From the NCBI RefSeq assembly GCF_900170025.1, contig NZ_FWEX01000006.1:2409625-2473624 (forward strand): a stretch of DNA of 64,000 nucleotides. The letters run 5' to 3'. Made by a program: the position numbers and the translations under genes. This stretch comes from Nitrospira sp. ND1 (GTDB taxonomy: Bacteria; Nitrospirota; Nitrospiria; Nitrospirales; Nitrospiraceae). How positions within the stretch are numbered: position 1 is the first letter of the stretch; the number at the start of each line of letters is the position of its first letter. Shown here piece after piece: positions 1 to 64,000 of the stretch. The notes under the pieces were generated by a model that worked only from the letters and a program-made list of their open reading frames with translations, was not told the DNA's origin and made no database searches.

Positions 1-2316
1 GGTGCGGGGTCGTGGGGGGTCGTCCATCACCCCGTCCTCCGGCGGTTCCGCGGCCAGTGCCAGTGCCGGCACCATGTCCGTTCCCAAATCGACGGCCAGA
101 ATTTGCGGGACCGTGAGAGCGAGCGGCATCGACGAGAGTCCGAATCCCAAATACGGTACGATCTCCGGGACGTTGCTGGCCAACACATAGGTCACGAACT
201 TGCGAATATTGGTATAGACGGCCCGGCCCTCTTCGATGGCATGGACAATGGTGGCGAAATTGTCGTCGAGCAGAATCATGGAGGCCGTCTCTTTGGCCAC
301 GTCCGTTCCGGCAACACCCATGGCGATGCCGATGTCCGCGGTTTTCAAGGCCGGCGCGTCATTGACCCCGTCGCCCGTCACGGCGACCACTTCGCGCATT
401 TCTTTGAGCGCCGTGACGATGCGCATTTTATGTCGGGGCGCCATGCGGGCGAAGATCGGATCCAGTTCGTCTGTCGTCGTCGGCGTGAGTAAGCGGCGTA
501 GCTGGTCGTTGTTCATGGTGTCAATGTGGGCGCCTTCGATCACCGGTACAAAGCGGCTAGGCCCTGTCGGCGCCGAGTCGGGCGCAAGGCCGATCTTCTG
601 CGCAATCGCCAGCGCCGTCAGGGGATGGTCTCCCGTAATCATCATGACGCGGACCCCGGCCCGCCGGCATTTTTTGATCGCGTCCGGTACTTCACGGTGT
701 GGCGGGTCCATCATGGCGACGAGTCCGAGAAACGTCAGTCCCTGTTCTACCGTGTCGGCCTCCAATTGCTCCACGCCGCGTTCGACTTCTCGCATGGCCA
801 CGGCCAGCACCCGGTACGCCTGCTGAGCGAAGGCCTGACTCTGGGCCAGCACTTTTTTGCGGCAGTCGACGGTGAGCTCGGCGGGTGCCGCCGATCCCTG
901 CTGCCTGGTGCACAACGGCAAGACCGATTCCGGCGCGCCTTTGGTGAAGGCGAGCAGCCGACCTTCGCTCCAGTGCAGCGTCGTCATCCGTTTGCGATCC
1001 GCATCGAAGGGGATTTCGCCCATTCGCCGGAGCGGCGGGCGGTGGAGGAGTCCGTGGTCCGCGGCAAACTCCAGCAGCGCCGTCTCAGTGGGATCGCCGG
1101 TGGTGCGGCTACGTCCGTCCGGGTGGCGCGTGCGCTTGGCGTTGTTGCAATGAACGATGGCGTCGAACAGGGGCCGCCAGCCTTCCGATTCGGGCGCGGT
1201 GATGAGGCGATTCCTGGTGAACAAACAGCCCTCTCGCGATTCGACGACGAGGTCGTCCACGTAGAGCCTGTCGAGCCGCATCCGGTTTTCCGTCAGTGTC
1301 CCGGTCTTGTCGGTGCAGATCACGGTGGTGCACCCCAGTGTCTCAACGGACGCGAGGTGTTTGATGAGCGCTTTGCGCGCGGCCATGCGTTGGCTGCCCA
1401 TGGCGAGGGCCAGGGTGACGGTGGGCAGAAGCCCTTCGGGCACATTGGCGACGATGATGCCGATGCCGAAAATCGTGCTCGCCCAGAATCCCAATCCCAT
1501 CCCGACGCCGATGGTGAAGAAGATCAGACCCATCAGCAGTGAGAGCCCGGCGACGACATGCGTCACCTTGACGATTTCCTGTTGGAGCGGGCTCAGCCCG
1601 GTTTGTACCGTTGTCGTCAGATGCGCGATTTTGCCGAATTCGGTGTTGAGGCCGGTGGCAAAGACCACGCCCTGGCCATGGCCGGAGAGGACCGTGGTTC
1701 CGGCGAAGGCCAGATTCGCAATGTCGAGCGGATGGCCGTCGGTGATGGGATCGGCCGACCGTCGTTGCGGTTTCGATTCGCCGGTGAGAGAGGAGTTATC
1801 GACGCGCATGCCGACGGCTGCGGTGAGTCTCGCATCGGCAGGAATCTGCTCACCCTCTTCCAGCACGAGCACATCGCCCGGTACCAGTTCGCTGCGGGCA
1901 ATCTGTTGCTGTTGTCCGTCGCGAAGGACCCAGGCTTGGGCCGGCAGCATGCTGCGTAAAGCCTGAACCGCGCGTTCGGCCTTATACTCTTGCAGGAAGG
2001 CGAAAATGGCATTGATGAGAATCACGCCGAGGATGGCCCACCCTAGCGTCGCCATGCCTTCGCCGGAGTGGAGGGCATCGGCAACGAACGCCAGGCCTGC
2101 CGCCACCCACAGGAGCAGCGCCAGGAAATGCGTGAACTGACGCGCAAAGCGGCTGATGAGCGGCATCCCGCGCAATGCCTGCAGACTATTCGGCCCGTAC
2201 CGGAGGGTTCGTCGCCGGACGTCGTCCGACGAGAGGCCCTGCGGGGTGGTGGCGAGCGCGCGATACACCTGGCTCGGAGCCAGGCGGCAGACTTCTAGCG
2301 CAGTCAGTTCAGGCAC
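1..2316 (-). CDS. Cation-transporting P-type ATPase, Na+/K+-ATPase-like (P2C), 3' end cut by window edge
   Basis: The reverse-strand frame is open for 772 codons from a GTG at 2316 and runs off the left edge, so only the C-terminal membrane helices are missing. It shows the usual P-type order: N-terminal cation-ATPase domain, actuator TGES near residue 175, NVPEGLLPTVTLA in TM4, phosphorylation motif CTDKTGTLT with Asp336, KGAPE in the nucleotide domain, and GDGVNDAP near residue 650. NVPEGLL, SNVPEIVPYL and LGTDMVPALALAAEPPE resemble the Na+/K+-ATPase-type branch more than PMR1/PacL pumps. The transported ion is inferred and not certain. The GTG start overlaps the stop of the upstream UspA gene by 8 nt and has a GAGG about 6 nt before it, which indicates coupled expression. 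The frame was translated by hand. Confidence 0.9.
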   Translation of the reverse strand, partial: MPELTALEVCRLAPSQVYRALATTPQGLSSDDVRRRTLRYGPNSLQALRGMPLISRFARQFTHFLALLLWVAAGLAFVADALHSGEGMATLGWAILGVILINAIFAFLQEYKAERAVQALRSMLPAQAWVLRDGQQQQIARSELVPGDVLVLEEGEQIPADARLTAAVGMRVDNSSLTGESKPQRRSADPITDGHPLDIANLAFAGTTVLSGHGQGVVFATGLNTEFGKIAHLTTTVQTGLSPLQQEIVKVTHVVAGLSLLMGLIFFTIGVGMGLGFWASTIFGIGIIVANVPEGLLPTVTLALAMGSQRMAARKALIKHLASVETLGCTTVICTDKTGTLTENRMRLDRLYVDDLVVESREGCLFTRNRLITAPESEGWRPLFDAIVHCNNAKRTRHPDGRSRTTGDPTETALLEFAADHGLLHRPPLRRMGEIPFDADRKRMTTLHWSEGRLLAFTKGAPESVLPLCTRQQGSAAPAELTVDCRKKVLAQSQAFAQQAYRVLAVAMREVERGVEQLEADTVEQGLTFLGLVAMMDPPHREVPDAIKKCRRAGVRVMMITGDHPLTALAIAQKIGLAPDSAPTGPSRFVPVIEGAHIDTMNNDQLRRLLTPTTTDELDPIFARMAPRHKMRIVTALKEMREVVAVTGDGVNDAPALKTADIGIAMGVAGTDVAKETASMILLDDNFATIVHAIEEGRAVYTNIRKFVTYVLASNVPEIVPYLGFGLSSMPLALTVPQILAVDLGTDMVPALALAAEPPEDGVMDDPPRPRT

Positions 2317-3214
2317 GCCATCCTCGTACGATGAGCACCGAACAGGGGGCATACTTCAGCAGCGTTTCCGAAACGCTGCCCAACTGAAGCCGTTCGGACC
2401 CCGTCAAGCCTCGTGAGCCTGCCACGAGCAGATCCACCTTGCCGGAGGTGGCCTGTTGGATGATCGTGTCGGTCACATGATCGACCTTCACCTGCGTCGT
2501 GACGGCGCAACCTTCGGCCAGGAACCGATCACGTAAGTTCTCTACGACCTGTTCGGCGGCCTGACGTTTCGGGACCGAGATCTGCTCCACCTGGTCCTTC
2601 GACAGGTACTTGGCCGCTAGTTCCGTCATGGCCGGTTCAACGACCGACAACACCGTGACGTGCGCGGATTCCGGAAGAAAGCGCTGGCACAGAAAGCGGC
2701 AGGCGCCTTGGGAGTGTTTCGAGGCATCCGCCGCAAAGAGCACGTGAGAGAGGGCTGTGAGCGGCCGTTTTACCACCAACACCGGGCAGGCAGCCAAGGC
2801 GCTGACTTTACGGGACACACTGCCCAGGAGGTAATGTTCTGCGTCGCTCAGGCCGCGCGAGCCGAGAACGAGCAGATCGGCTTTTTTCTGCTTGGCCAGC
2901 TTCGTGATGGTATCGGCCACGCGGCCATGGGCGAGGATCGTGTCGATGGCTGTGCGAGGCTTCGTGGTCGCCTGCTTCAACGCGATTTTCGCCAGACTTT
3001 CGAAGCGCCGCAGAATCTGGTCGCCGGCCTTCGTCATGGCGGCGATGGCCTGTTTCGAGACAGCAGCGTGTTTACGGGCGGCGGATTTCAACGATGCGCT
3101 GTCCACGACATGGACCAACGTGACGGAGTCGGGCGGGCGGCTGGCGACCGCTTCCAGCATCTGCACGCTCCACTCGGCAAACTCCGATCCATCCACCGCG
3201 ATCATCATCTTCAT
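2309..3214 (-). CDS. Universal stress protein, two tandem UspA domains
   Basis: A 301-residue protein with two UspA folds in tandem, about residues 1-140 and 150-300. Each repeat ends in the ATP-binding pattern of the family: GSRGLSDAEHYLLGSVSRKV in the first and GSRGLTGSERLQLGSVSETL in the second. The start at MKMMIAVDGSEF is chosen because GGGAG precedes it and the family begins a few residues before the VDGS strand; a longer frame reaches 3289 without such support. It is cytoplasmic and probably binds ATP. Its stop overlaps the start of the P-type ATPase, so the two form an operon. Role in stress survival is inferred from the family. Confidence 0.93.
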   Translation of the reverse strand: MKMMIAVDGSEFAEWSVQMLEAVASRPPDSVTLVHVVDSASLKSAARKHAAVSKQAIAAMTKAGDQILRRFESLAKIALKQATTKPRTAIDTILAHGRVADTITKLAKQKKADLLVLGSRGLSDAEHYLLGSVSRKVSALAACPVLVVKRPLTALSHVLFAADASKHSQGACRFLCQRFLPESAHVTVLSVVEPAMTELAAKYLSKDQVEQISVPKRQAAEQVVENLRDRFLAEGCAVTTQVKVDHVTDTIIQQATSGKVDLLVAGSRGLTGSERLQLGSVSETLLKYAPCSVLIVRGWRA

Positions 3215-3520
3215 GTGTGGTTCTCCCAGGTTGCAGTACCGCTCCGGGATGGGGTTTGCATCGGGTATGCCTGAATGCGGTCTGATCACGAAGCGGTAAT
3301 TGCGTGCGATGCCAGGCGGTTGGCAGGTTTGCCGGGCAGTCGTCGTAGGCAGTTGCGGCGTTTTGCAGCAGTGGGCGGGACGATATTGGGGTAATTGGCA
3401 TCAGTGAGAGGGGAGATCTGAATCGCGACGGTCCGGAGGACATGCACCTGTGTACGTTGGCTGATCGGTCGGCGTTCAGGCATCACGATTGCGTGAGAAG
3501 GTCCGAAGGAGGGACGCGCA
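3215..3520. other. Divergent intergenic region
   Basis: This 306-bp stretch lies between the divergently transcribed UspA gene and a secreted-protein gene, so it should carry promoters for both. I see the two Shine-Dalgarno sequences at its ends, but no convincing -35/-10 pair, sigma-54 site or hairpin. Confidence 0.4.
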
Positions 3521-4054
3521 ATGTTTGAGAGCCGAGTCATTGCGGTGATGAGTGGAATGGTGGGACTGAGTCTGTGGCTGGCCGGAGTGGAGCCGGTCGC
3601 CGGGGGAGTGACGACACGTGTGGCTCCGGGCGGTGACGCGATCGAACTGGAGATCCCTACCGAGGTCGGAACGCAGAAAGAAACCCTCCCGCTTTACCAC
3701 AGCGGGAAGATCCACTATTTCAGCGCCGGCATCGGCCAGGTTGAGCGTGAGGCGGCGTACCCTCCGTTTCCCTTGAAGCTGGTGTTTACAGCAGGCGGGA
3801 AGCCTTTCGTGACGGGGGTGGAGGTCGTGCTTCGCCAGAGCAAGGGTGCGACGGTGCTGACGGTTCCCCGGGAGCAGGTGACGGGCCCCTGGCTCTTTAT
3901 CGATGTGCCGGATGGTGCCTACGAGGTGGCGGCCACGCTGGGCGGCCAGATACAACAGGTGAAGGGGATTCACGTCCGGCGAGGACATGTCACCACGCAG
4001 CATGTTCGCTGGGCCGAGGACCGGAGTCCTGTCCTGCCTGCGCAGGCAGAGTGA
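3521..4054 (+). CDS. Secreted protein of unknown function
   Basis: A 177-residue protein preceded by a strong GAAGGAGGG. The N-terminus (residues 1-28) reads as a signal peptide, so the product is probably periplasmic. The remainder is rich in short beta strands; the segment GPWLFIDVPDGAYEVAATLG near residues 127-146 looks like the strand pattern of carboxypeptidase-regulatory-like or transthyretin-like beta sandwiches. No catalytic motif is visible. It is followed 43 nt later by a CBS-domain gene on the same strand, so the genes may be cotranscribed. I do not recognise a named family. Confidence 0.8.
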   Translation: MFESRVIAVMSGMVGLSLWLAGVEPVAGGVTTRVAPGGDAIELEIPTEVGTQKETLPLYHSGKIHYFSAGIGQVEREAAYPPFPLKLVFTAGGKPFVTGVEVVLRQSKGATVLTVPREQVTGPWLFIDVPDGAYEVAATLGGQIQQVKGIHVRRGHVTTQHVRWAEDRSPVLPAQAE

Positions 4055-4097
4055 TGGGATAGCTGCGGATAGCATGGGTAGACAAGGAGGAAGCGGT

Positions 4098-4571
4098 ATG
4101 GTGAAGAAGCGGAAAGCCCCGGCGAGACGATCGGCCGGTGCGGGTCGCAGGCGCGTGGCATTCGAAGACCTCACGGTCGGCGACATTGTGAACAAGCGCG
4201 TGCAGGCGGCGCGTCTCGACATGAAAGGCGACCGCGTGGCGAAGTTGCTTCTGAAAGAGGGAAGCAACGTGCCCGTCGTGGATCAGGCGAAACAGCTCAC
4301 GGGGGTTGTGAGCGAACATGATCTGTTGTCGGCGCTCGATGAGGGGCAGGCCTGGAGTGATCAGACGGCGAAAGATCTCATGACCGAAAATCCCTACTCG
4401 GTGCCGCCGGAAACCACGCTGTCTACCCTGATACATGTTCTGACGGAGAGCGATCTCATGTCGGTGCCGGTCGTGAATGCGGGCAATCGGCTCGTGGGAG
4501 TGGTGACGCGTCGTGATGTGGTGCGTGCCGCGCTCCGTCCCGGAGTGAAGCGACGGGCGAAAGGCAGGTAG
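4098..4571 (+). CDS. CBS-domain pair protein
   Basis: A 157-residue protein with a basic N-terminal tail (KKRKAPARR, residues 3-11) followed by two CBS motifs, about residues 30-85 and 95-150. The repeats contain NVPVVDQAKQLTGVVSEHDL and SVPVVNAGNRLVGVVTRRDV, typical of adenosine-nucleotide-sensing CBS modules. The ATG at 4098 is chosen because AAGGAGG lies just upstream; a longer frame upstream has no such signal. A second CBS-only protein follows 37 nt later. The target regulated by the pair is unknown; the adjacent stress genes suggest energy sensing, which is inference. Confidence 0.9.
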   Translation: MVKKRKAPARRSAGAGRRRVAFEDLTVGDIVNKRVQAARLDMKGDRVAKLLLKEGSNVPVVDQAKQLTGVVSEHDLLSALDEGQAWSDQTAKDLMTENPYSVPPETTLSTLIHVLTESDLMSVPVVNAGNRLVGVVTRRDVVRAALRPGVKRRAKGR

Positions 4572-4608
4572 GAATTGACCTATTGCGTGTGTGGAGAGGG
4601 GGCGACGT

Positions 4609-5043
4609 ATGCGCCGTATCGACTTGATCACTCAGGCCTGTGACCCGAAAACGCTGACGGTCGGCCAACTGATGCAGGATGCGTTGTTTACCTGTACGGC
4701 ACAGACGGACGCGCTGACCATCGGTCGGCTGATGACCAAACAGAATTTCGGCGGCTTGCCCGTAGTGGCAGAGGACAGCTCTCTGGTCGGGCTCGTGACC
4801 GAATACGATCTCCTGCAAGCCATGATCGAAGGCCGGGATTTGCGCAAAGTGTTCGCTTCAGAAATCATGACGACGCAGCCCCTGGCGGCTCGGGAAAACA
4901 TGACGTTGGAGGAAGTCGCGAACCTGTTTCAAGACCGGTACGTGACGCGCCTGCCGGTGGTGCGGGGCAAGCAGCTCGTCGGCATCGTTGCCAGGCGGGA
5001 CTTGTTGCACGGGTATATGAAGGCCTCGGCATATTGGTCCTAG
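4609..5043 (+). CDS. CBS-domain pair protein, stop codon inside an inverted-repeat element
   Basis: A 144-residue stand-alone CBS protein. Repeats lie near residues 20-75 (GGLPVVAEDSSLVGLVTEYD) and 85-140 (TRLPVVRGKQLVGIVARRDL). The ATG at 4609 has GAGAGGG upstream; an in-frame GTG at 4591 is less likely. The TAG stop at 5041-5043 is the first three bases of the left terminal repeat of the element at 5041-5227. The native C-terminus may therefore have been changed by insertion, but the second CBS motif is already complete, so function is probably kept. Confidence 0.9.
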   Translation: MRRIDLITQACDPKTLTVGQLMQDALFTCTAQTDALTIGRLMTKQNFGGLPVVAEDSSLVGLVTEYDLLQAMIEGRDLRKVFASEIMTTQPLAARENMTLEEVANLFQDRYVTRLPVVRGKQLVGIVARRDLLHGYMKASAYWS

Positions 5044-5227
5044 GAGCCTGTCCGACATTGACCGTTCGGCTGCGGCAAACGATCCACGATCATCTGCGTC
5101 GTTCTCGGCCCGAAAAAATCCTCAACGTATTTCAGCGAATACGCTTCCGGTTTTTCCAGGCCTGCGGCCTCGCATCTGGTCGCGCCTCCTTGGCCTCGCT
5201 ACGAAGGCCATGTCGGACAGGCTCCTA
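5041..5227. repeat. MITE-like element with 18-bp perfect terminal inverted repeats
   Basis: TAGGAGCCTGTCCGACAT at 5041-5058 is repeated exactly in inverse orientation at 5210-5227. The roughly 150 bp between contain no plausible gene. Either TA or CTAG can be read as a duplicated target, because both ends carry CTAG (5040-5043 and 5225-5228). It fills the whole gap between the CBS gene and the L,D-transpeptidase gene. A non-autonomous transposable element is the simplest reading; a REP-like structural repeat is the alternative. Confidence 0.75.
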
Positions 5228-5229
5228 GC

Positions 5230-6090
5230 ATGATGCCGGAACAGGCTGTGACCGCTACTGCGCGAGTAGTACAGCGGGTCGTCCTCATGGTTGTGTTGTT
5301 CGCTCCCGGCACGTTGCCCGGGGAGGCGGCTATGCCAAGACGGGCGGCCGAAACCCGTTCCCCCTGTGCCGTTCATCACCCGAGCGATGAGCGGGTCGCC
5401 TGGCATTGCCGGCGACTACAACGTGGGGAAACACTGGAGACGTTGTTCGGTCGGCGGTGGGTCGATGTCGCGCGATTCAACCGGATCGATCGCCGGCATG
5501 CGCAGCCGGGACGGGAGATCAAAATACCGATTCGGCTCGACGACGTGGCGGAGTTTACCCCGTTGCCGGGCCGCTATCCTGCCGGAGAACAGGATCAACA
5601 ACTCATTGTCGTGGATCTGACGGAACAGTTCATCGGTGCCTATGAATACGGGTTGTTGAGATTGTCCTTTCCGATCGCTTCCGGAGAGCCGGAGAACGAA
5701 ACTCCTGTCGGAGACTATCGGATTACCGCTGCCCACCGTACTCATCGATCCTGCCTCTATACCATCGAATCGACGCCCGTGCCCTACCCGATGCGATACG
5801 CGTTGCGGTTTTACGTGAACGCACAGGGGGTGAGTTATTGGATTCACGGTCGTGACTTGCCGGGATATCCGGCCTCTCACGGATGCATCGGTCTGGCTGA
5901 TGAGCAGATGCAGCGCCAGTATTACGGTGTGCCGCCTACCCCGGTACTGGAGGATGCCAAGCGATTGTATGAGTGGGTGATCGGAGATCGAGCGGATTCA
6001 GGCACTCTCCTTCCCCTGTCGAACGGCCCGCGCGTGGTCATACTCGGTAGTCTCGCGAAGCGAGGGGATGCGGGTGCGTCCATGCCTTAA
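5230..6090 (+). CDS. L,D-transpeptidase (ErfK/YbiS/YcfS/YnhG family)
   Basis: A 286-residue exported protein. A hydrophobic stretch around residues 17-33 acts as a signal or anchor. A LysM-like segment near residues 65-100 (GETLETLFGRRW) should bind peptidoglycan. The YkuD catalytic domain begins near residue 120 and contains the conserved WIHGRDLPGYPASHGCIGL with catalytic Cys in SHGCIGL. The enzyme forms 3-3 cross-links or attaches proteins to murein. Its ATG begins 3 bp after the end of the inverted-repeat element, so any promoter or Shine-Dalgarno sequence must lie inside that element; a shorter start at 5287 is possible. The stop overlaps the convergent MFS gene by 4 bp. Confidence 0.9.
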   Translation: MMPEQAVTATARVVQRVVLMVVLFAPGTLPGEAAMPRRAAETRSPCAVHHPSDERVAWHCRRLQRGETLETLFGRRWVDVARFNRIDRRHAQPGREIKIPIRLDDVAEFTPLPGRYPAGEQDQQLIVVDLTEQFIGAYEYGLLRLSFPIASGEPENETPVGDYRITAAHRTHRSCLYTIESTPVPYPMRYALRFYVNAQGVSYWIHGRDLPGYPASHGCIGLADEQMQRQYYGVPPTPVLEDAKRLYEWVIGDRADSGTLLPLSNGPRVVILGSLAKRGDAGASMP

Positions 6091-7292
6091 CCGGTGCGCC
6101 GGTGTTGTGTCATGGGAGAGGACAGGGTCCCGATGATCGCGAGCACAGAGAAGCACGCGCCCGCGTAGAATGTGAATGCCGCGCCGAGTCGATCCCATAA
6201 GAATCCTGCGAGGAGGCTGGCGATGAGCATGGCGAGCCCGCAGGCCAGGTTGAAGCAGCCGTAGGCTGTCCCGCGCAGATCGGTCGGTGCCACGTCTGCG
6301 ACCATGGTGGCCAGCAGGCCTTGTGTCATCCCCATGTGAATGCCCCACAGCGCCACGCCTGCCGGAATCACGCTCCAATGATCGTTCATGGCCAGGACCA
6401 GATCGGCCGCAACCAGCAGCAGCAGACCGAGCGTGAGCAGCGTCCGGTGGTTCATTCTGTCGGAGAGCTTGCCGAACGGATAGGCCGAGGACGCATACAC
6501 CAGGTTCATGGCGACCATGACGAGGGGAATGAAAGCGATGGGAATCCCGCCTTGTTGGGCGCGCAGGACGAGAAAGGCTTCGCTAAAGCGCGCTAACGTA
6601 AAGATGGAGCCGATCCCCACGACCCACCAATAGGCCGAGCCTAAGCGTGCGAAATTGTCCCGGGTGATCGGATTGGCCCTTGTTGTCGTCTGGCGGGACT
6701 CAGGCTCCTGTATGCCGAACAGCAGCAGCGCGACGGCCATCATTCCCGGTATGACGGCCACCCAGAAGACCGCCCGGAAATCGTCGGCCCAGAGCAGCAT
6801 CAATCCGACCGCGAGCAGGGGGCCGAGAAAGGCCCCCACCGTATCGAGCGATTGCCGCAAGCCGAACGCTGCGCCGCGGAGATGCGCAGGCGCAATGTCC
6901 GCCACTAATGCATCGCGGGGTGCGCCTCGCACGCCTTTTCCCACTCGATCCAATAAGCGGGCGGTCAACAACGTTCCGATGTCCGGGGCGATCGCGAAGA
7001 GCGGTTTGGTCAATGCGCCTAAGGCATAGCCGAATAAGGCCAGCCCCTTCCGTCTACGGAGATAGTCGCTCAATGTCCCGGAAAAGACTTTGACCACGAG
7101 TGCCAGGGACTCGGCCAGACCCTCCACAATGCCGACCGCGATCGTGCCGGCGCCGAGTGTCGTGACCATGAAGAGCGGCAGCAGGCTGTGAATCATTTCC
7201 GAGGAAATGTCCATCAGCAGGCTGACAACACCCAGCACCCAGATGCCGGTCGGCATCCGGCGGAGCGAATGGGGCGGAGATGTGTCCATCAT
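6087..7292 (-). CDS. MFS transporter
   Basis: About 400 residues with roughly 12 hydrophobic segments. The loop after TM2 carries GTLSDYLRRRKG, an MFS motif A variant, and LLDRVGKGVRGAPRDALVAD follows TM4, as in a group of bacterial MFS proteins sometimes annotated as drug or sugar transporters. The substrate cannot be inferred. I place the start at the ATG at 7292; a TTG three codons upstream is the alternative, and neither has a clear Shine-Dalgarno sequence. The stop overlaps the end of the L,D-transpeptidase gene on the other strand. Confidence 0.88.
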   Translation of the reverse strand: MMDTSPPHSLRRMPTGIWVLGVVSLLMDISSEMIHSLLPLFMVTTLGAGTIAVGIVEGLAESLALVVKVFSGTLSDYLRRRKGLALFGYALGALTKPLFAIAPDIGTLLTARLLDRVGKGVRGAPRDALVADIAPAHLRGAAFGLRQSLDTVGAFLGPLLAVGLMLLWADDFRAVFWVAVIPGMMAVALLLFGIQEPESRQTTTRANPITRDNFARLGSAYWWVVGIGSIFTLARFSEAFLVLRAQQGGIPIAFIPLVMVAMNLVYASSAYPFGKLSDRMNHRTLLTLGLLLLVAADLVLAMNDHWSVIPAGVALWGIHMGMTQGLLATMVADVAPTDLRGTAYGCFNLACGLAMLIASLLAGFLWDRLGAAFTFYAGACFSVLAIIGTLSSPMTQHRRTG

Positions 7293-7381
7293 GGCCGACA
7301 AGTCGAGGCGGTGAGACGGCTACCGGGCTTTCTGCTGCCTGACGGATTATAGGGAAGCCACTTAGGGTTGTCATGTCACAC

Positions 7382-7792
7382 TCACCAGGTCTTGGAAGAT
7401 GTGATCAGTTCCTGCCCCTGTCTCCAGTCGTAACGCACAGCATCGGTGAGCCGGCCCGTTTCGTCGCGGTCGACCCACATCTCCCACTGTCCATCCTGAT
7501 TGGCGTCATACCAGTAAAACAATGGAAACAAGGCGACATCGGGTTCCTCAGACGCAGGGTCGTCATAGGAAATCCCCAGGATGTGGCGAGCCGTACGGTA
7601 GTCCACCTGGCCGTTGCCGCGAAGCGAGTAGTCGCGAAAGAGCAATCCGATGATCGTGTCGGACGATTGTGCGACTAACAACTCTTCACCTGGCTCATTG
7701 GGAAGTGACGAATCGGCGTGAGAAGTGTCCGGCCAGGCCGGACACAATGTCAGCACGGCGGACAGGCATATCGTCAGTATCGTCGTGTTCAT
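7382..7792 (-). CDS. Secreted protein with an EF-hand-like acidic loop
   Basis: A 136-residue protein with a signal peptide (residues 1-26) and strong GGGAGGG upstream of the ATG at 7792. The mature part contains DANQDGQWEMWVDRDETG near residues 100-117, a D-x-N-x-D-G-x-x-E arrangement like an EF-hand or dockerin calcium loop, here single rather than paired. The rest shows no known domain. Probably periplasmic; function unknown. Confidence 0.75.
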   Translation of the reverse strand: MNTTILTICLSAVLTLCPAWPDTSHADSSLPNEPGEELLVAQSSDTIIGLLFRDYSLRGNGQVDYRTARHILGISYDDPASEEPDVALFPLFYWYDANQDGQWEMWVDRDETGRLTDAVRYDWRQGQELITSSKTW

Positions 7793-8285
7793 GGGATCCC
7801 TCCCTTCACTCGCATGAGCGGTCGAGACGAGCATGACTCTGCATACTCAATCTTTGCGCTGCTCACGGAAGTAGGCCCCTGGATACCTACCTAGTTAGGG
7901 ACGGCTTAAACCCTAAGTGTGAAGTAGGCAAGGTAGCTCGTCTGCGCACGGATCAACGATCTATGTAGTTGATATGACAGCGAGCCTCTCCCATCAGACC
8001 GGTCGATGTGCAGCCGGTCAGTGGGGAAATGCCTGTTGTCTGGGTGGAGTGGTTGGAATGCGTGAACCGGGATGGTGAACGATGGCTTACATCGGGGGAC
8101 GAGGCATGTACATGATGACCGCCCTGCCGACGAGGCAGATCACTGCTCCCACGACATCGAATCGATCCGCCTGGTACCGTCCGTACCGCAGCCCCACAGC
8201 AACGAGCGTGTGATGAACATTCCGCCAGAGGCTGCGTACGTACGGCCGGGTCGGCGACCCTTACGTTGAGGGTTCGCTGGGTACG
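7793..8285. other. Intergenic region with small inverted repeats
   Basis: About 490 bp with no supported gene. A small TTAGGG/CCCTAA inverted repeat with a 10-nt loop lies near 7896-7917 and may be structural. Near the right end, TACGTTGAGGGT at 8262-8273 matches a 12-mer inside the element at 36615-36802 and may be a decayed repeat. The left part should hold the promoter of the leftward secreted-protein gene. Confidence 0.4.
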
Positions 8286-9716
8286 CTATTTTCGTAGCCG
8301 CGGGCGTGGTTGTGCGCAGGGCTTCGGCCTCTGGAGCTCGGACGGAATCCGGGTCGCCTCATCGAGGCAGGCTGCATCCAGCTGTGCTTGAACCAGCCCC
8401 AGCGCGCCGCTCAGGTTCGCGCCTCGTAAGTCGGCCTGGCCAAGATCGGCGTTGTTCAGCAGGGCTCCCGTCAAATCGGACGCACTGAGATTGGCTCCGC
8501 GCAGATTGGTTTCCTGGAGATTGGTTTGAACCACGACGGCGTGGCTGATGTCGGCCTGACTCAGGTCGGCGGCCACCAGATTCGCCAATTCCAGATTGGC
8601 TTCGCTGAGCCAGGCTTGCTGCAGATGGGCGTTCGGGCCGTAGATTTCGGTGAGGTCGGCTTTCCGGAGATCGGCCCGCGCGAGTTGCGTCCCGATGAGG
8701 ACGGCATGATGTAGGCTGGCCCCGTGCAGATTGGCGGCCGACAGGTTGGCCTTGTACAGCACGGTCATCGTGAGTGTGGCCGAGTCCAGCCTGGCTTTCA
8801 CGAGGTTGGCTCCCTCCATGTTCGCATTTTCAAGATTGGCTCGCTGCAGGTTGGCGCCGCCAAGATGCGTAAAGCGAAAATCCGCGCCACGAAGGCTGGC
8901 CTCATGGAGGTCCGCATGCGCCAGCGAGGCATCGTCCAAGTAGGCGCTCTCCAGATCTGCTTCGACGAGGGATGCCCCGTCGAGGTTGGCGCTGTCCATC
9001 AAGGCACCCTGCAGGTTGGCCCGGCGTAAATTGGCCTGGCGCAAATTGGTCCGGCGGAGGTCGGTTCCGGCGAGGTCGGCGTCGGTGAGATTGGCCTTCG
9101 ACAGATTCGCGCCATAAAAATAGCCGTCCAGGAGGGTGGCGTTGCTGAGGTCCGCGCCCTGCAGATCCGCATCCTCAAAATGAGCCCGCTCCAGCAGCGC
9201 CTCCCGGAAGAGCGCGCCTTGCAGGTTGGCTCCGTAGAACGCGGCTTCGTCGGCGGCGATGCGATTGAGATGGGCCTTCACCAGCAGGGCTTTGCGCAGA
9301 TCGGCGCCTTCAAGATTGGCATCGTCCAGTACAGCCTGGGAGAGGTCCGCGCCTTTGAGGTGCGCCTGCACCAGACTCGCGGTGCGAAGATTCGAGCCTT
9401 TCAGGATCGCCCCTTCAAGATTGATCCGTTCGAGATTGGCTCCTACCAGGCGAAGTTGTCGAAGGTCGGTGCGGCAGAGATTGGCCCGGCGGCCATCGGG
9501 GGAGTCTCGGTCTTCCAGCCAGCGGGCATGGGACTGGAGCACCTTGTCCAAAATTTTTGACGCCGGACGGGTCTGCTTGAAGGCGCTCTCGCAGGTATTG
9601 CCTGAGGAGGGTTTGGGCGCCGGCTTGGGCGCGGCGTCAGCACCGGTCGGCAGGGAGAGTAAGGCGGCCACCACCCAACCTGCGACGATGGTGCTGGAAA
9701 CAGAATGCTGGTTCAT
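8286..9716 (-). CDS. Exported pentapeptide-repeat protein
   Basis: A 476-residue protein preceded by GGAGG. Residues 1-28 form a signal peptide ending near GADAA, followed by a Pro/Lys linker (PKPAPKPSSG). From about residue 85 to 455 it consists almost wholly of A(D/N)LxX pentapeptides, for example GANLERINLEGAILKGSNL and RADLRKADL, predicting a right-handed quadrilateral beta helix of around 18 coils. A Cys near the C-terminus and one before the repeats may pair. Such proteins usually bind partners and have no enzymatic site. Most known ones are cytoplasmic, so the export signal is notable. No functional partner is evident from neighbours. Confidence 0.9.
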   Translation of the reverse strand: MNQHSVSSTIVAGWVVAALLSLPTGADAAPKPAPKPSSGNTCESAFKQTRPASKILDKVLQSHARWLEDRDSPDGRRANLCRTDLRQLRLVGANLERINLEGAILKGSNLRTASLVQAHLKGADLSQAVLDDANLEGADLRKALLVKAHLNRIAADEAAFYGANLQGALFREALLERAHFEDADLQGADLSNATLLDGYFYGANLSKANLTDADLAGTDLRRTNLRQANLRRANLQGALMDSANLDGASLVEADLESAYLDDASLAHADLHEASLRGADFRFTHLGGANLQRANLENANMEGANLVKARLDSATLTMTVLYKANLSAANLHGASLHHAVLIGTQLARADLRKADLTEIYGPNAHLQQAWLSEANLELANLVAADLSQADISHAVVVQTNLQETNLRGANLSASDLTGALLNNADLGQADLRGANLSGALGLVQAQLDAACLDEATRIPSELQRPKPCAQPRPRLRK

Positions 9717-9783
9717 GAACGGGCCTCCTTCAAGAAGATTCGGTGCTGTGCTGAATGGCATGGTTCCGGGAGCATCATGTGGC

Positions 9784-11118
9784 TCATGTGTGTAAATCGA
9801 CCTGTTCCGCCAACTCGGTGAGAGCCGGCGCGATCCGGACGTCGTAAGGATCGGCGCGGTCGATCCGGCGCAACGGGGCCGGCAGTTGTGTCAACGAGAG
9901 CCGGGCATATCGTCGAACGTCTTCCAGCGACGGAGGGGATGCGACGCGTTGACCTCCCTGCATCACGTGGCCCAGCAGGGGCTGGCCTTCCCGGCAGTCG
10001 CCCTCGACCGTGATGATATCACCGTTCAGGCGTCCGTCGGTTCCGATCCGGCGGTAGACCTGTTTTCGACCCGGCCAGGTGGCTTTGCCTTCGGAACGTT
10101 TGCGGCAGGGTCTGCCGGCATATTCCTGGAGTTTGTAGGCACAGTCCAGGTAGGGGGCATCGGCCGATGTGGTCATGGCCGTGCCGATTGCAAAACTGTC
10201 GATCGGTGCCTGTCCTGTCACCAGCGTCTGGATGCGTTCCTCGTCAAGATTTCCGCTGGCGAGGATTTGGGTGGCCGTGAGACCTCCGCGATCGAGGATG
10301 TGCCGAACTTTGCGCGCATGGTCGGCCAGATCTCCGCTATCGAGTCGGACGCCGTGGATCGAGATACCTCGTGCGTTCAAGCGACTCGCCAGGGAGACGA
10401 CCTTCTCCGCCGCGGCTTCCGTGTCATAGGTGTCGATGAGGAGCACGACGTTGCGTGGTTGCGCCTCCGCGATGTGGATGAAGGCCTCCGACTCATCGAG
10501 ATGAGCCTGGACAAACGAATGGGCCATCGTCCCGTAGATGGGGATGCCGAAGCGGGCGCCGGCTGATACGTTCGACGTGCCCGCGAGCCCGGCGAGGTAT
10601 GCGGCGCGGGCGGCGAGAAGGCCCGCTTCCGCCCCATGCGCGCGGCGCAGGCCGAAATCGATCAGGGGTTTGTCGCCGGCAACCAAGACCGACCGGCAGG
10701 CCTTGGAGGCCACCATCGTTTGGAAGTTCAGGAGATTCATGACCCGTGTTTCCACGAGTTGTGCCTGTGGCAGCGGGGCGGTAATGCGGAGAATCGGCTC
10801 GTGTGGAAAAAAGAGGCTTCCCTCCGGCATCGCGTGGACTTCGCCGGTAAAGCGCATCGCGCGGAGCGCGTCGAGCGAGGATGCGCTGAATCCGCCGGTC
10901 TGATCGAGCCAGGCAATGTCGGCGTCTGAGAACTGAAACTCCTCCAGGTAGTTCAAGACCTGCTCCAGTCCCGCGGCCATGAAGAAGTTGCGTTGCGGCG
11001 GCAGTTTCCGGACAAAGAATTCAAAGACGGCGATGTCCGTCATTCCCTGGGCGAGATAGGCCTGCGCCATCGTGAGTTCGTAGAGGTCCGTGAGCAGCGC
11101 GCCCGAGGTGATGTTCAT
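9784..11118 (-). CDS. pncB: Nicotinate phosphoribosyltransferase
   Basis: A 444-residue enzyme converting nicotinate, PRPP and ATP to nicotinate mononucleotide in NAD salvage. It begins MNITSGALLTDLYELTMAQA, the hallmark N-terminus of the family, and carries GVRLDSGDLADHARKVR near residue 255 in the PRPP/ribose-phosphate site. Length fits the NAPRTase family. The start at 11118 overlaps the stop of the nicotinamidase gene in an ATGA arrangement, so the two are translationally coupled and catalyse consecutive steps. A much longer in-frame extension to 11484 is just the shadow of the upstream gene. Confidence 0.95.
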   Translation of the reverse strand: MNITSGALLTDLYELTMAQAYLAQGMTDIAVFEFFVRKLPPQRNFFMAAGLEQVLNYLEEFQFSDADIAWLDQTGGFSASSLDALRAMRFTGEVHAMPEGSLFFPHEPILRITAPLPQAQLVETRVMNLLNFQTMVASKACRSVLVAGDKPLIDFGLRRAHGAEAGLLAARAAYLAGLAGTSNVSAGARFGIPIYGTMAHSFVQAHLDESEAFIHIAEAQPRNVVLLIDTYDTEAAAEKVVSLASRLNARGISIHGVRLDSGDLADHARKVRHILDRGGLTATQILASGNLDEERIQTLVTGQAPIDSFAIGTAMTTSADAPYLDCAYKLQEYAGRPCRKRSEGKATWPGRKQVYRRIGTDGRLNGDIITVEGDCREGQPLLGHVMQGGQRVASPPSLEDVRRYARLSLTQLPAPLRRIDRADPYDVRIAPALTELAEQVDLHT

Positions 11119-11696
11119 GCGGCCAATCGCTCCAGGCAAAGGGGAATGGCGCCGGCCAGCACCATCGCTTCTTCGGCGCGCCGGCCGTCGTCGGGGTGGA
11201 GATTGACGGCCTTGATCCCATCCATGAGCACGCACACATCGTAACCAAGCGCCCGCGCATCCTTCACCGTGTTCAGCACACAGTAATCGGTCGCCAACCC
11301 CCCGATGAACAGGCGGCGGACCTTCAGGGCGCGTAAATGACGATCGAGTGGCGTGTCCTGCAATGTGGAATAGGCTTCTTTGTCCTGATCGATCGCTTTG
11401 TAGATTGTGACCGCCGAGACGGGAGGCTGGAAGTTCGGTGGCGGCAAGGAGCCGGGCGATCCTGCGATACAGTGGACCGGCCAAGGCCCGCCTTGCTCCC
11501 GAAACGAACAGTGGTCGGGCGGATGCCAGTCGCGAGTTATGAAAATCGGTAGCCCTCGAGCATGAAATCGTGCCACGTACCTAGTCAGGATCGGGACGAT
11601 CCTGTCGCCATCTTGTATGCCCAATGCGCCGCCCGGAAGGAAATCCCGTTGCACGTCGACCACCACTAAGGCGTCATGAGGGGTGAGGTAAGTCAT
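11115..11696 (-). CDS. pncA: Nicotinamidase (isochorismatase fold)
   Basis: A 193-residue cysteine hydrolase that deamidates nicotinamide to nicotinate. The catalytic triad is visible: Asp14 in VVDVQRDF, Lys100 in TIYK, Cys139 in GGLATDYCV. Metal ligands are expected at Asp56 and His58 (RDWHPPDH) and His75 (WPVHC). I use the ATG at 11696 because family members start just before this strand; an ATG at 11714 is the alternative. The product feeds PncB, whose gene overlaps by 4 nt. Confidence 0.94.
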   Translation of the reverse strand: MTYLTPHDALVVVDVQRDFLPGGALGIQDGDRIVPILTRYVARFHARGLPIFITRDWHPPDHCSFREQGGPWPVHCIAGSPGSLPPPNFQPPVSAVTIYKAIDQDKEAYSTLQDTPLDRHLRALKVRRLFIGGLATDYCVLNTVKDARALGYDVCVLMDGIKAVNLHPDDGRRAEEAMVLAGAIPLCLERLAA

Positions 11697-11747
11697 TGAG
11701 CATGTCCCGTCCATACGGCATCGGCTCGCAGCCGGCGGGGCGCTGCG

Positions 11748-12128
11748 TCATTTTCCCTGCTGCACGAGCAGGCGGATGTAGGCCAGCACGTCCAGCCTCT
11801 CCGTTTCGGTCAGTTGCCCCTGCCAGGAATGCATCGCGCTGAAGACGATGCCGTGCTCGATCGTTCGGAGCAACTCCTCTTCGGACTTGAGGAAGGACTT
11901 GAACCGGTGGAAGTTGGCCGGCGGGACCGTCAATGCGGCGGCATCGGGTCCGTCGCCCCATCCGCCACGGCCATGGCAAGCGAGGCAATGACGCTCGTAG
12001 ACAGCCTTCCCTCTAGTGACATCCGGCGGGAAGTCCTGTGCCGTCGCCGGGCCACAGGCGGCCGCGAGGGTCACGACAAGCGAGACGACGAAGGAATACC
12101 GGGTGCCGGTGGTCATGACGATCTGCAT
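11748..12128 (-). CDS. Class I monohaem cytochrome c, periplasmic
   Basis: A 126-residue protein with a signal peptide (to about residue 30, ATAQ), one haem-binding motif CLACH near residue 48, and a likely distal Met in FSAMHSWQGQLTE near residue 98. The ending LDVLAYIRLLVQ is the C-terminal helix typical of small class I cytochromes. It should be a soluble periplasmic electron carrier. GGAG lies about 12 nt before the ATG, slightly far; an ATG four codons in is possible. It sits 18 nt downstream of a zinc-ribbon protein gene on the same strand. Confidence 0.9.
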   Translation of the reverse strand: MQIVMTTGTRYSFVVSLVVTLAAACGPATAQDFPPDVTRGKAVYERHCLACHGRGGWGDGPDAAALTVPPANFHRFKSFLKSEEELLRTIEHGIVFSAMHSWQGQLTETERLDVLAYIRLLVQQGK

Positions 12129-12145
12129 GAGTCTCTGTGTCTCCT

Positions 12146-12310
12146 TCAGCTTTTCTTGGTCGTGTGCGCGATGAACGACGAAAAGTGTTGCTGCAGTTTG
12201 GTGCTACCGCAGGCGGGACATTGCACCTCACCTTTTTCATGTTGCTTCAGCGTCACGATGATCAGCGATTCTTTTCCGCAGTCCAGACAGGTATAGTCGT
12301 ACATGGGCAT
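12146..12310 (-). CDS. FmdB-like small zinc-ribbon protein
   Basis: A 54-residue protein that starts MPMYDYTCLDCGKE and has a second knuckle CPACGS near residue 31, giving two CxxC pairs for one Zn ion. This matches the FmdB/CxxC regulatory zinc-ribbon family. GAGG lies 5 nt before the ATG at 12310. It is 16 nt downstream of the Lon-like protease gene, so it is probably cotranscribed. Function in the family is poorly defined. Confidence 0.85.
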   Translation of the reverse strand: MPMYDYTCLDCGKESLIIVTLKQHEKGEVQCPACGSTKLQQHFSSFIAHTTKKS

Positions 12311-12326
12311 AGGGTCCTCGTTCTGT

Positions 12327-14741
12327 TTACCCCGTGATCTTTTCCGGCTCTTCTTCGCCTTCTCCCCAATTCGCGACAATCTGCGCCATCTCCTCCAGCC
12401 GCGCGGCGGTTCGACCGTAAATGCTCTCAGGCGGGAAGGTTCCTTCCGGTCCGCGTTCCCCGGCGGGGACGCCGATGAGCAGCTCAAGCGCCTGTTCGAC
12501 GTGGTCCACGCCATAGACGGCAAACTTTCCCTCTTCCACGGCCGCGACGACTTCCCGGTTCAGTGCCAGGTGTTTCGTGTTTCGAGCGGGGATGATCACC
12601 CCTTGCGTGCCTGTCAGGCCGCGCCGCTTGCATGACTCAAAGAACCCTTCGATTTTCTCGTTGACCCCGCCGATGGGTTGGATTTCACCGAGTTGGTTCA
12701 CCGAGCCGGTGACGGCCAGCGATTGCCGGACGGGAAGGTCGGCGAGGCTTGAGAGGACGGCCGTGAGTTCGGCCACGGCGGCACTGTCTCCCTCGATTTC
12801 GGAGTAGGTCTGTTCGAAGGTGAGGGTGGCGCTGAGCGCGAACGGCTGCATCCCCGCGAATTTGCCCGCCAGGAATCCGGCCAGCGTCATGACCCCCTTG
12901 CTGTGGATGTTTCCCGCGAGCTCGACCTCGCGTTGAATATCGATCACGCCCTTGGTGCCGACATAGGTGCGGGCGGTGATCCTGGTGGGACGGCCGAAGG
13001 CATAGTCGCCCAGCTCATAGACGGACAGCCCGTTGACCTGACCGACGACCTCGCCCTGCAAATCTACCATCAAAGTCCCTTCGCGGATTTCATCCTGGAT
13101 CCATTGCTCAGGTAGGTCGGCCCGGTGTCTCTGGTGCGCCAGGGCCGATTCGACATCCGCGCGCGTCACGAAGGAGTGCCCGTCTTTCCTGGCCCAATAC
13201 CCGGCTTCGCGAATGAGGTCGCTGACCAGGCTGAATCGCAAGGACAGCCGATCGTGCCGGTCGGCATAGCGAAACCCCTGGCGGATGACTTCCGCCACGG
13301 CGTCGGCGCCGAAATGCGGCAGTCCTTCCTCTTTGCATAATTTGGCGACGAAGCGCGCATATTGCCGCTCCTGCCGTTCATCGTGCGGGACCTCCACATC
13401 GAAATCGGCTTTCACCTTGAAGAGTTTCGAGAAATCCTCTTCGTAGGCCTGCAGCAAGTGATAGATGCCCGCTGTGCCGACCAGGATGACTTTGACCGAG
13501 ACGGGAATCGGTTCGGGCCGCAGGCCCGCGGTGGCGAATCCATAGAACTCGGCCGGGTCCTCGATGGTGACGGCGCCGGTCTTGATGACGCGCTTCAACG
13601 CGTCCCAGGAAAACGGCTGGCGGAGGAGATCCAGCGCCTGCAGAATCAAGTAGCCGCCGTTGGCCTGCAACATGGCCCCGGCCCGGATTTCGGTGAAATC
13701 GGTATACATCACTCCGAGGTGAGCCCGGCGCTCGATTTTTCCGATGAGGTTGCTGTAGGTCGGGTGGGGTTCATCCACAACCGGTGCTCCGGCGGTGGCT
13801 TCCCGCGCCACGATGAGGTTGACGGCGAACCGGGTCATGTCCGGGCGACGGGTTTGTTCCAGCCCGGGGATCGGCAGCACCGGACCGCTGTGAGGCAGGA
13901 AGTCTTTGTATTGGTGAATGATGTCGTGATGGACCCGCTGCAGGTACGTCGTCACGGGTCGTAGATCTTGATAGGCCCGCTGCAGCGTTTCATAGGCGCC
14001 TTTCATGACGTTAGCGACGATCTGGTGGTCGAGGTGATGCAGCGCCTGCTCGGCCTCCCGTTCGAGGGTGTGCATCCGGACGTGAAACTCCCGCAGGTCG
14101 CTCTCGAGCGACTGTCGTTTTTCCGTGAGTTCCTGCTGCACCTGTTCAGAGAGTGCTTCCATTTCCTTTTCTGTCATCGGGCGGTCGTCTTTCAGGGGGA
14201 CCAGCCCGAAGCCGACCGGCGTTTCTTCGAACCCGAATCCGCGCTGGTGACAGAGCGCGGTGAGGTCGTGGAAGAGGGCCTTCTTTTTTCCTTCCGTCTC
14301 CTCGATGATCTTCGCCTCGGCATCGAGGTACTTCTTGCCTTCGAAGGCCGCGGGAATGTCCCGGCGGAGGCCCTCGATGAAGGTGCTCATCTCGCGTTTA
14401 AACGACGCGCCTTGCCCGGCCGGAAACGAAAGGCAGGTCGGGCGCGACGCGTCCTGAAAGTTGTGGACGTAACACCAGTCGAATGGAGCCGGTGCCGTTT
14501 GGGCCAGCCGCTTCACCATTTGCCTGACGAGTGTGCCCTTGCCAGTCCCGACCGGCCCGGAGACGAACATGTTGAAGCCGGGGCTCTTCATTTGAAGGCC
14601 GAAGTCCAAGGCCTCGACCGCCCGCTCTTGCCCGATCGTGTCATCGAGCGGTTCGACCTCGCTCGTATCATCGAATCCCAGGCGGCCGGGGTCCACCTGC
14701 GGAGCCAACAGGCTCGCGGGAAGCTTCTGTTTGTCTGACAT
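12327..14741 (-). CDS. Lon-like ATP-dependent protease (LonB/YcbZ-type, S16)
   Basis: An 804-residue cytoplasmic protease. An N-terminal AAA region has Walker A SGPVGTGKGT at residues 61-70, followed by a long coiled-coil-like insert (about 180-270). The C-terminal S16 domain has catalytic Ser653 (EGDSAAVAE) and Lys696 (VNEKIEGFF); the 43-residue spacing equals that of E. coli Lon. It lacks the LAN substrate domain of classical Lon and fits the YcbZ/AAA_32 class. It lies between the HPF fusion gene (11 nt upstream) and the zinc-ribbon gene, all leftward, which suggests a stress or hibernation operon. Confidence 0.93.
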   Translation of the reverse strand: MSDKQKLPASLLAPQVDPGRLGFDDTSEVEPLDDTIGQERAVEALDFGLQMKSPGFNMFVSGPVGTGKGTLVRQMVKRLAQTAPAPFDWCYVHNFQDASRPTCLSFPAGQGASFKREMSTFIEGLRRDIPAAFEGKKYLDAEAKIIEETEGKKKALFHDLTALCHQRGFGFEETPVGFGLVPLKDDRPMTEKEMEALSEQVQQELTEKRQSLESDLREFHVRMHTLEREAEQALHHLDHQIVANVMKGAYETLQRAYQDLRPVTTYLQRVHHDIIHQYKDFLPHSGPVLPIPGLEQTRRPDMTRFAVNLIVAREATAGAPVVDEPHPTYSNLIGKIERRAHLGVMYTDFTEIRAGAMLQANGGYLILQALDLLRQPFSWDALKRVIKTGAVTIEDPAEFYGFATAGLRPEPIPVSVKVILVGTAGIYHLLQAYEEDFSKLFKVKADFDVEVPHDERQERQYARFVAKLCKEEGLPHFGADAVAEVIRQGFRYADRHDRLSLRFSLVSDLIREAGYWARKDGHSFVTRADVESALAHQRHRADLPEQWIQDEIREGTLMVDLQGEVVGQVNGLSVYELGDYAFGRPTRITARTYVGTKGVIDIQREVELAGNIHSKGVMTLAGFLAGKFAGMQPFALSATLTFEQTYSEIEGDSAAVAELTAVLSSLADLPVRQSLAVTGSVNQLGEIQPIGGVNEKIEGFFESCKRRGLTGTQGVIIPARNTKHLALNREVVAAVEEGKFAVYGVDHVEQALELLIGVPAGERGPEGTFPPESIYGRTAARLEEMAQIVANWGEGEEEPEKITG

Positions 14742-14752
14742 CGTCCGGACTC

Positions 14753-15298
14753 CTACACTTCCAGCGCGTGGGGTGGTTGAACGATGGTGGCGTGTAGGCC
14801 CTTTTCGCCCGGTTCGCTTTCGAAGAGGACCTCCTGTCCGTCCTCTATGTCGTTGAATGGGATGCCCTTCACGGCATTCTTATGGAAATACACTTCGCCG
14901 CCGCCGTCCTTCAGGATGAAGCCGTAGCCGAGGTGAGGGAATACTTTGCTCACCACACCGCGGAGTTGGGGCAGCGGTTCGATGCGCACAACTTTGTCGG
15001 CCCGCTTCTCGCGATATTTCCGCAGTTCGATCGCCACGGCGTCGAAGGCGGCCCGGATCGCTTCCTCGAAAGTTTTGTCCTCCTTGCGGGAGGTGATGGT
15101 GTGACGGGTCGGCACCGTGACCAGCACAAGCGCTTCTGCCACGTTGTCCAGTTTTTTATGATGGCGATTCTTCGTCAGGGTGACTCGCCCATGGATGATG
15201 TCGTCGTGGCCACGCTGCAAGGTGGCCATCCGCTCTTCGATCTCGGTTTTCCAGCGCGGGGTCATGGCGATATTGCGGCTCTCAACTTCCAGGTTCAT
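14753..15298 (-). CDS. HPF/RaiA-type ribosome-binding domain fused to a cold-shock domain
   Basis: A 181-residue two-domain protein. Residues 1-105 match the HPF/RaiA (S30AE) fold: short strand, HDDIIHGRVTLTKNRHHKK, then a helix FEEAIRAAFDAVAIELRKYR. Residues 112-178 form a cold-shock/OB domain, with GVVSKVFPHLGYGFIL corresponding to the RNP1 region and VYFHKNAV to RNP2. It is predicted to bind the 30S decoding site and also single-stranded RNA. Ordinary long HPFs have a different C-terminal dimerisation domain. First gene of the operon with the Lon-like protease. Confidence 0.9.
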   Translation of the reverse strand: MNLEVESRNIAMTPRWKTEIEERMATLQRGHDDIIHGRVTLTKNRHHKKLDNVAEALVLVTVPTRHTITSRKEDKTFEEAIRAAFDAVAIELRKYREKRADKVVRIEPLPQLRGVVSKVFPHLGYGFILKDGGGEVYFHKNAVKGIPFNDIEDGQEVLFESEPGEKGLHATIVQPPHALEV

Positions 15299-15581
15299 GC
15301 GGCCTCCTCTCGTCTCAGATGAATAGTCTGTGCACCTGCTGTCTCAGCAAAGCACATGCCCTTGCCGCAGGTGGGAACGCGGGGCGGGGATGGAGCTGAA
15401 CCGGCTGAAAGTGGGGCATTTGCGCGACTTCAGCAGACGGGATGATGGTGGCCTTTCGGGGCACTGGCGCATAATTCCTCACTGCCTCAGGAGGCGCTGA
15501 AGCTCAATGCGCCAGTTGCTGGTTCCATTGCAGGCTGAAGCGGGCATATTTTCGGGAACATGTCTTGCGTCGGACAGCGGT

Positions 15582-16667
15582 ATGCCGGTGTTGAAGAAAT
15601 CTGCCCTGGAGACCTACCTCAAGGTCCGGTTCGGGCCGAGCGCGGAATTGCTCGCCTATGGACCGATCGGCAAGGAGACGAGCGGCGCGCGGTATAAGCA
15701 ATACGGCTATGGCGCGCCTGTCCGGTTGACTTTCCGCCAGGGAGGCAAGACCCGCCGGGTGGTGTTGGGCACGATGAGTCCCGGTCCATTCGGCCATGAA
15801 CATCCGGCCGACCGGGCTCAGGCGATGTTGTGGGACTATGACTGCTACGGCCGCCTGCCGGGACATATCGACGCGCTGGATGTGGGGGCTTTCACCGCGC
15901 GGGGCGAATTGATGTCCGTGGCTACGGCCAAAGAGTTTTTCTTACTTACCGAATGGTCAGAGGGAGCGACCTATCACAAGGATCTCGAACGCATGGCAGG
16001 GGCGACCAAGCCGACTGCGCTCGACCGGAAGCGGACCGCAGCGTTGGCCATATATTTGGCCGACATTCACCGGGTGAAACAGACCGATCCACAACTCTAT
16101 CGGCGTCGGCTTCGAGAATTGCTCGGCCACGGTGAATGTATCATGGGCCTCACCGATAGTTACCCCGATCGGTTTGCCTTCATCACCGAAGACCTTCTGG
16201 CGCGAATCGAGGTGGCCTGCAATGTGTGGCGGTGGCGGCTGCGCGGCCGGCATGCGCGCCTGTCGCAGGTGCACGGGGATTTCCATCCCTGGAATGTGCT
16301 GTTTCGCCACGGGACGGATTTTTCCGTCTTGGACCGGTCACGCGGAGAGTGGGGTGAGCCGGCGGACGACGTGACGTCGATGTCGATCAACTATCTGTTC
16401 TTCTCACTGTGCCGGCATGGGAGGTTGAAGGGCGCGCTGGAAGTGGCCTTCCATTCATTCTGGGAGACCTACCTCGCCAGGAGCCGCGATCACGAGGTGT
16501 TGGAGGCGACGGCGCCGTTTTTCGCGTTTCGCGGGTTGGTGCTGGCGAGTCCGCTCTGGTATCCGAAACTCACGGTGACTGTGCGGCGTAAAATCTTCCG
16601 GTTCATCGAGAATGTGCTGGCGACGCCGCGCTTCGACCCGGCGGATGTGAACCGTTATTGCGACTAA
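15582..16667 (+). CDS. APH-fold phosphotransferase (aminoglycoside-phosphotransferase-like)
   Basis: About 361 residues with the kinase-like APH fold. The catalytic loop is VHGDFHPWNVLF near residue 230, and DRSRGEWGEPADDV about 20 residues later holds the metal-binding Asp. The N-lobe is short. The true substrate of environmental APH-fold proteins is generally unknown; antibiotic resistance should not be assumed. I place the start at the ATG at 15582; an ATG at 15507 lies 12 nt after TCAGGAGG and is possible. The APS-kinase-like gene starts within 9 nt of its stop. Confidence 0.85.
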   Translation: MPVLKKSALETYLKVRFGPSAELLAYGPIGKETSGARYKQYGYGAPVRLTFRQGGKTRRVVLGTMSPGPFGHEHPADRAQAMLWDYDCYGRLPGHIDALDVGAFTARGELMSVATAKEFFLLTEWSEGATYHKDLERMAGATKPTALDRKRTAALAIYLADIHRVKQTDPQLYRRRLRELLGHGECIMGLTDSYPDRFAFITEDLLARIEVACNVWRWRLRGRHARLSQVHGDFHPWNVLFRHGTDFSVLDRSRGEWGEPADDVTSMSINYLFFSLCRHGRLKGALEVAFHSFWETYLARSRDHEVLEATAPFFAFRGLVLASPLWYPKLTVTVRRKIFRFIENVLATPRFDPADVNRYCD

Positions 16668-16675
16668 GTGATGTG

Positions 16676-17206
16676 ATGACTCCCTTGCCATTTGCCCTCT
16701 GGCTGACCGGTCTTCCCGCTTCCGGGAAAAGCTCGATTGTCGCACGGTTGTTACCCAGGCTCGAATCGTGTGGAGTGCCGGTCGAAGTCCTGGAGTCCGA
16801 TGCCGTCCGGCGTATGTTGACTCCGGAGGCCAGCTATTCCAGCGAAGAACGCGACCTGTTCTATCGCGCCCTGGCGTTCATGGGATCGCGACTGGTTGCG
16901 CATGGGGTGAGTGTGATCTTCGACGCGACGGCGAGCCGGCGGGAGTATCGAGAGTGTGCGCGCAGCTTGATTCCCAGCCTGTTGGAAGTCTCCATCGAGT
17001 GTCCGCTGAAGGTCTGCATGCAGCGTGATAAAAAGGGGACCTACCGGCGCGGCTTGCAGGGCGAGTCGTCCACCGTGCCCGGGTTACAGACCCCCTACGA
17101 GGCACCGGTCTCGCCGGCCCTGGCTATCGACACGATGGTCGTGTCGCCGGATGCCGCAGCGGAACAGATCCTCGATTTGATTAATGCGCGAAATGGTATG
17201 GGGTGA
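16676..17206 (+). CDS. Adenylylsulfate-kinase-like P-loop kinase
   Basis: A 176-residue P-loop protein. Walker A is GLPASGKSS near residues 12-20. The LESDAVRRML segment and the helix-strand pattern follow APS kinase (CysC), as does EVSIECPLKVCMQRDKKGTY near residue 105, which parallels the CysC region with the R-D-x-K-G-x-Y signature. No sulfurylase gene is nearby, so a role in sulfate activation is doubtful. Pairing with an APH-type phosphotransferase suggests phosphorylation of a small metabolite. The short distance suggests an operon. Confidence 0.82.
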   Translation: MTPLPFALWLTGLPASGKSSIVARLLPRLESCGVPVEVLESDAVRRMLTPEASYSSEERDLFYRALAFMGSRLVAHGVSVIFDATASRREYRECARSLIPSLLEVSIECPLKVCMQRDKKGTYRRGLQGESSTVPGLQTPYEAPVSPALAIDTMVVSPDAAAEQILDLINARNGMG

Positions 17207-17210
17207 AGTG

Positions 17211-17651
17211 TCAGTGGTGCTGCATCGCTCCGTCCTGTGGCTTTGTATTATCCTCGGTTGGCGCAGCAGGTCCCTCTGTTGGTTCGGAAATCGAGCCAGA
17301 TTCGGGACATCGCCATTTCGCTCCTTTGAAGCTCCCATCACGAATTTGCAGGAATGCAGTTATAGGAAGAACAATCGTATCCATTGCCAAACTCAGCGGG
17401 ATGTCCCAAAACAGAATGGCGCCAATCTGACTATTCTGTTTCACAGCGTAAATATCGAGCGAAATTCCACTGTACAGGCGAGGCCAGCTACAAGGTAAAT
17501 CAGGCGTACGTGCGAACTCTTTGGGCGCGTCCGCATGGAGGGCCATCATGGTGCCGCAACTTGTCAATGCAACGCCTATAGGAAACAGCACAAAGAGATA
17601 ATGAGAGATTCGTCTACCTGCTGTCCTGACGGCCTGCTTTGAATTGCTCAT
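17211..17651 (-). CDS. YceK/YidQ-like lipoprotein
   Basis: A 146-residue protein. A basic N-terminus and hydrophobic stretch (residues 18-31) end in a lipobox, ALTSCGTMM, with Cys32. Residues 33-110 (LPCSWPRLYSGISLDIYAV, then WDIPLSLAMDTIVLPITA) resemble the YceK/YidQ family of small membrane lipoproteins of unknown function. The C-terminus is hydrophilic. The gene and its flanks are visibly less GC-rich than surrounding genes and have no good Shine-Dalgarno sequence, suggesting horizontal acquisition. It is convergent with the kinase gene, with 4 bp between stops. Confidence 0.8.
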   Translation of the reverse strand: MSNSKQAVRTAGRRISHYLFVLFPIGVALTSCGTMMALHADAPKEFARTPDLPCSWPRLYSGISLDIYAVKQNSQIGAILFWDIPLSLAMDTIVLPITAFLQIRDGSFKGAKWRCPESGSISEPTEGPAAPTEDNTKPQDGAMQHH

Positions 17652-17835
17652 TTATGCGAAAGATACGAAACTTTTTGGCCGTTCGCAAACGCTTCCCGAT
17701 TAGCGGCGTATCCATTCTTAGTATTGCTCGCATCAGTAATTCTTGCAGGCAAATCAATGGGTCTCTTGTTCCGTTTGGCATTCTGTTTTAGGATGCGCCT
17801 GTCTGAGTCAGATAATTGCCTTATGGGGCACATCC

Positions 17836-19746
17836 ATGCCCGCGTCACTGAACCACATTCATTCCGATACCCCGATGGGGGCCAATCTGATTGCCGGCGG
17901 CGCGACGTTCCGTTGCTGGGCTCCGCATGCCAAGTCCGTCCACGTGGTCGGCGATTTCAACCATCAGGCACGGAACGAAGCGAGTTTGCTGACACGGGAC
18001 GCGCAGGGGCATTGGCGCGGGTTCATCCCTGGGGTGAAGGATCGCCAGCGCTACATGTTCTACGTGGTCGGCGAGGGGAGTGAGGGGCTCAAGCGGGATC
18101 CCTATGCCCGCGAGTTGGAATCGCCCTTCCCCAGCCAATGCATCATTCGTCACCCGGACTTTCCCTGGCACGAGTGCGGCTATGTCACGCCGCGTTTTCA
18201 CGAATACGTCATCTATCAGCTCCATGTGGGGACGTTCTTCACCCCGAATCTCCCGCAAAAAGGCGGCACCTTTCTCGATGTGGCTCGTAAGCTGCCCTAT
18301 CTCGCTGAGCTTGGCGTGAACGCGCTGCAATTGATGCCCATTCAGGAGTTTCAGACCAGCTTCAGCCTGGGCTACAACGGCACCGACTATTTTTCTCCCG
18401 AAATGGATTTCGCCGTGGCGGATGCCGATCTGGCTCCCTATGTGGCGACGGTCAACCGGCTGCTGGACGCGAAGGGGTTGCGCCGATATCAGGTGAAGGA
18501 GCTGCGGGGGGAAATGAATCAGCTCAAGGCGCTGATCGATCTCGCCCATATCTATGGTTTGGCGGTGCTGCTCGATGTGGTCTACAACCATGCGGGCGGA
18601 GACTTCGGGGATCAGAGCCTGTATTTCTTCGACCGGCAGGATCCGGCCGGCGGTCAGCGTCACTCACTGTACTTCACCGATGTAGGCCATGCCGGCGGTC
18701 TTGTGTTCGACTTTGCCAAGCCGGAGGTTCGCGACTTCCTGATTCAGAACGCCAAATTCTTTCTCACTGAATACCGTGTCGATGGATTCCGGTACGACCA
18801 GGTGAGCGTGATCGATCACGACGGCGCGCCCGAGGGCTGGCGTTTTTGCCAGGACCTGACGTCGACGGTGCATGCACAGCGGCCGGAGAGGTTGCACCAT
18901 GCGGAATATTGGGATGTGAATCCGTTCATCGTCGCGCCGCGGCCGGTCGGGGCCGGGTTCGACACCACGTTGACCGACGGCCTGCGGATGGCGATCCGCG
19001 ATGTCATCGGCAACGCGAGCGCACCCGACGAGCGACCGCTGAATATGACGGCGTTAGCGAGAAGTTTGTGGCCCGAGGGGTTCAACGAGTCCTGGCGGTT
19101 TGTGCAGGGGCCGGAGAACCACGACATCGTCTACCGGGGACGGGAACAGCGCATCGCCCGGCTTGGCGATCCGGACCACCCCCGATCCTGGTTTGCGCGC
19201 AGCCGTGCGCGGGTCGCGACCGGCCTGAGCCTCACGGCTCCCGGGATTCCCATGCTGTTCATGGGGCAGGAATTTCTGGAGGACAAGCAGTGGGCGGACG
19301 ACTTCGTGACACACCGCGAGTTGCTTCTCCATTGGGCCGGTCTCGATCAGGGCGACCGGCAGATGATCGACCATCTGCGGTTCACGCGGGAACTGTTGCA
19401 TGTACGCCGCCGATTGCCGGCGCTGCGTGGACAAGGGTTTCGCGTGGCGCATGTGCACGATCAGAATCGGGTCCTGACGTTTCATCGCTGGGTGGAAGGC
19501 GAAGGGCATGACCTGTTAGTGGTGGTGCACCTGGCCGACTTCACCCGCGTCGGGTATCGACTCGGATTCCCAGACGAGGGTGACTGGCGCGAACTGTTCA
19601 ACAGCGATGCCTATGAAAACTGGATCAATGCCGGCGTGGCCGGCAACAGCGGGCGCGTGACCGCCGGTCTGCAACCCCTGCATGGCTTTGCCTATTCGGC
19701 CGCGGTGGTGCTCCCCGCCAATAGTATGCTGATATTTGCGCGTTAG
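17836..19746 (+). CDS. GH13 alpha-glucan enzyme, branching-enzyme/trehalohydrolase type
   Basis: A 636-residue glycoside hydrolase family 13 protein. An N-terminal CBM48-like beta domain (residues 10-95; FRCWAPHAKSVHVVGDFN) precedes the TIM barrel. Catalytic residues are the nucleophile Asp321 (VDGFRYD), acid/base Glu357 (HHAEYW) and transition-state Asp430 (PENHD); region I is DVVYNHAGGDFG. The order resembles 1,4-alpha-glucan branching enzyme or maltooligosyltrehalose trehalohydrolase, but the protein is shorter than GlgB and I cannot choose. Role: glycogen or trehalose metabolism. The ATG at 17836 is preferred over an upstream extension lying in lower-GC DNA. Confidence 0.87.
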   Translation: MPASLNHIHSDTPMGANLIAGGATFRCWAPHAKSVHVVGDFNHQARNEASLLTRDAQGHWRGFIPGVKDRQRYMFYVVGEGSEGLKRDPYARELESPFPSQCIIRHPDFPWHECGYVTPRFHEYVIYQLHVGTFFTPNLPQKGGTFLDVARKLPYLAELGVNALQLMPIQEFQTSFSLGYNGTDYFSPEMDFAVADADLAPYVATVNRLLDAKGLRRYQVKELRGEMNQLKALIDLAHIYGLAVLLDVVYNHAGGDFGDQSLYFFDRQDPAGGQRHSLYFTDVGHAGGLVFDFAKPEVRDFLIQNAKFFLTEYRVDGFRYDQVSVIDHDGAPEGWRFCQDLTSTVHAQRPERLHHAEYWDVNPFIVAPRPVGAGFDTTLTDGLRMAIRDVIGNASAPDERPLNMTALARSLWPEGFNESWRFVQGPENHDIVYRGREQRIARLGDPDHPRSWFARSRARVATGLSLTAPGIPMLFMGQEFLEDKQWADDFVTHRELLLHWAGLDQGDRQMIDHLRFTRELLHVRRRLPALRGQGFRVAHVHDQNRVLTFHRWVEGEGHDLLVVVHLADFTRVGYRLGFPDEGDWRELFNSDAYENWINAGVAGNSGRVTAGLQPLHGFAYSAAVVLPANSMLIFAR

Positions 19747-20001
19747 TGTCCCCCGGATTCCCTTCCCCGCATCTCCATGTGGTCTCTTTCTCGAGCCTAC
19801 GGGCCTGTTCTTAACGAACCCGTCGCCTTTGCGCGCTACAAGAGTTCTTCGTAGAGCGGACGACCGCAGGCTGAGGTCTTATCTCCGCTACAAAATGGCA
19901 GCAGGAGCGACAGACTGCCGGTGCGATGGGGCGTAGAGTCTCGATGTGCGCGACACGCCGTTCATGTTCGACCGCATACCTGCAATCGAGAGGAGGTCAC
20001 G

Positions 20002-20319
20002 ATGAACATGCGTAGTGTAATGTCTATCACGCTGATCTGGATGGGAATGGTCGCCCCGGTTCTCGGATTTCAGACCGCCGCAGAGTTTCCAGTGAGCTGG
20101 GTCGAGCACGTGGATCTTCGCAATCACCTACTGACCTTCAAGACCGAGGACGGTCAGGTGCGGATGTTCCGGGTGGCCGATTCGGTGGCGATGCGGCGTG
20201 AGTGGCTGAGTAAAGGGGATCTCGTCAGCATCGAAGTCGATCTCGACGACCAGATCGTGAACATCGTGAAAGTGGATCGGAGATCCGAACCCAATCGACA
20301 GGTGTCACGTCGAAAATGA
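20002..20319 (+). CDS. Small secreted protein
   Basis: A 105-residue protein with a strong GAGGAGG before the ATG at 20002. Residues 1-22 form a signal peptide. The mature part (VSWVEHVDLRNHLLTFKTED and KGDLVSIEVDLDDQIVNIVK) alternates strands in a way that suggests a small beta barrel. Periplasmic; no named family recognised. It is convergent with the methyltransferase gene, 16 bp apart. Confidence 0.8.
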   Translation: MNMRSVMSITLIWMGMVAPVLGFQTAAEFPVSWVEHVDLRNHLLTFKTEDGQVRMFRVADSVAMRREWLSKGDLVSIEVDLDDQIVNIVKVDRRSEPNRQVSRRK

Positions 20320-20335
20320 GGCGATGCAGCTTCTG

Positions 20336-21187
20336 CTAGGTTGTCCACCAGGAGGCGACCGGAGGATGGGGCCGGGGGCGCAATGGCCGCGGATGAACCC
20401 AACAGCCTTGTGAACGAAGCCCCGCCTGTCGGCAGTATCCGGCAGCGACATCCGCTTCATCTGTGCCTTGATTCACCATGAACAGGGTCCCCCCCGCCGC
20501 AAGATTGCGCGCGATGCTGGCAAAGAGCCGTTCCGGAGAAAACACCGTTAACGGGAGCCGCCAGGCTAGAACGGGCGTAGGCGTGACAAACGGAAACCAA
20601 GCCGTGATGACATCTACCTGTTCGTCCATCTCGCAGTAGTCGACGGTCACAAACGAGGTCTGCGGAAGATCCGCGACGTATCCGGCGGCAGCGTCGTAGC
20701 GGCTGTAGCCGGTTGGATAGAGGCGGTAACCCTCGACATCCACGCCAGTCAGTTTCGCCGGTCGGAAAAACCGGTGCAGCGTCTGCGCATACCAGAAGTT
20801 GGCACAGCCCACATCCGTGACAAGACCGCCCGTGGGAACGGGCCGGTCCGCTGCCGCCCAGGCCTGGTCCAGCAGATCGAGGTAGGCGTAGTTCGCCAGG
20901 GACGTGTGTCGTCCGTAGCGGGATTCGAAGCAGACACCATAGTGGGCCTGCAGGGATTCGATACAAGCCGACTGCCCGGTCTCCAGATCTGTGAGACGGC
21001 CGACCGGCACTTCATGGTAAGGCTTTCTCGACCAGCGTATCCGTTCCGAGAGGCCGAACCACAGTGCATGATAGAGCGACCGGCACCGTTGTCCGAGAGA
21101 ATAACGATGGTTGGGCGATGAAGGACTGGGGGCAGGAGCCTGAACCGGGCGTGGAGCATGGAAAGTGACTGGAGGAGTGGTCGGCAT
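20336..21187 (-). CDS. SAM-dependent methyltransferase-like protein
   Basis: A 283-residue protein. Motif I-like LVTDVGCANFWYAQTL lies near residues 122-137, followed by an acidic strand end LTGVDVEGYRLYP and by VTVDYCEMDEQVDVITAWFPF near residue 190, consistent with a Rossmann-fold class I methyltransferase. A helix and strand with NLAAGGTLFMVNQG near 232-245 match the usual post-motif III region. The N-terminal 50 residues are Pro-rich and may be mis-assigned, since no Shine-Dalgarno sequence precedes the ATG at 21187. Substrate unknown. Confidence 0.78.
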   Translation of the reverse strand: MPTTPPVTFHAPRPVQAPAPSPSSPNHRYSLGQRCRSLYHALWFGLSERIRWSRKPYHEVPVGRLTDLETGQSACIESLQAHYGVCFESRYGRHTSLANYAYLDLLDQAWAAADRPVPTGGLVTDVGCANFWYAQTLHRFFRPAKLTGVDVEGYRLYPTGYSRYDAAAGYVADLPQTSFVTVDYCEMDEQVDVITAWFPFVTPTPVLAWRLPLTVFSPERLFASIARNLAAGGTLFMVNQGTDEADVAAGYCRQAGLRSQGCWVHPRPLRPRPHPPVASWWTT

Positions 21188-21311
21188 AGGGAGAATGTTT
21201 CATCACCATGTCGGCTTTTCCAATGAAGAACTGAAGGGGGGCGGATGGTAATGGCTAGCCATCATCCCATCGGTCGTTCTGTAAACATTCGCGGTTCGGC
21301 ACAGCATGCGC

Positions 21312-22142
21312 TTAATCTGCGTGGTCAGACTGGCCGCCGGTCACGAAGTCATTGAGCAGCCGACAACCGGCAAAAAGCGTGGCCTCGTCATTTCTGATCC
21401 AGCGGCTGATGGCTCCCAGGTAGACAAGGCGGTCTGCGACCGCCTTGATATCTTCGGTGCCGGTCTCAGCTCCTGCCTTCGTAGGGTTCACAGGTTTCCC
21501 GTACTCGATCAGATAGTTCAATAATCGTCGTTCTGCTCCCTTGCCTACCTCCTCTATCAGCTGTCGAAGGAACGGCTGCCATTGCTGTCGGCCTTCAGCA
21601 AGAGCCGTTTCTCCGTAATGCAGGAAGAGTTTGCTCAAGTACGGATGGTTGCCCGTCCACTTCGCGATGGGTGCCGCCATATCATGGCCGACCAACCGGC
21701 GGAGTTCTCCATCGAGCAGGACAGAGAGTGGATAGAGGCGAATGGTCAACCCGGGTAACGTTGAAGGGTTGGCCAACAGTGCTCTCAACCGGTGACCGCC
21801 GGTGAGAATCATGTTCCGCGGGCGGGCAGTCGAAACTTGCTGGAGCAGCAGGTCGATCGTTTCGCCTGGCAGATGGTCGAGGTTGTCCAGAACGAGCATT
21901 GCGCCGGATATCTCATCTCCATTTGGCAGTGATGCTTGGCGGAAATCCACTTCGATCACCCGGTGGTGGGATAGCCCATCCAGCGAGCTTCGTACCAGCG
22001 ACGTCTTGCCGAGCTTCGGTCAGCCGATCACCGCCACGGATTCGCCGTCCGCTAGGCGTCCGCGCAGGTTTCGGACAAGCCCTTGGCGTCCGATGAACGC
22101 ATCGCCGGTGGCCGGCTGTGGAAAGAAGGGTGCGACGGACAT
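21312..22142 (-). pseudogene. P-loop (AAA/STAND-like) ATPase broken by an in-frame TGA in Walker A
   Basis: Reading from an ATG at 22142 gives an AAA-type ATPase N-terminus (AFIGRQGLVRNLRGRL), but codon 41, TGA at 22022-22020, interrupts the Walker A motif: VAVIG-stop-PKLGKTSLV. The frame then stays open to 21312 with Walker B AMLVLDNLDHL, a sensor-like segment NMILTGGHRLRALL and a small helical domain. One base change (TGA to CGA) would restore a normal protein of 276 residues. The downstream part could start at a GTG at 21959 but would lack the P-loop. Either a recent pseudogene, a sequencing error, or readthrough. Confidence 0.8.
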
Positions 22143-22215
22143 AGGCCACTTTACCACGCATGACCATGATACGACTCATCGCTCGTGCGATCGGGGCAAT
22201 CTCGGTCGAGACTCG

Positions 22216-23106
22216 TTACTGAGGGCGCACAAACCGGAGCAGGCTCTCGCCTGCGGCCAGCCGCACAAATTTCCGCTTCAACTCATTCACTCGATCGAGA
22301 TAGAGCTTCGCACTGTGATCGCCGCACCGTTGTTGCGGGGCCAGTCGAAAGCCGCGGGCGACATATGCGTGGCCGGCGCCGGGTCCGCAGAGATGAATCA
22401 GTGCGGCCAGATCCTGCTTCTGCTGGAACGTGGGGCGAGGCCTTCGATGCGAACCGATGGCGTTCGCCACGGCGCGGTCGAGCAGGGCGGAGGTCAACTC
22501 GATGGCATGGCTCGGCAGGACGCGGCTATAGAAGGAATTGAACCAGCAGGAGTGAGGATCGTTCCAGGAGCCCTCCTGGACGACACGGTGGTCATGAATA
22601 CAGTACCGCTTTCCTTCCTGAAACGTCGCATCGGTGATCTGGAACATGCCGACGGCGCTCGACGCCGGACGATACAGTTCCAGCGGATTCCAGGTCAGTC
22701 GCCAGCGCCAGTAGGTGCGCGCGACCGGATTGCCTGCGCTTTCGACCTGCGCCAGCGCGGCCAGTAGATCCGGCGTCATGATGGCAGTGGAATGTGTGCG
22801 GAAGAGCGGACCGTACTCTTTCCATGTTTCATACGGATGTTTATCGAGCGCGTCGTCGAGCGCAAAGAACATTTCCGTCGGCTTGTGGATCGTGTGGTAG
22901 ACCCAGTTCACGCCCGCGCCAAGCAAGAGTAGGATAGCCAGGCTCACCACAAGCCTGGCCGTGAAGGGCAAGCGCCGCAGGGCGGTGAGCAGGGCTCGAT
23001 ATCTGTGTCGCCAGACGCGCCCGCGCCGACGAACGGCTACAATCGTGCTCCTGCGACCGCGCTTCCTGCGACGGATCACAGCCTGCGGATGCGAGCGGGA
23101 AGGCAT
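22216..23106 (-). CDS. Membrane-anchored SLT-like (lytic transglycosylase) protein
   Basis: A 296-residue protein with a very basic N-terminus (about 40 residues rich in Arg), one membrane segment (LVVSLAILLLLGAGVNWVYH, near residues 52-71) and a periplasmic domain. That domain has LAALAQVESAGNPVA near residue 118, with the catalytic-type Glu, and ASSAVGMFQITDATF near 150, both as in the goose-lysozyme-like SLT fold. Several Cys in the latter half may form disulfides. It should cleave or bind peptidoglycan. The ATG at 23106 is used; another ATG six codons upstream is possible. Confidence 0.85.
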   Translation of the reverse strand: MPSRSHPQAVIRRRKRGRRSTIVAVRRRGRVWRHRYRALLTALRRLPFTARLVVSLAILLLLGAGVNWVYHTIHKPTEMFFALDDALDKHPYETWKEYGPLFRTHSTAIMTPDLLAALAQVESAGNPVARTYWRWRLTWNPLELYRPASSAVGMFQITDATFQEGKRYCIHDHRVVQEGSWNDPHSCWFNSFYSRVLPSHAIELTSALLDRAVANAIGSHRRPRPTFQQKQDLAALIHLCGPGAGHAYVARGFRLAPQQRCGDHSAKLYLDRVNELKRKFVRLAAGESLLRFVRPQ

Positions 23107-23708
23107 GGGCTCACTATAACCCAAAAAGGGGAGTCGGAGGCCTGGTGATCCTCTTGCTGGCGAGGTGCGCAGCAGCGCACTCGCTTGGCCCTGGTTCTTC
23201 CTTACAAGTCAGCCGACTTCCCGAGCCCGTTGTGTGCGACAGCAGTACGGCTCGAAATCTATCATCTGGTGACAGCGAAGTATCTCGTCGGATACAGGCG
23301 CTGTTTCTTCTAAAACGGTTTCGACTTAATGAGCACCGATGATCTAATCGCTTTCATGCATGTCGGAGTAATGCCAACTTCGCATTCAGAAAGGCCGGAC
23401 TAATTTATCCGACTGCGATGGATCAGACCACTTTCGAAATCCAGTCGTGGAGGTAGTCACAGGAAGTATCGGCTTGCTGCGGGCACCTAATTAAAGTCAC
23501 AAACCAATTCTGTCCTGCCGAGCGATATGTTGGATATCACCTGGTCCGCCGTGAAGGCAGGCCTGGATCGCCTCTCCCCACTGTCCTCGTGCCACCAAAT
23601 TACATCGGTTTTTTCGAATGACGGACGCCGTATTATCGATTTGTAAGAAGAAGCCATGTGCCTATACAGTTTTTAGTAGGGCAGGTTGCACCGCAAAAGA
23701 GGCACACG
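23107..23708. other. Intergenic region, about 600 bp
   Basis: No supported gene. Base composition is closer to 50% GC than the neighbouring coding sequence. It lies between divergent genes and must contain promoters for the transglycosylase-like gene and for the receiver-protein cluster. Short open frames here have no Shine-Dalgarno sequence or recognisable protein character. Confidence 0.4.
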
Positions 23709-24194
23709 ATGCCGAAAGTTCTGATCGTCGATGATGACGCCGATGTCCGTGCGTGCCTCCAGGACGCCCTAGAAGCACGCGGCTTATCCTGCTGGGCCGT
23801 TGAAAACGGCCGGCACGCACTCGAATGTTTGCGGGCTGCTGAGGTGGATCTCATCGTGACCGACTATCGGATGCCCGCCATGGATGGATTGGAACTGTTG
23901 CGGCGTTTGACCGGTTCCGCCCTGGAAACGATCCCGGTCATTCTCCTGTCAGCGGATTCGGCAGCCAATCTGCGGCAGGAGGCCTTGCGCCTTGAGGCCT
24001 ATGCCGTGGTTCACAAACCGTTTAACACGCATGATCTCGTCGAGGTCATGTTTCGCGCGCTTCACCGAAACAGCAGCGATCCCGAGCAGGCGGCTGCCGC
24101 CACCCAACCCAATCAAGGAGGGAACTATGAAACAGAGGCAACCAAATACAAGCGCCATGGAGAAGGCGAACGGAACGGCTCCATCGGGCGTTGA
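23709..24194 (+). CDS. Single-domain response regulator (CheY-like receiver)
   Basis: A 161-residue protein: receiver domain at residues 1-120, then a polar tail of about 40 residues with no output domain. The acidic pocket is VDDDADV (residues 7-13), the phospho-acceptor is Asp52 (TDYRMP), the switch Ser is in LLSADS (residue 81), and Lys103 (HKPF) completes the site. GAGG precedes the ATG at 23709. No histidine kinase gene is adjacent, so its partner is elsewhere. It may control the following stress and respiration cluster through protein contacts. Its end overlaps the next gene by 68 nt. Confidence 0.92.
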   Translation: MPKVLIVDDDADVRACLQDALEARGLSCWAVENGRHALECLRAAEVDLIVTDYRMPAMDGLELLRRLTGSALETIPVILLSADSAANLRQEALRLEAYAVVHKPFNTHDLVEVMFRALHRNSSDPEQAAAATQPNQGGNYETEATKYKRHGEGERNGSIGR

Positions 24195-24327
24195 GGAGTC
24201 GCTTCGCAAAAGAATCGCCATTCGCGCATATGAGCTGTTTCGCGACCGCGGCAGCGAGCACGGGCATGCCGAGGACGACTGGCTCGAAGCGGAACGGCAG
24301 ATCAAAACCGAGATGCAACAAAGCTGA
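24127..24327 (+). CDS. DUF2934 family small protein
   Basis: A 66-residue protein with strong AAGGAGGG before the ATG at 24127. Residues 25-60, with IRKRIAIRAYELF-type character (seen as RKRIAIRAYELFRDRG) and AEDDWLEAERQI, match the DUF2934 signature, a short helical module of unknown function common in soil and nitrifying bacteria. It overlaps the 3' end of the receiver gene in another frame, which makes part of the receiver's tail a dual-coding region. Confidence 0.85.
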   Translation: MKQRQPNTSAMEKANGTAPSGVEESLRKRIAIRAYELFRDRGSEHGHAEDDWLEAERQIKTEMQQS

Positions 24328-24398
24328 AGCGCGTGGGTTGAGGCTGATCCTTATGACGGCCTGTCTGGCCATTGCTACATGATAAGGGAGGAGACGCG

Positions 24399-25517
24399 AT
24401 GATCATGAGCCGGTTCAACGCAGGTGAGAGATGGCTGGCGCTGCTCACGGCTGTCAGCATCATGTGGGCACCAGGAGTGCTCTTGGCCGGGGCGGTCGGC
24501 GACCGCCGAGACGAGGAACAAGTGGTGCAAGTATATCGGGACGTGGTACCGGCCACTGTCTTTCTCAGTTCTTCGTATGCTACGGGCAGCGGCCGCAATT
24601 CGTCGATTGGCTCCGGCTTCATCGTGGATGAGGCCGGGACGGTCCTGACGAACGCGCACGTGGTCGAGGGCGCACACACGGTGATGGCGAAATTGTACGA
24701 CGGGCAGCGGGTGCGTGCGGAGGTGCTCGGCGTCGATTCTTACAGCGATGTGGCCGTGCTCCGTCTGACCGGAGTCAATGGGAAAGTTCCCTTCGTGCAG
24801 CTCGGCACCTCCGACGCGCTCCGCATCGGTCAGAGAGCGTTGGTAATCGGCAACCCCTTCGGCCTGGGCTTCGGGCTCTCCACCGGCATCCTCAGCGGAT
24901 TAAATCGCCTTCCTCCCGGCGTCGCATTCAGCGAACCGAGGGTTCCGCTGATTCAGACCACCGCCCCTATCAATCCGGGCGACAGCGGCGGCCCGTTAAT
25001 GAACTCCGACGGCCGGGTCATCGGAATTACGACCGCCATGGCGTTGGGCACTCAGAATATCGGCTTTGCCGTGCCGATCGATCTCGCCAAAGAGGTCCTT
25101 GGAGAATTGAAGGCGAAGGGCAAAGTCAGTCGGCCCTGGCTAGGCGTCGGCGGCAAGTTCGTGACGGACGAGATCCGGGAATTATTCGTCCTGCCCCTCG
25201 CCGATGGGCTGCTGGTCGGTGAGGTCTTTCCCGGCAGTCCTGCAGCGGATGGGGGACTGCGAGCGGGGACCGTCGACGTGACGGTGGCCAGCGAGCCCTG
25301 GATGATGGGCGGAGACCTGATCGTCTCTCTGCAGGGCCGGTCGCTCCGGACGATGGAGGATTTCGTTTCGGCCTTCAAGAGCTTGAAGATCGGCGAGACG
25401 GTCTCGGTCGAATTCATCCGCGACCGGATGAGACGCAGGGCCTCCCTGGTCGTCGCCGAACGGCCCCAAGGCCTGTCGCACCCGACCTCCATGTCCATCG
25501 GCAAGGCGGCTCGGTGA
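24399..25517 (+). CDS. HtrA/DegP-type periplasmic serine protease
   Basis: A 372-residue protein with a signal peptide (to about residue 31, LLAGA). The trypsin-like domain has the triad His87 (LTNAHVVEG), Asp117 (YSDVAV) and Ser196 (NPGDSGGPL). One PDZ domain occupies about residues 260-355 (GLLVGEVFPGSPAADGGLR). The single PDZ and length fit the DegS/HhoA group. It should degrade damaged periplasmic proteins. A GGGAGGAG sequence precedes the ATG at 24399. The position before UspA and nrfHA suggests a stress operon. Confidence 0.94.
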   Translation: MIMSRFNAGERWLALLTAVSIMWAPGVLLAGAVGDRRDEEQVVQVYRDVVPATVFLSSSYATGSGRNSSIGSGFIVDEAGTVLTNAHVVEGAHTVMAKLYDGQRVRAEVLGVDSYSDVAVLRLTGVNGKVPFVQLGTSDALRIGQRALVIGNPFGLGFGLSTGILSGLNRLPPGVAFSEPRVPLIQTTAPINPGDSGGPLMNSDGRVIGITTAMALGTQNIGFAVPIDLAKEVLGELKAKGKVSRPWLGVGGKFVTDEIRELFVLPLADGLLVGEVFPGSPAADGGLRAGTVDVTVASEPWMMGGDLIVSLQGRSLRTMEDFVSAFKSLKIGETVSVEFIRDRMRRRASLVVAERPQGLSHPTSMSIGKAAR

Positions 25518-25620
25518 TTGGACGCAGAAGGCGTCGCCGGCGACTTCGGGCCGAACGCCATGACAGGTCGGCGAACAGTATGAGGCAACATATTTCACCA
25601 GATAGAAGGAAGGAACTGCG

Positions 25621-26487
25621 ATGACGAACCTGATAAACGGTGCCCCGACGCGAATCCGTCACATTTTTCATCCGACAGATTTTTCGGCCGCCAGTATGGC
25701 GGCTTTCGGGCATGCATTGAAGCTCACTCACCGCCTTCAGAGCGATCTGACGATCATGCATGTCGATCCGGCGCGGGCCGATCCCGATTTCGAGGATTTT
25801 CCGAGAGTACGGGAGACGCTCAGCCGATGGGGAATTCTCAAAGAGAGGGCCACTAAAGACGACCTTCTGGCGCTCGGTATCGGCGTGCGCAAAATTCGCG
25901 GGATGGCGGACCAACCAGTGACGTCGATTCTGCAATTGCTCAGCTGGAAACCGGCCGACTTGATGGTCTTGGCAACCTATCCCAAAGACGCCCTAAGTCA
26001 ATGGTTGTCCGAGGAGTCCGGAGAGACGCTGGCCCGCAAGTCCCGCACGATGACTCTGTTCGTGCCAGGCGAGAGTCCAGGATTCGTCTCATTGCATAAC
26101 GGAGTGGTGGCGCTGCAGCGGTTTCTCATCCCGATGGACCACCGCCCGGACGCGCAGGCTGCGGTGGACGCCGCCTGCGCGATTGCGTCGAGCCTGGGGA
26201 TCGATACGGCGATCTTCGAGCTGTTGTATGTAGGGGAACCGGCAGACGTGCCGCGCCCGCGGCTCCAACGTCGTGACGGCTGGATTTGGAAGCAAAGCGT
26301 CAGCACGGGCATCGTGGTAGAGGAAATTCTTGAGGCGGCCGAGCGCCAGCAGCCGGATCTGATCGTCATGGCGACCGAATGGAGAACGGGCTTTCTCGAC
26401 GCCTTGCGCGGTAGTACCACCGAACGAATTCTGCGCCGGACGATCTGTGCGCTGCTCGCGGTCCCTGTCTATGAGCCGCTCGCATGA
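25621..26487 (+). CDS. Universal stress protein, two UspA-like domains
   Basis: A 288-residue protein with an AAGGAAG-type ribosome site. The first domain (residues 10-145) starts RHIFHPTDFSAASMAAFGHA; the second (155-285) starts QRFLIPMDHRPDAQAAVDAA and ends GSTTERILRRTICALLAVPV. The first domain lacks the Gly-rich ATP loop, while the second keeps a partial one (ATEWRTGFLDALRGSTTERI). This suggests one degenerate and one partly intact nucleotide site. It lies between the HtrA and NrfHA genes on the same strand. Cytoplasmic; role inferred from the family. Confidence 0.88.
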   Translation: MTNLINGAPTRIRHIFHPTDFSAASMAAFGHALKLTHRLQSDLTIMHVDPARADPDFEDFPRVRETLSRWGILKERATKDDLLALGIGVRKIRGMADQPVTSILQLLSWKPADLMVLATYPKDALSQWLSEESGETLARKSRTMTLFVPGESPGFVSLHNGVVALQRFLIPMDHRPDAQAAVDAACAIASSLGIDTAIFELLYVGEPADVPRPRLQRRDGWIWKQSVSTGIVVEEILEAAERQQPDLIVMATEWRTGFLDALRGSTTERILRRTICALLAVPVYEPLA

Positions 26488-26521
26488 TCGCTATGTAGTC
26501 ATCTTGGGGAGAAGGGAGATC

Positions 26522-26782
26522 ATGGATATCATGCGCGTTGTACCGATCGTCTTCTTGATCATGGGGCTTTCCGCTTGTCAGGTTAGAACGCAGATGCCAT
26601 GGCAGCAAGTGGGAAAAACGGCCGACGAAACGAAAGCGGACGAAGCCGAGTGCTTGCGGCAGGAGGGAGAGCGTTCAGCAGTCGCGGCGTTTAAGAGGGC
26701 GGCGGATTGCATGGAATCCAAAGGATATCAGCGCGACCAGTGGAATCGGTTTGCTTGCTGCCGGCGGTTGCTGGGCAGTTGA
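26522..26782 (+). CDS. Small lipoprotein
   Basis: An 86-residue protein whose first 19 residues (VVPIVFLIMGLSAC) form a lipoprotein signal with the lipobox GLSAC, so Cys19 should be lipidated. GGGAG precedes the ATG. The mature part is charged, with four more Cys, including a pair in the C-terminal FACCRR, and resembles no family I know. It precedes nrfH by 39 nt on the same strand and might be an accessory, but this is only a positional inference. Confidence 0.75.
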   Translation: MDIMRVVPIVFLIMGLSACQVRTQMPWQQVGKTADETKADEAECLRQEGERSAVAAFKRAADCMESKGYQRDQWNRFACCRRLLGS

Positions 26783-26821
26783 GGCGGTGCACGCACTCCC
26801 GTGAATGGAGGGGTTTCTCAC

Positions 26822-27280
26822 ATGAGCTGGATGTTCAGCCGCACAGTGTTCGGATGGTTTTTCGCCGTGATGGTCGGCGCCTTCGTGGGGCTCGGCCTGT
26901 TTACCTTTTGGTATGCGCGCGGGGCGTCCTACCTCACGGATGACCCGCGGGCCTGCATCAATTGCCACGTCATGAGGACGCAATATGACGGCTGGGTGAA
27001 GTCGAGCCATCGAATGGGGGCCGTCTGCAACGATTGCCACACGCCGGAAGGACTTATCCCGAAGTACGCGTCCAAGGCGTTCAATGGCTTCCTCCACGCG
27101 GCGGCCTTTACCACCGGAGATTTTCCGGAGGTGATTCAGATCAAGCCGCATATGCGGGCGATCACGGAACGGGCCTGCCTGAAATGTCACGCGGACATTG
27201 TTCAGGCCATCAATGTGTCGGACGACCCCGCGGGGCGCCTGTCCTGTGTCGGCTGTCATCGCGATGTCGGACATCGATAA
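26822..27280 (+). CDS. nrfH: NrfH, tetrahaem NapC/NirT-family quinol dehydrogenase
   Basis: A 152-residue membrane-anchored cytochrome. One N-terminal helix (residues 8-30) is followed by four haem motifs: CINCH (45-49), CNDCH (69-73), CLKCH (119-123) and CVGCH (142-146). Met51, right after the first motif, is the expected unusual haem-1 ligand in the family. It oxidises quinol in the membrane and passes electrons to NrfA. GAGG precedes the ATG at 26822. nrfA follows 11 nt later, as in other NrfHA operons. Confidence 0.95.
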   Translation: MSWMFSRTVFGWFFAVMVGAFVGLGLFTFWYARGASYLTDDPRACINCHVMRTQYDGWVKSSHRMGAVCNDCHTPEGLIPKYASKAFNGFLHAAAFTTGDFPEVIQIKPHMRAITERACLKCHADIVQAINVSDDPAGRLSCVGCHRDVGHR

Positions 27281-27291
27281 GGGAGGTCATC

Positions 27292-28665
27292 ATGAATCGA
27301 ACGGGTCGCGGGTCGGTAAAACTGGTGGTCCTGGCGGTGCTGGCCGCCGGGGCGGCGCTGGCGATCACCGCGCTGCTGGTTAATATCTTCGAGCGCCACC
27401 AGGAGGCCAAGAACGTATTCTTCCGGGTGGTTGAGTTAACCGACCAGACCGAAGACCCCGCTGAATGGGGGAAAAACTTTCCCTTTCAGTTCGACGCGTA
27501 CCGGCGCACCGTGGATCAGGTCCGCACGCGCTTCGGCGGCAGCGAAGCGGTGCCGCGCGAGCCCACCTCGGCCGATCCCCGTTCAGTGGTCGCCCAGTCG
27601 AGGATCGAAGAAGACCCGCGACTCAAAACGATCTGGGCCGGGTATGCCTTCGCGCACGACTTTCGTGAGGAACGCGGCCATGCCTTCATGTTGGAGGATC
27701 AAATCTATACGGGACGGCAAACGGTCGTGAAGCAGCCCGGCACCTGCCTCCAGTGCCATTCGTCGGCCTACACGGCGATGATGAAGCTCGGCGAAGGGGA
27801 TCTCCCAAAAGGGTTTGAGAGCATGAACCGGCTGCCTTACGCGGAGGCCAGAAAACTGGTGAAGCACCCGGTCACCTGCTTGGATTGCCATGTGCCGGAC
27901 ACGATGCAGCTTCGCATCACGAGACCTGCCTTTCTCGAAGGCATCCGTGCCGTGAAGGAACGCGAGGGCATTCGCAATTTCGATCCCAATACGATGGCCA
28001 CCAGGCAGGAGATGCGCTCGTTTGTCTGCGGGCAGTGCCACGTCGAGTACTACTTCAAAGGGCCGGAGAAGCGGCTGACGTTTCCATGGGCCAACGGGTT
28101 GCGCGCCGATGAGATCCTTGCCTATTACGAGCAGACCGGATTCAAGGATTGGACCCACGCGGATACCGGCGCGTCGACGCTCAAAGCGCAGCATCCAGAG
28201 TTCGAGTTGTGGAGCCAAGGCGTGCATGCCCGCTCCGGCGTTTCCTGCGCCGACTGCCATATGCCTTACAAACGCGAAGGCGCGATGAAGATCAGCGATC
28301 ACCACGTGAGGAGCCCGCTGCTCAACATTAACCGCGCCTGCCAGACCTGCCATCGCTGGCCGGAAGCCGAATTGAAGGAGCGCGTCGAAACGATCCAGCA
28401 CCGGACATTCGAACTGCGCAACCGTGCGATGGATGCCGTCGTGGCGTTAATCGGTGATTTAAAAAGAGCGCGGGCACGCGGCCAGAACGCTGCCCTGTCA
28501 GAGGCGCAAACGTTGCAGCGTCAAGCGCAGTTCTTGCTGGATTTCGTCGAGGCGGAAAATTCCACCGGTTTCCACGCGCCCCAGGAAGCGGCGCGCGTCC
28601 TGGGCCAATCCATCGATTTGGCACGGCGCGGGCAACTGGCTCTTCGTGACCGGGCAGGGCCTTAG
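27292..28665 (+). CDS. nrfA: NrfA, pentahaem cytochrome c nitrite reductase
   Basis: A 457-residue periplasmic enzyme reducing nitrite to ammonium with six electrons. Residues 8-31 are a hydrophobic signal or anchor. Five haem motifs are visible: CLQCH (152-156), CLDCH (196-200), CGQCH (246-250), CADCH (319-323) and CQTCH (350-354). CHVEYYF holds the active-site Tyr253 and KAQHPE the active-site His301. The first, catalytic haem has His at the lysine position of the usual CxxCK, so this is the CxxCH subtype. GGGAGG precedes the ATG. It should form a complex with NrfH. Confidence 0.95.
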   Translation: MNRTGRGSVKLVVLAVLAAGAALAITALLVNIFERHQEAKNVFFRVVELTDQTEDPAEWGKNFPFQFDAYRRTVDQVRTRFGGSEAVPREPTSADPRSVVAQSRIEEDPRLKTIWAGYAFAHDFREERGHAFMLEDQIYTGRQTVVKQPGTCLQCHSSAYTAMMKLGEGDLPKGFESMNRLPYAEARKLVKHPVTCLDCHVPDTMQLRITRPAFLEGIRAVKEREGIRNFDPNTMATRQEMRSFVCGQCHVEYYFKGPEKRLTFPWANGLRADEILAYYEQTGFKDWTHADTGASTLKAQHPEFELWSQGVHARSGVSCADCHMPYKREGAMKISDHHVRSPLLNINRACQTCHRWPEAELKERVETIQHRTFELRNRAMDAVVALIGDLKRARARGQNAALSEAQTLQRQAQFLLDFVEAENSTGFHAPQEAARVLGQSIDLARRGQLALRDRAGP

Positions 28666-28681
28666 TGAGGGGGCATTCATC

Positions 28682-30028
28682 ATGACCGACTTGCAAGCTG
28701 CTCGCACGCTGATCGCGGGGTCGCTCGGTTTCCACATTCTGTTCGCCGTGATCGGGATCGGTCTGCCGCTCATGATGGTGCTCGCCGAATGGCGTTGGTA
28801 CAGAACCGGCGATGCGGTATCGTTGGCGCTCGCCCGGCGATGGGCCAAGGGCACGGCGATGCTTTTCGCCATCGGGGCGGTCTCCGGCACCATCCTGTCG
28901 TTTCAGCTCGGGCTGCTATGGCCGGAATTCATGCGGTGGGCAGGACCGATCGTCGGCTTGGCCTTTTCACTCGAAGGCGCGGCGTTCTTCACGGAAGCGG
29001 TCTTTCTCGGCCTCTATCTCTACGGCTGGGGCCTGCTGAGCCCGGCCGCGCATCTGGCCTCCGGCCTGGCCGTCGCCGTCAGCGGCGTCACCTCGGGCAT
29101 CTTCATCGTACTGGCCAACGGGTGGATGAATACGCCGCGAGGGTTCCGTCTGCTGCAGGGGCAACCGACCGACATCGATCCGGTCGCGGCCCTGTTCAGC
29201 CCATCCGGTCTGGCGCAAGTGCCCCATATGATCCTGGGCGCCTACGCTGCGACCGGATTCGCCGTCGCTGGGATTCACGCCTGGCAGCTCCTTTGGCACC
29301 CGGACGATCCCTTCCATCGGCGAGCCTTGACGATTGCGCTGTGGTTAGGCGGGATTAGCGCCCTGCTGCAACCGCTCAGCGGCGACCTGCTTGCCAAGGT
29401 GGTGGCCGTCCATCAACCCGCCAAGCTGGCGGCGTTCGAAGGACAGTTCGCCACGGAAGCGGGCGCGCCGTTCCGCTTGGGTGGCATTGTGGACCTTGAT
29501 CGTAGGCGGCTCGACTACGCGATCGAAATCCCATATGCGCTCAGCCTGATGCTGTACCTCGATCCGACGGCGACCGTCACGGGGCTGGACAGCGTGCCTC
29601 GGGATCAGTGGCCGCCGGTGGCCATCGCGCGCGGCGCGTTCCAAGTGATGATCCTCTGCGGTGGGGCTATGACCTTCGTGACATTGTGGGCAGGGTGGCA
29701 GGGGTGGCGTTACAGGGCGGTTGCGCGGTCCCGTCTTTTTCTCAAGGCCGTGGTCCTGGCCGGTCCGCTGGGTTTTGTCGCCACGGAAGCCGGATGGATT
29801 GCCGCCGAGGTGGGCCGACAGCCGTGGATTATTACGGGCGTCATGCGGACGGCGGCCGCGGTCACGCCTATGCCGGGCCTGCTGGTTCCGCTCGTCTTTT
29901 TCGGCGCGCTTTACCTCATGCTGGCCGCCATCGTCTTATGGATACTCCACCACCATATCGCTGCCGGGTCTCCTGTCGACTCTACGGTCCTCAAGCCGCC
30001 TGTCGAAAGGACGGTTTATGAGTCTTGA
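28682..30028 (+). CDS. cydA: Cytochrome bd-type quinol oxidase subunit I, short Q-loop
   Basis: A 448-residue membrane protein with about nine helices. Expected haem ligands are His18 (GFHILF), His182 (VPHMILGAY) and Met323 (FQVMIL). The proton-pathway acidic residues Glu98 and Glu105 are in SLEGAAFFTEAVF, and the Q-loop Lys and Glu are in QPAKLAAFEG. GRQPW near the end is diagnostic. It lacks the long Q-loop insert of E. coli CydA (522 residues) and so resembles CIO-type bd oxidases. It oxidises quinol and reduces oxygen. GAGGGGG precedes the ATG; cydB overlaps its end. Confidence 0.95.
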   Translation: MTDLQAARTLIAGSLGFHILFAVIGIGLPLMMVLAEWRWYRTGDAVSLALARRWAKGTAMLFAIGAVSGTILSFQLGLLWPEFMRWAGPIVGLAFSLEGAAFFTEAVFLGLYLYGWGLLSPAAHLASGLAVAVSGVTSGIFIVLANGWMNTPRGFRLLQGQPTDIDPVAALFSPSGLAQVPHMILGAYAATGFAVAGIHAWQLLWHPDDPFHRRALTIALWLGGISALLQPLSGDLLAKVVAVHQPAKLAAFEGQFATEAGAPFRLGGIVDLDRRRLDYAIEIPYALSLMLYLDPTATVTGLDSVPRDQWPPVAIARGAFQVMILCGGAMTFVTLWAGWQGWRYRAVARSRLFLKAVVLAGPLGFVATEAGWIAAEVGRQPWIITGVMRTAAAVTPMPGLLVPLVFFGALYLMLAAIVLWILHHHIAAGSPVDSTVLKPPVERTVYES

Positions 30029-31034
30029 GCTGATCATCGCCGGTGTTCTCATGACGACCCTGACGGGCTATGTCCTCACGGGCGTGGCCGACTTTGGAGC
30101 CGGCGCTTGGTACCTTGCGGCCCGCGGCGGGCGCGCGCCGGCACAGCGGGCGTTCATCGACCGTGCGTTGGCGCCGATCTGGGAGGCTAACCACGTCTGG
30201 CTGATCGTCGTGCTCGTGCTGCTCTTCGCGGGCTTTCCGTCGGCCTTCACAGTGATCATGACGAGCCTTCATATTCCGCTCACCTTGCTGCTGATCGGCA
30301 TCGTGCTGCGCGGCGCTTCCTTCGCGTTTCAGCATTCTGACGTCCCGTTCGACGAGCGCCTCCCTTGGGGAAGTCTGTTCGCGGTGGGGAGCCTGGTGGC
30401 CCCGTTCTGGCTCGGCGTCGTGCTGGGAAGCGTGGCTGCAGGCCTGCCGCCCTCTTCGGGAAGTTTCCTCACCCGCTATGTCGAGCCCTGGCTCGCGCCG
30501 TTTCCCCTCGCCGTCGGGGTCTTCACGACCGTCCTCGCCCTGTACTTGGCCGCCGCCTATTTGACGGTGGAGGCTCAGGATGGCGAGCTGCAAGTCGAGT
30601 TTCGTCTGCGCGCGATCGCTGCCGGGATCGTCGCGGCAGGCTTGGAAGAGACGCTGTTGCTGCTTTCACGAGAAGCCGCTCCGCTCGTGTGGGGCGGCCT
30701 GACCGGCACGGTCTGGGGCGTGCTGGCCCAGTTCACGACCGCAGTTGCCGGTCTCACGGGCATTGCATGCCTCTGGTTGAAGCGGTTTCGTTGGGCGCGG
30801 ATCTGCATCGCCGGACAGGTCACGATGACGCTTTGGGCGTGGGTCCTCGCGCAGTGGCCCTATCTCGTGCCGCCACACCTCACGATCTACAATGCCGCCG
30901 CGCCGGCGCCGGCGCTCCGGGCGGTCCTCTATGCTCTCGGAGGCGGAGCGGTCCTGGTGTTTCCCGCTCTGTGGTATCTCTTCCGTGTTTTCAAACAGCA
31001 GGCTGTGCTGGGCGGCGATGCGCCGAAGGGTTGA
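30018..31034 (+). CDS. cydB: Cytochrome bd-type quinol oxidase subunit II
   Basis: A 338-residue protein with about eight to nine hydrophobic helices. GYVLTGVADFGAGAW and PIWEANHVWLIVVLVLLFAGFP are the conserved early CydB segments, and SFAFQHSDV is the third. It packs against CydA. The ATG at 30018 lies inside the cydA stop region (11-nt overlap) with AAAGGA upstream, so translation is coupled. No cydX-like small gene was seen after it; a flavoprotein gene follows 13 nt later. Confidence 0.95.
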   Translation: MSLELIIAGVLMTTLTGYVLTGVADFGAGAWYLAARGGRAPAQRAFIDRALAPIWEANHVWLIVVLVLLFAGFPSAFTVIMTSLHIPLTLLLIGIVLRGASFAFQHSDVPFDERLPWGSLFAVGSLVAPFWLGVVLGSVAAGLPPSSGSFLTRYVEPWLAPFPLAVGVFTTVLALYLAAAYLTVEAQDGELQVEFRLRAIAAGIVAAGLEETLLLLSREAAPLVWGGLTGTVWGVLAQFTTAVAGLTGIACLWLKRFRWARICIAGQVTMTLWAWVLAQWPYLVPPHLTIYNAAAPAPALRAVLYALGGGAVLVFPALWYLFRVFKQQAVLGGDAPKG

Positions 31035-31047
31035 AAGGAGTACGTCT

Positions 31048-32448
31048 ATGACACGTGACTATGAGTATGATCTGCTCTGCATCGGCAGCGGCCCGGCGGG
31101 GCAACGGGCGGCGGTACAGGCCGCGAAGCTTGGGAAGCGCGCCGCCGTAATCGAACGGGGCCATCGCCTGGGCGGCGTTTGCGTCGATACGGGAACGATC
31201 CCCAGCAAGACGTTTCGGGAAGCGGTGCTGTCACTGAACGGCCATGCCTGTCCCGCGTGCAGTAAGGTGCGCCCTGGCGCGTCCGCTCGTCCTCCGGCGC
31301 AGGCCCTGCTGGCCCGCGTGGAGGCGGTGGAACAACGCCAAGCGGACGTCATCGGCGGGCAGCTTCGGCGCAACGACGTGGCCGTGCTTTCGGGGGAAGC
31401 GCGCTTTCACGATTCTCATACAGTGCTTATCGAGTCATCCGACCGCATGATTACCGTTACCGCCGCCAATATATTGATTGCGGTGGGCACCGTACCCGCT
31501 GCGCCACCGGGGGCCGCAGTGGAGCCGAACCTGGTGGTGACCAGCGACGAATTACTGGGGCTGACGACGTTGCCGCGCAAGCTCGCGGTCGTCGGCGCGG
31601 GGGTCATCGGGATCGAGTATGCATCCATGTTCGCCGCGCTGGGGATCGAGGTGACTGTCATTGATCAGCGCGAGCACCCCCTGGAGTTCCTCGATCGTGA
31701 GATCGTGGACGCGCTGTTCCATCAATTGCGGAACGTGGACGTGACGTTCAGGCTCGGCGAAACCGTAGAACGGTTGGAAATTCTCAATGGGCCCCCGCGG
31801 CGGGTCGCACTGTTGCTGGAATCAGGTAAGCGATTGGTGTCCGAGCTGGTCCTCTATTGCGCCGGCCGGCAGGGTGCGACGGGGCGGTTGAATCTCGCCG
31901 CCGCCGGTCTGAAGGCGGACGACCGCGGGCGTCTCGCGGTCGATCGGGACTACCGCACGGAGGTGCCGCATATTTTTGCCGCCGGGGACGTGATCGGGTT
32001 TCCCAGCCTGGCGACCACGTCGGCCGAGCAAGGGCGGCTCGCCGCTTGCGCCGCCTTCGGCGTGGAAGCCGACCCGATGACCGCGCATTTTCCCATCGGC
32101 ATTTATTCCATTCCGGAGATTTCGATGGTCGGCGCGCCGGAACAGGAGCTGACACGGCGCAAGGTGCCCTATGAAGCCGGCACGGCCCGCTACCGGGAGA
32201 TCGCACGGGGACAGATTCTCGGAGACGACAGCGGCCTGCTCAAAATGCTGGTGCATCGGGAAGACCGGCGGCTGCTGGGAGTTCACATCGTCGGAACGGG
32301 CGCGACCGAATTGATTCACATCGGACAGGCCGTCTTGGGGCTTCAGGGCGGTCTGGACTACTTTTTGACGACGGCGATGAACTATCCGACGCTGGCGGAA
32401 TGTTACAAAGTGGCGGCGCTGGATGCCTTCAACAAGCTGTCGGCCTAG
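31048..32448 (+). CDS. sthA: Soluble pyridine-nucleotide transhydrogenase-like flavoprotein (SthA family)
   Basis: A 466-residue member of the lipoamide-dehydrogenase fold. FAD binding is GSGPAGQRAA (residues 11-20), the NAD(P) site is VVGAGVIGIEYASMFAALG near 180, and the second FAD motif is IFAAGDVIG near 310. The redox motif CxxxxC of the fold is reduced to a single Cys (GGVCVDTGTIPSK); the second position is Thr, as in SthA rather than in disulfide reductases. It should shuttle hydride between NADPH and NAD+. GAAAGGAG precedes the ATG. Being in the cydAB operon, it may balance reductant during stress. Confidence 0.9.
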   Translation: MTRDYEYDLLCIGSGPAGQRAAVQAAKLGKRAAVIERGHRLGGVCVDTGTIPSKTFREAVLSLNGHACPACSKVRPGASARPPAQALLARVEAVEQRQADVIGGQLRRNDVAVLSGEARFHDSHTVLIESSDRMITVTAANILIAVGTVPAAPPGAAVEPNLVVTSDELLGLTTLPRKLAVVGAGVIGIEYASMFAALGIEVTVIDQREHPLEFLDREIVDALFHQLRNVDVTFRLGETVERLEILNGPPRRVALLLESGKRLVSELVLYCAGRQGATGRLNLAAAGLKADDRGRLAVDRDYRTEVPHIFAAGDVIGFPSLATTSAEQGRLAACAAFGVEADPMTAHFPIGIYSIPEISMVGAPEQELTRRKVPYEAGTARYREIARGQILGDDSGLLKMLVHREDRRLLGVHIVGTGATELIHIGQAVLGLQGGLDYFLTTAMNYPTLAECYKVAALDAFNKLSA

Positions 32449-32477
32449 CCGACGCGACCAAGTCGGAAGGAGATGGG

Positions 32478-33023
32478 ATGTACGACCGAGTGACCGATTC
32501 AGTGAGACAAGTCTTCGCGTGGATGGAACGTTTGGATCGCTGGGGCTATATTACAGTTGGGTTCAGCCTGCTGGTCATCAGCGTCCTGCTGTTCGTCCAT
32601 AGCTGGGCGCAGTTCGCTACGGCCTATCGCACGGAGCCCTTCCTCCTTATCAGCTTGACCCTCGTCAATCAGCTTCTACTCGTCATCATTCTTCTGGAGC
32701 TGTTCCGCACCATCGTGCGGTTCCTGGAAACCGATACCTTGCGGGTGGAGCCGTACCTGGCGGTCGGCATCATCGCGTGCATACGGCGCATGCTCACGGC
32801 CAGCGCGGAGTTGGGAGACCTCAGGCACGTACCGGAGGATTTTTTCGAGCGGTATCTGAAAGACATGCTGATGAACGCCGGATTGGTGATGGTGCTGATC
32901 GGCAGCATCTTCGTGGTGCGGGCTCGTCCGGTACGGTCAGATCAGTACGACGGGATGGCTTCAGATGATCCCCTGCCCGACCTAGCCTCATCCGCTGGTC
33001 GCTCCGACTTCCCCACCCGTTAG
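32478..33023 (+). CDS. PsiE-like membrane protein
   Basis: A 181-residue protein with four hydrophobic segments, near residues 24-45, 57-80, 90-108 and 130-150, and the segment LVIILLELFRTIVRFLETDT followed by RVEPYLAVGIIACIRRML, which matches the phosphate-starvation-inducible PsiE family. The biochemical role is unknown. GGAAGGAG precedes the ATG at 32478, 29 nt after the SthA stop, so it is probably the last gene of the operon. Confidence 0.85.
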   Translation: MYDRVTDSVRQVFAWMERLDRWGYITVGFSLLVISVLLFVHSWAQFATAYRTEPFLLISLTLVNQLLLVIILLELFRTIVRFLETDTLRVEPYLAVGIIACIRRMLTASAELGDLRHVPEDFFERYLKDMLMNAGLVMVLIGSIFVVRARPVRSDQYDGMASDDPLPDLASSAGRSDFPTR

Positions 33024-33056
33024 GCGATACCCCGCTCGCCGAAGGCTCAGGCGCCG

Positions 33057-33956
33057 TCAGGACAAAATTTCCTGACGCGCCGCTTCTACGATGGCGAGCA
33101 CCGCAGGGTGCTTGAGCCGACGCTCGACCGTGATGGCGTAGAATCGCTGTTTCACGGAATCCAACCGTCCCACCACCTGGACGCGATACTGGCGGCAGAT
33201 TTCTTTTTCCATGACGCTGGAGCCGGGAAAGAGGCCATAGCCAGTCTGGCCGAATGCCTTCAACGTCGCGCTGTCTTCGAATTCTCCCATGACAGTCGGA
33301 TGGATGCCTCGTCGAACCAGCCACTCGTCCACTAAGCGGCGCAGCATGGCATTCGGCGTGGGCAGCAGCACCGGGGCACCGCTGAGGGATTTCGGGAAGG
33401 CGCGCCGATATTTTGCCGCCTGATTCGCCGTCGAGAAGAACGTCACCCCCGATTCCCCCATGACGTGATTGTAGGTCTGCACCTTGATGCTGGGCGGCGC
33501 CGGCGTATCGGAAATCACAAGATCGAGGCCATGAATCGCCAGCTCGGCCAGCAAATGGTCCAGCTTGTTCTCCCAGCAGAGGATACGCGTCGGATGGGCC
33601 GTCTTCAACGCCGACTTCAACAGCTGCGAGGTTAGGAGCTTCGGCACTGCGTCGGCGATGCCGACGACCAGCCGTAGGGGCCGCCCGCTGCCGTGTCCTT
33701 TCACCGTGCTGATCAGATCCCGCCCGAGCGAGAAAATGTCCTCCGCATAACGAAACACGACGCGGCCCATTTCGGTCATGACCAGGTGGCGGCCCGAGCG
33801 GGCGAACAGTTTCTCTCCGAGTACGCCTTCCAACGCTCGAATTTGACCGCTAATGGTCGGCTGCGCCAGGCGAAGTTCTTCGCAGGCTCGGCTCACGCTG
33901 CCGTTCTTGGCGACCGCCCAGAAGTACAACAGGTGATGATAGTTCAGCCATTCCAT
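33057..33956 (-). CDS. LysR-family regulator, NhaR-like
   Basis: A 299-residue protein. The N-terminal winged helix-turn-helix begins MEWLNYHHLLYFWAVAKNGS and includes AQPTISGQIRALEGVLGEKL, very like NhaR. The rest is a LysR substrate-binding domain (RLVVGIADAVPKLLTSQLL, about residues 95-295). NhaR-type proteins activate sodium or stress genes. It is convergent with the psiE-like gene and its 5' end faces a small secreted-protein gene 128 bp away. The regulated genes are not shown by the sequence. Confidence 0.92.
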   Translation of the reverse strand: MEWLNYHHLLYFWAVAKNGSVSRACEELRLAQPTISGQIRALEGVLGEKLFARSGRHLVMTEMGRVVFRYAEDIFSLGRDLISTVKGHGSGRPLRLVVGIADAVPKLLTSQLLKSALKTAHPTRILCWENKLDHLLAELAIHGLDLVISDTPAPPSIKVQTYNHVMGESGVTFFSTANQAAKYRRAFPKSLSGAPVLLPTPNAMLRRLVDEWLVRRGIHPTVMGEFEDSATLKAFGQTGYGLFPGSSVMEKEICRQYRVQVVGRLDSVKQRFYAITVERRLKHPAVLAIVEAARQEILS

Positions 33957-34084
33957 GCGGCGGAAGTATACATCGGGTTATTCGATGGATGCATCTCAAT
34001 TTATCTATTTTTCAGGCCGCCCCATCATTGCTATGGTTGCGCATGACGAACGCGTTAACCTCAAAGCCGTCCAGGAGGTGCACG

Positions 34085-34408
34085 ATGATGCAGCGAGTTC
34101 AACGGGCGATCGGGACATTTTTCTTCTTGACTACCTGCTTCCTGGCTCCGGCGGAGGCGATGGAGTCGGAGTATCGTCCCTACGAGCCGGTCGTACGCGT
34201 TCATCCTCCTCCCCGGTACGTGCCGATGGGCCGCACGACGCCGCAGGTGGTGCCGCCGGAAGCAATGCGCAACGCCGCCGGGCCGGTCTATCGAACCGGG
34301 GACGGTTCACACCCGCCTTTCGCCCCTCATGTTCAGGCAGATCACAGACCGGGCGAGATTCAAAAACCCCATACCGGAGGAGCCGGGCTTCCGATCTGGC
34401 AGTGGTAA
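34085..34408 (+). CDS. Small secreted Pro-rich protein
   Basis: A 107-residue protein with AGGAGGT 6 nt before the ATG at 34085. Residues 1-26 are a signal peptide (FFFLTTCFLAPAEA). The mature part is rich in Pro, His and Gly with no domain (RVHPPPRYVPMGRTTPQVVP). Likely an unfolded periplasmic or surface protein; function unknown. The NhaR-like gene is divergent upstream and could control it. Confidence 0.7.
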   Translation: MMQRVQRAIGTFFFLTTCFLAPAEAMESEYRPYEPVVRVHPPPRYVPMGRTTPQVVPPEAMRNAAGPVYRTGDGSHPPFAPHVQADHRPGEIQKPHTGGAGLPIWQW

Positions 34409-34480
34409 GCATGACTGAGCGTCCACCTCACATACCCGCTAGGAGCTCCACTACAGACTACGACCAATCGGCAGGTTTGT

Positions 34481-34936
34481 TCAGCCGGGCCCTGTGGGCA
34501 ATAGCTCTTTCACCATCTTCCGGTGCGGGATGCCGGCGTCGATGAAGGGTTCGTCGACTACGTGGAACCCGGCCCGTTCATAAAATCCAAGCGCATGGAT
34601 CTGTGCGGACAGGGTAACGCGCGGGAGCCCTTGCCTAACCGCCAGATCCAGCAGTGTCTGGAGAAGGTCCCGTCCGACGCCGCGCCCGCGCCAGTACTTG
34701 AGCACCGCCATTCTGCCGATGGTGCCATTCCGTTGCATGCGCGCCGTGCCGATGGCCTCTCCTCGGTCATTCCATGCCAGCACATGGGCGCAAGATGAAT
34801 CGAGCCCGTCCCACTCCAGTTCTACCGGCACTCCCTGCTCGTGGATAAACACCGTTTCGCGAATCGCCCTGATGGCCGACTCTGTGGTGGCCCAGTCGGT
34901 AAGTTCTACCCGTCCTGTGTTGTGATGTTGCGGCAT
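34481..34936 (-). CDS. GNAT-family N-acetyltransferase
   Basis: A 151-residue protein. The first half has IRETVFIHEQGVPVELEWDG, found in ElaA/YjdJ-type acetyltransferases, followed by the acetyl-CoA loop IGRMAVLKYWRGRGVGRDLL near residues 73-92 (R-G-x-G-x-G/A pattern). The end HALGFYERAGFHVVDEPF fits the GNAT fold. Acceptor unknown. It is convergent with the small secreted-protein gene, with 72 bp between stops. Confidence 0.88.
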   Translation of the reverse strand: MPQHHNTGRVELTDWATTESAIRAIRETVFIHEQGVPVELEWDGLDSSCAHVLAWNDRGEAIGTARMQRNGTIGRMAVLKYWRGRGVGRDLLQTLLDLAVRQGLPRVTLSAQIHALGFYERAGFHVVDEPFIDAGIPHRKMVKELLPTGPG

Positions 34937-35118
34937 GATTTCCTGGCCTCATTCATTTGGTCGGTCTTCTGTATCCGACTCTGATCGACGGCGCGTCTCA
35001 AATGTAATTCTCTTTTGGAGGATCGGCAACCACATGGTACCGTTCATCATGATGGTCTGCTTGTGAAACGACGCAGGCGGACGCCGAGTGGCTCCGGTTC
35101 ACCGATGGGAGGTCATCC

Positions 35119-35382
35119 GTGAAAACTCAACGTCGAACCTATGATGTCGTGGCAGGGCGTAGGATCCGGTCCGGATTGTGGCATTCCTGGTGTCAGGCCG
35201 GTGAAAGGGCTGAAGCCACGCGGGTGTTCGGCTGGTCATTTCTGCGCTCGGTGTGGTCGTTGCTTCGCAAGGTGACCTGGGGCCGGATTGGTCGTGAGCA
35301 GGAGAGTCGCTCCCCCTGGGGACACAAATCGATCGGTTGCTCCGCGCCGCGATCCACGGCCATCTATGGTCGCATGAACTGA
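35119..35382 (+). CDS. Possible small protein, uncertain
   Basis: An 87-codon frame starting at GTG 35119 with GGGAGG six bases before it, the only positive evidence. The product is rich in Arg, Trp and Ser and shows no domain. The opposite strand also has an open frame. It occupies part of the 717-bp stretch between the GNAT gene and the UspA gene; nothing else in that stretch is recognisable. Treat as a weak prediction. Confidence 0.3.
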   Translation: MKTQRRTYDVVAGRRIRSGLWHSWCQAGERAEATRVFGWSFLRSVWSLLRKVTWGRIGREQESRSPWGHKSIGCSAPRSTAIYGRMN

Positions 35383-35653
35383 CCGGCGGTATTCCGTTCG
35401 GTTGATTGCCATTTCGCCGCTCGTTGTTCTGCCTTCTGTGTCTCCGTCCTTTCTTCGGTTCTTCGCTCAAACCAATAGGCATCTGGTCCCGACCGTAACC
35501 TTCCTGTGACTTTCCACAGGGGGAAGAAGGGCTTGCTGTATTTCTGCGGAAAGAAGGTATTGACCCGCTGATCCGTTGAGGCGAAGATGCGGCAGCGTTG
35601 GCACGGAGCCTGCTACTCAAGTCTGTAACGGATTGAACGATGAGGGGCGACCT

Positions 35654-36508
35654 ATGAAAGTCTTGATTGCGACCGATGGATCGAAATACGGGAAGTGGGC
35701 GACGGAATGGGTGGCGCGGATGCCGTTCGCCGAGAAGCCGGATGTGAGCGTCCTGCACGTGACGGATGTCGAGGCCCTGCGCGCGCCGTTCATGTTTCAG
35801 CCGGTGGTGATCGGCAATGAGCCGTTTATTCAGGAAGAAATCAAGCGGATTGAAGCCCGTGGAAAGACGGCCATGGCAGAGGCCAAGGCTCAGATGGCGT
35901 CGCTCAAGTTAAAAGGCAAGCTGGTGTCTGAGCGCGGGTCAGCCGGCTCGACCATTCTCGATCGTGCGCCGCAGCGTGATGGACTGGTGGCGATCGGGAG
36001 CCGGGGGTTGGATGCGCTCGACCGGTTCATGCTCGGGAGTGTCTCGACCCAGGTGACGTTGCATGCGCCCTGCTCGGTTCTCATTGTGAAGGAAGAACCG
36101 CGCCCGCTGAGCCGGATTCTCTTCGCAGCCGACGGGTCCAAAGCCTCGGAGAAGGCGTTGCGGTTCCTGCTGACCAAACTGCACCCGGAAGAGCGGGAAG
36201 GCCTGGAGCCGATCGATGTGGTGGTGATGCACGCCATGCCGTTCCTGAAGTTTCCGGAACTCAAAGAGGCCGGCGCCCGCCTGGTCGAGCAATGCGCGAA
36301 CAAGCTGCTGAAGGCCGGGTATGTGGTTGATGAAGTGGTCCAGCTTGGGAAACCGGCCGATGAGATCTTGAAAGTGGCGACGAAGAAGAAAGTCGATCTG
36401 ATCGTGACCGGGGCCAAAGGCATGGGGGCTGTCGCCAGGTTCCTGCTGGGCAGTGTTTCGACCAAGGTTGTGCAGCACAGTACGTGCTCGGTGCTCGTGG
36501 TTCGTTAG
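35654..36508 (+). CDS. Universal stress protein, two tandem UspA domains
   Basis: A 284-residue tandem UspA protein. Domain 1 (residues 1-145) begins MKVLIATDGSKYGKW and has GSRGLDALDRFMLGSVSTQV. Domain 2 (150-284) begins SRILFAADGSKASEKAL and has GAKGMGAVARFLLGSVSTKV. Both nucleotide loops are intact, so ATP binding is likely in both halves. GAGGGG lies before the ATG at 35654. It is the third Usp gene in the window and stands alone; inverted repeats begin at its stop codon. Confidence 0.93.
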   Translation: MKVLIATDGSKYGKWATEWVARMPFAEKPDVSVLHVTDVEALRAPFMFQPVVIGNEPFIQEEIKRIEARGKTAMAEAKAQMASLKLKGKLVSERGSAGSTILDRAPQRDGLVAIGSRGLDALDRFMLGSVSTQVTLHAPCSVLIVKEEPRPLSRILFAADGSKASEKALRFLLTKLHPEEREGLEPIDVVVMHAMPFLKFPELKEAGARLVEQCANKLLKAGYVVDEVVQLGKPADEILKVATKKKVDLIVTGAKGMGAVARFLLGSVSTKVVQHSTCSVLVVR

Positions 36509-36562
36509 GCAGGCTGTTGACAAAGGCTGCCAGCGGCGTTCTCTCGGCGTTCAACAGCCTGC
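36509..36562. repeat. Inverted repeat after the UspA gene, related to the 46.8-kb element
   Basis: GCAGGCTGTTGA (36509-36520) is repeated inversely at 36551-36562, a perfect 12-bp stem with a 30-nt loop. The loop holds GCCAGCGGCGTTCTC (36529-36543), which recurs exactly at 46826-46840. No T-run follows, so it is not a classical terminator, though it could still slow transcription. It looks like a short copy of a dispersed repeat. Confidence 0.65.
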
Positions 36563-36614
36563 GGCAGATTCTGGGAACGTCCGTGGCTCTGCTGGTTCCT
36601 CCCGGGGCAACTAA

Positions 36615-36802
36615 CCCGCATTATTCATGACGGTTCGTCGTGAAATCGCCGAGTCACGTGGCGAGACCGGCGCGCGGAGCCGGGAGGACCCGAGGCGTAC
36701 TCGTGCAGTACGTTGAGGGTCCGAGGGGTGAGCCCGCCGGCCGAAGGCCCGTCGCAGCAGTGAATCGGCGATTGCAGCAGAAGTGCTCATGAATAATGCG
36801 GG
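36615..36802. repeat. MITE-like element with 16-bp terminal inverted repeats and CTAA flanks
   Basis: CCCGCATTATTCATGA (36615-36630) is repeated inversely at 36787-36802. CTAA flanks both ends (36611-36614 and 36803-36806), a likely 4-bp target duplication. A second, imperfect inverted repeat lies just inside (near 36646-36659 and 36757-36771), so the whole 188 bp could fold into a long hairpin. It carries no gene. It sits about 160 bp upstream of the RND operon and could affect its expression. Confidence 0.78.
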
Positions 36803-36837
36803 CTAAGACCGCTGTGGCATTTCACCCCGCTCTCAGG

Positions 36838-36868
36838 GCCGGTAGCGTAGCAAAACGCTGCTACCGGC
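36838..36868. other. Short strong hairpin
   Basis: GCCGGTAGC is matched inversely by GCTACCGGC with a 13-nt middle. It lies between the inverted-repeat element and the RND operon. There is no following T-run, so a terminator is unlikely; a regulatory or REP-like element is possible. Confidence 0.45.
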
Positions 36869-36958
36869 ATCCCATTCCTCTCGAAATCCGGACTCTCTCA
36901 CGGCATGGTCCCTGCTGTTCTCAGGAACAGCAGGGCGCCCAAGGCAGATGATCGACGC

Positions 36959-38197
36959 ATGACAGAGACAGCGGGGGTATTCAGGCGGAATTCAGAGGGA
37001 CAGCATCGGCGAGCCGGTGACTGGCGTTCTCTTGCGGGACGATGCCTGGTGATCGGGCTGGTACTGATATCGGCAGTAGCCTGTGATCGGGATGCGCCCG
37101 TGGCGCCGCCGGCCGGTAAGCCGGTGAGCAGAGCCGCCGACGGGATGGTGCATCTGACCGATCCTGAAATTGCCAGGGCCGGCATCGAGGTGATGACGGT
37201 CAAGAAAGAGCCGTTTACCTTCCATCGCGAATTTCCCGCGACCGTGCAAGCCAACGAGAATGAACTGGCAGAAGTCACGACTCTCATTCGAGGGAGAGTC
37301 GTCGAGGTGCTGGTCGATGTGGGGAAGGATGTGAAGAAGGGTGAGCGGCTGGCGTTGCTCGACAGTACCGATCTCGGGATGGCCGAAGGAGCGTACCTCA
37401 AGTCGGCGGCAAGGCAACACGAAGCGCAGCTGGCCTTTGAGCGGGCGGAAAATCTCCATGAGCATCGTGCGATCAGTCTGGCCGAACTGCAACGCCGGGA
37501 AGCGGAAATGAAAACCGCGCGCGCCGATGCGCGGGAGGCATCGCATCGGCTGGCGCTCCTTGGCCTGCCGGCTCAGGAAATCAAACGGCTTGAACGCGAG
37601 CAGACGATCCGGTCCGATGTGGCGATTCGAGCGCCCTTTGCAGGTCGCGTGATCATGCGTAATATCACGCGCGGGGAGGTGGTGGAGACCTCGCGGAACT
37701 GTTTCACCATCGCCGACCTGTCCGATGTCTGGGTGGTGGCCAACGTGCCGGAAAAGGACGTGCGCTTTATTCGTCCGAAGGACCGGGTTCACGTGATGGT
37801 TCCGGCCTATCCGCATGGGCTGTTCTCCGGCACCGTGACCTACATCAGCGATGTCCTCGACCCATCGACCAGGACGATGCGTGTCCGTGTCACCGTGCTC
37901 AATCCCGATCGGACCTTGAAACCGGAGATGTTCGCCATGGTCCGTGTCTTTGCGTCCCCTCAACCCGAGGCGCTGGCGGTGCCGCTCACGGCTGTGCAAC
38001 AGGACGGCACGGGCAAATTACTGTTCGTGCGGCAAGCGGACAATCGATTCGAATCGCGCCGGGTTCTCCTGGGAGACGAGCTGGACGGCAAGACCATCGT
38101 CCTGGAGGGGCTGCACGAGGGTGAAGACGTGGTGGTCAAAGGGTCCTTCGCAATCAAGTCGGAGTTCGATATCCACAAAATCGAGCCCACGCCATGA
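36959..38197 (+). CDS. RND efflux membrane-fusion protein (CusB/CzcB-like), lipoprotein
   Basis: About 412 residues. The N-terminal hydrophobic segment ends in LISAVAC, a lipobox, so it is probably lipid-anchored in the periplasm. The lipoyl half-motif RGRVVEVLVDVGKDVKKGERLALL (given here as its ends, RGRVVEVL and KKGERLALL) and the matching VAIRAPFAGRVIMRN frame an alpha-helical hairpin; a beta-barrel and membrane-proximal domain follow. It bridges the RND pump to an outer-membrane factor. The start at 36959 is uncertain (an ATG at 36905 is in frame; neither has a good Shine-Dalgarno sequence). The stop overlaps the pump gene by 4 nt. Confidence 0.9.
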   Translation: MTETAGVFRRNSEGQHRRAGDWRSLAGRCLVIGLVLISAVACDRDAPVAPPAGKPVSRAADGMVHLTDPEIARAGIEVMTVKKEPFTFHREFPATVQANENELAEVTTLIRGRVVEVLVDVGKDVKKGERLALLDSTDLGMAEGAYLKSAARQHEAQLAFERAENLHEHRAISLAELQRREAEMKTARADAREASHRLALLGLPAQEIKRLEREQTIRSDVAIRAPFAGRVIMRNITRGEVVETSRNCFTIADLSDVWVVANVPEKDVRFIRPKDRVHVMVPAYPHGLFSGTVTYISDVLDPSTRTMRVRVTVLNPDRTLKPEMFAMVRVFASPQPEALAVPLTAVQQDGTGKLLFVRQADNRFESRRVLLGDELDGKTIVLEGLHEGEDVVVKGSFAIKSEFDIHKIEPTP

Positions 38198-41100
38198 TTG
38201 CCTCACTGTTGGAGTTCTCGCTCCGCCAATCGATCCTCGTCATCGGACTGGCCTGCATGTTTTCCGTGGCCGGCCTGTTCGCCTTTCAATCTATCCCCAT
38301 CGATGCCTACCCCGACGTGACCAATGTGCAGGTGCAGGTGTTGACGGAAGCGCCTGGCCTCTCTCCCGTTGAAGTGGAACGCTTCATCACCTATCCGATC
38401 GAACTGCAGATGAACGGGCTGCCGGGCCTGACGGAAATCCGCTCGTTGTCCAAGTTCGCGCTCTCTCAGCTGACGGTGGTGTTCGAGGATGATGTGGATG
38501 TGTACTTTGCCCGCCAGTTGGTGTTGGAGCGGATCATGGCGGTCAAGGAGCGGTTGCCGGCGGGTATCGATCCGGTCCTGGCGCCGGTCACGACTGGACT
38601 GGGAGAGATCTACCAATACTATCTCGAAGGCCCGCAAGCCCATGCGACCGATACGGCGCTCGTAGAGGCCGAGTTGACGAATCAGCGGACGGTGCAGGAT
38701 TGGGTACTCCGCCCCTTGCTGAAGAGTGTGCCGGGCGTGATCGATGTGAACGGCCTGGGCGGATTCGTGAAGCAGTTCCAAGTGCTGGTGGATCCCGACA
38801 AGTTGCGCAAATACAGCCTGACGCTGCACGACATCTATGAGGCGGTGCAGAAGAACAATGCCAATTCCGGCGGCAATGTGCTGGAACGGCATGCGGAACG
38901 CGCCATTGTGCGGGGACTGGGACTCATCAAAACCCTGCCCGACATCGAGCGTATCGTCGTGAAGGAAGCGGGCGGCACACCCGTGTTCGTCCGTGATGTG
39001 GCAGAGGTTCGTATCGGTCATGCGGTGCGCCATGGCGCGGCCGTGTTGAACGGCGAGCGGGAGGTGGTGGCGGGCACGGTGTTGATGTTGCGCGGAGGCA
39101 ATGCACGTGAAGTCGTCCAAGCCGTGAAACGCCGGGTCGACACGATTCAGCAGGACGGGTTGTTGTCGGAAGGCCTCAAGATCATCCCGTTTTATGACCG
39201 GATCGAGCTCGTGACAGCGGCCATCAATACCGTGCGCGATGCCTTGATCGAGGGCATCGTCCTGGTGACCATCGTATTTTTCCTATTTCTGGGCCATGTG
39301 CGGAGCGCGATCGTCGTCACTGTGTCTCTGTTGGTCACGCCACTGATGACGTTCCTGGTGATGCAACGCGTGGGGCTTTCCGCCAACCTCATGACCCTGG
39401 GTGGCCTGGCGATCGGTATCGGTGAAATTGCCGACGGATCGTTGGTCGTGGTGGAGAATGTCTATCGCCATCTCTCCGAAAATCATCTGCATCAGCGGTC
39501 CCGGCTTGAGGTGATTTTCCGGGCCACCAGCGAGGTAGGGCGGCCGATCGTGTTCGGCATCCTGATCATCAGCGTCGTCTTCCTTCCCCTCATGACTCTG
39601 CACGGGATGGAAGGGAAAATGTTTGCCCCCCTGGCCTATACGCTGGTGATTTCGCTGCTGATGTCGGTGGTCGTCACCTTGACCCTCTCGCCGGTTCTGG
39701 CGTCCCTGATCCTGCGCGGCGACCATCCGGAAGAGACCCGGCTCACCCGGTGGATGAAGGCCCGCTATCAGCCGGTGCTCCGTTGGACGCTCGACCATCG
39801 GGTGCCGGTGTTGCTGGGATCGACGGCGGTGGTGCTGGCGAGTCTGACCCTGCTGCCGTTCGTGGGACGGGAATTCATTCCGATTCTGGAGGAGGGCGCA
39901 TTGACGCCGCAAATCGTGCGGCTGCCGAGTGTCTCGTTGCCGGAGTCGATCGCGATTGAGAAGCAGACGCAGAAAGTCATGCTGGAGTTTCCGGAAGTGC
40001 AGATGTCGGTGAGCAAGATCGGACGCCCCGATATCGCCGTCGGTCCGGAGGAGCCGAATGAGAGCGATCCGATCGTGACGCTGCGTCCGCGCAACGGTTG
40101 GACCACGGCACAGACCCAATCGGGATTGGTCGATGCGATCCGGAAGCGTCTTGCGGAGATTCCCGGTATCTCTGTCCTGATGAGTCAGCCGATCCAGGAG
40201 CGGGTCGATGAGTTGATCTCCGGCATCCGGACTGAATGCGCCATCAAGTTGTTCGGGGACGATCTCGACCTGCTGTATCAGAACGCCGAAATCATTGCGG
40301 ACCTGATGCGGACCGTGGAAGGCGTGAAAGACGTCAAGGTCGAACAGGTTGCCGGGCAGCCCTATCTGACGATCGACATCGATCGGGAGAAAATCGCCCG
40401 TTACGGGATCAACGTGTCGGATGTGCACGACATCGTTACGACGGCGGTGGGCGGCAAACCGGCCACGCAGGTGTATGAGGGGGAGCGTCGATTTCAGCTG
40501 ACCCTGCGTTTCCCGGAGCCCTATCGCAACAGTATCGGGGCCATCGGAGATATCCGGGTACGATCCGCATCCGGCGCGCCGATTCCCTTGAGCGAGCTCG
40601 CGACCATCGAGATGCGCGAAGGCCCGGCGCGTATCAGCCGTGAGCAGGCGAAGCGGCGGATCTACATCGGGTTCAATGTGGTGGGGCGCGACATCGGCAG
40701 TGTCGTGGATGAAGGCCGGAAGTTATTGGCCGAGCGGATCCGGTTGCCGCAGGGGTATACGGTGGCGTGGGGCGGGGCGTTCGAGAATATGGAGCGCGCG
40801 AATGCGCGGTTGCTGCTGGTGGTGCCGATCACGCTCGGGTTGGTCTTCTTTTTGCTCTTCTGGGCGTTTCACTCGCTGCGGTATGCCGCCTTGATCATTC
40901 TGAATCTGCCGTTCGCCTTGATCGGCGGCGTCGTATCGTTGTGGCTTAGCGATCAGTATCTGAGTGTGCCTGCCTCAATCGGGTTTATCGAACTGTTCGG
41001 GTTGGCGGTGGGAAACGGCATCGTGCTCGTCTCCTACATCAATCAGTTGCGGAATGAGGGGCAGCAGACGGAGGCGGCGATCATGACGGGCTGTGTCTTA

Positions 41101-41322
41101 CGGCTTCGCCCGGTCGTGATGACGATGATGACGACGTTGCTCGGCCTCCTGCCGCTGGTCCTGGCCCAGGGGATCGGCGCCGAAGTGCAGCGGCCGTTGG
41201 CCACCGTGGTTGTCGGCGGCCTGTTCACCTCGACCGCATTGACCTTGCTGGTCCTCCCGGCCCTGTACCGGACCTTTGCCGAACAGGAGGCCGCGAAGGA
41301 ACATGCCCCGGAGTGGGTGTGA
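38194..41322 (+). CDS. Heavy-metal-type RND efflux pump (CzcA/CusA family)
   Basis: A 1042-residue inner-membrane proton antiporter. N-terminal LRQSILVIGLACMFSVAG and AYPDVTNVQVQVLTEAPGLS are hallmarks of the HME-RND class. TM4 reads GLAIGIGEIADGSLVVVEN, the segment with the proton-relay acidic residues; it differs from the best-known Cu/Ag and Zn/Co/Cd signatures, so the metal cannot be assigned. Two large periplasmic loops and C-terminal GLAVGNGIVLVSYINQLRNE complete the fold. Coupled to the fusion-protein gene by ATGA. No outer-membrane channel gene is adjacent. Confidence 0.94.
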   Translation: MIASLLEFSLRQSILVIGLACMFSVAGLFAFQSIPIDAYPDVTNVQVQVLTEAPGLSPVEVERFITYPIELQMNGLPGLTEIRSLSKFALSQLTVVFEDDVDVYFARQLVLERIMAVKERLPAGIDPVLAPVTTGLGEIYQYYLEGPQAHATDTALVEAELTNQRTVQDWVLRPLLKSVPGVIDVNGLGGFVKQFQVLVDPDKLRKYSLTLHDIYEAVQKNNANSGGNVLERHAERAIVRGLGLIKTLPDIERIVVKEAGGTPVFVRDVAEVRIGHAVRHGAAVLNGEREVVAGTVLMLRGGNAREVVQAVKRRVDTIQQDGLLSEGLKIIPFYDRIELVTAAINTVRDALIEGIVLVTIVFFLFLGHVRSAIVVTVSLLVTPLMTFLVMQRVGLSANLMTLGGLAIGIGEIADGSLVVVENVYRHLSENHLHQRSRLEVIFRATSEVGRPIVFGILIISVVFLPLMTLHGMEGKMFAPLAYTLVISLLMSVVVTLTLSPVLASLILRGDHPEETRLTRWMKARYQPVLRWTLDHRVPVLLGSTAVVLASLTLLPFVGREFIPILEEGALTPQIVRLPSVSLPESIAIEKQTQKVMLEFPEVQMSVSKIGRPDIAVGPEEPNESDPIVTLRPRNGWTTAQTQSGLVDAIRKRLAEIPGISVLMSQPIQERVDELISGIRTECAIKLFGDDLDLLYQNAEIIADLMRTVEGVKDVKVEQVAGQPYLTIDIDREKIARYGINVSDVHDIVTTAVGGKPATQVYEGERRFQLTLRFPEPYRNSIGAIGDIRVRSASGAPIPLSELATIEMREGPARISREQAKRRIYIGFNVVGRDIGSVVDEGRKLLAERIRLPQGYTVAWGGAFENMERANARLLLVVPITLGLVFFLLFWAFHSLRYAALIILNLPFALIGGVVSLWLSDQYLSVPASIGFIELFGLAVGNGIVLVSYINQLRNEGQQTEAAIMTGCVLRLRPVVMTMMTTLLGLLPLVLAQGIGAEVQRPLATVVVGGLFTSTALTLLVLPALYRTFAEQEAAKEHAPEWV

Positions 41323-41339
41323 AGGGAGTTCACGAGACC

Positions 41340-43865
41340 ATGGAGAATAGACGACCCTTTTGGGCCTGTTCTCCGGATGAGGTGCTTCGCGACTTGCGTG
41401 CCGTACCGGAGGGGTTGAGCACCGTCGAGGCCGAACAGCGGCAGGTCGTCTCCGCGTCCGCCCGGCTCACGCCCCAGCGAGATAGTCAGCCGTTCCGGCT
41501 CTTGCTGGCCCAGTTCCGAAGTCCCATCATCCTCATCCTGCTCTTCGCTTCCGGAGTGTCGTTTTTTCTCGCAGAACATAGCGATGCGCTCATCATCCTG
41601 GCCATCATTCTGGTCAGCGCCCTGTTGAGTTTCTGGCAGGAATACAGCGCGGCCCGCGCCGTGGCCGGCCTGTTGGCGCTCGTGCAGATCACGGCTCAAA
41701 CATGGCGGGACGGCCGGTTGCGCGAGGTGCCTGCCGACGACATCGTGCCGGGCGATATCGTGGAGCTTTCGGCTGGGTCGAGTTTACCCGGAGACGCGCG
41801 GCTGCTCGATGCCAAGGATCTGTTCGTCGATGAAGCGACCTTGACGGGGGAGACCTATCCGGCAGAGAAATCGACAGGAACACTCACGGACGCGGTCCCC
41901 TCGCAGAAGCGGACGAACAGCCTGTTTCTGGGCACCCATGTGGTGAGCGGGCAGGCGCGGGCCGTGATCGTGGCGGTGGGCAAGGACACGGAATTCGGCC
42001 GCATTGCCCATCGGATGCAGGTGCGGGCGCCGGAAACGGAATTTGAGCGGGGCGTGCGCCGATTCGGATATCTATTGCTGGAAGTCACGCTGCTGCTGGT
42101 GTTCTCGATATTCGCGGTGAACGTGTATTTGGCGCGCCCGGTCCTTGAGTCCTTTCTGTTTTCCATGGCGTTGGCCGTCGGCCTGACGCCGCAACTGTTG
42201 CCGGCCATCATCAGCGTCAATCTCTCCCACGGCGCTAAGCGAATGGCGCAGCAGAAGGTGGTCGTCAAACGCCTGACCTCGATTGAAAATTTCGGCAGTA
42301 TGAACGTGTTGTGCTCCGACAAAACCGGCACCCTGACCATGGGGTCCATGCGGCTGCACGCGGCACTGGATCTTCAGGGCCGGCCGAGCGAGAAGGTGTT
42401 ATTCCTCGCCCAGCTGAACGCGATGTTCGAAACGGGATTCTCGAATCCGCTGGATGAAGCGTTGCGCCGACACCGGTCGGTCGATCTCACCGGTTATCGC
42501 AAGCTGGAGGAAGAACCGTACGACTTCGTCCGCAAACGGCTCTCGATCCTCGTGGCGACCCCGCAGACGCACGTGTTGATCACGAAAGGGGCCGTGGACA
42601 GCATGCTGACGGCCTGTCTCGATGCTGAACAGTCGGACGGCACCGTGGTGTCGATCGATGAGGTCCGGGATTCCATTCGACAGCAGGTTCGCGAACTGAG
42701 TGCGCAAGGATTTCGCACGCTGGGGCTGGCCTGCCGTAACATGGGCGCCGTTGATCGTGTCTCCAAGGAACATGAAACGGCGATGACCTTTCTGGGTCTG
42801 GTGGCCTTTGCCGATCCTCCGAAACCCGGCATGGCCGAGACCATTGCGACGCTCAAAGGCCTCGGGGTCTCGTTGAAAATGGTGACCGGGGATCAGGCGC
42901 TGGTGGCGGCGTATGTCGGGCGGGCGGTTGGGCTGGAGAATCCGCACCTGCTTACGGGAACTGATCTGCGCGGCATGAGCGACGACGCGCTACGCACGCG
43001 CGCAAACAGCATCGATATCTTCGCGGAAATCGAACCCAATCAAAAGGAACGCATCATCCGTGCGCTGCGCGCTTCCGGCAATGTGGTTGGATATCTCGGC
43101 GACGGCATCAACGATGCCCCGGCTCTCCACGCGGCGGATGTCGGCATTTCAGTCGATAGCGCCGTCGATGTCGCCAAAGAAGCGGCCGATCTCGTCCTGT
43201 TGGAGCATGATTTGGGCGTGCTGGTGCAAGGCGTTCGCGAGGGCCGCATGACCTTCGCCAATACGTTGAAATATGTGTTTATGGCCACCAGCGCGAATTT
43301 CGGCAACATGTTCAGCATGGCCGGGGCCTCGCTGTTCCTGCCGTTTCTCCCGCTGCTGCCGAAGCAGATCCTGCTGACGAATGTCTTGACCGATCTTCCA
43401 GAAATGACCATTGCCACCGACCGGGTCGATCACGAACTGATCGAGCGGCCCCGCCGATGGGATATTCCGTTCATCCGGCGATTCATGCTCACCTTCGGTC
43501 TGGTGAGTTCCCTGTTCGACTACCTCACGTTCGGAGTCCTCTTGCTGCTGTTACACTCAACGGCCGGCCAATTTCGCACCGGTTGGTTTGTCGAGTCCGT
43601 GCTGTCGGCCTCGTTGATCGTGCTCGTCATTCGCACCCGCCGGCCCTGTTATACCAGCCGGCCCTCTTCCGCGTTGTTGATCACGACGCTCCTGACGGGA
43701 CTGGGGACCATGTTGCTGCCGGTGACACCGGTGGGAGCGTTCCTGGGATTCGAACCGCTGCCACCGATCTTCTGGGCGGCGATGCTCGGAATTCTGTTGG
43801 CCTATGTGGTGGTGGCGGAGTTCGCGAAGCAGTTGTTTTACCGGCAGGTTCAGAATGGGAGTTAG
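41340..43865 (+). CDS. Mg2+-importing P-type ATPase-like (MgtA/MgtB, P3B)
   Basis: An 841-residue P-type ATPase. Order: actuator domain with LTGET, TM4 AVGLTPQLLPAIIS (MgtA has AVGLTPEMLP), phosphorylation site CSDKTGTLT with Asp327, KGAVD, and GDGINDAPAL near residue 590. The QLLPAI version lacks the Glu seen in some P2 pumps, as is usual for MgtA-type. C-terminal helices are complete. It should import Mg2+ or a related divalent ion. It follows the RND gene by 17 nt, so it is probably cotranscribed; ATG at 41340 with GGGAG about 11 nt upstream is preferred. Confidence 0.9.
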   Translation: MENRRPFWACSPDEVLRDLRAVPEGLSTVEAEQRQVVSASARLTPQRDSQPFRLLLAQFRSPIILILLFASGVSFFLAEHSDALIILAIILVSALLSFWQEYSAARAVAGLLALVQITAQTWRDGRLREVPADDIVPGDIVELSAGSSLPGDARLLDAKDLFVDEATLTGETYPAEKSTGTLTDAVPSQKRTNSLFLGTHVVSGQARAVIVAVGKDTEFGRIAHRMQVRAPETEFERGVRRFGYLLLEVTLLLVFSIFAVNVYLARPVLESFLFSMALAVGLTPQLLPAIISVNLSHGAKRMAQQKVVVKRLTSIENFGSMNVLCSDKTGTLTMGSMRLHAALDLQGRPSEKVLFLAQLNAMFETGFSNPLDEALRRHRSVDLTGYRKLEEEPYDFVRKRLSILVATPQTHVLITKGAVDSMLTACLDAEQSDGTVVSIDEVRDSIRQQVRELSAQGFRTLGLACRNMGAVDRVSKEHETAMTFLGLVAFADPPKPGMAETIATLKGLGVSLKMVTGDQALVAAYVGRAVGLENPHLLTGTDLRGMSDDALRTRANSIDIFAEIEPNQKERIIRALRASGNVVGYLGDGINDAPALHAADVGISVDSAVDVAKEAADLVLLEHDLGVLVQGVREGRMTFANTLKYVFMATSANFGNMFSMAGASLFLPFLPLLPKQILLTNVLTDLPEMTIATDRVDHELIERPRRWDIPFIRRFMLTFGLVSSLFDYLTFGVLLLLLHSTAGQFRTGWFVESVLSASLIVLVIRTRRPCYTSRPSSALLITTLLTGLGTMLLPVTPVGAFLGFEPLPPIFWAAMLGILLAYVVVAEFAKQLFYRQVQNGS

Positions 43866-44024
43866 GGTGGCGAGGCCGTCGGAAGGGAGGGAGGTGAGAA
43901 GTACCGTCACGTTGCGGCTCCCTGTAATCGATCATCTCCTTGACTGTGCATGGTGATGTAGTACAACCAAAGGAAGAAGTTCAGACCCTGTGTACTCCCC
44001 GCTGCCGATTCTCGTGAGGACGTC

Positions 44025-45539
44025 ATGGCCGTTTCCACGCCGCACTCCAATACTCCGTCGTATGATCCGCAGGTGCTGCTCGATTCACAGCCGGTGACCG
44101 TGAATGTGATCGACCCTGCCGACCATTCCGTGCAATTCCAAAATCGAACCTCGCTGGAAATATTCAGTGACATGGCCGGCTCCAGATGTCATGCGAAAAT
44201 CGCGGGGAAGGCGGCTCCCTGTGAGTTTTGCCGCATGCCTGAGGCGTTGGCGCGCGGAGGCGTGGTGTCCGAGGAGGTGGACATGCCCGATGGCCGCCGT
44301 CTCCTGATCCATTGGGCCAAGGCCCCGACGACGGACGGACGGGTCCATGTGATTGAAACGATCGTGGATGTGACGAAACGCAAGCAGGACGAGCAGAGCC
44401 TGCGGCAGTCGCAGAAGATGGAGGCACTCGGGCGGCTGGCGGCCGGCATCGCGCACGATTTTAACAATCTGCTCATGGTGGTGATCGGCCATGCGCAACG
44501 GGTGGCACAGCAGCTCGGCTCGCATCCTTGCCATCATGAAGTGGAGATGATCGGGCAGGCGGGGAGCAGGGCGGCCGCCTTGACGAAGAAGCTGTTGACG
44601 TTCAGCCGACGCCAGGTGCTGGAGCAACGGGATGTGCCGCTCAATACGTTGATTCGCGACATGGAAGATATTCTACGCCGTTTAATCGGCGAGCAGATTC
44701 AGACGGTGATTGTGCTCGATCCCAGAGCCGGGCATGTGTTGGGCGATCCCGTGCAGATCGAGCAGGTGTTGCTCAATCTGGCCCTCAATGCGCGCGATTC
44801 CATGGCGGAAGGCGGGATTCTCACGATCGAGACGGGCAATGCCGATCTGGATGAGGCGTACGTGCGTGTTCACCCGGGCGCGGTTCCTGGTCCCTACGTC
44901 AAACTCGTGGTGGAGGATACCGGATGCGGGATCGACGCCGAGACGCTCGCCCATATCTTTGAACCGTTCTTCAGCACGAAGGAGTTCGGCAAAGGCACCG
45001 GCTTGGGGTTAGCCACCGTCTATGGCATTGTGAAGGAGAGCCGCGGTTATATCGATGTGACCAGCCAGCCGGGACGCGGCTCGAGGTTTACGGTGATGTG
45101 GCCTCGGGTGCTGACGCAAACAGGAGAAGCCGAGCCGGTGGCGGCGTCTCGCGCGGTTCCGGCCGCTTGCGCGACTATCCTGCTTGTGGAAGACGATGAG
45201 GGCATTCGGCGTCTCGTCTCAGCCGTGCTCCGGGACCAGGGGTATGAGGTGTTGGCGGCCACCGACGGCGTCGAGGCCCTGCAAATGTTGCAGTTGCGAA
45301 AAGGGGGCTGCGACCTCCTGATCACGGATGTGATCCTGCCGAGAATGAAGGCGGCCGTGCTGGCACAGGGGGCGAGGACGATGTTTCCGAACATCAAAGT
45401 GCTCTATATTTCCGGTTATTCCGGCGACATGCTGGTGTCCCATGGGGTGGATGCGCAAGCGGCCTACCTGCAAAAGCCGTTTTTGCCTCAGGCCATTATC
45501 GAAAAGGTGGCCGAACTCCTGCCCGCGCGCCCGCAGTAG
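44025..45539 (+). CDS. Hybrid PAS-histidine kinase with C-terminal receiver
   Basis: A 504-residue cytoplasmic kinase without clear membrane helices. A PAS domain (residues 20-118) has three Cys, C55 in SRCHAKI and C66, C69 in PCEFC, as in PAS domains that may bind a metal or a cofactor. HisKA H-box is AGIAHDFNNLL (His144), N-box LNLALNARDSM, G-boxes DTGCGID and GKGTGLGLATV. The C-terminal receiver begins TILLVEDDEG; its Asp lies in LLITDVILP near residue 435. GTGAGGA precedes the ATG. No transcription factor partner is adjacent. Confidence 0.93.
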   Translation: MAVSTPHSNTPSYDPQVLLDSQPVTVNVIDPADHSVQFQNRTSLEIFSDMAGSRCHAKIAGKAAPCEFCRMPEALARGGVVSEEVDMPDGRRLLIHWAKAPTTDGRVHVIETIVDVTKRKQDEQSLRQSQKMEALGRLAAGIAHDFNNLLMVVIGHAQRVAQQLGSHPCHHEVEMIGQAGSRAAALTKKLLTFSRRQVLEQRDVPLNTLIRDMEDILRRLIGEQIQTVIVLDPRAGHVLGDPVQIEQVLLNLALNARDSMAEGGILTIETGNADLDEAYVRVHPGAVPGPYVKLVVEDTGCGIDAETLAHIFEPFFSTKEFGKGTGLGLATVYGIVKESRGYIDVTSQPGRGSRFTVMWPRVLTQTGEAEPVAASRAVPAACATILLVEDDEGIRRLVSAVLRDQGYEVLAATDGVEALQMLQLRKGGCDLLITDVILPRMKAAVLAQGARTMFPNIKVLYISGYSGDMLVSHGVDAQAAYLQKPFLPQAIIEKVAELLPARPQ

Positions 45540-45771
45540 CGCGGGCCGACGTACGATGTGCCTGATTGGATCAATCCTGCCTGTATGCAGCCCGCTTCCC
45601 GATGGCCGCCGGTGGTTCCGTTACGATCCTGCCTGTAGGCATAAGGGTTGGGTAACCGACTGGTCAAATCGACGCGGATGACTGCTTGACGCCGGAGCGG
45701 AGGAGTCGGCACACTCCCGACCATTGCGGATCTCGGTCCTTAGACCTGAGAAGCGTGGTAAGGAGAGGCGA

Positions 45772-46788
45772 TTGCTCGCGTCATGGACCATCCTCGTGCT
45801 GAGCGGAGCCATGATCGTCATGGCGGGGACGAAACTCTCGCGCTGCGGCGACCAGATAGCGGCGTTGACAGGCCTTGGGCGACTGTGGGTCGGCGTCGTG
45901 TTGATGGCGGCTGCGACGTCGCTGCCCGAGGTATTCACGACCGTCAGCGCCGGTTTGCTCGATGCGCCGGACCTGGCCGCCGGAGATCTCTTCGGCGCGG
46001 TGCTTGCCAACATGTTCACCCTTGGCCTCATCGACCTTATCCATCGCGACAAGCGCGTCTGGGAGCAGGCGGCTTTCGAGCATACGCTCGTGGCTGCGCT
46101 GGCGATGCTCCTCACTGGATTAGCCGCGTTTCTGGTATTGTTTCGGAGTGGGACGGGTGCTTCGGCAATCGAAGGGGGAAGCGCTCTTCTCTTTCTGGCC
46201 TATGTTTTCGGCATGCGGATGGTGTTTCGGCAGGAAGACGTCAAGCGGCGCCAGCGGGCACAGCAACTCCTTGCCGAGGCGGAGGCTGACGACGACCACA
46301 CGCGAGAGTCAGTCCGGCGTGACGGACTGCGCCGCGCCGCCATCGGATTCGTCGCCGCTACGGTGGTCCTGATCATCGCCGCCCCACTGCTTGCCAAGTC
46401 AGCCAAGGATATCGCGGATCAATCGGGAGTCAGCACGACCTTCGTCGGGACGTCGCTCGTTGCGGTGGTGACGACATTGCCTGAGTTGGTCACGTCTCTG
46501 GCCGCCGTCCGGCTCGGGGCCTTCGATCTTGCAGTGGGCAATCTCTTCGGCAGCAATGCCTTCAATATGGCGGCCTTCTTGTTTACCGACCTGGCATACG
46601 CCGGTGGGCCATTACTCGGTGCGATCGACTCCACTCATGCGCTGACCGCCCTTTGGGGCATTCTGATGATGAATGTAGGGCTGATGGGGATTGTGTATCG
46701 AGTGGAGAAGCGGTATTGGCTCATTGAACCGGATAGCCTGGTGATGATCCTCGGGTATCTGCTCGGCCTCTGGCTATTGTTCCGATGA
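45772..46788 (+). CDS. CaCA-family Ca2+/cation antiporter (YrbG-like)
   Basis: A 338-residue inner-membrane exchanger with about ten helices and both alpha repeats: AAATSLPEVFTTVSAG with DLFGAVLANMF in the first half, and AVVTTLPELVTSLAAV with GNLFGSNAFNM in the second. The conserved acidic residues that bind the cation are in TSLPE and TTLPE. The start is taken as TTG 45772 because AAGGAG lies 6 nt upstream; an in-frame TTG at 45724 has none. An acidic loop between halves (EAEADDDHTRES) could be regulatory. Confidence 0.9.
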   Translation: MLASWTILVLSGAMIVMAGTKLSRCGDQIAALTGLGRLWVGVVLMAAATSLPEVFTTVSAGLLDAPDLAAGDLFGAVLANMFTLGLIDLIHRDKRVWEQAAFEHTLVAALAMLLTGLAAFLVLFRSGTGASAIEGGSALLFLAYVFGMRMVFRQEDVKRRQRAQQLLAEAEADDDHTRESVRRDGLRRAAIGFVAATVVLIIAAPLLAKSAKDIADQSGVSTTFVGTSLVAVVTTLPELVTSLAAVRLGAFDLAVGNLFGSNAFNMAAFLFTDLAYAGGPLLGAIDSTHALTALWGILMMNVGLMGIVYRVEKRYWLIEPDSLVMILGYLLGLWLLFR

Positions 46789-46805
46789 TGCCTGCCGTGT
46801 CCCGA

Positions 46806-47045
46806 GCAGGATGCGGAAAAAGTCCGCCAGCGGCGTTCTCGCGGGACACTGCCGCCTCACTATCTCGGCGACGTTCACAAGCGTGACGCGCGTTATTCAG
46901 CGCGTCGTGAACCTCAGAGGCTCACCGTACGGCTACGGGACAAGAGCCTGTCTTGGCAGGATCGGGGTGGGTGGGTGAGTGAGAATGAACGATTCGCCTC
47001 TTCGCTCGCTACGGCCTTGTTGGACGGCCTTTTTGCGCATCCTGC
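46806..47045. repeat. Dispersed inverted-repeat element of about 240 bp
   Basis: GCAGGATGCG (46806-46815) is matched inversely at 47036-47045, and the next bases (GAAAAAGTCCGCCA against TTGGACGGCCTTTTT) continue the pairing imperfectly. Inside lie GCCAGCGGCGTTCTC, shared with the copy at 36529-36543, and a GACGCGC/GCGCGTC hairpin. No gene is inside. I recall similar GC-rich repeats in Nitrospira genomes, but this was not checked here. Confidence 0.65.
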
Positions 47046-47074
47046 AAGGATGTGTCCAGTCACGTCACGGGCGG

Positions 47075-47443
47075 CTATGTCCAGGAGACGGAGGGGAGGG
47101 AGATGACTCGTTCGCTCTCTGCGCTTGACTGTGCCTCCAGGAGCAGATCGTACACAATTTTCACACGAGCCCGTATGTCCTGAGAGAGCGACAGGAATTC
47201 GACCCCGAATGACTCCTTGCCGGTCCAGGTGACAACGGCGGGTTTGATTTCGATGGGTTCCCGGCGATCGGGCAGTGAGATGCGCAGCGTCAATCGCATT
47301 CCGCAATGCACCTTGGCGTCAGGCTGTTCGATCCGGCACCCGCCCGGAGAGAAGTCCCGCACGACGCCCTGGCTGGTCCCGCGAGGCCCCTGAAGCTCAA
47401 TGGGCCGGTTCATCTCCACTCGTGTGTTCTTCCGTTTCGACAT
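47075..47443 (-). CDS. PilZ-domain protein (putative c-di-GMP receptor)
   Basis: A 122-residue protein, mostly one PilZ domain. The c-di-GMP motif is present: RKNTR (RxxxR, residues 4-8) and DFSPGG (D/NxSxxG, near residue 30). Strands to the end include SFGVEFLSLSQDIRARVK. The start at 47443 has AAAGGG upstream; a longer upstream frame lacks it. The protein should bind c-di-GMP and act on an unknown partner. It lies between an inverted repeat and the TPR-protein gene on the same strand. Confidence 0.88.
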   Translation of the reverse strand: MSKRKNTRVEMNRPIELQGPRGTSQGVVRDFSPGGCRIEQPDAKVHCGMRLTLRISLPDRREPIEIKPAVVTWTGKESFGVEFLSLSQDIRARVKIVYDLLLEAQSSAESERVISLPSVSWT

Positions 47444-47588
47444 CGATCGCCCTTTCCGCGTTGCGCCTCTGCGTGACAGGATCAAGCCCGTGCTGTTCGG
47501 AAACAACCCTGCAACAGGAACGGCGTGTGAGACATGCACCGACCCCGTCTGATGCGGGCTTCAGTCTGTTGGAGCTCCAGACCTCCGT

Positions 47589-48578
47589 TCAAATAGCGGG
47601 CTGCATGAGGGACTCCGCTAAATCCCTAAATGTCGGATCCAGCATGAATCGCCTGAATGAAACATCCTGTCGGGGATCCGGTATGCGGTCATCCGTCTCT
47701 CGCTGACGATCGTTGTGGAAGGCCGCGTGGAGGGATTGCATGGCCTTCTCCCGGTCGTTCATCCCCGCATAGGTGCGGGCGAGGTAGTAATGAAACAGTG
47801 AGTTGGCAGGATCTCGTGAGAGACCGTAGTCCAACGTAGTCTTGGCGCGTGCCAGGTCACCGGTCATGCCGTAAGCCACCCCCAGGTTATGAACGAGCAG
47901 GCGCCAGACGGCCTTGCCGAGGGTCGAGTGTGCTCGTTCCAACGCGATCGCCTGTTCATAGTGCGGGATGGCTTGCCTGAATTGCCCTTGAAGGTAGGGC
48001 GCGCTGCCTGCTCGAAAGTGATCGAGGCTGCCGGCCAGGGGTGCGGGGACGATGTCGAGGCTTTGCAGCACCGCTCGCAATCGTGAATCATCTCCGGTCG
48101 TGAAACCGGTTTTGGCAACATGAATGTCTGCGTAGACGTTGTCTTTACGGACGCAGGCAAACAGGTGGAGTTGATCTACCGCGGTTCCTTTGGTCTCTGG
48201 CAGCAGATACTCGAGGACAGGCACCTGCCTGATTTCGTATCGCGTGATGTCCTGCTGGGGTTGTTCCGGTGATGTCCGCGCGATGCGTTCCAGATGGGCA
48301 AGACAGCCTTGTTCCGTAGCCTGACCGGACACCGCTTCTAACGTGACCGAGAGATGCATCGATGCGGCGCTGTTGGTGGCGAAGACATATCGCCGTCCAT
48401 CCGGTTTGATCCCGTCGATCTGCACACGGTAACCGGTCATGTCGAGGCTCACGGCCCAGGGCTGTTCCACGAGGGCGATGGGTGCGGGCTGCGGTGGCTC
48501 CGTTGCCATGGCGGTCCCGAATGCGAACAGGGTCTGGCCGAGCACGCCGATTAGAACTGACTGTGTGAATAATGGCAT
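47589..48578 (-). CDS. Exported TPR-repeat protein
   Basis: A 329-residue protein with a signal peptide (residues 1-24) and GGAG before the ATG at 48578. Residues 30-180 form a beta-rich region with no known match. Tetratricopeptide repeats follow in the second half: HFRAGSAPYLQGQFRQAIPH, LVHNLGVAYGMTGDLARAKT and FHYYLARTYAGMNDREKAM. Such proteins scaffold other periplasmic proteins. Function unknown. Confidence 0.82.
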   Translation of the reverse strand: MPLFTQSVLIGVLGQTLFAFGTAMATEPPQPAPIALVEQPWAVSLDMTGYRVQIDGIKPDGRRYVFATNSAASMHLSVTLEAVSGQATEQGCLAHLERIARTSPEQPQQDITRYEIRQVPVLEYLLPETKGTAVDQLHLFACVRKDNVYADIHVAKTGFTTGDDSRLRAVLQSLDIVPAPLAGSLDHFRAGSAPYLQGQFRQAIPHYEQAIALERAHSTLGKAVWRLLVHNLGVAYGMTGDLARAKTTLDYGLSRDPANSLFHYYLARTYAGMNDREKAMQSLHAAFHNDRQRETDDRIPDPRQDVSFRRFMLDPTFRDLAESLMQPAI

Positions 48579-48961
48579 GGGATCTCCTGGCCCCCTTTCG
48601 TTCGGGTGTCGGTCGTGAGGTGACTATAGTCTAACGTTTACGCCCCGCCTGCCAAAGAAAAAGTGCGAAACCAGCGTCACGGCGCCCTGCTGTTCGGCAC
48701 GTTCGCGGAGAGTTGGTCGGACAGTCTGTGGCGTCCTGCAACAGTGTGGAGGGGAGTCTGAGGTATTTGCCTTCAGCGGGGGACGGCGTAGTGTCGGCTG
48801 GTCGGAGGATCTGCCCCACTCATGCATGTCGCGCGGGCGTGATTGGCGAATCGGGCCTGTCCCCCTCAACGGCTGTTGGGTATCGGCTTTGCATTGTGTG
48901 AGGCAAGGATGTATCTGTATCGTGGGCCGGTCATGCCGGCCGCAGAACGGAAGGAGCAAGA
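48579..48961. other. Divergent intergenic region
   Basis: 383 bp between the TPR gene and the next rightward gene. It must hold two promoters, but no clear -10/-35 pair was found. A GCCGG/CCGGC hairpin lies just before the downstream gene's ribosome site. Confidence 0.35.
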
Positions 48962-49561
48962 ATGCAGCAGCGAACCACGGGGCTACTGGGGTTTCGGCGA
49001 CGGTGGCGAGTCGCCTGCTTATTGGCGGCAAGTCTCATGCTGGCGGGGCCGTCGGCGCATGCCACCGTACAGGTGTTGCCTGAGATGACGCTGAAGCGTG
49101 AGGGGCGGACCATTACCGGAGCCAAGGCGATTCGCGCCGATCAGACGATGCAGGACATTCTGACGGCCTTCGATCGTGCGGAGCACGCGCTGGAACGGCA
49201 GGATCTCAGCGCGCTGATGCAGTTTTATGCGTCCGGCTACAACTACCACGGCTTACATGTGGCGGACGTGGAGCGCATCTGGGGCGAGGTCTTCGAGCAC
49301 TATCGCGCGTTATCCTCGACGCACCTGTTTTCCGAGATGAAGGTGGTGCAGACCGAAGAAGGGACCCGGGTGGAGTTGACGTGCACCGGCGGTCTTTATG
49401 GTACAGAGGCGCAGTCAGGCGCCCGCATCACGCTGGATAGTTGGTTCCAGGAGGTTCACTATCTGGTGCGGGACAAGAACGGATGGCGGTTTCTCGGGAA
49501 TCGAGGGGATGCGCCGCGTTCGGCGCCCTTCTCCTCGTCCCCGCACCACCCTCTGTTCTGA
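48962..49561 (+). CDS. Secreted NTF2-like protein
   Basis: A 199-residue protein with AAGGAG before the ATG and a signal peptide ending near residue 35 (PSAHA). The mature part, LTAFDRAEHALERQDLSALMQFY through VHYLVRDKNGWRFLG (given by its ends only), has the helix-strand layout of the NTF2/SnoaL cone fold, used for small-molecule binding. No catalytic residues are assigned. Convergent with the next gene, 10 bp apart. Confidence 0.78.
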   Translation: MQQRTTGLLGFRRRWRVACLLAASLMLAGPSAHATVQVLPEMTLKREGRTITGAKAIRADQTMQDILTAFDRAEHALERQDLSALMQFYASGYNYHGLHVADVERIWGEVFEHYRALSSTHLFSEMKVVQTEEGTRVELTCTGGLYGTEAQSGARITLDSWFQEVHYLVRDKNGWRFLGNRGDAPRSAPFSSSPHHPLF

Positions 49562-49571
49562 GCGGGAGTGA

Positions 49572-50024
49572 TTAGGCTGCCGCCGCGGATGCGGCTGTGG
49601 CAGCAGTGCCGAGCAGTTTCTTGACGCTGGCATGGGCCAGGACCACGTCAGGTGTCCGTTGCAGTGCTTCATAGTAGCTGCGTTCAAAACCATCGCCCTC
49701 CTCGGAGGGACGCAGCATCGTGCGCGCTTCCGACAGGAGGTCCTGTGCCGCTTCCAGGGTCGTGTCGTCTTGATCTTCGAGGACGACATCGATGCGGACG
49801 ACGAGGTGAGACAAGGGGTGAAGCCAGGCGAACCAGGGGTCGTTCATGACCAGCTGCAACAGTTGTCCCGCCGAGGAGACGCGCCCGTAGATGCGTTCAT
49901 AGGTGACTTGTTCGGAGACGATGAGGGACTTGTGCAGGCCAAGCAGGCCGTGGCGGAGGTCCTTGAGGCTGCGGCGCAAACTGTCCGGAATCGGATTCGG
50001 AGCCGACCAGGAAGAACGTGTCAT
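49572..50024 (-). CDS. Conserved cytoplasmic protein of unknown function
   Basis: A 150-residue, mainly helical protein. Residues 38-70 contain VTYERIYGRVSSAGQLLQLV followed by NDPWFAWLHPLSHLVVRID, a pattern I recall from an uncharacterised proteobacterial family, and SEEGDGFERSYYEALQRTPD precedes an Ala-rich tail. No active site is visible. Divergent from the Ca2+-ATPase-like gene, with 304 bp between starts. Confidence 0.75.
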   Translation of the reverse strand: MTRSSWSAPNPIPDSLRRSLKDLRHGLLGLHKSLIVSEQVTYERIYGRVSSAGQLLQLVMNDPWFAWLHPLSHLVVRIDVVLEDQDDTTLEAAQDLLSEARTMLRPSEEGDGFERSYYEALQRTPDVVLAHASVKKLLGTAATAASAAAA

Positions 50025-50279
50025 ATACCACCAATCCTAACAGATCCACAGCTTCAAGCGACGGTTGTTCCCACCACAGGAATGACGCCCGATCCAGGGC
50101 CGATGCTCCGTCCTTCGTGGATACTCTATCGGCGTGTTTTCGCAAGGATTGAGTCTTCGGTGGGGGGAGGGCCACATTTTTTTGTAAGGTCGCGGCGTAG
50201 ACGTGAGGATAACCAGGGGTTTCTCCTGGAAGCTGAAGCACTTACCTGAATATCGGTCGCGCTCGGGATGTGTACGTAG

Positions 50280-50293
50280 GGGATCCGGATCCC
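50280..50293. promoter_or_regulatory. 14-bp perfect palindrome upstream of the Ca2+-type ATPase
   Basis: GGGATCCGGATCCC is identical to its reverse complement. It lies 35 bp before the ATG at 50329, in the leader of the gene, so it could be an operator or a hairpin that affects translation. A role is inferred only from position. Confidence 0.35.
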
Positions 50294-50328
50294 ACCGCAG
50301 AACCGGTAAGGCGGAGAGATCGGAGGCT

Positions 50329-53043
50329 ATGGTCGAGCAGGGACAAAATATCCAAGCCCGGTGGTACGCACAGTCACCCGATGAACTCGCGCGGGCGCTT
50401 GATGTGAACCTCGCAGAGGGATTGCGCGAGGATGACGCTGCGCGCCGTCTGTCGATGCACGGCCGTAATGAACTGCCGGAAGCCCCGCCCCCTTCCCCTT
50501 GGTCGATCCTTGGGGCGCAGTTCACCAGCCTGATTGTCTGGGTGCTGATCGGCGCTGCGATCGTCTCCGGCCTGCTCGGAGAATGGGTCGATACCGGCGC
50601 CATCCTCGCCATTGTCCTGCTGAACGGATTTCTGGGTTTCGTTCAAGAGTATCGAGCCGAACAGTCGCTGGCGGCACTAAAAACCCTGGCGGTGACCTAC
50701 GCGCGGGTGATTCGCGGCGGCTCGCGGCGTCAGCTGTCTTCCACAGAATTGGTCCCTGGCGACATCATCGACGTAGAGGCGGGGGATCACATCCCGGCGG
50801 ACGCGCGCCTGATTCACGCCGCAGCGTTGCGCACGCAGGAGGCCGCGCTGACCGGGGAATCCACGCCGGTCGATAAGTCAGGCGGGGTGCTGCCTGACAA
50901 CGACCTGCCCCTGGCCGATCGGCGAAACATGCTGTTTCTGGGGACCACCGTCACGGGAGGGAAAGGCCGTGCGCTCATCGTCGCAACCGGTCGCGGAACC
51001 GAGCTGGGGCGGATCGCCACGTTGATGACGTCGGTGCCTGTCGAGCCGACCCCGCTCCAGCGGCGGTTGGAGCAGTTCGGTCATGTGCTGCTGCTGCTGT
51101 CGCTCGGGATCGTCGTCGTTGTGTTCGTGCTGGGCTTGTGGCGAGGCGAGCCGGTCTTCGACATGTTTCTCACGGCCGTGAGTCTGGCGGTTGCGGCCAT
51201 CCCGGAAGGTCTGCCCGCGATTGTGACGACGACCCTAGCACTTGGAGTCATGCGCATGGTGACGCGTCATGCGTTGATCCGTCGATTGCCGGCCGTGGAG
51301 ACCCTGGGGGCGGCGACGGTGATCTGTACGGACAAGACCGGGACCCTGACGAAGAACGAAATGACGGTGACGCGCCTGGCCCTCGATGGACAGGTGTATG
51401 AGGTGACCGGAGAAGGGTATGGGCCGGAGGGTGACATTATCGGTGGCGATCCGCGCGAGGGAGGCTTGCAGCAGCTTCTGTTGAGCGCCCTGTTGTGCAA
51501 CGACGCGACGCTCAAGGAAGTCGATGGCAGTTGGAAAGTGGTGGGCGATCCCACGGAAGGGGCGTTACTCGTTGCGGGCGGCAAGGCCGGATGGCGGAAA
51601 GAAGACCAGGAGCGGGCGCATCCGGTGGTGGGGGAAATTCCCTTCGATTCCGAACGCAAGATGATGACGGTGGTTCGACGATCGGGCGCAGACATCGTGG
51701 CCTATGTGAAGGGAGCTCCGGATATTCTGCTCGGCCGTTGTCGCGACTATCTGTCGGTCGAGGGAGAGGTGCGGCCGCTCACCGATTCGATGAGAGAGTC
51801 CATTCTGTCCATCAACCGGCAGTTCGCCGGGCAAGCCCTTCGTGTCGTCGCCCTGGCCCGGCGGCGCCTCGATCAAGAGCCGTCCATTTACGACTCCGAG
51901 ACCATTGAGCGGCAGTTGGTCTTTCTCGGGTTAGCCGCCATGAAAGATCCCTTGCGTCCCGAAGCCAAGGTGGCCGTCGAGCTCTGCCGGTCGGCGGGTA
52001 TCGCGACGGTGATGATTACCGGTGATCACAAGGAGACGGCCTTGGCCATTGCGCGTGAGGCGGGGTTCCCGGGCGGCGCGACGCAGGCGCTGTCCGGCCT
52101 GGAGTTGAATGGGCTGACCGATGGCGAGTTGTCCGCGCGGGTCCGGGACATTGCGGTGTATGCGCGGGTATCGGCCGAGCACAAACTGCGCATCGTGAGG
52201 GCCTGGCGCGCGCAAGGGGCGGTGGTGGCGATGACCGGCGACGGGGTGAACGATGCCCCGGCGGTGCGGGAAGCGGATATCGGGATTGCGATGGGCCTGA
52301 CCGGCACGGATGTCACGAAAGATGCGTCGGACATGGTCGTCACCGACGACAATTTCGCTTCAATCGCGGCGGCGGTCGAGGAGGGTCGCAGTATCTACGA
52401 CAATATTCGCAAGGCCGTGCATTATCTCTTGTCGTGCAATTTGAGCGAAGTGCTGGTGATGTTGGGGAGTACGTTGCTGGGCTGGCCCCTGCCGCTGCTT
52501 CCGATTCATATTCTGTGGATCAATCTGGTGACCGACGGATTTCCGGCTCTGGCCCTCGCCGTCGATCCGAAAGATCCCGATGTGATGAAACGGCCGCCTC
52601 GCGATCCGCAAGCCCGCCTGTTGGATCGAGAGCGATTTCTGGCTGTCTGTCTCCAGGGCACGGTGATGGCCATGGTGACGCTGGCCGTCTTCGGGATCTC
52701 TCTCACGATCTGGCACGATGAGGTGCCCTTCGCGCGAACCATGACCTTTACCACGCTGGTGTTGGTACAGCTGCTGCACGCCTTCAGTTGTCGCCATGAA
52801 CGGTATTCTCTGTTTCAAATCGGGGTGATGACCAATCGGGCGCTTGTGGGGGCCGTGCTGCTCTCTGCCCTGTTACAGGCCTGGATTTTGTTGAGCGCCT
52901 GGGGGCAGGAGATTTTCAAAGTCGTTCCGCTTCGAGCCGACGAATGGTGGCTGATGCTGGGACTCGGCGTGCTGCCGTTCGTGGTGATGGAACTGTGGAA
53001 GGTGTGGAGGCGAATGCGGGAACCTGTCGCTGAAGCGCGCTAG
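50329..53043 (+). CDS. Ca2+-type P-type ATPase (P2A/PacL-like)
   Basis: A 904-residue ion pump. N-terminal cation-ATPase domain, then LTGEST, TM4 VAAIPEGLPAIVTTTLALG with the Ca-site Glu, phosphorylation site CTDKTGTLTKNEMTV with Asp335, KGAPD, GDGVNDAPAVREADIGIAMG, and TM5-6 with NLVTDGFPALALAVDP. PEGLPAIVT and VTDGFPALAL fit bacterial PacL/SERCA-like pumps. It should export Ca2+ or Mn2+. The start at 50329 follows closely spaced GGAGG; upstream sequence is probably untranslated. The stop overlaps the convergent phosphoesterase gene by 4 bp. Confidence 0.93.
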   Translation: MVEQGQNIQARWYAQSPDELARALDVNLAEGLREDDAARRLSMHGRNELPEAPPPSPWSILGAQFTSLIVWVLIGAAIVSGLLGEWVDTGAILAIVLLNGFLGFVQEYRAEQSLAALKTLAVTYARVIRGGSRRQLSSTELVPGDIIDVEAGDHIPADARLIHAAALRTQEAALTGESTPVDKSGGVLPDNDLPLADRRNMLFLGTTVTGGKGRALIVATGRGTELGRIATLMTSVPVEPTPLQRRLEQFGHVLLLLSLGIVVVVFVLGLWRGEPVFDMFLTAVSLAVAAIPEGLPAIVTTTLALGVMRMVTRHALIRRLPAVETLGAATVICTDKTGTLTKNEMTVTRLALDGQVYEVTGEGYGPEGDIIGGDPREGGLQQLLLSALLCNDATLKEVDGSWKVVGDPTEGALLVAGGKAGWRKEDQERAHPVVGEIPFDSERKMMTVVRRSGADIVAYVKGAPDILLGRCRDYLSVEGEVRPLTDSMRESILSINRQFAGQALRVVALARRRLDQEPSIYDSETIERQLVFLGLAAMKDPLRPEAKVAVELCRSAGIATVMITGDHKETALAIAREAGFPGGATQALSGLELNGLTDGELSARVRDIAVYARVSAEHKLRIVRAWRAQGAVVAMTGDGVNDAPAVREADIGIAMGLTGTDVTKDASDMVVTDDNFASIAAAVEEGRSIYDNIRKAVHYLLSCNLSEVLVMLGSTLLGWPLPLLPIHILWINLVTDGFPALALAVDPKDPDVMKRPPRDPQARLLDRERFLAVCLQGTVMAMVTLAVFGISLTIWHDEVPFARTMTFTTLVLVQLLHAFSCRHERYSLFQIGVMTNRALVGAVLLSALLQAWILLSAWGQEIFKVVPLRADEWWLMLGLGVLPFVVMELWKVWRRMREPVAEAR

Positions 53044-53915
53044 GGGGTGGGAGCAGGTACGGCCCAAATGGTGGTGAGGGGGCTGGCTTGCCGGCTGAAC
53101 CCGACCGGCTTCGCGCCGTACATGTCTTCGATCGTGCGCAACAATCCGTAATGATCGACTTGCTCGCCGAACCGTCCCTGCCGCACCATCGGCCCCACCA
53201 GAATCGTCGGGATATGGTTGTCTGACTTTCCGTTGTCCTCATCCCAGGTGACGATCAGCAGGCTGTTGTGGGTGTCCGCCCATTGCACATAGGCATCCAG
53301 ATGCGTCTGAAGCCAGTGGTCCCCGCGCTCGATGCGTTCGGGATCCTTGCCGTTATGCATGTCGTTCAGTTGATTGGGTACGACCATGCTGACGGTGGGT
53401 AGGGTATAGAAATCTGTCGGGAAGTCGGTGAACGGACGATTGTCGCCGGACGGCACCGTGTTGATGGGAGACGATTGCCAGTTGACCCATGGGTTATGCT
53501 TTCGCGCGTAGGATCCTGCGACGCAATCGGTGGCGCCGACGGCGGGCAGATCTTCGGCATACCCGGCGAAGGTCTGGCCGGCTTGCGTCAGGGTGCTATG
53601 AAGATTCGGGGCCGTCAACGCGAGCGGGCAGGTGTTCCCGTTGACCCCTTCGATGGATCCGGCAAACAAGGCAATATAGTTGGGTTGACTGGGATGGGTG
53701 ATGCCGTAGGAGTTGGTCAGCAGCGCGCCTTTACGGGCCAGGGAGTTGAGGTAAGGAGCTGAAGGCGAGTCGATGATCTGAGCGAACGAATGGTTCTCCT
53801 CGATCACGATCACAATATGGTCGGGCTTGGGCAACGACGTCTGGGCGGAAACGGGTTCGATCCCGAAGAGGAGAGCCATCCACAGTGTGAGTATGGCCAG
53901 GGCGCGTGTGCACAT
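53040..53915 (-). CDS. Exported phosphoesterase (acid-phosphatase-like, PF04185-type)
   Basis: A 291-residue protein with GGAGGGG before the ATG at 53915 and a signal peptide (to about residue 25, PVSAQ). IVIVIEENHSFAQII near residue 35 carries the metal-binding Glu and Asn of the alkaline-phosphatase-like fold used by phospholipase-C-type and acid-phosphatase esterases. SYGITHPSQPNYIALFAGS supplies the Ser/Thr-side residues, and SLLIVTWDEDNGKSDNH the later metal ligands. It cleaves phosphate esters in the periplasm; the substrate is unknown. A longer frame to 54005 lacks a signal at its start. Confidence 0.9.
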   Translation of the reverse strand: MCTRALAILTLWMALLFGIEPVSAQTSLPKPDHIVIVIEENHSFAQIIDSPSAPYLNSLARKGALLTNSYGITHPSQPNYIALFAGSIEGVNGNTCPLALTAPNLHSTLTQAGQTFAGYAEDLPAVGATDCVAGSYARKHNPWVNWQSSPINTVPSGDNRPFTDFPTDFYTLPTVSMVVPNQLNDMHNGKDPERIERGDHWLQTHLDAYVQWADTHNSLLIVTWDEDNGKSDNHIPTILVGPMVRQGRFGEQVDHYGLLRTIEDMYGAKPVGFSRQASPLTTIWAVPAPTP

Positions 53916-53931
53916 GTGAAGCCCCTCCGGG

Positions 53932-55662
53932 TTACACGGGCAGTTCGCTGAGTCGCAGGGTATACAGATAATGATAGAGGCCCCGCTGCTCCAGCAGTGC
54001 GGCATGGGTCCCTTCTTCCACGATTTTCCCTTTATTCAGGACCAGGATGCGATCGGCGCGCTGAATGGTGCTGAGCCGATGCGCCACGACGAAGGTGGTG
54101 CGGTTGACCATCAGGCGCTCCAGCGCTTCCTGCACCAGCCGTTCGGACTCCGTATCCAGCGCGGAGGTGGCCTCGTCGAGCAGGAGAATTCTGGGATTCT
54201 TCAGAATGGCTCGCGCAATGGCGACACGTTGGCGTTGACCGCCTGAGAGATTGATGCCCTTTTCTCCGACGATCGTCTGATAGCCGTCCGGAAATCCCAC
54301 GATGAACTCATGGGCATGCGCGGCCTTACTGGCGGCAATCATCTCTTCTTCGCTCGCGTCTTCCCGCCCGTAACGAATGTTGTCCCGGATGGGCCCGCCG
54401 AACAGGATCGTGTCTTGCGGCACCAGGGCGATCTGGCGGTACAGGCTGTCGAGCCGGACGTCTTTGACATCGTGGCCGTCCACCGTGAGCCGTCCGGCGG
54501 TCGGGTCGTAGAATCGGTGCAAGAGGTTCATGATCGTCGTCTTGCCTGACCCGGTGGGTCCGACGATCGCAATCAACTCGCCGGGCTTGGCTTCGAAGGA
54601 GAGGTCCGAGAGGATCGGCTGCCGGGGATCGTAGGCAAAGCTGATATGCTCCGCGCGCACATGACCACGGATGGGCGGCAGATCGACGGCGCCCGGGGCA
54701 TCGGCGATTTCGGCATGGGTGTCGAGAATCTCAAAGACGCGCTGCATGGCCCCTTGGGCTTCCTTGATCTGCGCGAACACTCGGGCTGCCGATCCGAACG
54801 GTCCGATCAGAATGCCTGCAAACAGCACGAAGGCAAACAGGTCGCCGGGGGACACCGTTCCGTCGATGACCTGGCGCCCGCCGTACCACAAGACGAGGGC
54901 GGCGGCGGCAAAGGTGACGAAGATGATCGTCGGCACGAACCAGGCCATGATGGTTGCACGGCGCAGTGACAGCTCCATCGCGGACTGGACCTGAGCCACG
55001 AAGCGTTCTTCTTCCCGTTTCGTTTGGACGAAGGATTTCACGACGCGGATCCCTGCAATGACTTCTTCGACCAGCGTGCTGACGGAGGCGGTTTGGTCCT
55101 GGATTTTGGTGGACAGCGCCCGGAGTCGCCGCCCGAACAGTTTGGCCACGACGACCAGCATCGGGAGCAGCACCAGAATGAGCAGGCAGAGTTGCCAGTT
55201 CATGGCGAACAGGAAGCCCGCGCCGCCGATGAAGGTGACGATTTGTTTGGCGGCGTCGATGGGCGTATCGGTCACGACGTTTTGGATGACGGTGACATCG
55301 TTCATGAGGCGGGACATCAATTCGCCGGTTCGGCGCTTCGAGAAGAAGTTGACCGACAGCGTCTCGAGATGTGCGAAGAGATGGATCCGGAAATCGGCCA
55401 TCACCCGTTGGGAGACCCAGGCGGTGAGATAACTGTGTCCCATCGAACATAACCCCTGGATCAGGACCAAGCCCAACAAGAGCAGGATCATTTCTGTCAT
55501 GCGTGCGGCATCGTGCTGGACGGTGATGACGTCCCAAAGGGTGCCGCCTAAGCGAAGGAGGGCAAGGTTGATGGCGGCGACAGCCATAACCATGACGGCC
55601 GCCGCCATCATTCGAGGGACGTAGGGCTTGAGGAAGGGGTAGAATCGGTTAAACGAGAACAT
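53932..55662 (-). CDS. ABC exporter, MsbA-like half-transporter
   Basis: A 576-residue protein: six membrane helices (residues 10-300, type-1 exporter domain), then an ATPase domain. Walker A is GPTGSGKTTIM near residue 380, signature LSGGQRQRVAIARA near 482, Walker B ILLLDEATSALD near 505 and the H-loop VVAHRLSTI near 535. It probably exports lipid or drug-like compounds as a homodimer. The ATG at 55662 is preferred to an ATG at 55710 on family grounds; no strong Shine-Dalgarno sequence precedes either. The phosphoesterase gene follows 16 bp downstream. Confidence 0.92.
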   Translation of the reverse strand: MFSFNRFYPFLKPYVPRMMAAAVMVMAVAAINLALLRLGGTLWDVITVQHDAARMTEMILLLLGLVLIQGLCSMGHSYLTAWVSQRVMADFRIHLFAHLETLSVNFFSKRRTGELMSRLMNDVTVIQNVVTDTPIDAAKQIVTFIGGAGFLFAMNWQLCLLILVLLPMLVVVAKLFGRRLRALSTKIQDQTASVSTLVEEVIAGIRVVKSFVQTKREEERFVAQVQSAMELSLRRATIMAWFVPTIIFVTFAAAALVLWYGGRQVIDGTVSPGDLFAFVLFAGILIGPFGSAARVFAQIKEAQGAMQRVFEILDTHAEIADAPGAVDLPPIRGHVRAEHISFAYDPRQPILSDLSFEAKPGELIAIVGPTGSGKTTIMNLLHRFYDPTAGRLTVDGHDVKDVRLDSLYRQIALVPQDTILFGGPIRDNIRYGREDASEEEMIAASKAAHAHEFIVGFPDGYQTIVGEKGINLSGGQRQRVAIARAILKNPRILLLDEATSALDTESERLVQEALERLMVNRTTFVVAHRLSTIQRADRILVLNKGKIVEEGTHAALLEQRGLYHYLYTLRLSELPV

Positions 55663-55765
55663 GGGTGTTAGGACAATCGTTTCAGAGAGGGCAGGCCTGT
55701 AGCGTATCACCGTTGGTGGCGGCGATACGCATACGACATGACCTTCGTGGTGAGGTGAGATCGCG

Positions 55766-55984
55766 CTAGAGCTGAGCGATGGACTCGATCAAGTTCTTAT
55801 TGATCGCCACAAAGTCCGACCGATCCTTATCGTTGATCAACACGTCAGTCAGGCTGATGAACAGCCGCTGCTCTTCGTTGATCGCGTCGGACACACGATT
55901 GCGCATGGGCGGGATGAGGAAATCCCCGACGTACACACAGTTCACCGTTCGAACGCGGATGCGAACTTTTTTGCCTTCGGGCAC
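55766..55984 (-). CDS. Small conserved protein
   Basis: A 72-residue protein starting at GTG 55984 with GGAGGG upstream. The pattern VRIRVRTVNCVYVGDFLIPP, RVSDAINEEQRLFISLTDV and FVAINKNLIESI suggests a small beta-rich protein, perhaps similar to uncharacterised domains in which a short strand pair precedes a helix. Lies 31 bp downstream of the bS22-like gene on the same strand. Function unknown. Confidence 0.75.
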   Translation of the reverse strand: MPEGKKVRIRVRTVNCVYVGDFLIPPMRNRVSDAINEEQRLFISLTDVLINDKDRSDFVAINKNLIESIAQL

Positions 55985-56015
55985 GGATCCCTCCGTCCAT
56001 TATGTCGTGATGGGC

Positions 56016-56111
56016 TCAGCTCTTGCGACGCAAGAATTTCTGACGCCGGCGCAACTTTTTATACTTGTGCTTGCGCATCTTCTTCCGGCGTTTCTTGAGG
56101 ACACTCGCCAT
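56016..56111 (-). CDS. AURKAIP1/COX24-type protein, bS22-like ribosomal protein (31 aa)
   Basis: An exceptionally basic 31-residue protein (MASVLKKRRKKMRKHKYKKL at the N-terminus), matching the AURKAIP1/COX24 (bS22/mS38) signature; 22 of the residues are Lys, Arg or His. The ATG at 56111 follows GGAG by 9 nt. It should bind the small ribosomal subunit. Too short for standard ORF cut-offs, so often missed. Confidence 0.85.
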   Translation of the reverse strand: MASVLKKRRKKMRKHKYKKLRRRQKFLRRKS

Positions 56112-56286
56112 ACATTCAATCTCCAACTGCTAGGCGCGGGAGTCTAGTGGGTTTCAGTCCAAAATGCAAGCCAAGATTATGACTTGTTGCATGTCGATAG
56201 GCCGCATAATCGTATGCAGGCGGCGATTGAACGTGGGGTGAGCCACTCAGCTTGACCTCTTTCCGCCAAGATTCCTATACTGCGCC

Positions 56287-56802
56287 ATGATTGAATCTTG
56301 CCCGCCGATTTCTCTTCGTCTCGGTCGCGTTTTCCTTGCCCTGCTGCTGATCATGACTGTGGGTTGTGCAGGAAAAACCCTTCAGTATAAGGACGATCAC
56401 GACCGTATTCTCCGTATCGACCAGGCCGTGGAGTTGCTCCGCAAATCCTACGTAGAGCGGGACCGTAGTGCGCTGGAGGCGTTGCTCCTCCCGTCGGGAA
56501 ATCTGGATCAGGTGCAACGTGAGATTCACGCCGACTTCGATACCTTTCGCGACATTCAGTTGGAGTTTTCCATCGAGCGCATCTTAATCGAAGGGGACAA
56601 TATCGATGTGTTTGTCCATTGGCAGGGCCAGTGGAAACGGGACCCTGCCGAGGTGGGCACGCGCCAGCGTGGCCACGGGCGGTTGGCCTGGGTCGGCACA
56701 CAGTCCATTCTGCTTCGGGAAGCTCAGGGCGATCTGCCCTTCGGCATGGGCGCGCGCGCCAGCGTGGGCGAAGACCCGGCACGCGGGCAAGCCAAGCCAT
56801 AG
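56287..56802 (+). CDS. Putative lipoprotein
   Basis: A 171-residue protein. Residues 9-27 (RLGRVFLALLLIMTVGCAG) are a lipoprotein signal with Cys in TVGCAG. The mature part begins with a helical region (IDQAVELLRKSYVERDRSA) and then LEFSIERILIEGDNIDVFVH, the layout of a small NTF2-like module, although I am unsure. Stops 2 bp before the nadB ATG, so expression is likely coupled. Function unknown. Confidence 0.78.
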   Translation: MIESCPPISLRLGRVFLALLLIMTVGCAGKTLQYKDDHDRILRIDQAVELLRKSYVERDRSALEALLLPSGNLDQVQREIHADFDTFRDIQLEFSIERILIEGDNIDVFVHWQGQWKRDPAEVGTRQRGHGRLAWVGTQSILLREAQGDLPFGMGARASVGEDPARGQAKP

Positions 56803-56804
56803 CC

Positions 56805-58481
56805 ATGTCTGCCAGGTTGTCCTCGTCCAAAATTGAAACAGACTTTCTCGTGGTCGGAAGCGGCGTCGCGGGTTTGCGCGCGGCGATCGAACTCAGCCGG
56901 GCCGGGCGCGTGTTGATGTTGACCAAGGGGCATCCTCTGGAAAGTAATTCCATGTATGCCCAGGGCGGCGTCGCGGTGGCGTTGAGCGAGGAAGATGATG
57001 TCGGCAGCCATTTGACCGATACGCTGAAGGCCGGCCACGGGTTGTGTCGACGGGAAGCCGTGCGTGTGTTGGTCGAAGAAGGGCCGGAACGGATCCAGGA
57101 ACTGATCGCCTGGGGCGCGAAGTTCGACAAGATCGGAAAGCGCTTCGCATTCACCCGTGAGGCGGCCCACAGCCGGAGCCGCATTCTGCGCGCGCGAGGC
57201 GATGCCACGGGCAACGAGATGGTGCGCGCCCTCATGAGCTATGCCGCGAGGCAGCCGCGCATTCAACGATTGGATCGGCGATTCACGGTCGACCTGGCGG
57301 TCGTCGATGGACGCTGTTGCGGCGCCATTGTGCTGAATGAGATGACCGGCGAACGCACGGTGTTACCGGCCAGTGCCGTGGTGTTGTCGACCGGTGGCGC
57401 CGGGCAGGTCTATGCGCGGACGACGAATCCGGGCAACGCGACGGGAGACGGCATGGCGATGGCCCTCCGGGCCGGGGCGTTGTTGATGGATATGGAGTTT
57501 GTGCAATTTCATCCCACGTCTCTGTATCTGCCGTCGAGCCCGCCGTTTCTCCTGTCGGAGGCCATCCGCGGGGAGGGCGGCCAGCTGCGAAATATCAAAG
57601 GCGAGTTGTTCATGCATCGCTACCATCCGGACGGCGCGCTGGCGCCGCGCGATGTGGTGTCGCGGGCGATCTGGTCCGAAATGGCGGCGACTCGCGCGCG
57701 CCATGTGTATTTGGATGTGACGCATCTGGGCGCGGCCTTTGTGAAGCGGCGATTCCCCACCATCTATGCGACCTGCCTGCGGTACGACATCGACATGACC
57801 GAAGAATGGATCCCTGTCTCGCCCAGCGCGCATTACATGATGGGCGGTGTCTGGACGGATGTGCAGGGAGCGACGACGTTGCCCGGCTTGTGTGCGGCCG
57901 GCGAGGTCGCCTGCAGCGGTGTGCATGGCGCGAATCGTCTGGCGAGCAATTCGCTGTTGGAAGGTTTGGTCTTCGGCATGCGGGCTGCGCAATCTGCGGT
58001 GGCCCATGCGGGACGATTCCCGGGGCCGGTGCGCATGCCCCACCTGGAAGAACTCGAACAGGGCTGGCCGACGGACTTCGACGATCCGGAGAAGTTGCGA
58101 AGCTCACTGCGTCGCTTGATGTGGGGTAAGGTGGGACTCGTGCGCTCAGGCGATTCGTTGATCAGTGCCTCCGCGCAACTGGTGCGCTGGATGCGCCTGT
58201 TGACCAAGCCATTTGCCTCGCGAGCGGCCCTGGAGGTCAAGAACATGGTGCAGGTCGCCCGCTGTATCACTGACGCGGCATTATGGCGGGAGAATAGTGT
58301 CGGGGCTCACTACCGTTCAGATTTTCCGGAGCCCAATCGGCCTGGATGGCGGCAACACAGCCAGTTGCTGTTTACGGACGGTCAGACGAGCGGGTCGGCA
58401 GCGAAGGAGCGAGCGCTCGTGCTTTCGCCCCCAGCGCCTGTGCGCGGTAAGCCCGGGAAGAAGAAAGCCGGTCGTTCGTAA
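56805..58481 (+). CDS. nadB: L-aspartate oxidase
   Basis: A 558-residue flavoenzyme, first step of NAD synthesis: L-aspartate to iminoaspartate. The FAD motif is LVVGSGVAGLRAAIELS (residues 15-31), the succinate-dehydrogenase-like fold continues with NSMYAQGGVAVALSEEDD, and the active-site segments are RFAFTREAAHSRSRILRARG and HYMMGGVWTDVQGATTLPGL. HGANRLASNSLLEGLVFG is diagnostic. The C-terminal helical domain is complete. nadA and nadC are not in the window. Its last 110 nt overlap the antisense 3' end of the transglycosylase gene. Confidence 0.95.
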   Translation: MSARLSSSKIETDFLVVGSGVAGLRAAIELSRAGRVLMLTKGHPLESNSMYAQGGVAVALSEEDDVGSHLTDTLKAGHGLCRREAVRVLVEEGPERIQELIAWGAKFDKIGKRFAFTREAAHSRSRILRARGDATGNEMVRALMSYAARQPRIQRLDRRFTVDLAVVDGRCCGAIVLNEMTGERTVLPASAVVLSTGGAGQVYARTTNPGNATGDGMAMALRAGALLMDMEFVQFHPTSLYLPSSPPFLLSEAIRGEGGQLRNIKGELFMHRYHPDGALAPRDVVSRAIWSEMAATRARHVYLDVTHLGAAFVKRRFPTIYATCLRYDIDMTEEWIPVSPSAHYMMGGVWTDVQGATTLPGLCAAGEVACSGVHGANRLASNSLLEGLVFGMRAAQSAVAHAGRFPGPVRMPHLEELEQGWPTDFDDPEKLRSSLRRLMWGKVGLVRSGDSLISASAQLVRWMRLLTKPFASRAALEVKNMVQVARCITDAALWRENSVGAHYRSDFPEPNRPGWRQHSQLLFTDGQTSGSAAKERALVLSPPAPVRGKPGKKKAGRS

Positions 58482-59052
58482 GGAAGGTGCGGTAGTACCG
58501 AAGCACTTTTTGGACATACTGCCTGGTTTCCGGGATAGGGGGAAGCCCTTGATAGCGCTCCACGGCATGTTCGCCGGCATTGTACGCCGCTAAGGCCAGC
58601 GGAAGATTTCCGTTAAACCGGTCCAGCAACTGTCGCAGATATTTCGTCCCGCCGCCGATATTCTCATCCGGATTGTAGGAATCCCGTACGTCCAAGCGCA
58701 CGGCCGTTTGCGGCATCAGCTGCATCAGGCCGATTGCCCCGGCGCGTGAGACCGCCTGCGGGTCGAAGTCGGATTCCGTCTTGATCACTGCACGAATCAG
58801 CGCCGGATGGAGACGATGGGCTCTGGAATGTCGGGCAATCACCGGCTCCAATTCCCCGTCCGAGATGACCGTGCGCGCGCGCGGGAGTTCAGCAATCACT
58901 CGTCTGTATCGAGGATCGTTCGGCACGTTGGTGAGAGAAATGGTGCCGTTGGCATCGATGTACTGATAGACGTCAGCCTGGCTGGGGAGGGCATTCAGGA
59001 GCAGTGCCGCGGCAACTGAGAAGAGGGCTGCTGTGCGGCTGAAATGGGCCAT
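58372..59052 (-). CDS. Lytic transglycosylase (SLT) with N-terminal DUF4124-like segment
   Basis: A 226-residue secreted protein. Signal peptide at residues 1-26 (LPSQA), then ADVYQYIDANGTISLTNVP, a DUF4124-type strand pair. The SLT domain has RAVIKTESDFDPQAVS with catalytic Glu near residue 92, GAIGLMQLMPQTA near 105, and AAYNAGEHAVERYQGLPP near 160. It cleaves murein glycan strands. The basic C-terminal tail overlaps the nadB 3' end on the other strand. Confidence 0.93.
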   Translation of the reverse strand: MAHFSRTAALFSVAAALLLNALPSQADVYQYIDANGTISLTNVPNDPRYRRVIAELPRARTVISDGELEPVIARHSRAHRLHPALIRAVIKTESDFDPQAVSRAGAIGLMQLMPQTAVRLDVRDSYNPDENIGGGTKYLRQLLDRFNGNLPLALAAYNAGEHAVERYQGLPPIPETRQYVQKVLRYYRTFLTNDRLSSSRAYRAQALGAKARALAPSLPTRSSDRP

Positions 59053-59203
59053 CTGGATTGTGGCTCCCGTGTACGAACCGAATCACATTCGGATGTTTCA
59101 ACCGTAGCATCGGACCCTCGACCTGTCAAAAAACTCCGTCCCTGGCTAGCCCGATTGTTTCCTCGTAACCAATTGATACTATGGATATGTATTGCCATAT
59201 TCG

Positions 59204-60085
59204 TTACGAGGGCGGCTCAAGAAACCTCGTCCGGCTGTCGGCGAATCGCGTCTGCAGCCGACGGGTCAGCGAGCCCGGCCGCCCATCGCCGATGGTGAAC
59301 GAATCGACCCTATTGACCGGCATGATTTCCATGCTGGTATTGGTCAGAAAGCATTCCTCCGCTTGCTGGAGGTCAGCGAGGTGATAGTGACCTTCCCGGA
59401 CGGGTACCCCTTCTTCTTGCGCGAGGGTCATGACGATGGTTCTCGTGATGCCGTCCAAGATGCCGCAGTCCAGGGCTGGGGTATGGAGGGTTTTGCCGGA
59501 GATGAAAAAGAGATTGCTGACGGTGCATTCGGTCAGCTCGTCTTTCCAATTCAAGAACAGGCTGTCGAAGGTGCCGGCCGCAATCGACTCACGCTTGGCG
59601 AGAATGTTGTTGAGGAAATTGGTGGATTTAATCTGAGGAGACAGCGCTTCGGGCAGATTCCGCCTGGTGTTGGCGACGGTCAGCGACACACCATCGCGTG
59701 AGAGTACGGGAGGAGAGGGGTGGAGCGGCTTTGCCATGATGACCACCGTGGCCCGCGGGCACAGACCGGGATCCAGGCCGATTTCCCCTGCGCCGCGTGA
59801 GACGGTGATCCGGAGGTACGCATCCGTCTGTTCGTTGCCGACTCCGTTCCGGCGCATCGCTTCGTGGAGCAACTCCGGCCAGTGCGACTCCGGGATAGGA
59901 ATGTCCAGGCCGATGGCTTCGGCGGAGCGCCGGAGCCGGGCCAGGTGTTGGTCGCGCATGAAGATGCGGGTTCCATAGGAGCGAAGGGTTTCGTAGACTC
60001 CATCACCGTAGAGAAACCCATGGTCGAACACGGAGACGAGGGCTTCTTCTTTGCGTACAAAACGATCATTGAGAAACACCCACAT
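59204..60085 (-). CDS. pabC: Aminodeoxychorismate lyase (aminotransferase class IV, PabC-like)
   Basis: A 293-residue PLP enzyme. VFDHGFLYGDGVYETLRSYG opens the fold, the PLP lysine is Lys153 in QIKSTNFLNN, and ECTVSNLFFISG binds the phosphate and cofactor. Branched-chain aminotransferases and D-amino-acid aminotransferases look alike, but its start overlaps the pabB stop as TGATG, which favours PabC: it makes p-aminobenzoate for folate. Length fits. Confidence 0.9.
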   Translation of the reverse strand: MWVFLNDRFVRKEEALVSVFDHGFLYGDGVYETLRSYGTRIFMRDQHLARLRRSAEAIGLDIPIPESHWPELLHEAMRRNGVGNEQTDAYLRITVSRGAGEIGLDPGLCPRATVVIMAKPLHPSPPVLSRDGVSLTVANTRRNLPEALSPQIKSTNFLNNILAKRESIAAGTFDSLFLNWKDELTECTVSNLFFISGKTLHTPALDCGILDGITRTIVMTLAQEEGVPVREGHYHLADLQQAEECFLTNTSMEIMPVNRVDSFTIGDGRPGSLTRRLQTRFADSRTRFLEPPS

Positions 60086-61569
60086 CAGCGGCCAGCCTCC
60101 AGTATTTTGAAAAATGCGCCCGCTTTGGCGAGCGTTTCATCATATTCGCGGTCGGGATCCGAGTCGGCCACAATGCCGGCACCGACTTGCAGATACCCTC
60201 GGTTCTTGGTCAGCACGAGCGTACGAATGAGAATGTTCAGGTCCAGGTCGCCGTTCCAACTGAAATAACCCAACGCCCCCGTGTAGAGTCCGCGCCGCAC
60301 CGGCTCCAGTTCTTCGATGATTTCCATGCAACGGAGTTTAGGGACACCGGTGATGGTTCCGCCGGGGAACACGGCTTTCACAAGGTCGAGGGGTGAGACG
60401 CCCGGTTGCAGGGTGCCGACCACGTCTGACACCAGGTGGCTGACATGCGAATACTGTTCGATGGTCATGAACTCATCGACCCGCACCGAGCCGTAGCGGC
60501 AGACCTTTCCGAGGTCGTTGCGTTCGAGATCCACCAGCATCACATGTTCCGCGCGTTCCTTAGGATTGGCAAGCAACTCCGCGCGCAGAAGCTGGTCCTG
60601 TTGCAAACTGGTGCCTCGCGGCCTGGTGCCGGCGATGGGTCTGGTGCTGGCCTGCGAGCCGGTCAGCCGCACGAGCCGCTCAGGGGAGCTGCTGACGAGG
60701 CTGAGGTCGGCGAATCGGACGAGCCCCGCGAACGGCGCAGGGTTGATCCGGCGAAGGCGGCGATAGAGCTCGGTTGAGTATCCCTCGAATCCGGTCGGTG
60801 AAGCGGCGGCGTGCAGATCGAGGGTGAAGCGGTGCGACAGATTGGCCTGATAGATATCACCGGCGGCGATATAGTCCTGGCAACGCCGCACACGAGTTTT
60901 GTAGGCCTTGCGCGATTGGCTGGGCACAAAGGTGGTTTGAGTGGGCCAGGGCGAGGAGGTAAGAGGCGTGACCGGGCTCGTGAGGCGGGCTTCCAGCTCA
61001 GCCAGCCGGTCACAGCCTTCGCGATAGAGTTTCTCCCGCGGCTCCGCCTGAAATCGGGACAGAGGGGGGCAATACATCAGGTAGAGCTGTCGCGTATGGT
61101 GATCGATCGCGGCCACGACGTCGAAAAAGGCCATGTGCAGTTCAGGGAGATGGAGATCGTCGGCGGCCAGGGTCGGAAGTAATTCGAACGAACGAACGAG
61201 GTCGTAGCTGAGGTATCCGACTGCGCCGCCATAAAACGGCGGGAGGCCTTCCGGTTTGGTAATGGTCGATTCGGCGAGCGCTTGTTGGAGGGCCTGAATG
61301 CCGGAACCTTGATAGCGCTGGATCTGTCCCCCGGTCTCGATCTGGTATTCCTGCGCGCGGCTTGTCAGGGTGAGATAGGGGTCGCGTCCGAAAAATGAAT
61401 AGCGCGCGGTGGTGTCGGTGCCGTTGGCGCTTTCCAGGAGAAACGAGGGACGTTCGGCCGGGGCCAGCCGATAGTACAACTCGAACGCGTCGACATCCGG
61501 TTGTGGACGCACGACCACCAGCGGTTGCGGCGGTCCGCTCAGGAATGCCTGGTGAGAGGAAAAGCTCAT
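60085..61569 (-). CDS. pabB: Aminodeoxychorismate synthase component I
   Basis: A 494-residue chorismate-binding enzyme. The C-terminal half holds ANLSHRFTLDL, RPIAGTRPRGTS, DLERNDLGKVCRYGSVRVDE and VFPGGTITGVPKLRCMEIIE, all typical of TrpE/PabB. It amidates chorismate using ammonia from a PabA glutaminase, which is not in this window. The gene is followed by pabC with TGATG overlap, so folate rather than tryptophan synthesis is the more likely job. An in-frame ATG at 61620 adds 17 residues. Confidence 0.93.
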   Translation of the reverse strand: MSFSSHQAFLSGPPQPLVVVRPQPDVDAFELYYRLAPAERPSFLLESANGTDTTARYSFFGRDPYLTLTSRAQEYQIETGGQIQRYQGSGIQALQQALAESTITKPEGLPPFYGGAVGYLSYDLVRSFELLPTLAADDLHLPELHMAFFDVVAAIDHHTRQLYLMYCPPLSRFQAEPREKLYREGCDRLAELEARLTSPVTPLTSSPWPTQTTFVPSQSRKAYKTRVRRCQDYIAAGDIYQANLSHRFTLDLHAAASPTGFEGYSTELYRRLRRINPAPFAGLVRFADLSLVSSSPERLVRLTGSQASTRPIAGTRPRGTSLQQDQLLRAELLANPKERAEHVMLVDLERNDLGKVCRYGSVRVDEFMTIEQYSHVSHLVSDVVGTLQPGVSPLDLVKAVFPGGTITGVPKLRCMEIIEELEPVRRGLYTGALGYFSWNGDLDLNILIRTLVLTKNRGYLQVGAGIVADSDPDREYDETLAKAGAFFKILEAGR

Positions 61570-61650
61570 GAACCTGCGTTTCAGAGGGGTGCCATACCCG
61601 AGGAAATGACTATACCGCATCGAGCGGCCGGGTCATAGGTGGCCAACTTC

Positions 61651-61680
61651 TTGACAAGCCCCCAACGAATTTGCTTGAAT
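61651..61680 (+). promoter_or_regulatory. Candidate sigma-70-type promoter for the ATP synthase Fo genes
   Basis: TTGACA at 61651 is followed after 18 bp by TTGAAT (61675-61680), a 4/6 match to the -10 box. If real, transcription starts near 61688, after the ATG at 61679, which supports the later start of atpZ. Confidence 0.35.
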
Positions 61681-61744
61681 GGCGCGCCCGCCGATGGGTG
61701 CACTCTCTCCGATTGCGCTGAGGAGTGCCGCACGTGAGCATCTG

Positions 61745-61963
61745 ATGCCCCCCTCTCAGGATCCGTTATATGCGGGGCTCGGGCAGGCTGTCCGGATCGG
61801 GACGGAACTGCTTGCTGCGTTGATCGTCGGGGGAGGACTGGGTTGGGTCGTCGACACCTATCTGCTCGATTCTAATCCATGGGGATTGGTGGTGGGGTTA
61901 GGGTTGGGGGCCGCAGCCGGTGTACGGAGCGCCTATCGGTCTGCGCAACGATGGCAGAGTTAA
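61745..61963 (+). CDS. atpZ: AtpZ/AtpI-like ATP synthase accessory protein
   Basis: A 72-residue protein with two hydrophobic segments: IGTELLAALIVGGGLGWVVD and PWGLVVGLGLGAAAGVRSAY. These match AtpZ/AtpI-type proteins preceding the Fo genes, which help insert the c-ring. An in-frame ATG at 61679 would add 22 residues. The gene starts the Fo cluster, 30 bp before atpB. Confidence 0.8.
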   Translation: MPPSQDPLYAGLGQAVRIGTELLAALIVGGGLGWVVDTYLLDSNPWGLVVGLGLGAAAGVRSAYRSAQRWQS

Positions 61964-61993
61964 CCAGAATCGTCTGACTGATAAAGGATCATC

Positions 61994-62743
61994 GTGGAAG
62001 AAAGTCCGTTACATGCGTTTGAACTGCACGATCTGATTCCCTTGGTTCCGGCCGGGGTGGATATTTCCATCAACAAGGCCGTGATTCTGATGTGGGTGAT
62101 CGTCGGCCTGGTGGCGTTCCTGATGATCTCGGCTGCGGCGGCCCGTAAGTTGGTTCCGGGCAAATTGCAGAACATGGCCGAATTAATCGTCGAGTTCATT
62201 CGCGGGATTATTTTGGACACCATGGGCGAGCCGGGGATGAAATATTTCCCCCTGATCGCCACGTTGTTCCTCTTTATTCTCTTTGCCAATTTGATCGGGT
62301 TGATTCCCGGTTCCTATACCGTCACCAGTCAGATCATTGTGACGGCAGTCTTTGCTGTAGGGGTTTACGGGCTGAGTATTGTGCTCGGCTTTTCCCTTCA
62401 TGGCATGAAGTTTCTCGGCATTCTCGTGCCGCCCGGGACACCGGGTTGGCTCTTGCCGTTGATGATTCCGATTGAATTGATCAGTCAGTTGGCGCGACCC
62501 ATTTCCCTGGCCGTCCGTCTGTTCGCGAATATGACTGCCGGCCACGTCATTCTGGGAGTCTTGTTCGGTCTGGCGATCAGCGGTGGGTTGCTGATCGGGT
62601 GGCTGCCATTCGCGTTCACCATCGCCATGAACGGACTCGAAGTTGGTATCGCGTTTATTCAAGCCTATATTTTTACCGTGCTGAGCTGTGTGTATCTGGG
62701 TGATGCGGTTACCCTGCACGGTCATAGCGAGCACGCACACTAG
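61994..62743 (+). CDS. atpB: F1Fo-ATP synthase subunit a
   Basis: A 249-residue membrane subunit that starts with GTG preceded by AAAGGA. The essential Arg175 is in ARPISLAVRLFANMTAGH, which faces the c-ring. Five or six helices include ATLFLFILFANLIGLIPG and TIAMNGLEVGIAFIQAYIFT. It forms the proton half-channels. atpE follows after 36 bp. Confidence 0.96.
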   Translation: MEESPLHAFELHDLIPLVPAGVDISINKAVILMWVIVGLVAFLMISAAAARKLVPGKLQNMAELIVEFIRGIILDTMGEPGMKYFPLIATLFLFILFANLIGLIPGSYTVTSQIIVTAVFAVGVYGLSIVLGFSLHGMKFLGILVPPGTPGWLLPLMIPIELISQLARPISLAVRLFANMTAGHVILGVLFGLAISGGLLIGWLPFAFTIAMNGLEVGIAFIQAYIFTVLSCVYLGDAVTLHGHSEHAH

Positions 62744-62779
62744 GTCGAGTTGTTTACATAAGGGAGGAGAGGACAAACA

Positions 62780-63010
62780 ATGGATGCAGCAGCAGCAGCG
62801 TTGGTGGGTATGGGATTGGCGGCGGCAGGATTTGCCGGCGCCGGTGTGGGCATCGGGTATATCTTCGGGAAAATGATCGAGGCCGTGGCCCGGCAGCCGG
62901 AAGCGGAAGGCCGCGTCGGCAAGTACATGTGGATCGGGTTCGCGTTGGTCGAAGCCATTGCACTGTACGGGCTGGTCATTGCGTTCATCATCATGGGCTT
63001 GCGTAAGTAG
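62780..63010 (+). CDS. atpE: F1Fo-ATP synthase subunit c
   Basis: A 76-residue hairpin of two helices. Glu58 (IGFALVEAIALYGLVIAF) is the proton carrier, and the loop VARQPEAEG faces the stator and gamma subunits. No Gln at the position used by Na+-type rings is seen, so H+ coupling is likely. GGGAGG precedes the ATG. Confidence 0.97.
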   Translation: MDAAAAALVGMGLAAAGFAGAGVGIGYIFGKMIEAVARQPEAEGRVGKYMWIGFALVEAIALYGLVIAFIIMGLRK

Positions 63011-63022
63011 TCGTTTCGACGG

Positions 63023-63057
63023 CTGAGCCCTGATGCTGGGGCCTATTCCCGGCTCAG
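63023..63057 (+). other. Hairpin between atpE and atpF
   Basis: CTGAGCC (63023-63029) pairs with GGCTCAG (63051-63057). No T-run follows. A hairpin here could stabilise the upstream atpE message or attenuate transcription, as c is needed in greater amounts than b. Confidence 0.4.
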
Positions 63058-63084
63058 AACCTCAACTCATTTGGGTAATAGACT

Positions 63085-63597
63085 ATGCCTCAATTTGAAT
63101 CACATTTCTTTTCGTCCTTGATCTTCTGGGAGATTCTCTCCTTTGGGATCCTGTTCTTCCTGCTCTACAAGTATGCATTTCCCAGCCTGTTGGGCATGCT
63201 GGAAGAGCGCGAGAAAAAGATTAAGGACAGTCTCGATCAGGCGGAACGCCACCGTTCCGAAGCCGAGCGCAGGCTGAAGGAATACGAAGCCAAGCTGGCG
63301 ACGGCAGCCAAAGACGCAGAGGCGCTCCTGGCACAGGCCAAAGAACGCGCCCAACGCCTGATGGAAGAGAACGAACAGCGCATGACGGCGGATGCGGAAC
63401 GCATCAAGGGTGACGCGACTCGCGAAATCGAGACCGAGCGCAGGAAGGCCATCCAGGACATCCGTTCGCAAACGACCGACTTGGCGATGATGGTGGCTGA
63501 GAAAGTTGTCGGGCGGGCACTGACGGAAGGCGATCATCGTCGTCTGGCGGACGAAGCCCTCGATGCCCTCGCAAAGAGCTACCAGAGCCGGAATTAG
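63085..63597 (+). CDS. atpF: F1Fo-ATP synthase subunit b
   Basis: A 170-residue stator subunit. One N-terminal helix (LIFWEILSFGILFFLLYKYA, about residues 12-32) anchors it; the rest is a long coiled coil rich in Glu, Lys, Arg and Ala. No second b' gene follows. It dimerises and binds the F1 delta subunit. Its stop lies 6 bp from the convergent larE stop. Confidence 0.95.
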   Translation: MPQFESHFFSSLIFWEILSFGILFFLLYKYAFPSLLGMLEEREKKIKDSLDQAERHRSEAERRLKEYEAKLATAAKDAEALLAQAKERAQRLMEENEQRMTADAERIKGDATREIETERRKAIQDIRSQTTDLAMMVAEKVVGRALTEGDHRRLADEALDALAKSYQSRN

Positions 63598-63603
63598 CCT
63601 CTC

Positions 63604-64000
63604 TTACGCCGGGGGGGTCAGACTCACGCCCCCCTGGCGGTATCCTTCCAAATCAACCGTCACGAAGCGATAGCCGAGTTTCTTCAGGGTTTCGGCCAGC
63701 CGTTCCCGGCGTCCCGGCTGCAACAACCCCAGCAGTTCTTCTACGGCCAGTTCTATTCTGGCGATCTCCCCATGGTCTCGCACACGATATTGGCGAAAGC
63801 CTTCTTGTGCGAGAGCATCTTCCGCACGCTCCACGCGTGAAAGTGTGCTTCTCGTGATCGTGATGCCGCGTGGTATGCGGGAAGAGAGGCAGGCGGCTGC
63901 CGGCTTATCCCAATTGGAGAGGTGTAGCTCTCTCGCTACGTCGCGGATGTCGGCCTTCGAGAATCCGGCTTCGAGCAACGGGCTACGGACGCCTCGCTCG
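63604..64000 (-). CDS. larE: LarE-type ATP-dependent sacrificial sulfur transferase, C-terminal part
   Basis: The visible 131 residues open with RSPLLEAGFSKADIRDVARE and continue with PAAACLSSRIPRGITITR. This is the LarE segment with the sacrificial Cys in ACLSSRIP that gives its sulfur to the lactate-racemase nickel-pincer cofactor. The N-terminal PP-loop domain lies outside the window. Convergent with atpF. Confidence 0.9.
   Translation of the reverse strand, partial: ERGVRSPLLEAGFSKADIRDVARELHLSNWDKPAAACLSSRIPRGITITRSTLSRVERAEDALAQEGFRQYRVRDHGEIARIELAVEELLGLLQPGRRERLAETLKKLGYRFVTVDLEGYRQGGVSLTPPA

Follow-up and report, generated by a model that had tools for sequence, protein, structure and literature searches.

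The closest described counterparts of the locus analysed here are bacterial pseudogenes made by a single nonsense mutation, the P-loop ATPases of the Pfam families AAA_22 (PF13401) and nSTAND1 (PF20703), and the Hirsh-type readthrough of UGA by tRNA-Trp. The wild-type tRNA-Trp of Escherichia coli carries the pair U11-G24. A24 in tRNA-Trp (G24A) is the Hirsh suppressor base and enables UGA readthrough, according to the available part of PMC13092985.

Nitrospira sp. strain ND1, a nitrite-oxidising bacterium, was isolated from activated sludge and its genome was assembled as a SPAdes draft from Illumina MiSeq reads, as given in the available part of PMC5767232, in whose main text no word beginning with "pseudogene" occurred. 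The genome comprises 4,454,928 bases in six contigs, and the window, the whole stretch of 64,000 nucleotides that was analysed, lies on the contig of 3,463,908 bases. It contains a compact P-loop ATPase gene with one internal TGA (Table 1). With single-nonsense pseudogenes this locus shares the one stop, the otherwise intact frame, the intact orthologues and the absence of the gene from relatives; no difference from them was seen in the sequence of the ND1 ATPase. The P-loop, a Walker B-like strand and weak profile matches, in ND1 and in the orthologues, are shared with the AAA_22 and nSTAND1 ATPases, but AAA_22 alone exceeded its cut-off, for L003 only, the sole orthologue with scores given, and the C-terminal half of the Nitrospira ATPase had no family match. 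A24 in the ND1 tRNA-Trp and a C after the UGA are common to this locus and Hirsh-type readthrough, whereas ND1 provides no evidence of readthrough and the homologues carry no tryptophan at codon 41.

Table 1. Coordinates of the ATPase gene, its motifs, its neighbours and the tRNA-Trp gene of ND1 (window positions unless a locus is named)
Feature	Coordinates	Strand	Remark
Compact P-loop (AAA_22/STAND-like) ATPase gene, one internal TGA	21312..22142	-	276 codons + terminal TAA
In-frame TGA, codon 41	22020..22022	-	glycine in 27/27 other aligned family members
Walker A motif G-stop-PKLGKT, codons 40-47	22002..22025	-	by the usual motif pattern
Walker B-like MLVLDN, codons 82-87	21882..21899	-	by the usual motif pattern
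Upstream neighbour, lytic transglycosylase (Pfam SLT)	22216..23124	-	matched in 28/29 genus genomes
Downstream neighbour, 283 aa, no Pfam/NCBIfam/PADLOC match	20336..21187	-	matched in 23/29 genus genomes
ND1 tRNA-Trp	L061 98-172	-	U11-A24

Translation of positions 22142-21312 on the reverse strand gave MSVAPFFPQ...VAVIG-stop-PKLGKTSLV...AMLVLDNLD...HAD-stop. The sole internal stop, the TGA at 22022-22020, has 40 sense codons before it and 235 after it, and is located between VAVIG and PKLGKTSLV in an otherwise normal P-loop. The preliminary description had placed a TGA at reverse-strand codon 41 inside Walker A, with the frame intact on both sides and Walker B kept; its coordinates and wording proved exact on translation, no second stop was present, and MLVLDN and the remaining frame were intact. 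The Walker A position of the stop is nothing special in itself, because 71 of the 275 sense codons of the ND1 gene are one step from a stop. The site lies outside any homopolymer, and the base 3' of the UGA is C, a leaky context for this stop.

The ATPase was found in six of the 29 genus genomes, ND1 included, and the other five species all had an open frame. These five orthologues aligned over residues 1 to 269-276 with 65-79% protein identity and all carried a glycine codon at position 41; the near full-length match indicates that the frame is a real gene and no chance ORF. Across the order, 38 of 196 genomes had an ATPase match (43 rows). The alignment comprised 28 rows, ND1 and 27 others, five of the latter from the genus. 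A comparison of orthologues had been named as a check at the outset, and once run it showed an uninterrupted frame with glycine at codon 41 in all 27 others. The 15 match rows outside the alignment were fragments, weak matches or rows without a fetched locus; 14 of them had no reported stop, and one, a fragment in G168 covering profile positions 237-272 and not codon 41, contained a TGA. Judged from the alignment, the codon-41 stop is specific to ND1 among the aligned rows.

A recurrence of the stop was considered for a TGA flagged in L099 and rejected, this being the terminal stop of the L099 gene itself. At G168:C10:49875-50259, three short segments of the ATPase family are crowded together; they overlap, their order is partly disturbed, and one contains a TGA. 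They look like a decayed second copy, a full copy being present on C20. In G086 (L085 550-2310), the ATPase frame was open upstream through another gene, presumably of the YqgE/AlgH type, to form a frame of 587 codons, which may reflect either a fusion or a lost stop.

Estimates of omega on the ND1 branch were 0.167 for the whole ATPase gene (95% interval 0.10-0.26) and 0.133 behind the stop (0.07-0.24). The whole-gene values for G026 (0.28) and G023 (0.25) were both above that of ND1, and those behind the stop position were 0.30 and 0.23, respectively. Codons 1-40 alone gave an uninformative 0.84 for ND1 (interval 0.17-9.5). Pairwise dN/dS of ND1 against the five orthologues was 0.21-0.29, compared to 0.17-0.37 among the intact genes, and the ND1 frame, aligned with them, had neither a further stop nor an internal gap. 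On these estimates, the ND1 frame behind the stop evolved under purifying selection, and the low omega of the branch indicates an ATPase that was functional for nearly its whole history. Had it been dead for much of the ND1 branch, omega would have moved towards 1, and indels or extra stops would probably have accumulated. From the low omega and the lack of further decay it follows that the stop arose very recently, is an error of the consensus, or is tolerated. A gene that is still translated would show the same purifying selection downstream of the stop.

The ATPase gene is flanked by the transglycosylase gene and the 283-aa gene, followed by an alpha-amylase-family gene, in ND1, G023, G026 and G017; the transglycosylase gene of G026 is truncated at a contig end, and the 283-aa gene of G017 gave a fragment match only. 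In G001, G012, G019, G020, G025 and G028, the transglycosylase and 283-aa genes were found with no ATPase between them, at a spacing of about 60-75 bases (about 260 in G001). No trace of the gene was detected by blastn of the ATPase and its spacers against these six genomes; the search returned one 35-base match (E 0.026) in G020, in the spacer behind the ATPase gene. The transglycosylase by itself did not resolve the clade in a tree, and a four-gene tree was used, in which the six gene-less relatives and ND1 formed one clade (100/100; G020 represented by 36% of the columns). Since all six lack the gene between the same neighbours, the ATPase is dispensable in the ND1 clade, whichever way it was lost. 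Within this clade, the flanking genes paired ND1 with the gene-less G012 (98/99), which would imply two or more losses, or else an exchange by recombination; a single shared loss was not rejected on the same tree (p-AU 0.09). Horizontal replacement of the ATPase alone was rejected, its dS to G023 (0.63) and G026 (0.56) being no more extreme than those of the four flanking genes (0.48-0.98); the segment as a whole may have been exchanged at an earlier date.

The reading that we favour, with a probability of roughly three in four, is that a recent nonsense mutation inactivated an accessory and dispensable P-loop ATPase gene, which would make it an ordinary pseudogene. The gene would have been held under selection in the ND1 lineage until recently, and a single nonsense substitution in Walker A would just have inactivated it. 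Translation would then end after 40 residues with no ATP-binding protein made, and the last 235 codons would form an intact fossil, too young for decay. The ATPase would have been lost for lack of need, the base being taken as real; a real loss is favoured because the two neighbours enclose no ATPase in six other members of the clade. Also counted in favour of the pseudogene are the lack of other deep stops among the conserved G023 ORFs of the window, the negative searches for tRNA-Sec, SelB and a UCA tRNA, and a similar lone stop in the neighbouring APH-like gene of G012. Of the three possibilities named in the preliminary description, the newly dead gene is the best supported, by the lack of decay beyond the stop and by the six gene-less relatives. 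The sequencing error ranks second and the readthrough third, and for a functional readthrough there is little support. As a recent pseudogene the locus matters little, as one more accessory gene on its way out in Nitrospira, which plays an important part in nitrification. At this single locus, related genomes show both the missing gene and a new point knock-out. Should the UGA turn out to be read through, the locus would offer a natural test of UGA leakiness in bacteria with an A24 tRNA-Trp.

An artefact of sequencing, assembly or culture, with a sense codon in the actual gene, or with the stop present as a minority variant or one that arose in culture, is unlikely. The position of codon 41 outside a homopolymer argues against it, and so would the rarity of consensus substitution errors in Illumina assemblies if the depth was normal. 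The lone substitution in a frame otherwise without decay and the origin of the genome as a SPAdes draft of MiSeq reads (PMC5767232, available part) would fit an artefact. In the window, 31 non-overlapping ORFs of G023 were conserved, and four of them contained a stop in ND1: that of the ATPase lay deep in the frame, and three were at residue 3-6, in ORFs that we read as having over-long starts. The absence of any other deep stop among these 31 speaks against an artefact as well. The comparison with G026 gave a stop in ND1 for four of 14 ORFs, namely two of the over-long-start type, the ATPase, and a frame at 19882-20274 with the stop at residue 51 of 133. The last was taken as a doubtful, probably non-coding frame, G023 supporting another strand there. 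These comparisons of conserved ORFs with G023 and G026 ruled out a window of generally poor quality or widespread decay. Low-level readthrough of the UGA, with tryptophan the likeliest residue inserted, to give the full-length ATPase is quite improbable. The P-loop would still read G-x4-GKT, since codon 41 falls on its first variable position, selection downstream of the stop is undiminished, and both the leaky C after the UGA and A24 in the tRNA-Trp would promote it, but glycine in all 27 aligned others gives no indication that tryptophan works at this position. The ND1 tRNA-Trp, by its ARAGORN structure with positions counted by hand, has G9, the pair U11-A24 and an anticodon stem of the normal 5 bp; a 4-bp stem was looked for in it and not found, which also counts against readthrough. 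An identical copy of all 75 bases of this tRNA-Trp was present in 15 of the 28 other genus genomes (four further matches at 99%, one partial, eight genomes without a match); leaky UGA is therefore possible across much of the genus and does not represent an adaptation specific to ND1. Of 34 hand-picked window genes, 13 end in TGA, so that UGA termination must work well, and the RNA fold of the 81 bases around codon 41 was unremarkable, not stronger than its shuffles (z -0.77). It is highly improbable that the leak of a naturally suppressor-like tRNA-Trp (U11-A24) in Nitrospira makes the P-loop stop a throttle and not a knock-out, with ND1 still producing some full-length ATPase that carries tryptophan at the first variable Walker A residue.

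Selenocysteine insertion or another dedicated recoding of UGA would also fit an in-frame TGA with selection behind it, but its probability is negligible and for the ND1 assembly it is already largely refuted. Searches of the ND1 genome for tRNA-Sec and SelB gave no match above the cut-off, and the same searches were positive in five and two of 14 control genomes, respectively. Thirteen weak tRNA-Sec matches coincided with ordinary ND1 tRNA genes, the weak SelB matches are presumably other translation GTPases, ARAGORN assigned an anticodon to every one of the 44 ND1 tRNA genes and in no case UCA, and the homologues have glycine, not cysteine, at codon 41. Genes for tRNA-Ile(GAU) and tRNA-Ala(UGC) were absent among these 44, perhaps through rRNA operon sequence missing from the assembly. 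That the functional product is a shorter protein of 215 aa from GTG 21959 has a probability close to nil; the ORF from this codon is open, but the protein would be devoid of the P-loop that the 27 other aligned members keep, and no ribosome-binding site was recognised by eye before the GTG.

The ND1 ATPase, read with X at the stop, gave weak Pfam matches to AAA_22, nSTAND1 and AAA_16, none of which reached its cut-off; AAA_22 scored 24.7 bits against a cut-off of 27, which the intact orthologue L003 from G023 exceeded with 32.2 bits. NCBIfam profiles gave nothing near any cut-off. A PDB sequence search returned weak matches to ATPases, among them a VCP-like protein (best E 2e-4) and RuvB, as well as to an ABC transporter. 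The AlphaFold2 model of the five orthologues was poor (mean pLDDT 55.5), and the 50 PDB structure matches listed, with query TM-scores no higher than 0.35, were for the most part AAA+ proteins of a generic kind; neither result was used for the interpretation. Conserved PVNP and SRWIR...DEATLFAGCRLLN motifs were present in the C-terminal region, which is perhaps a winged helix, and our guess for the protein would be a putative nucleotide-dependent regulator. PADLOC gave one weak match of the ATPase, to PDC-S01, with E 4e-4 in ND1 and also in four of the five orthologues (best 9e-5); a defence-gene label was rejected, this match being too weak and the two adjacent genes having no PADLOC match. 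No relatives of the ATPase were detected in the viral contigs searched, and a literature search for Nitrospira with STAND, ATPase and Walker A found no paper.

Elsewhere in the window, positions 23200-34490 and 36530-43930 had no matching ORF in a 60-kb stretch of G023 and were syntenic on both sides; they may have been inserted in ND1 or lost from G023. In G012, the relative that pairs with ND1 on the four-gene tree, the counterpart of window positions 15507-16667 (L160 1950-3107) is an APH-like gene near the ATPase locus with a lone TAG at codon 51, which is tyrosine in the eight other genomes used for comparison, among them ND1.
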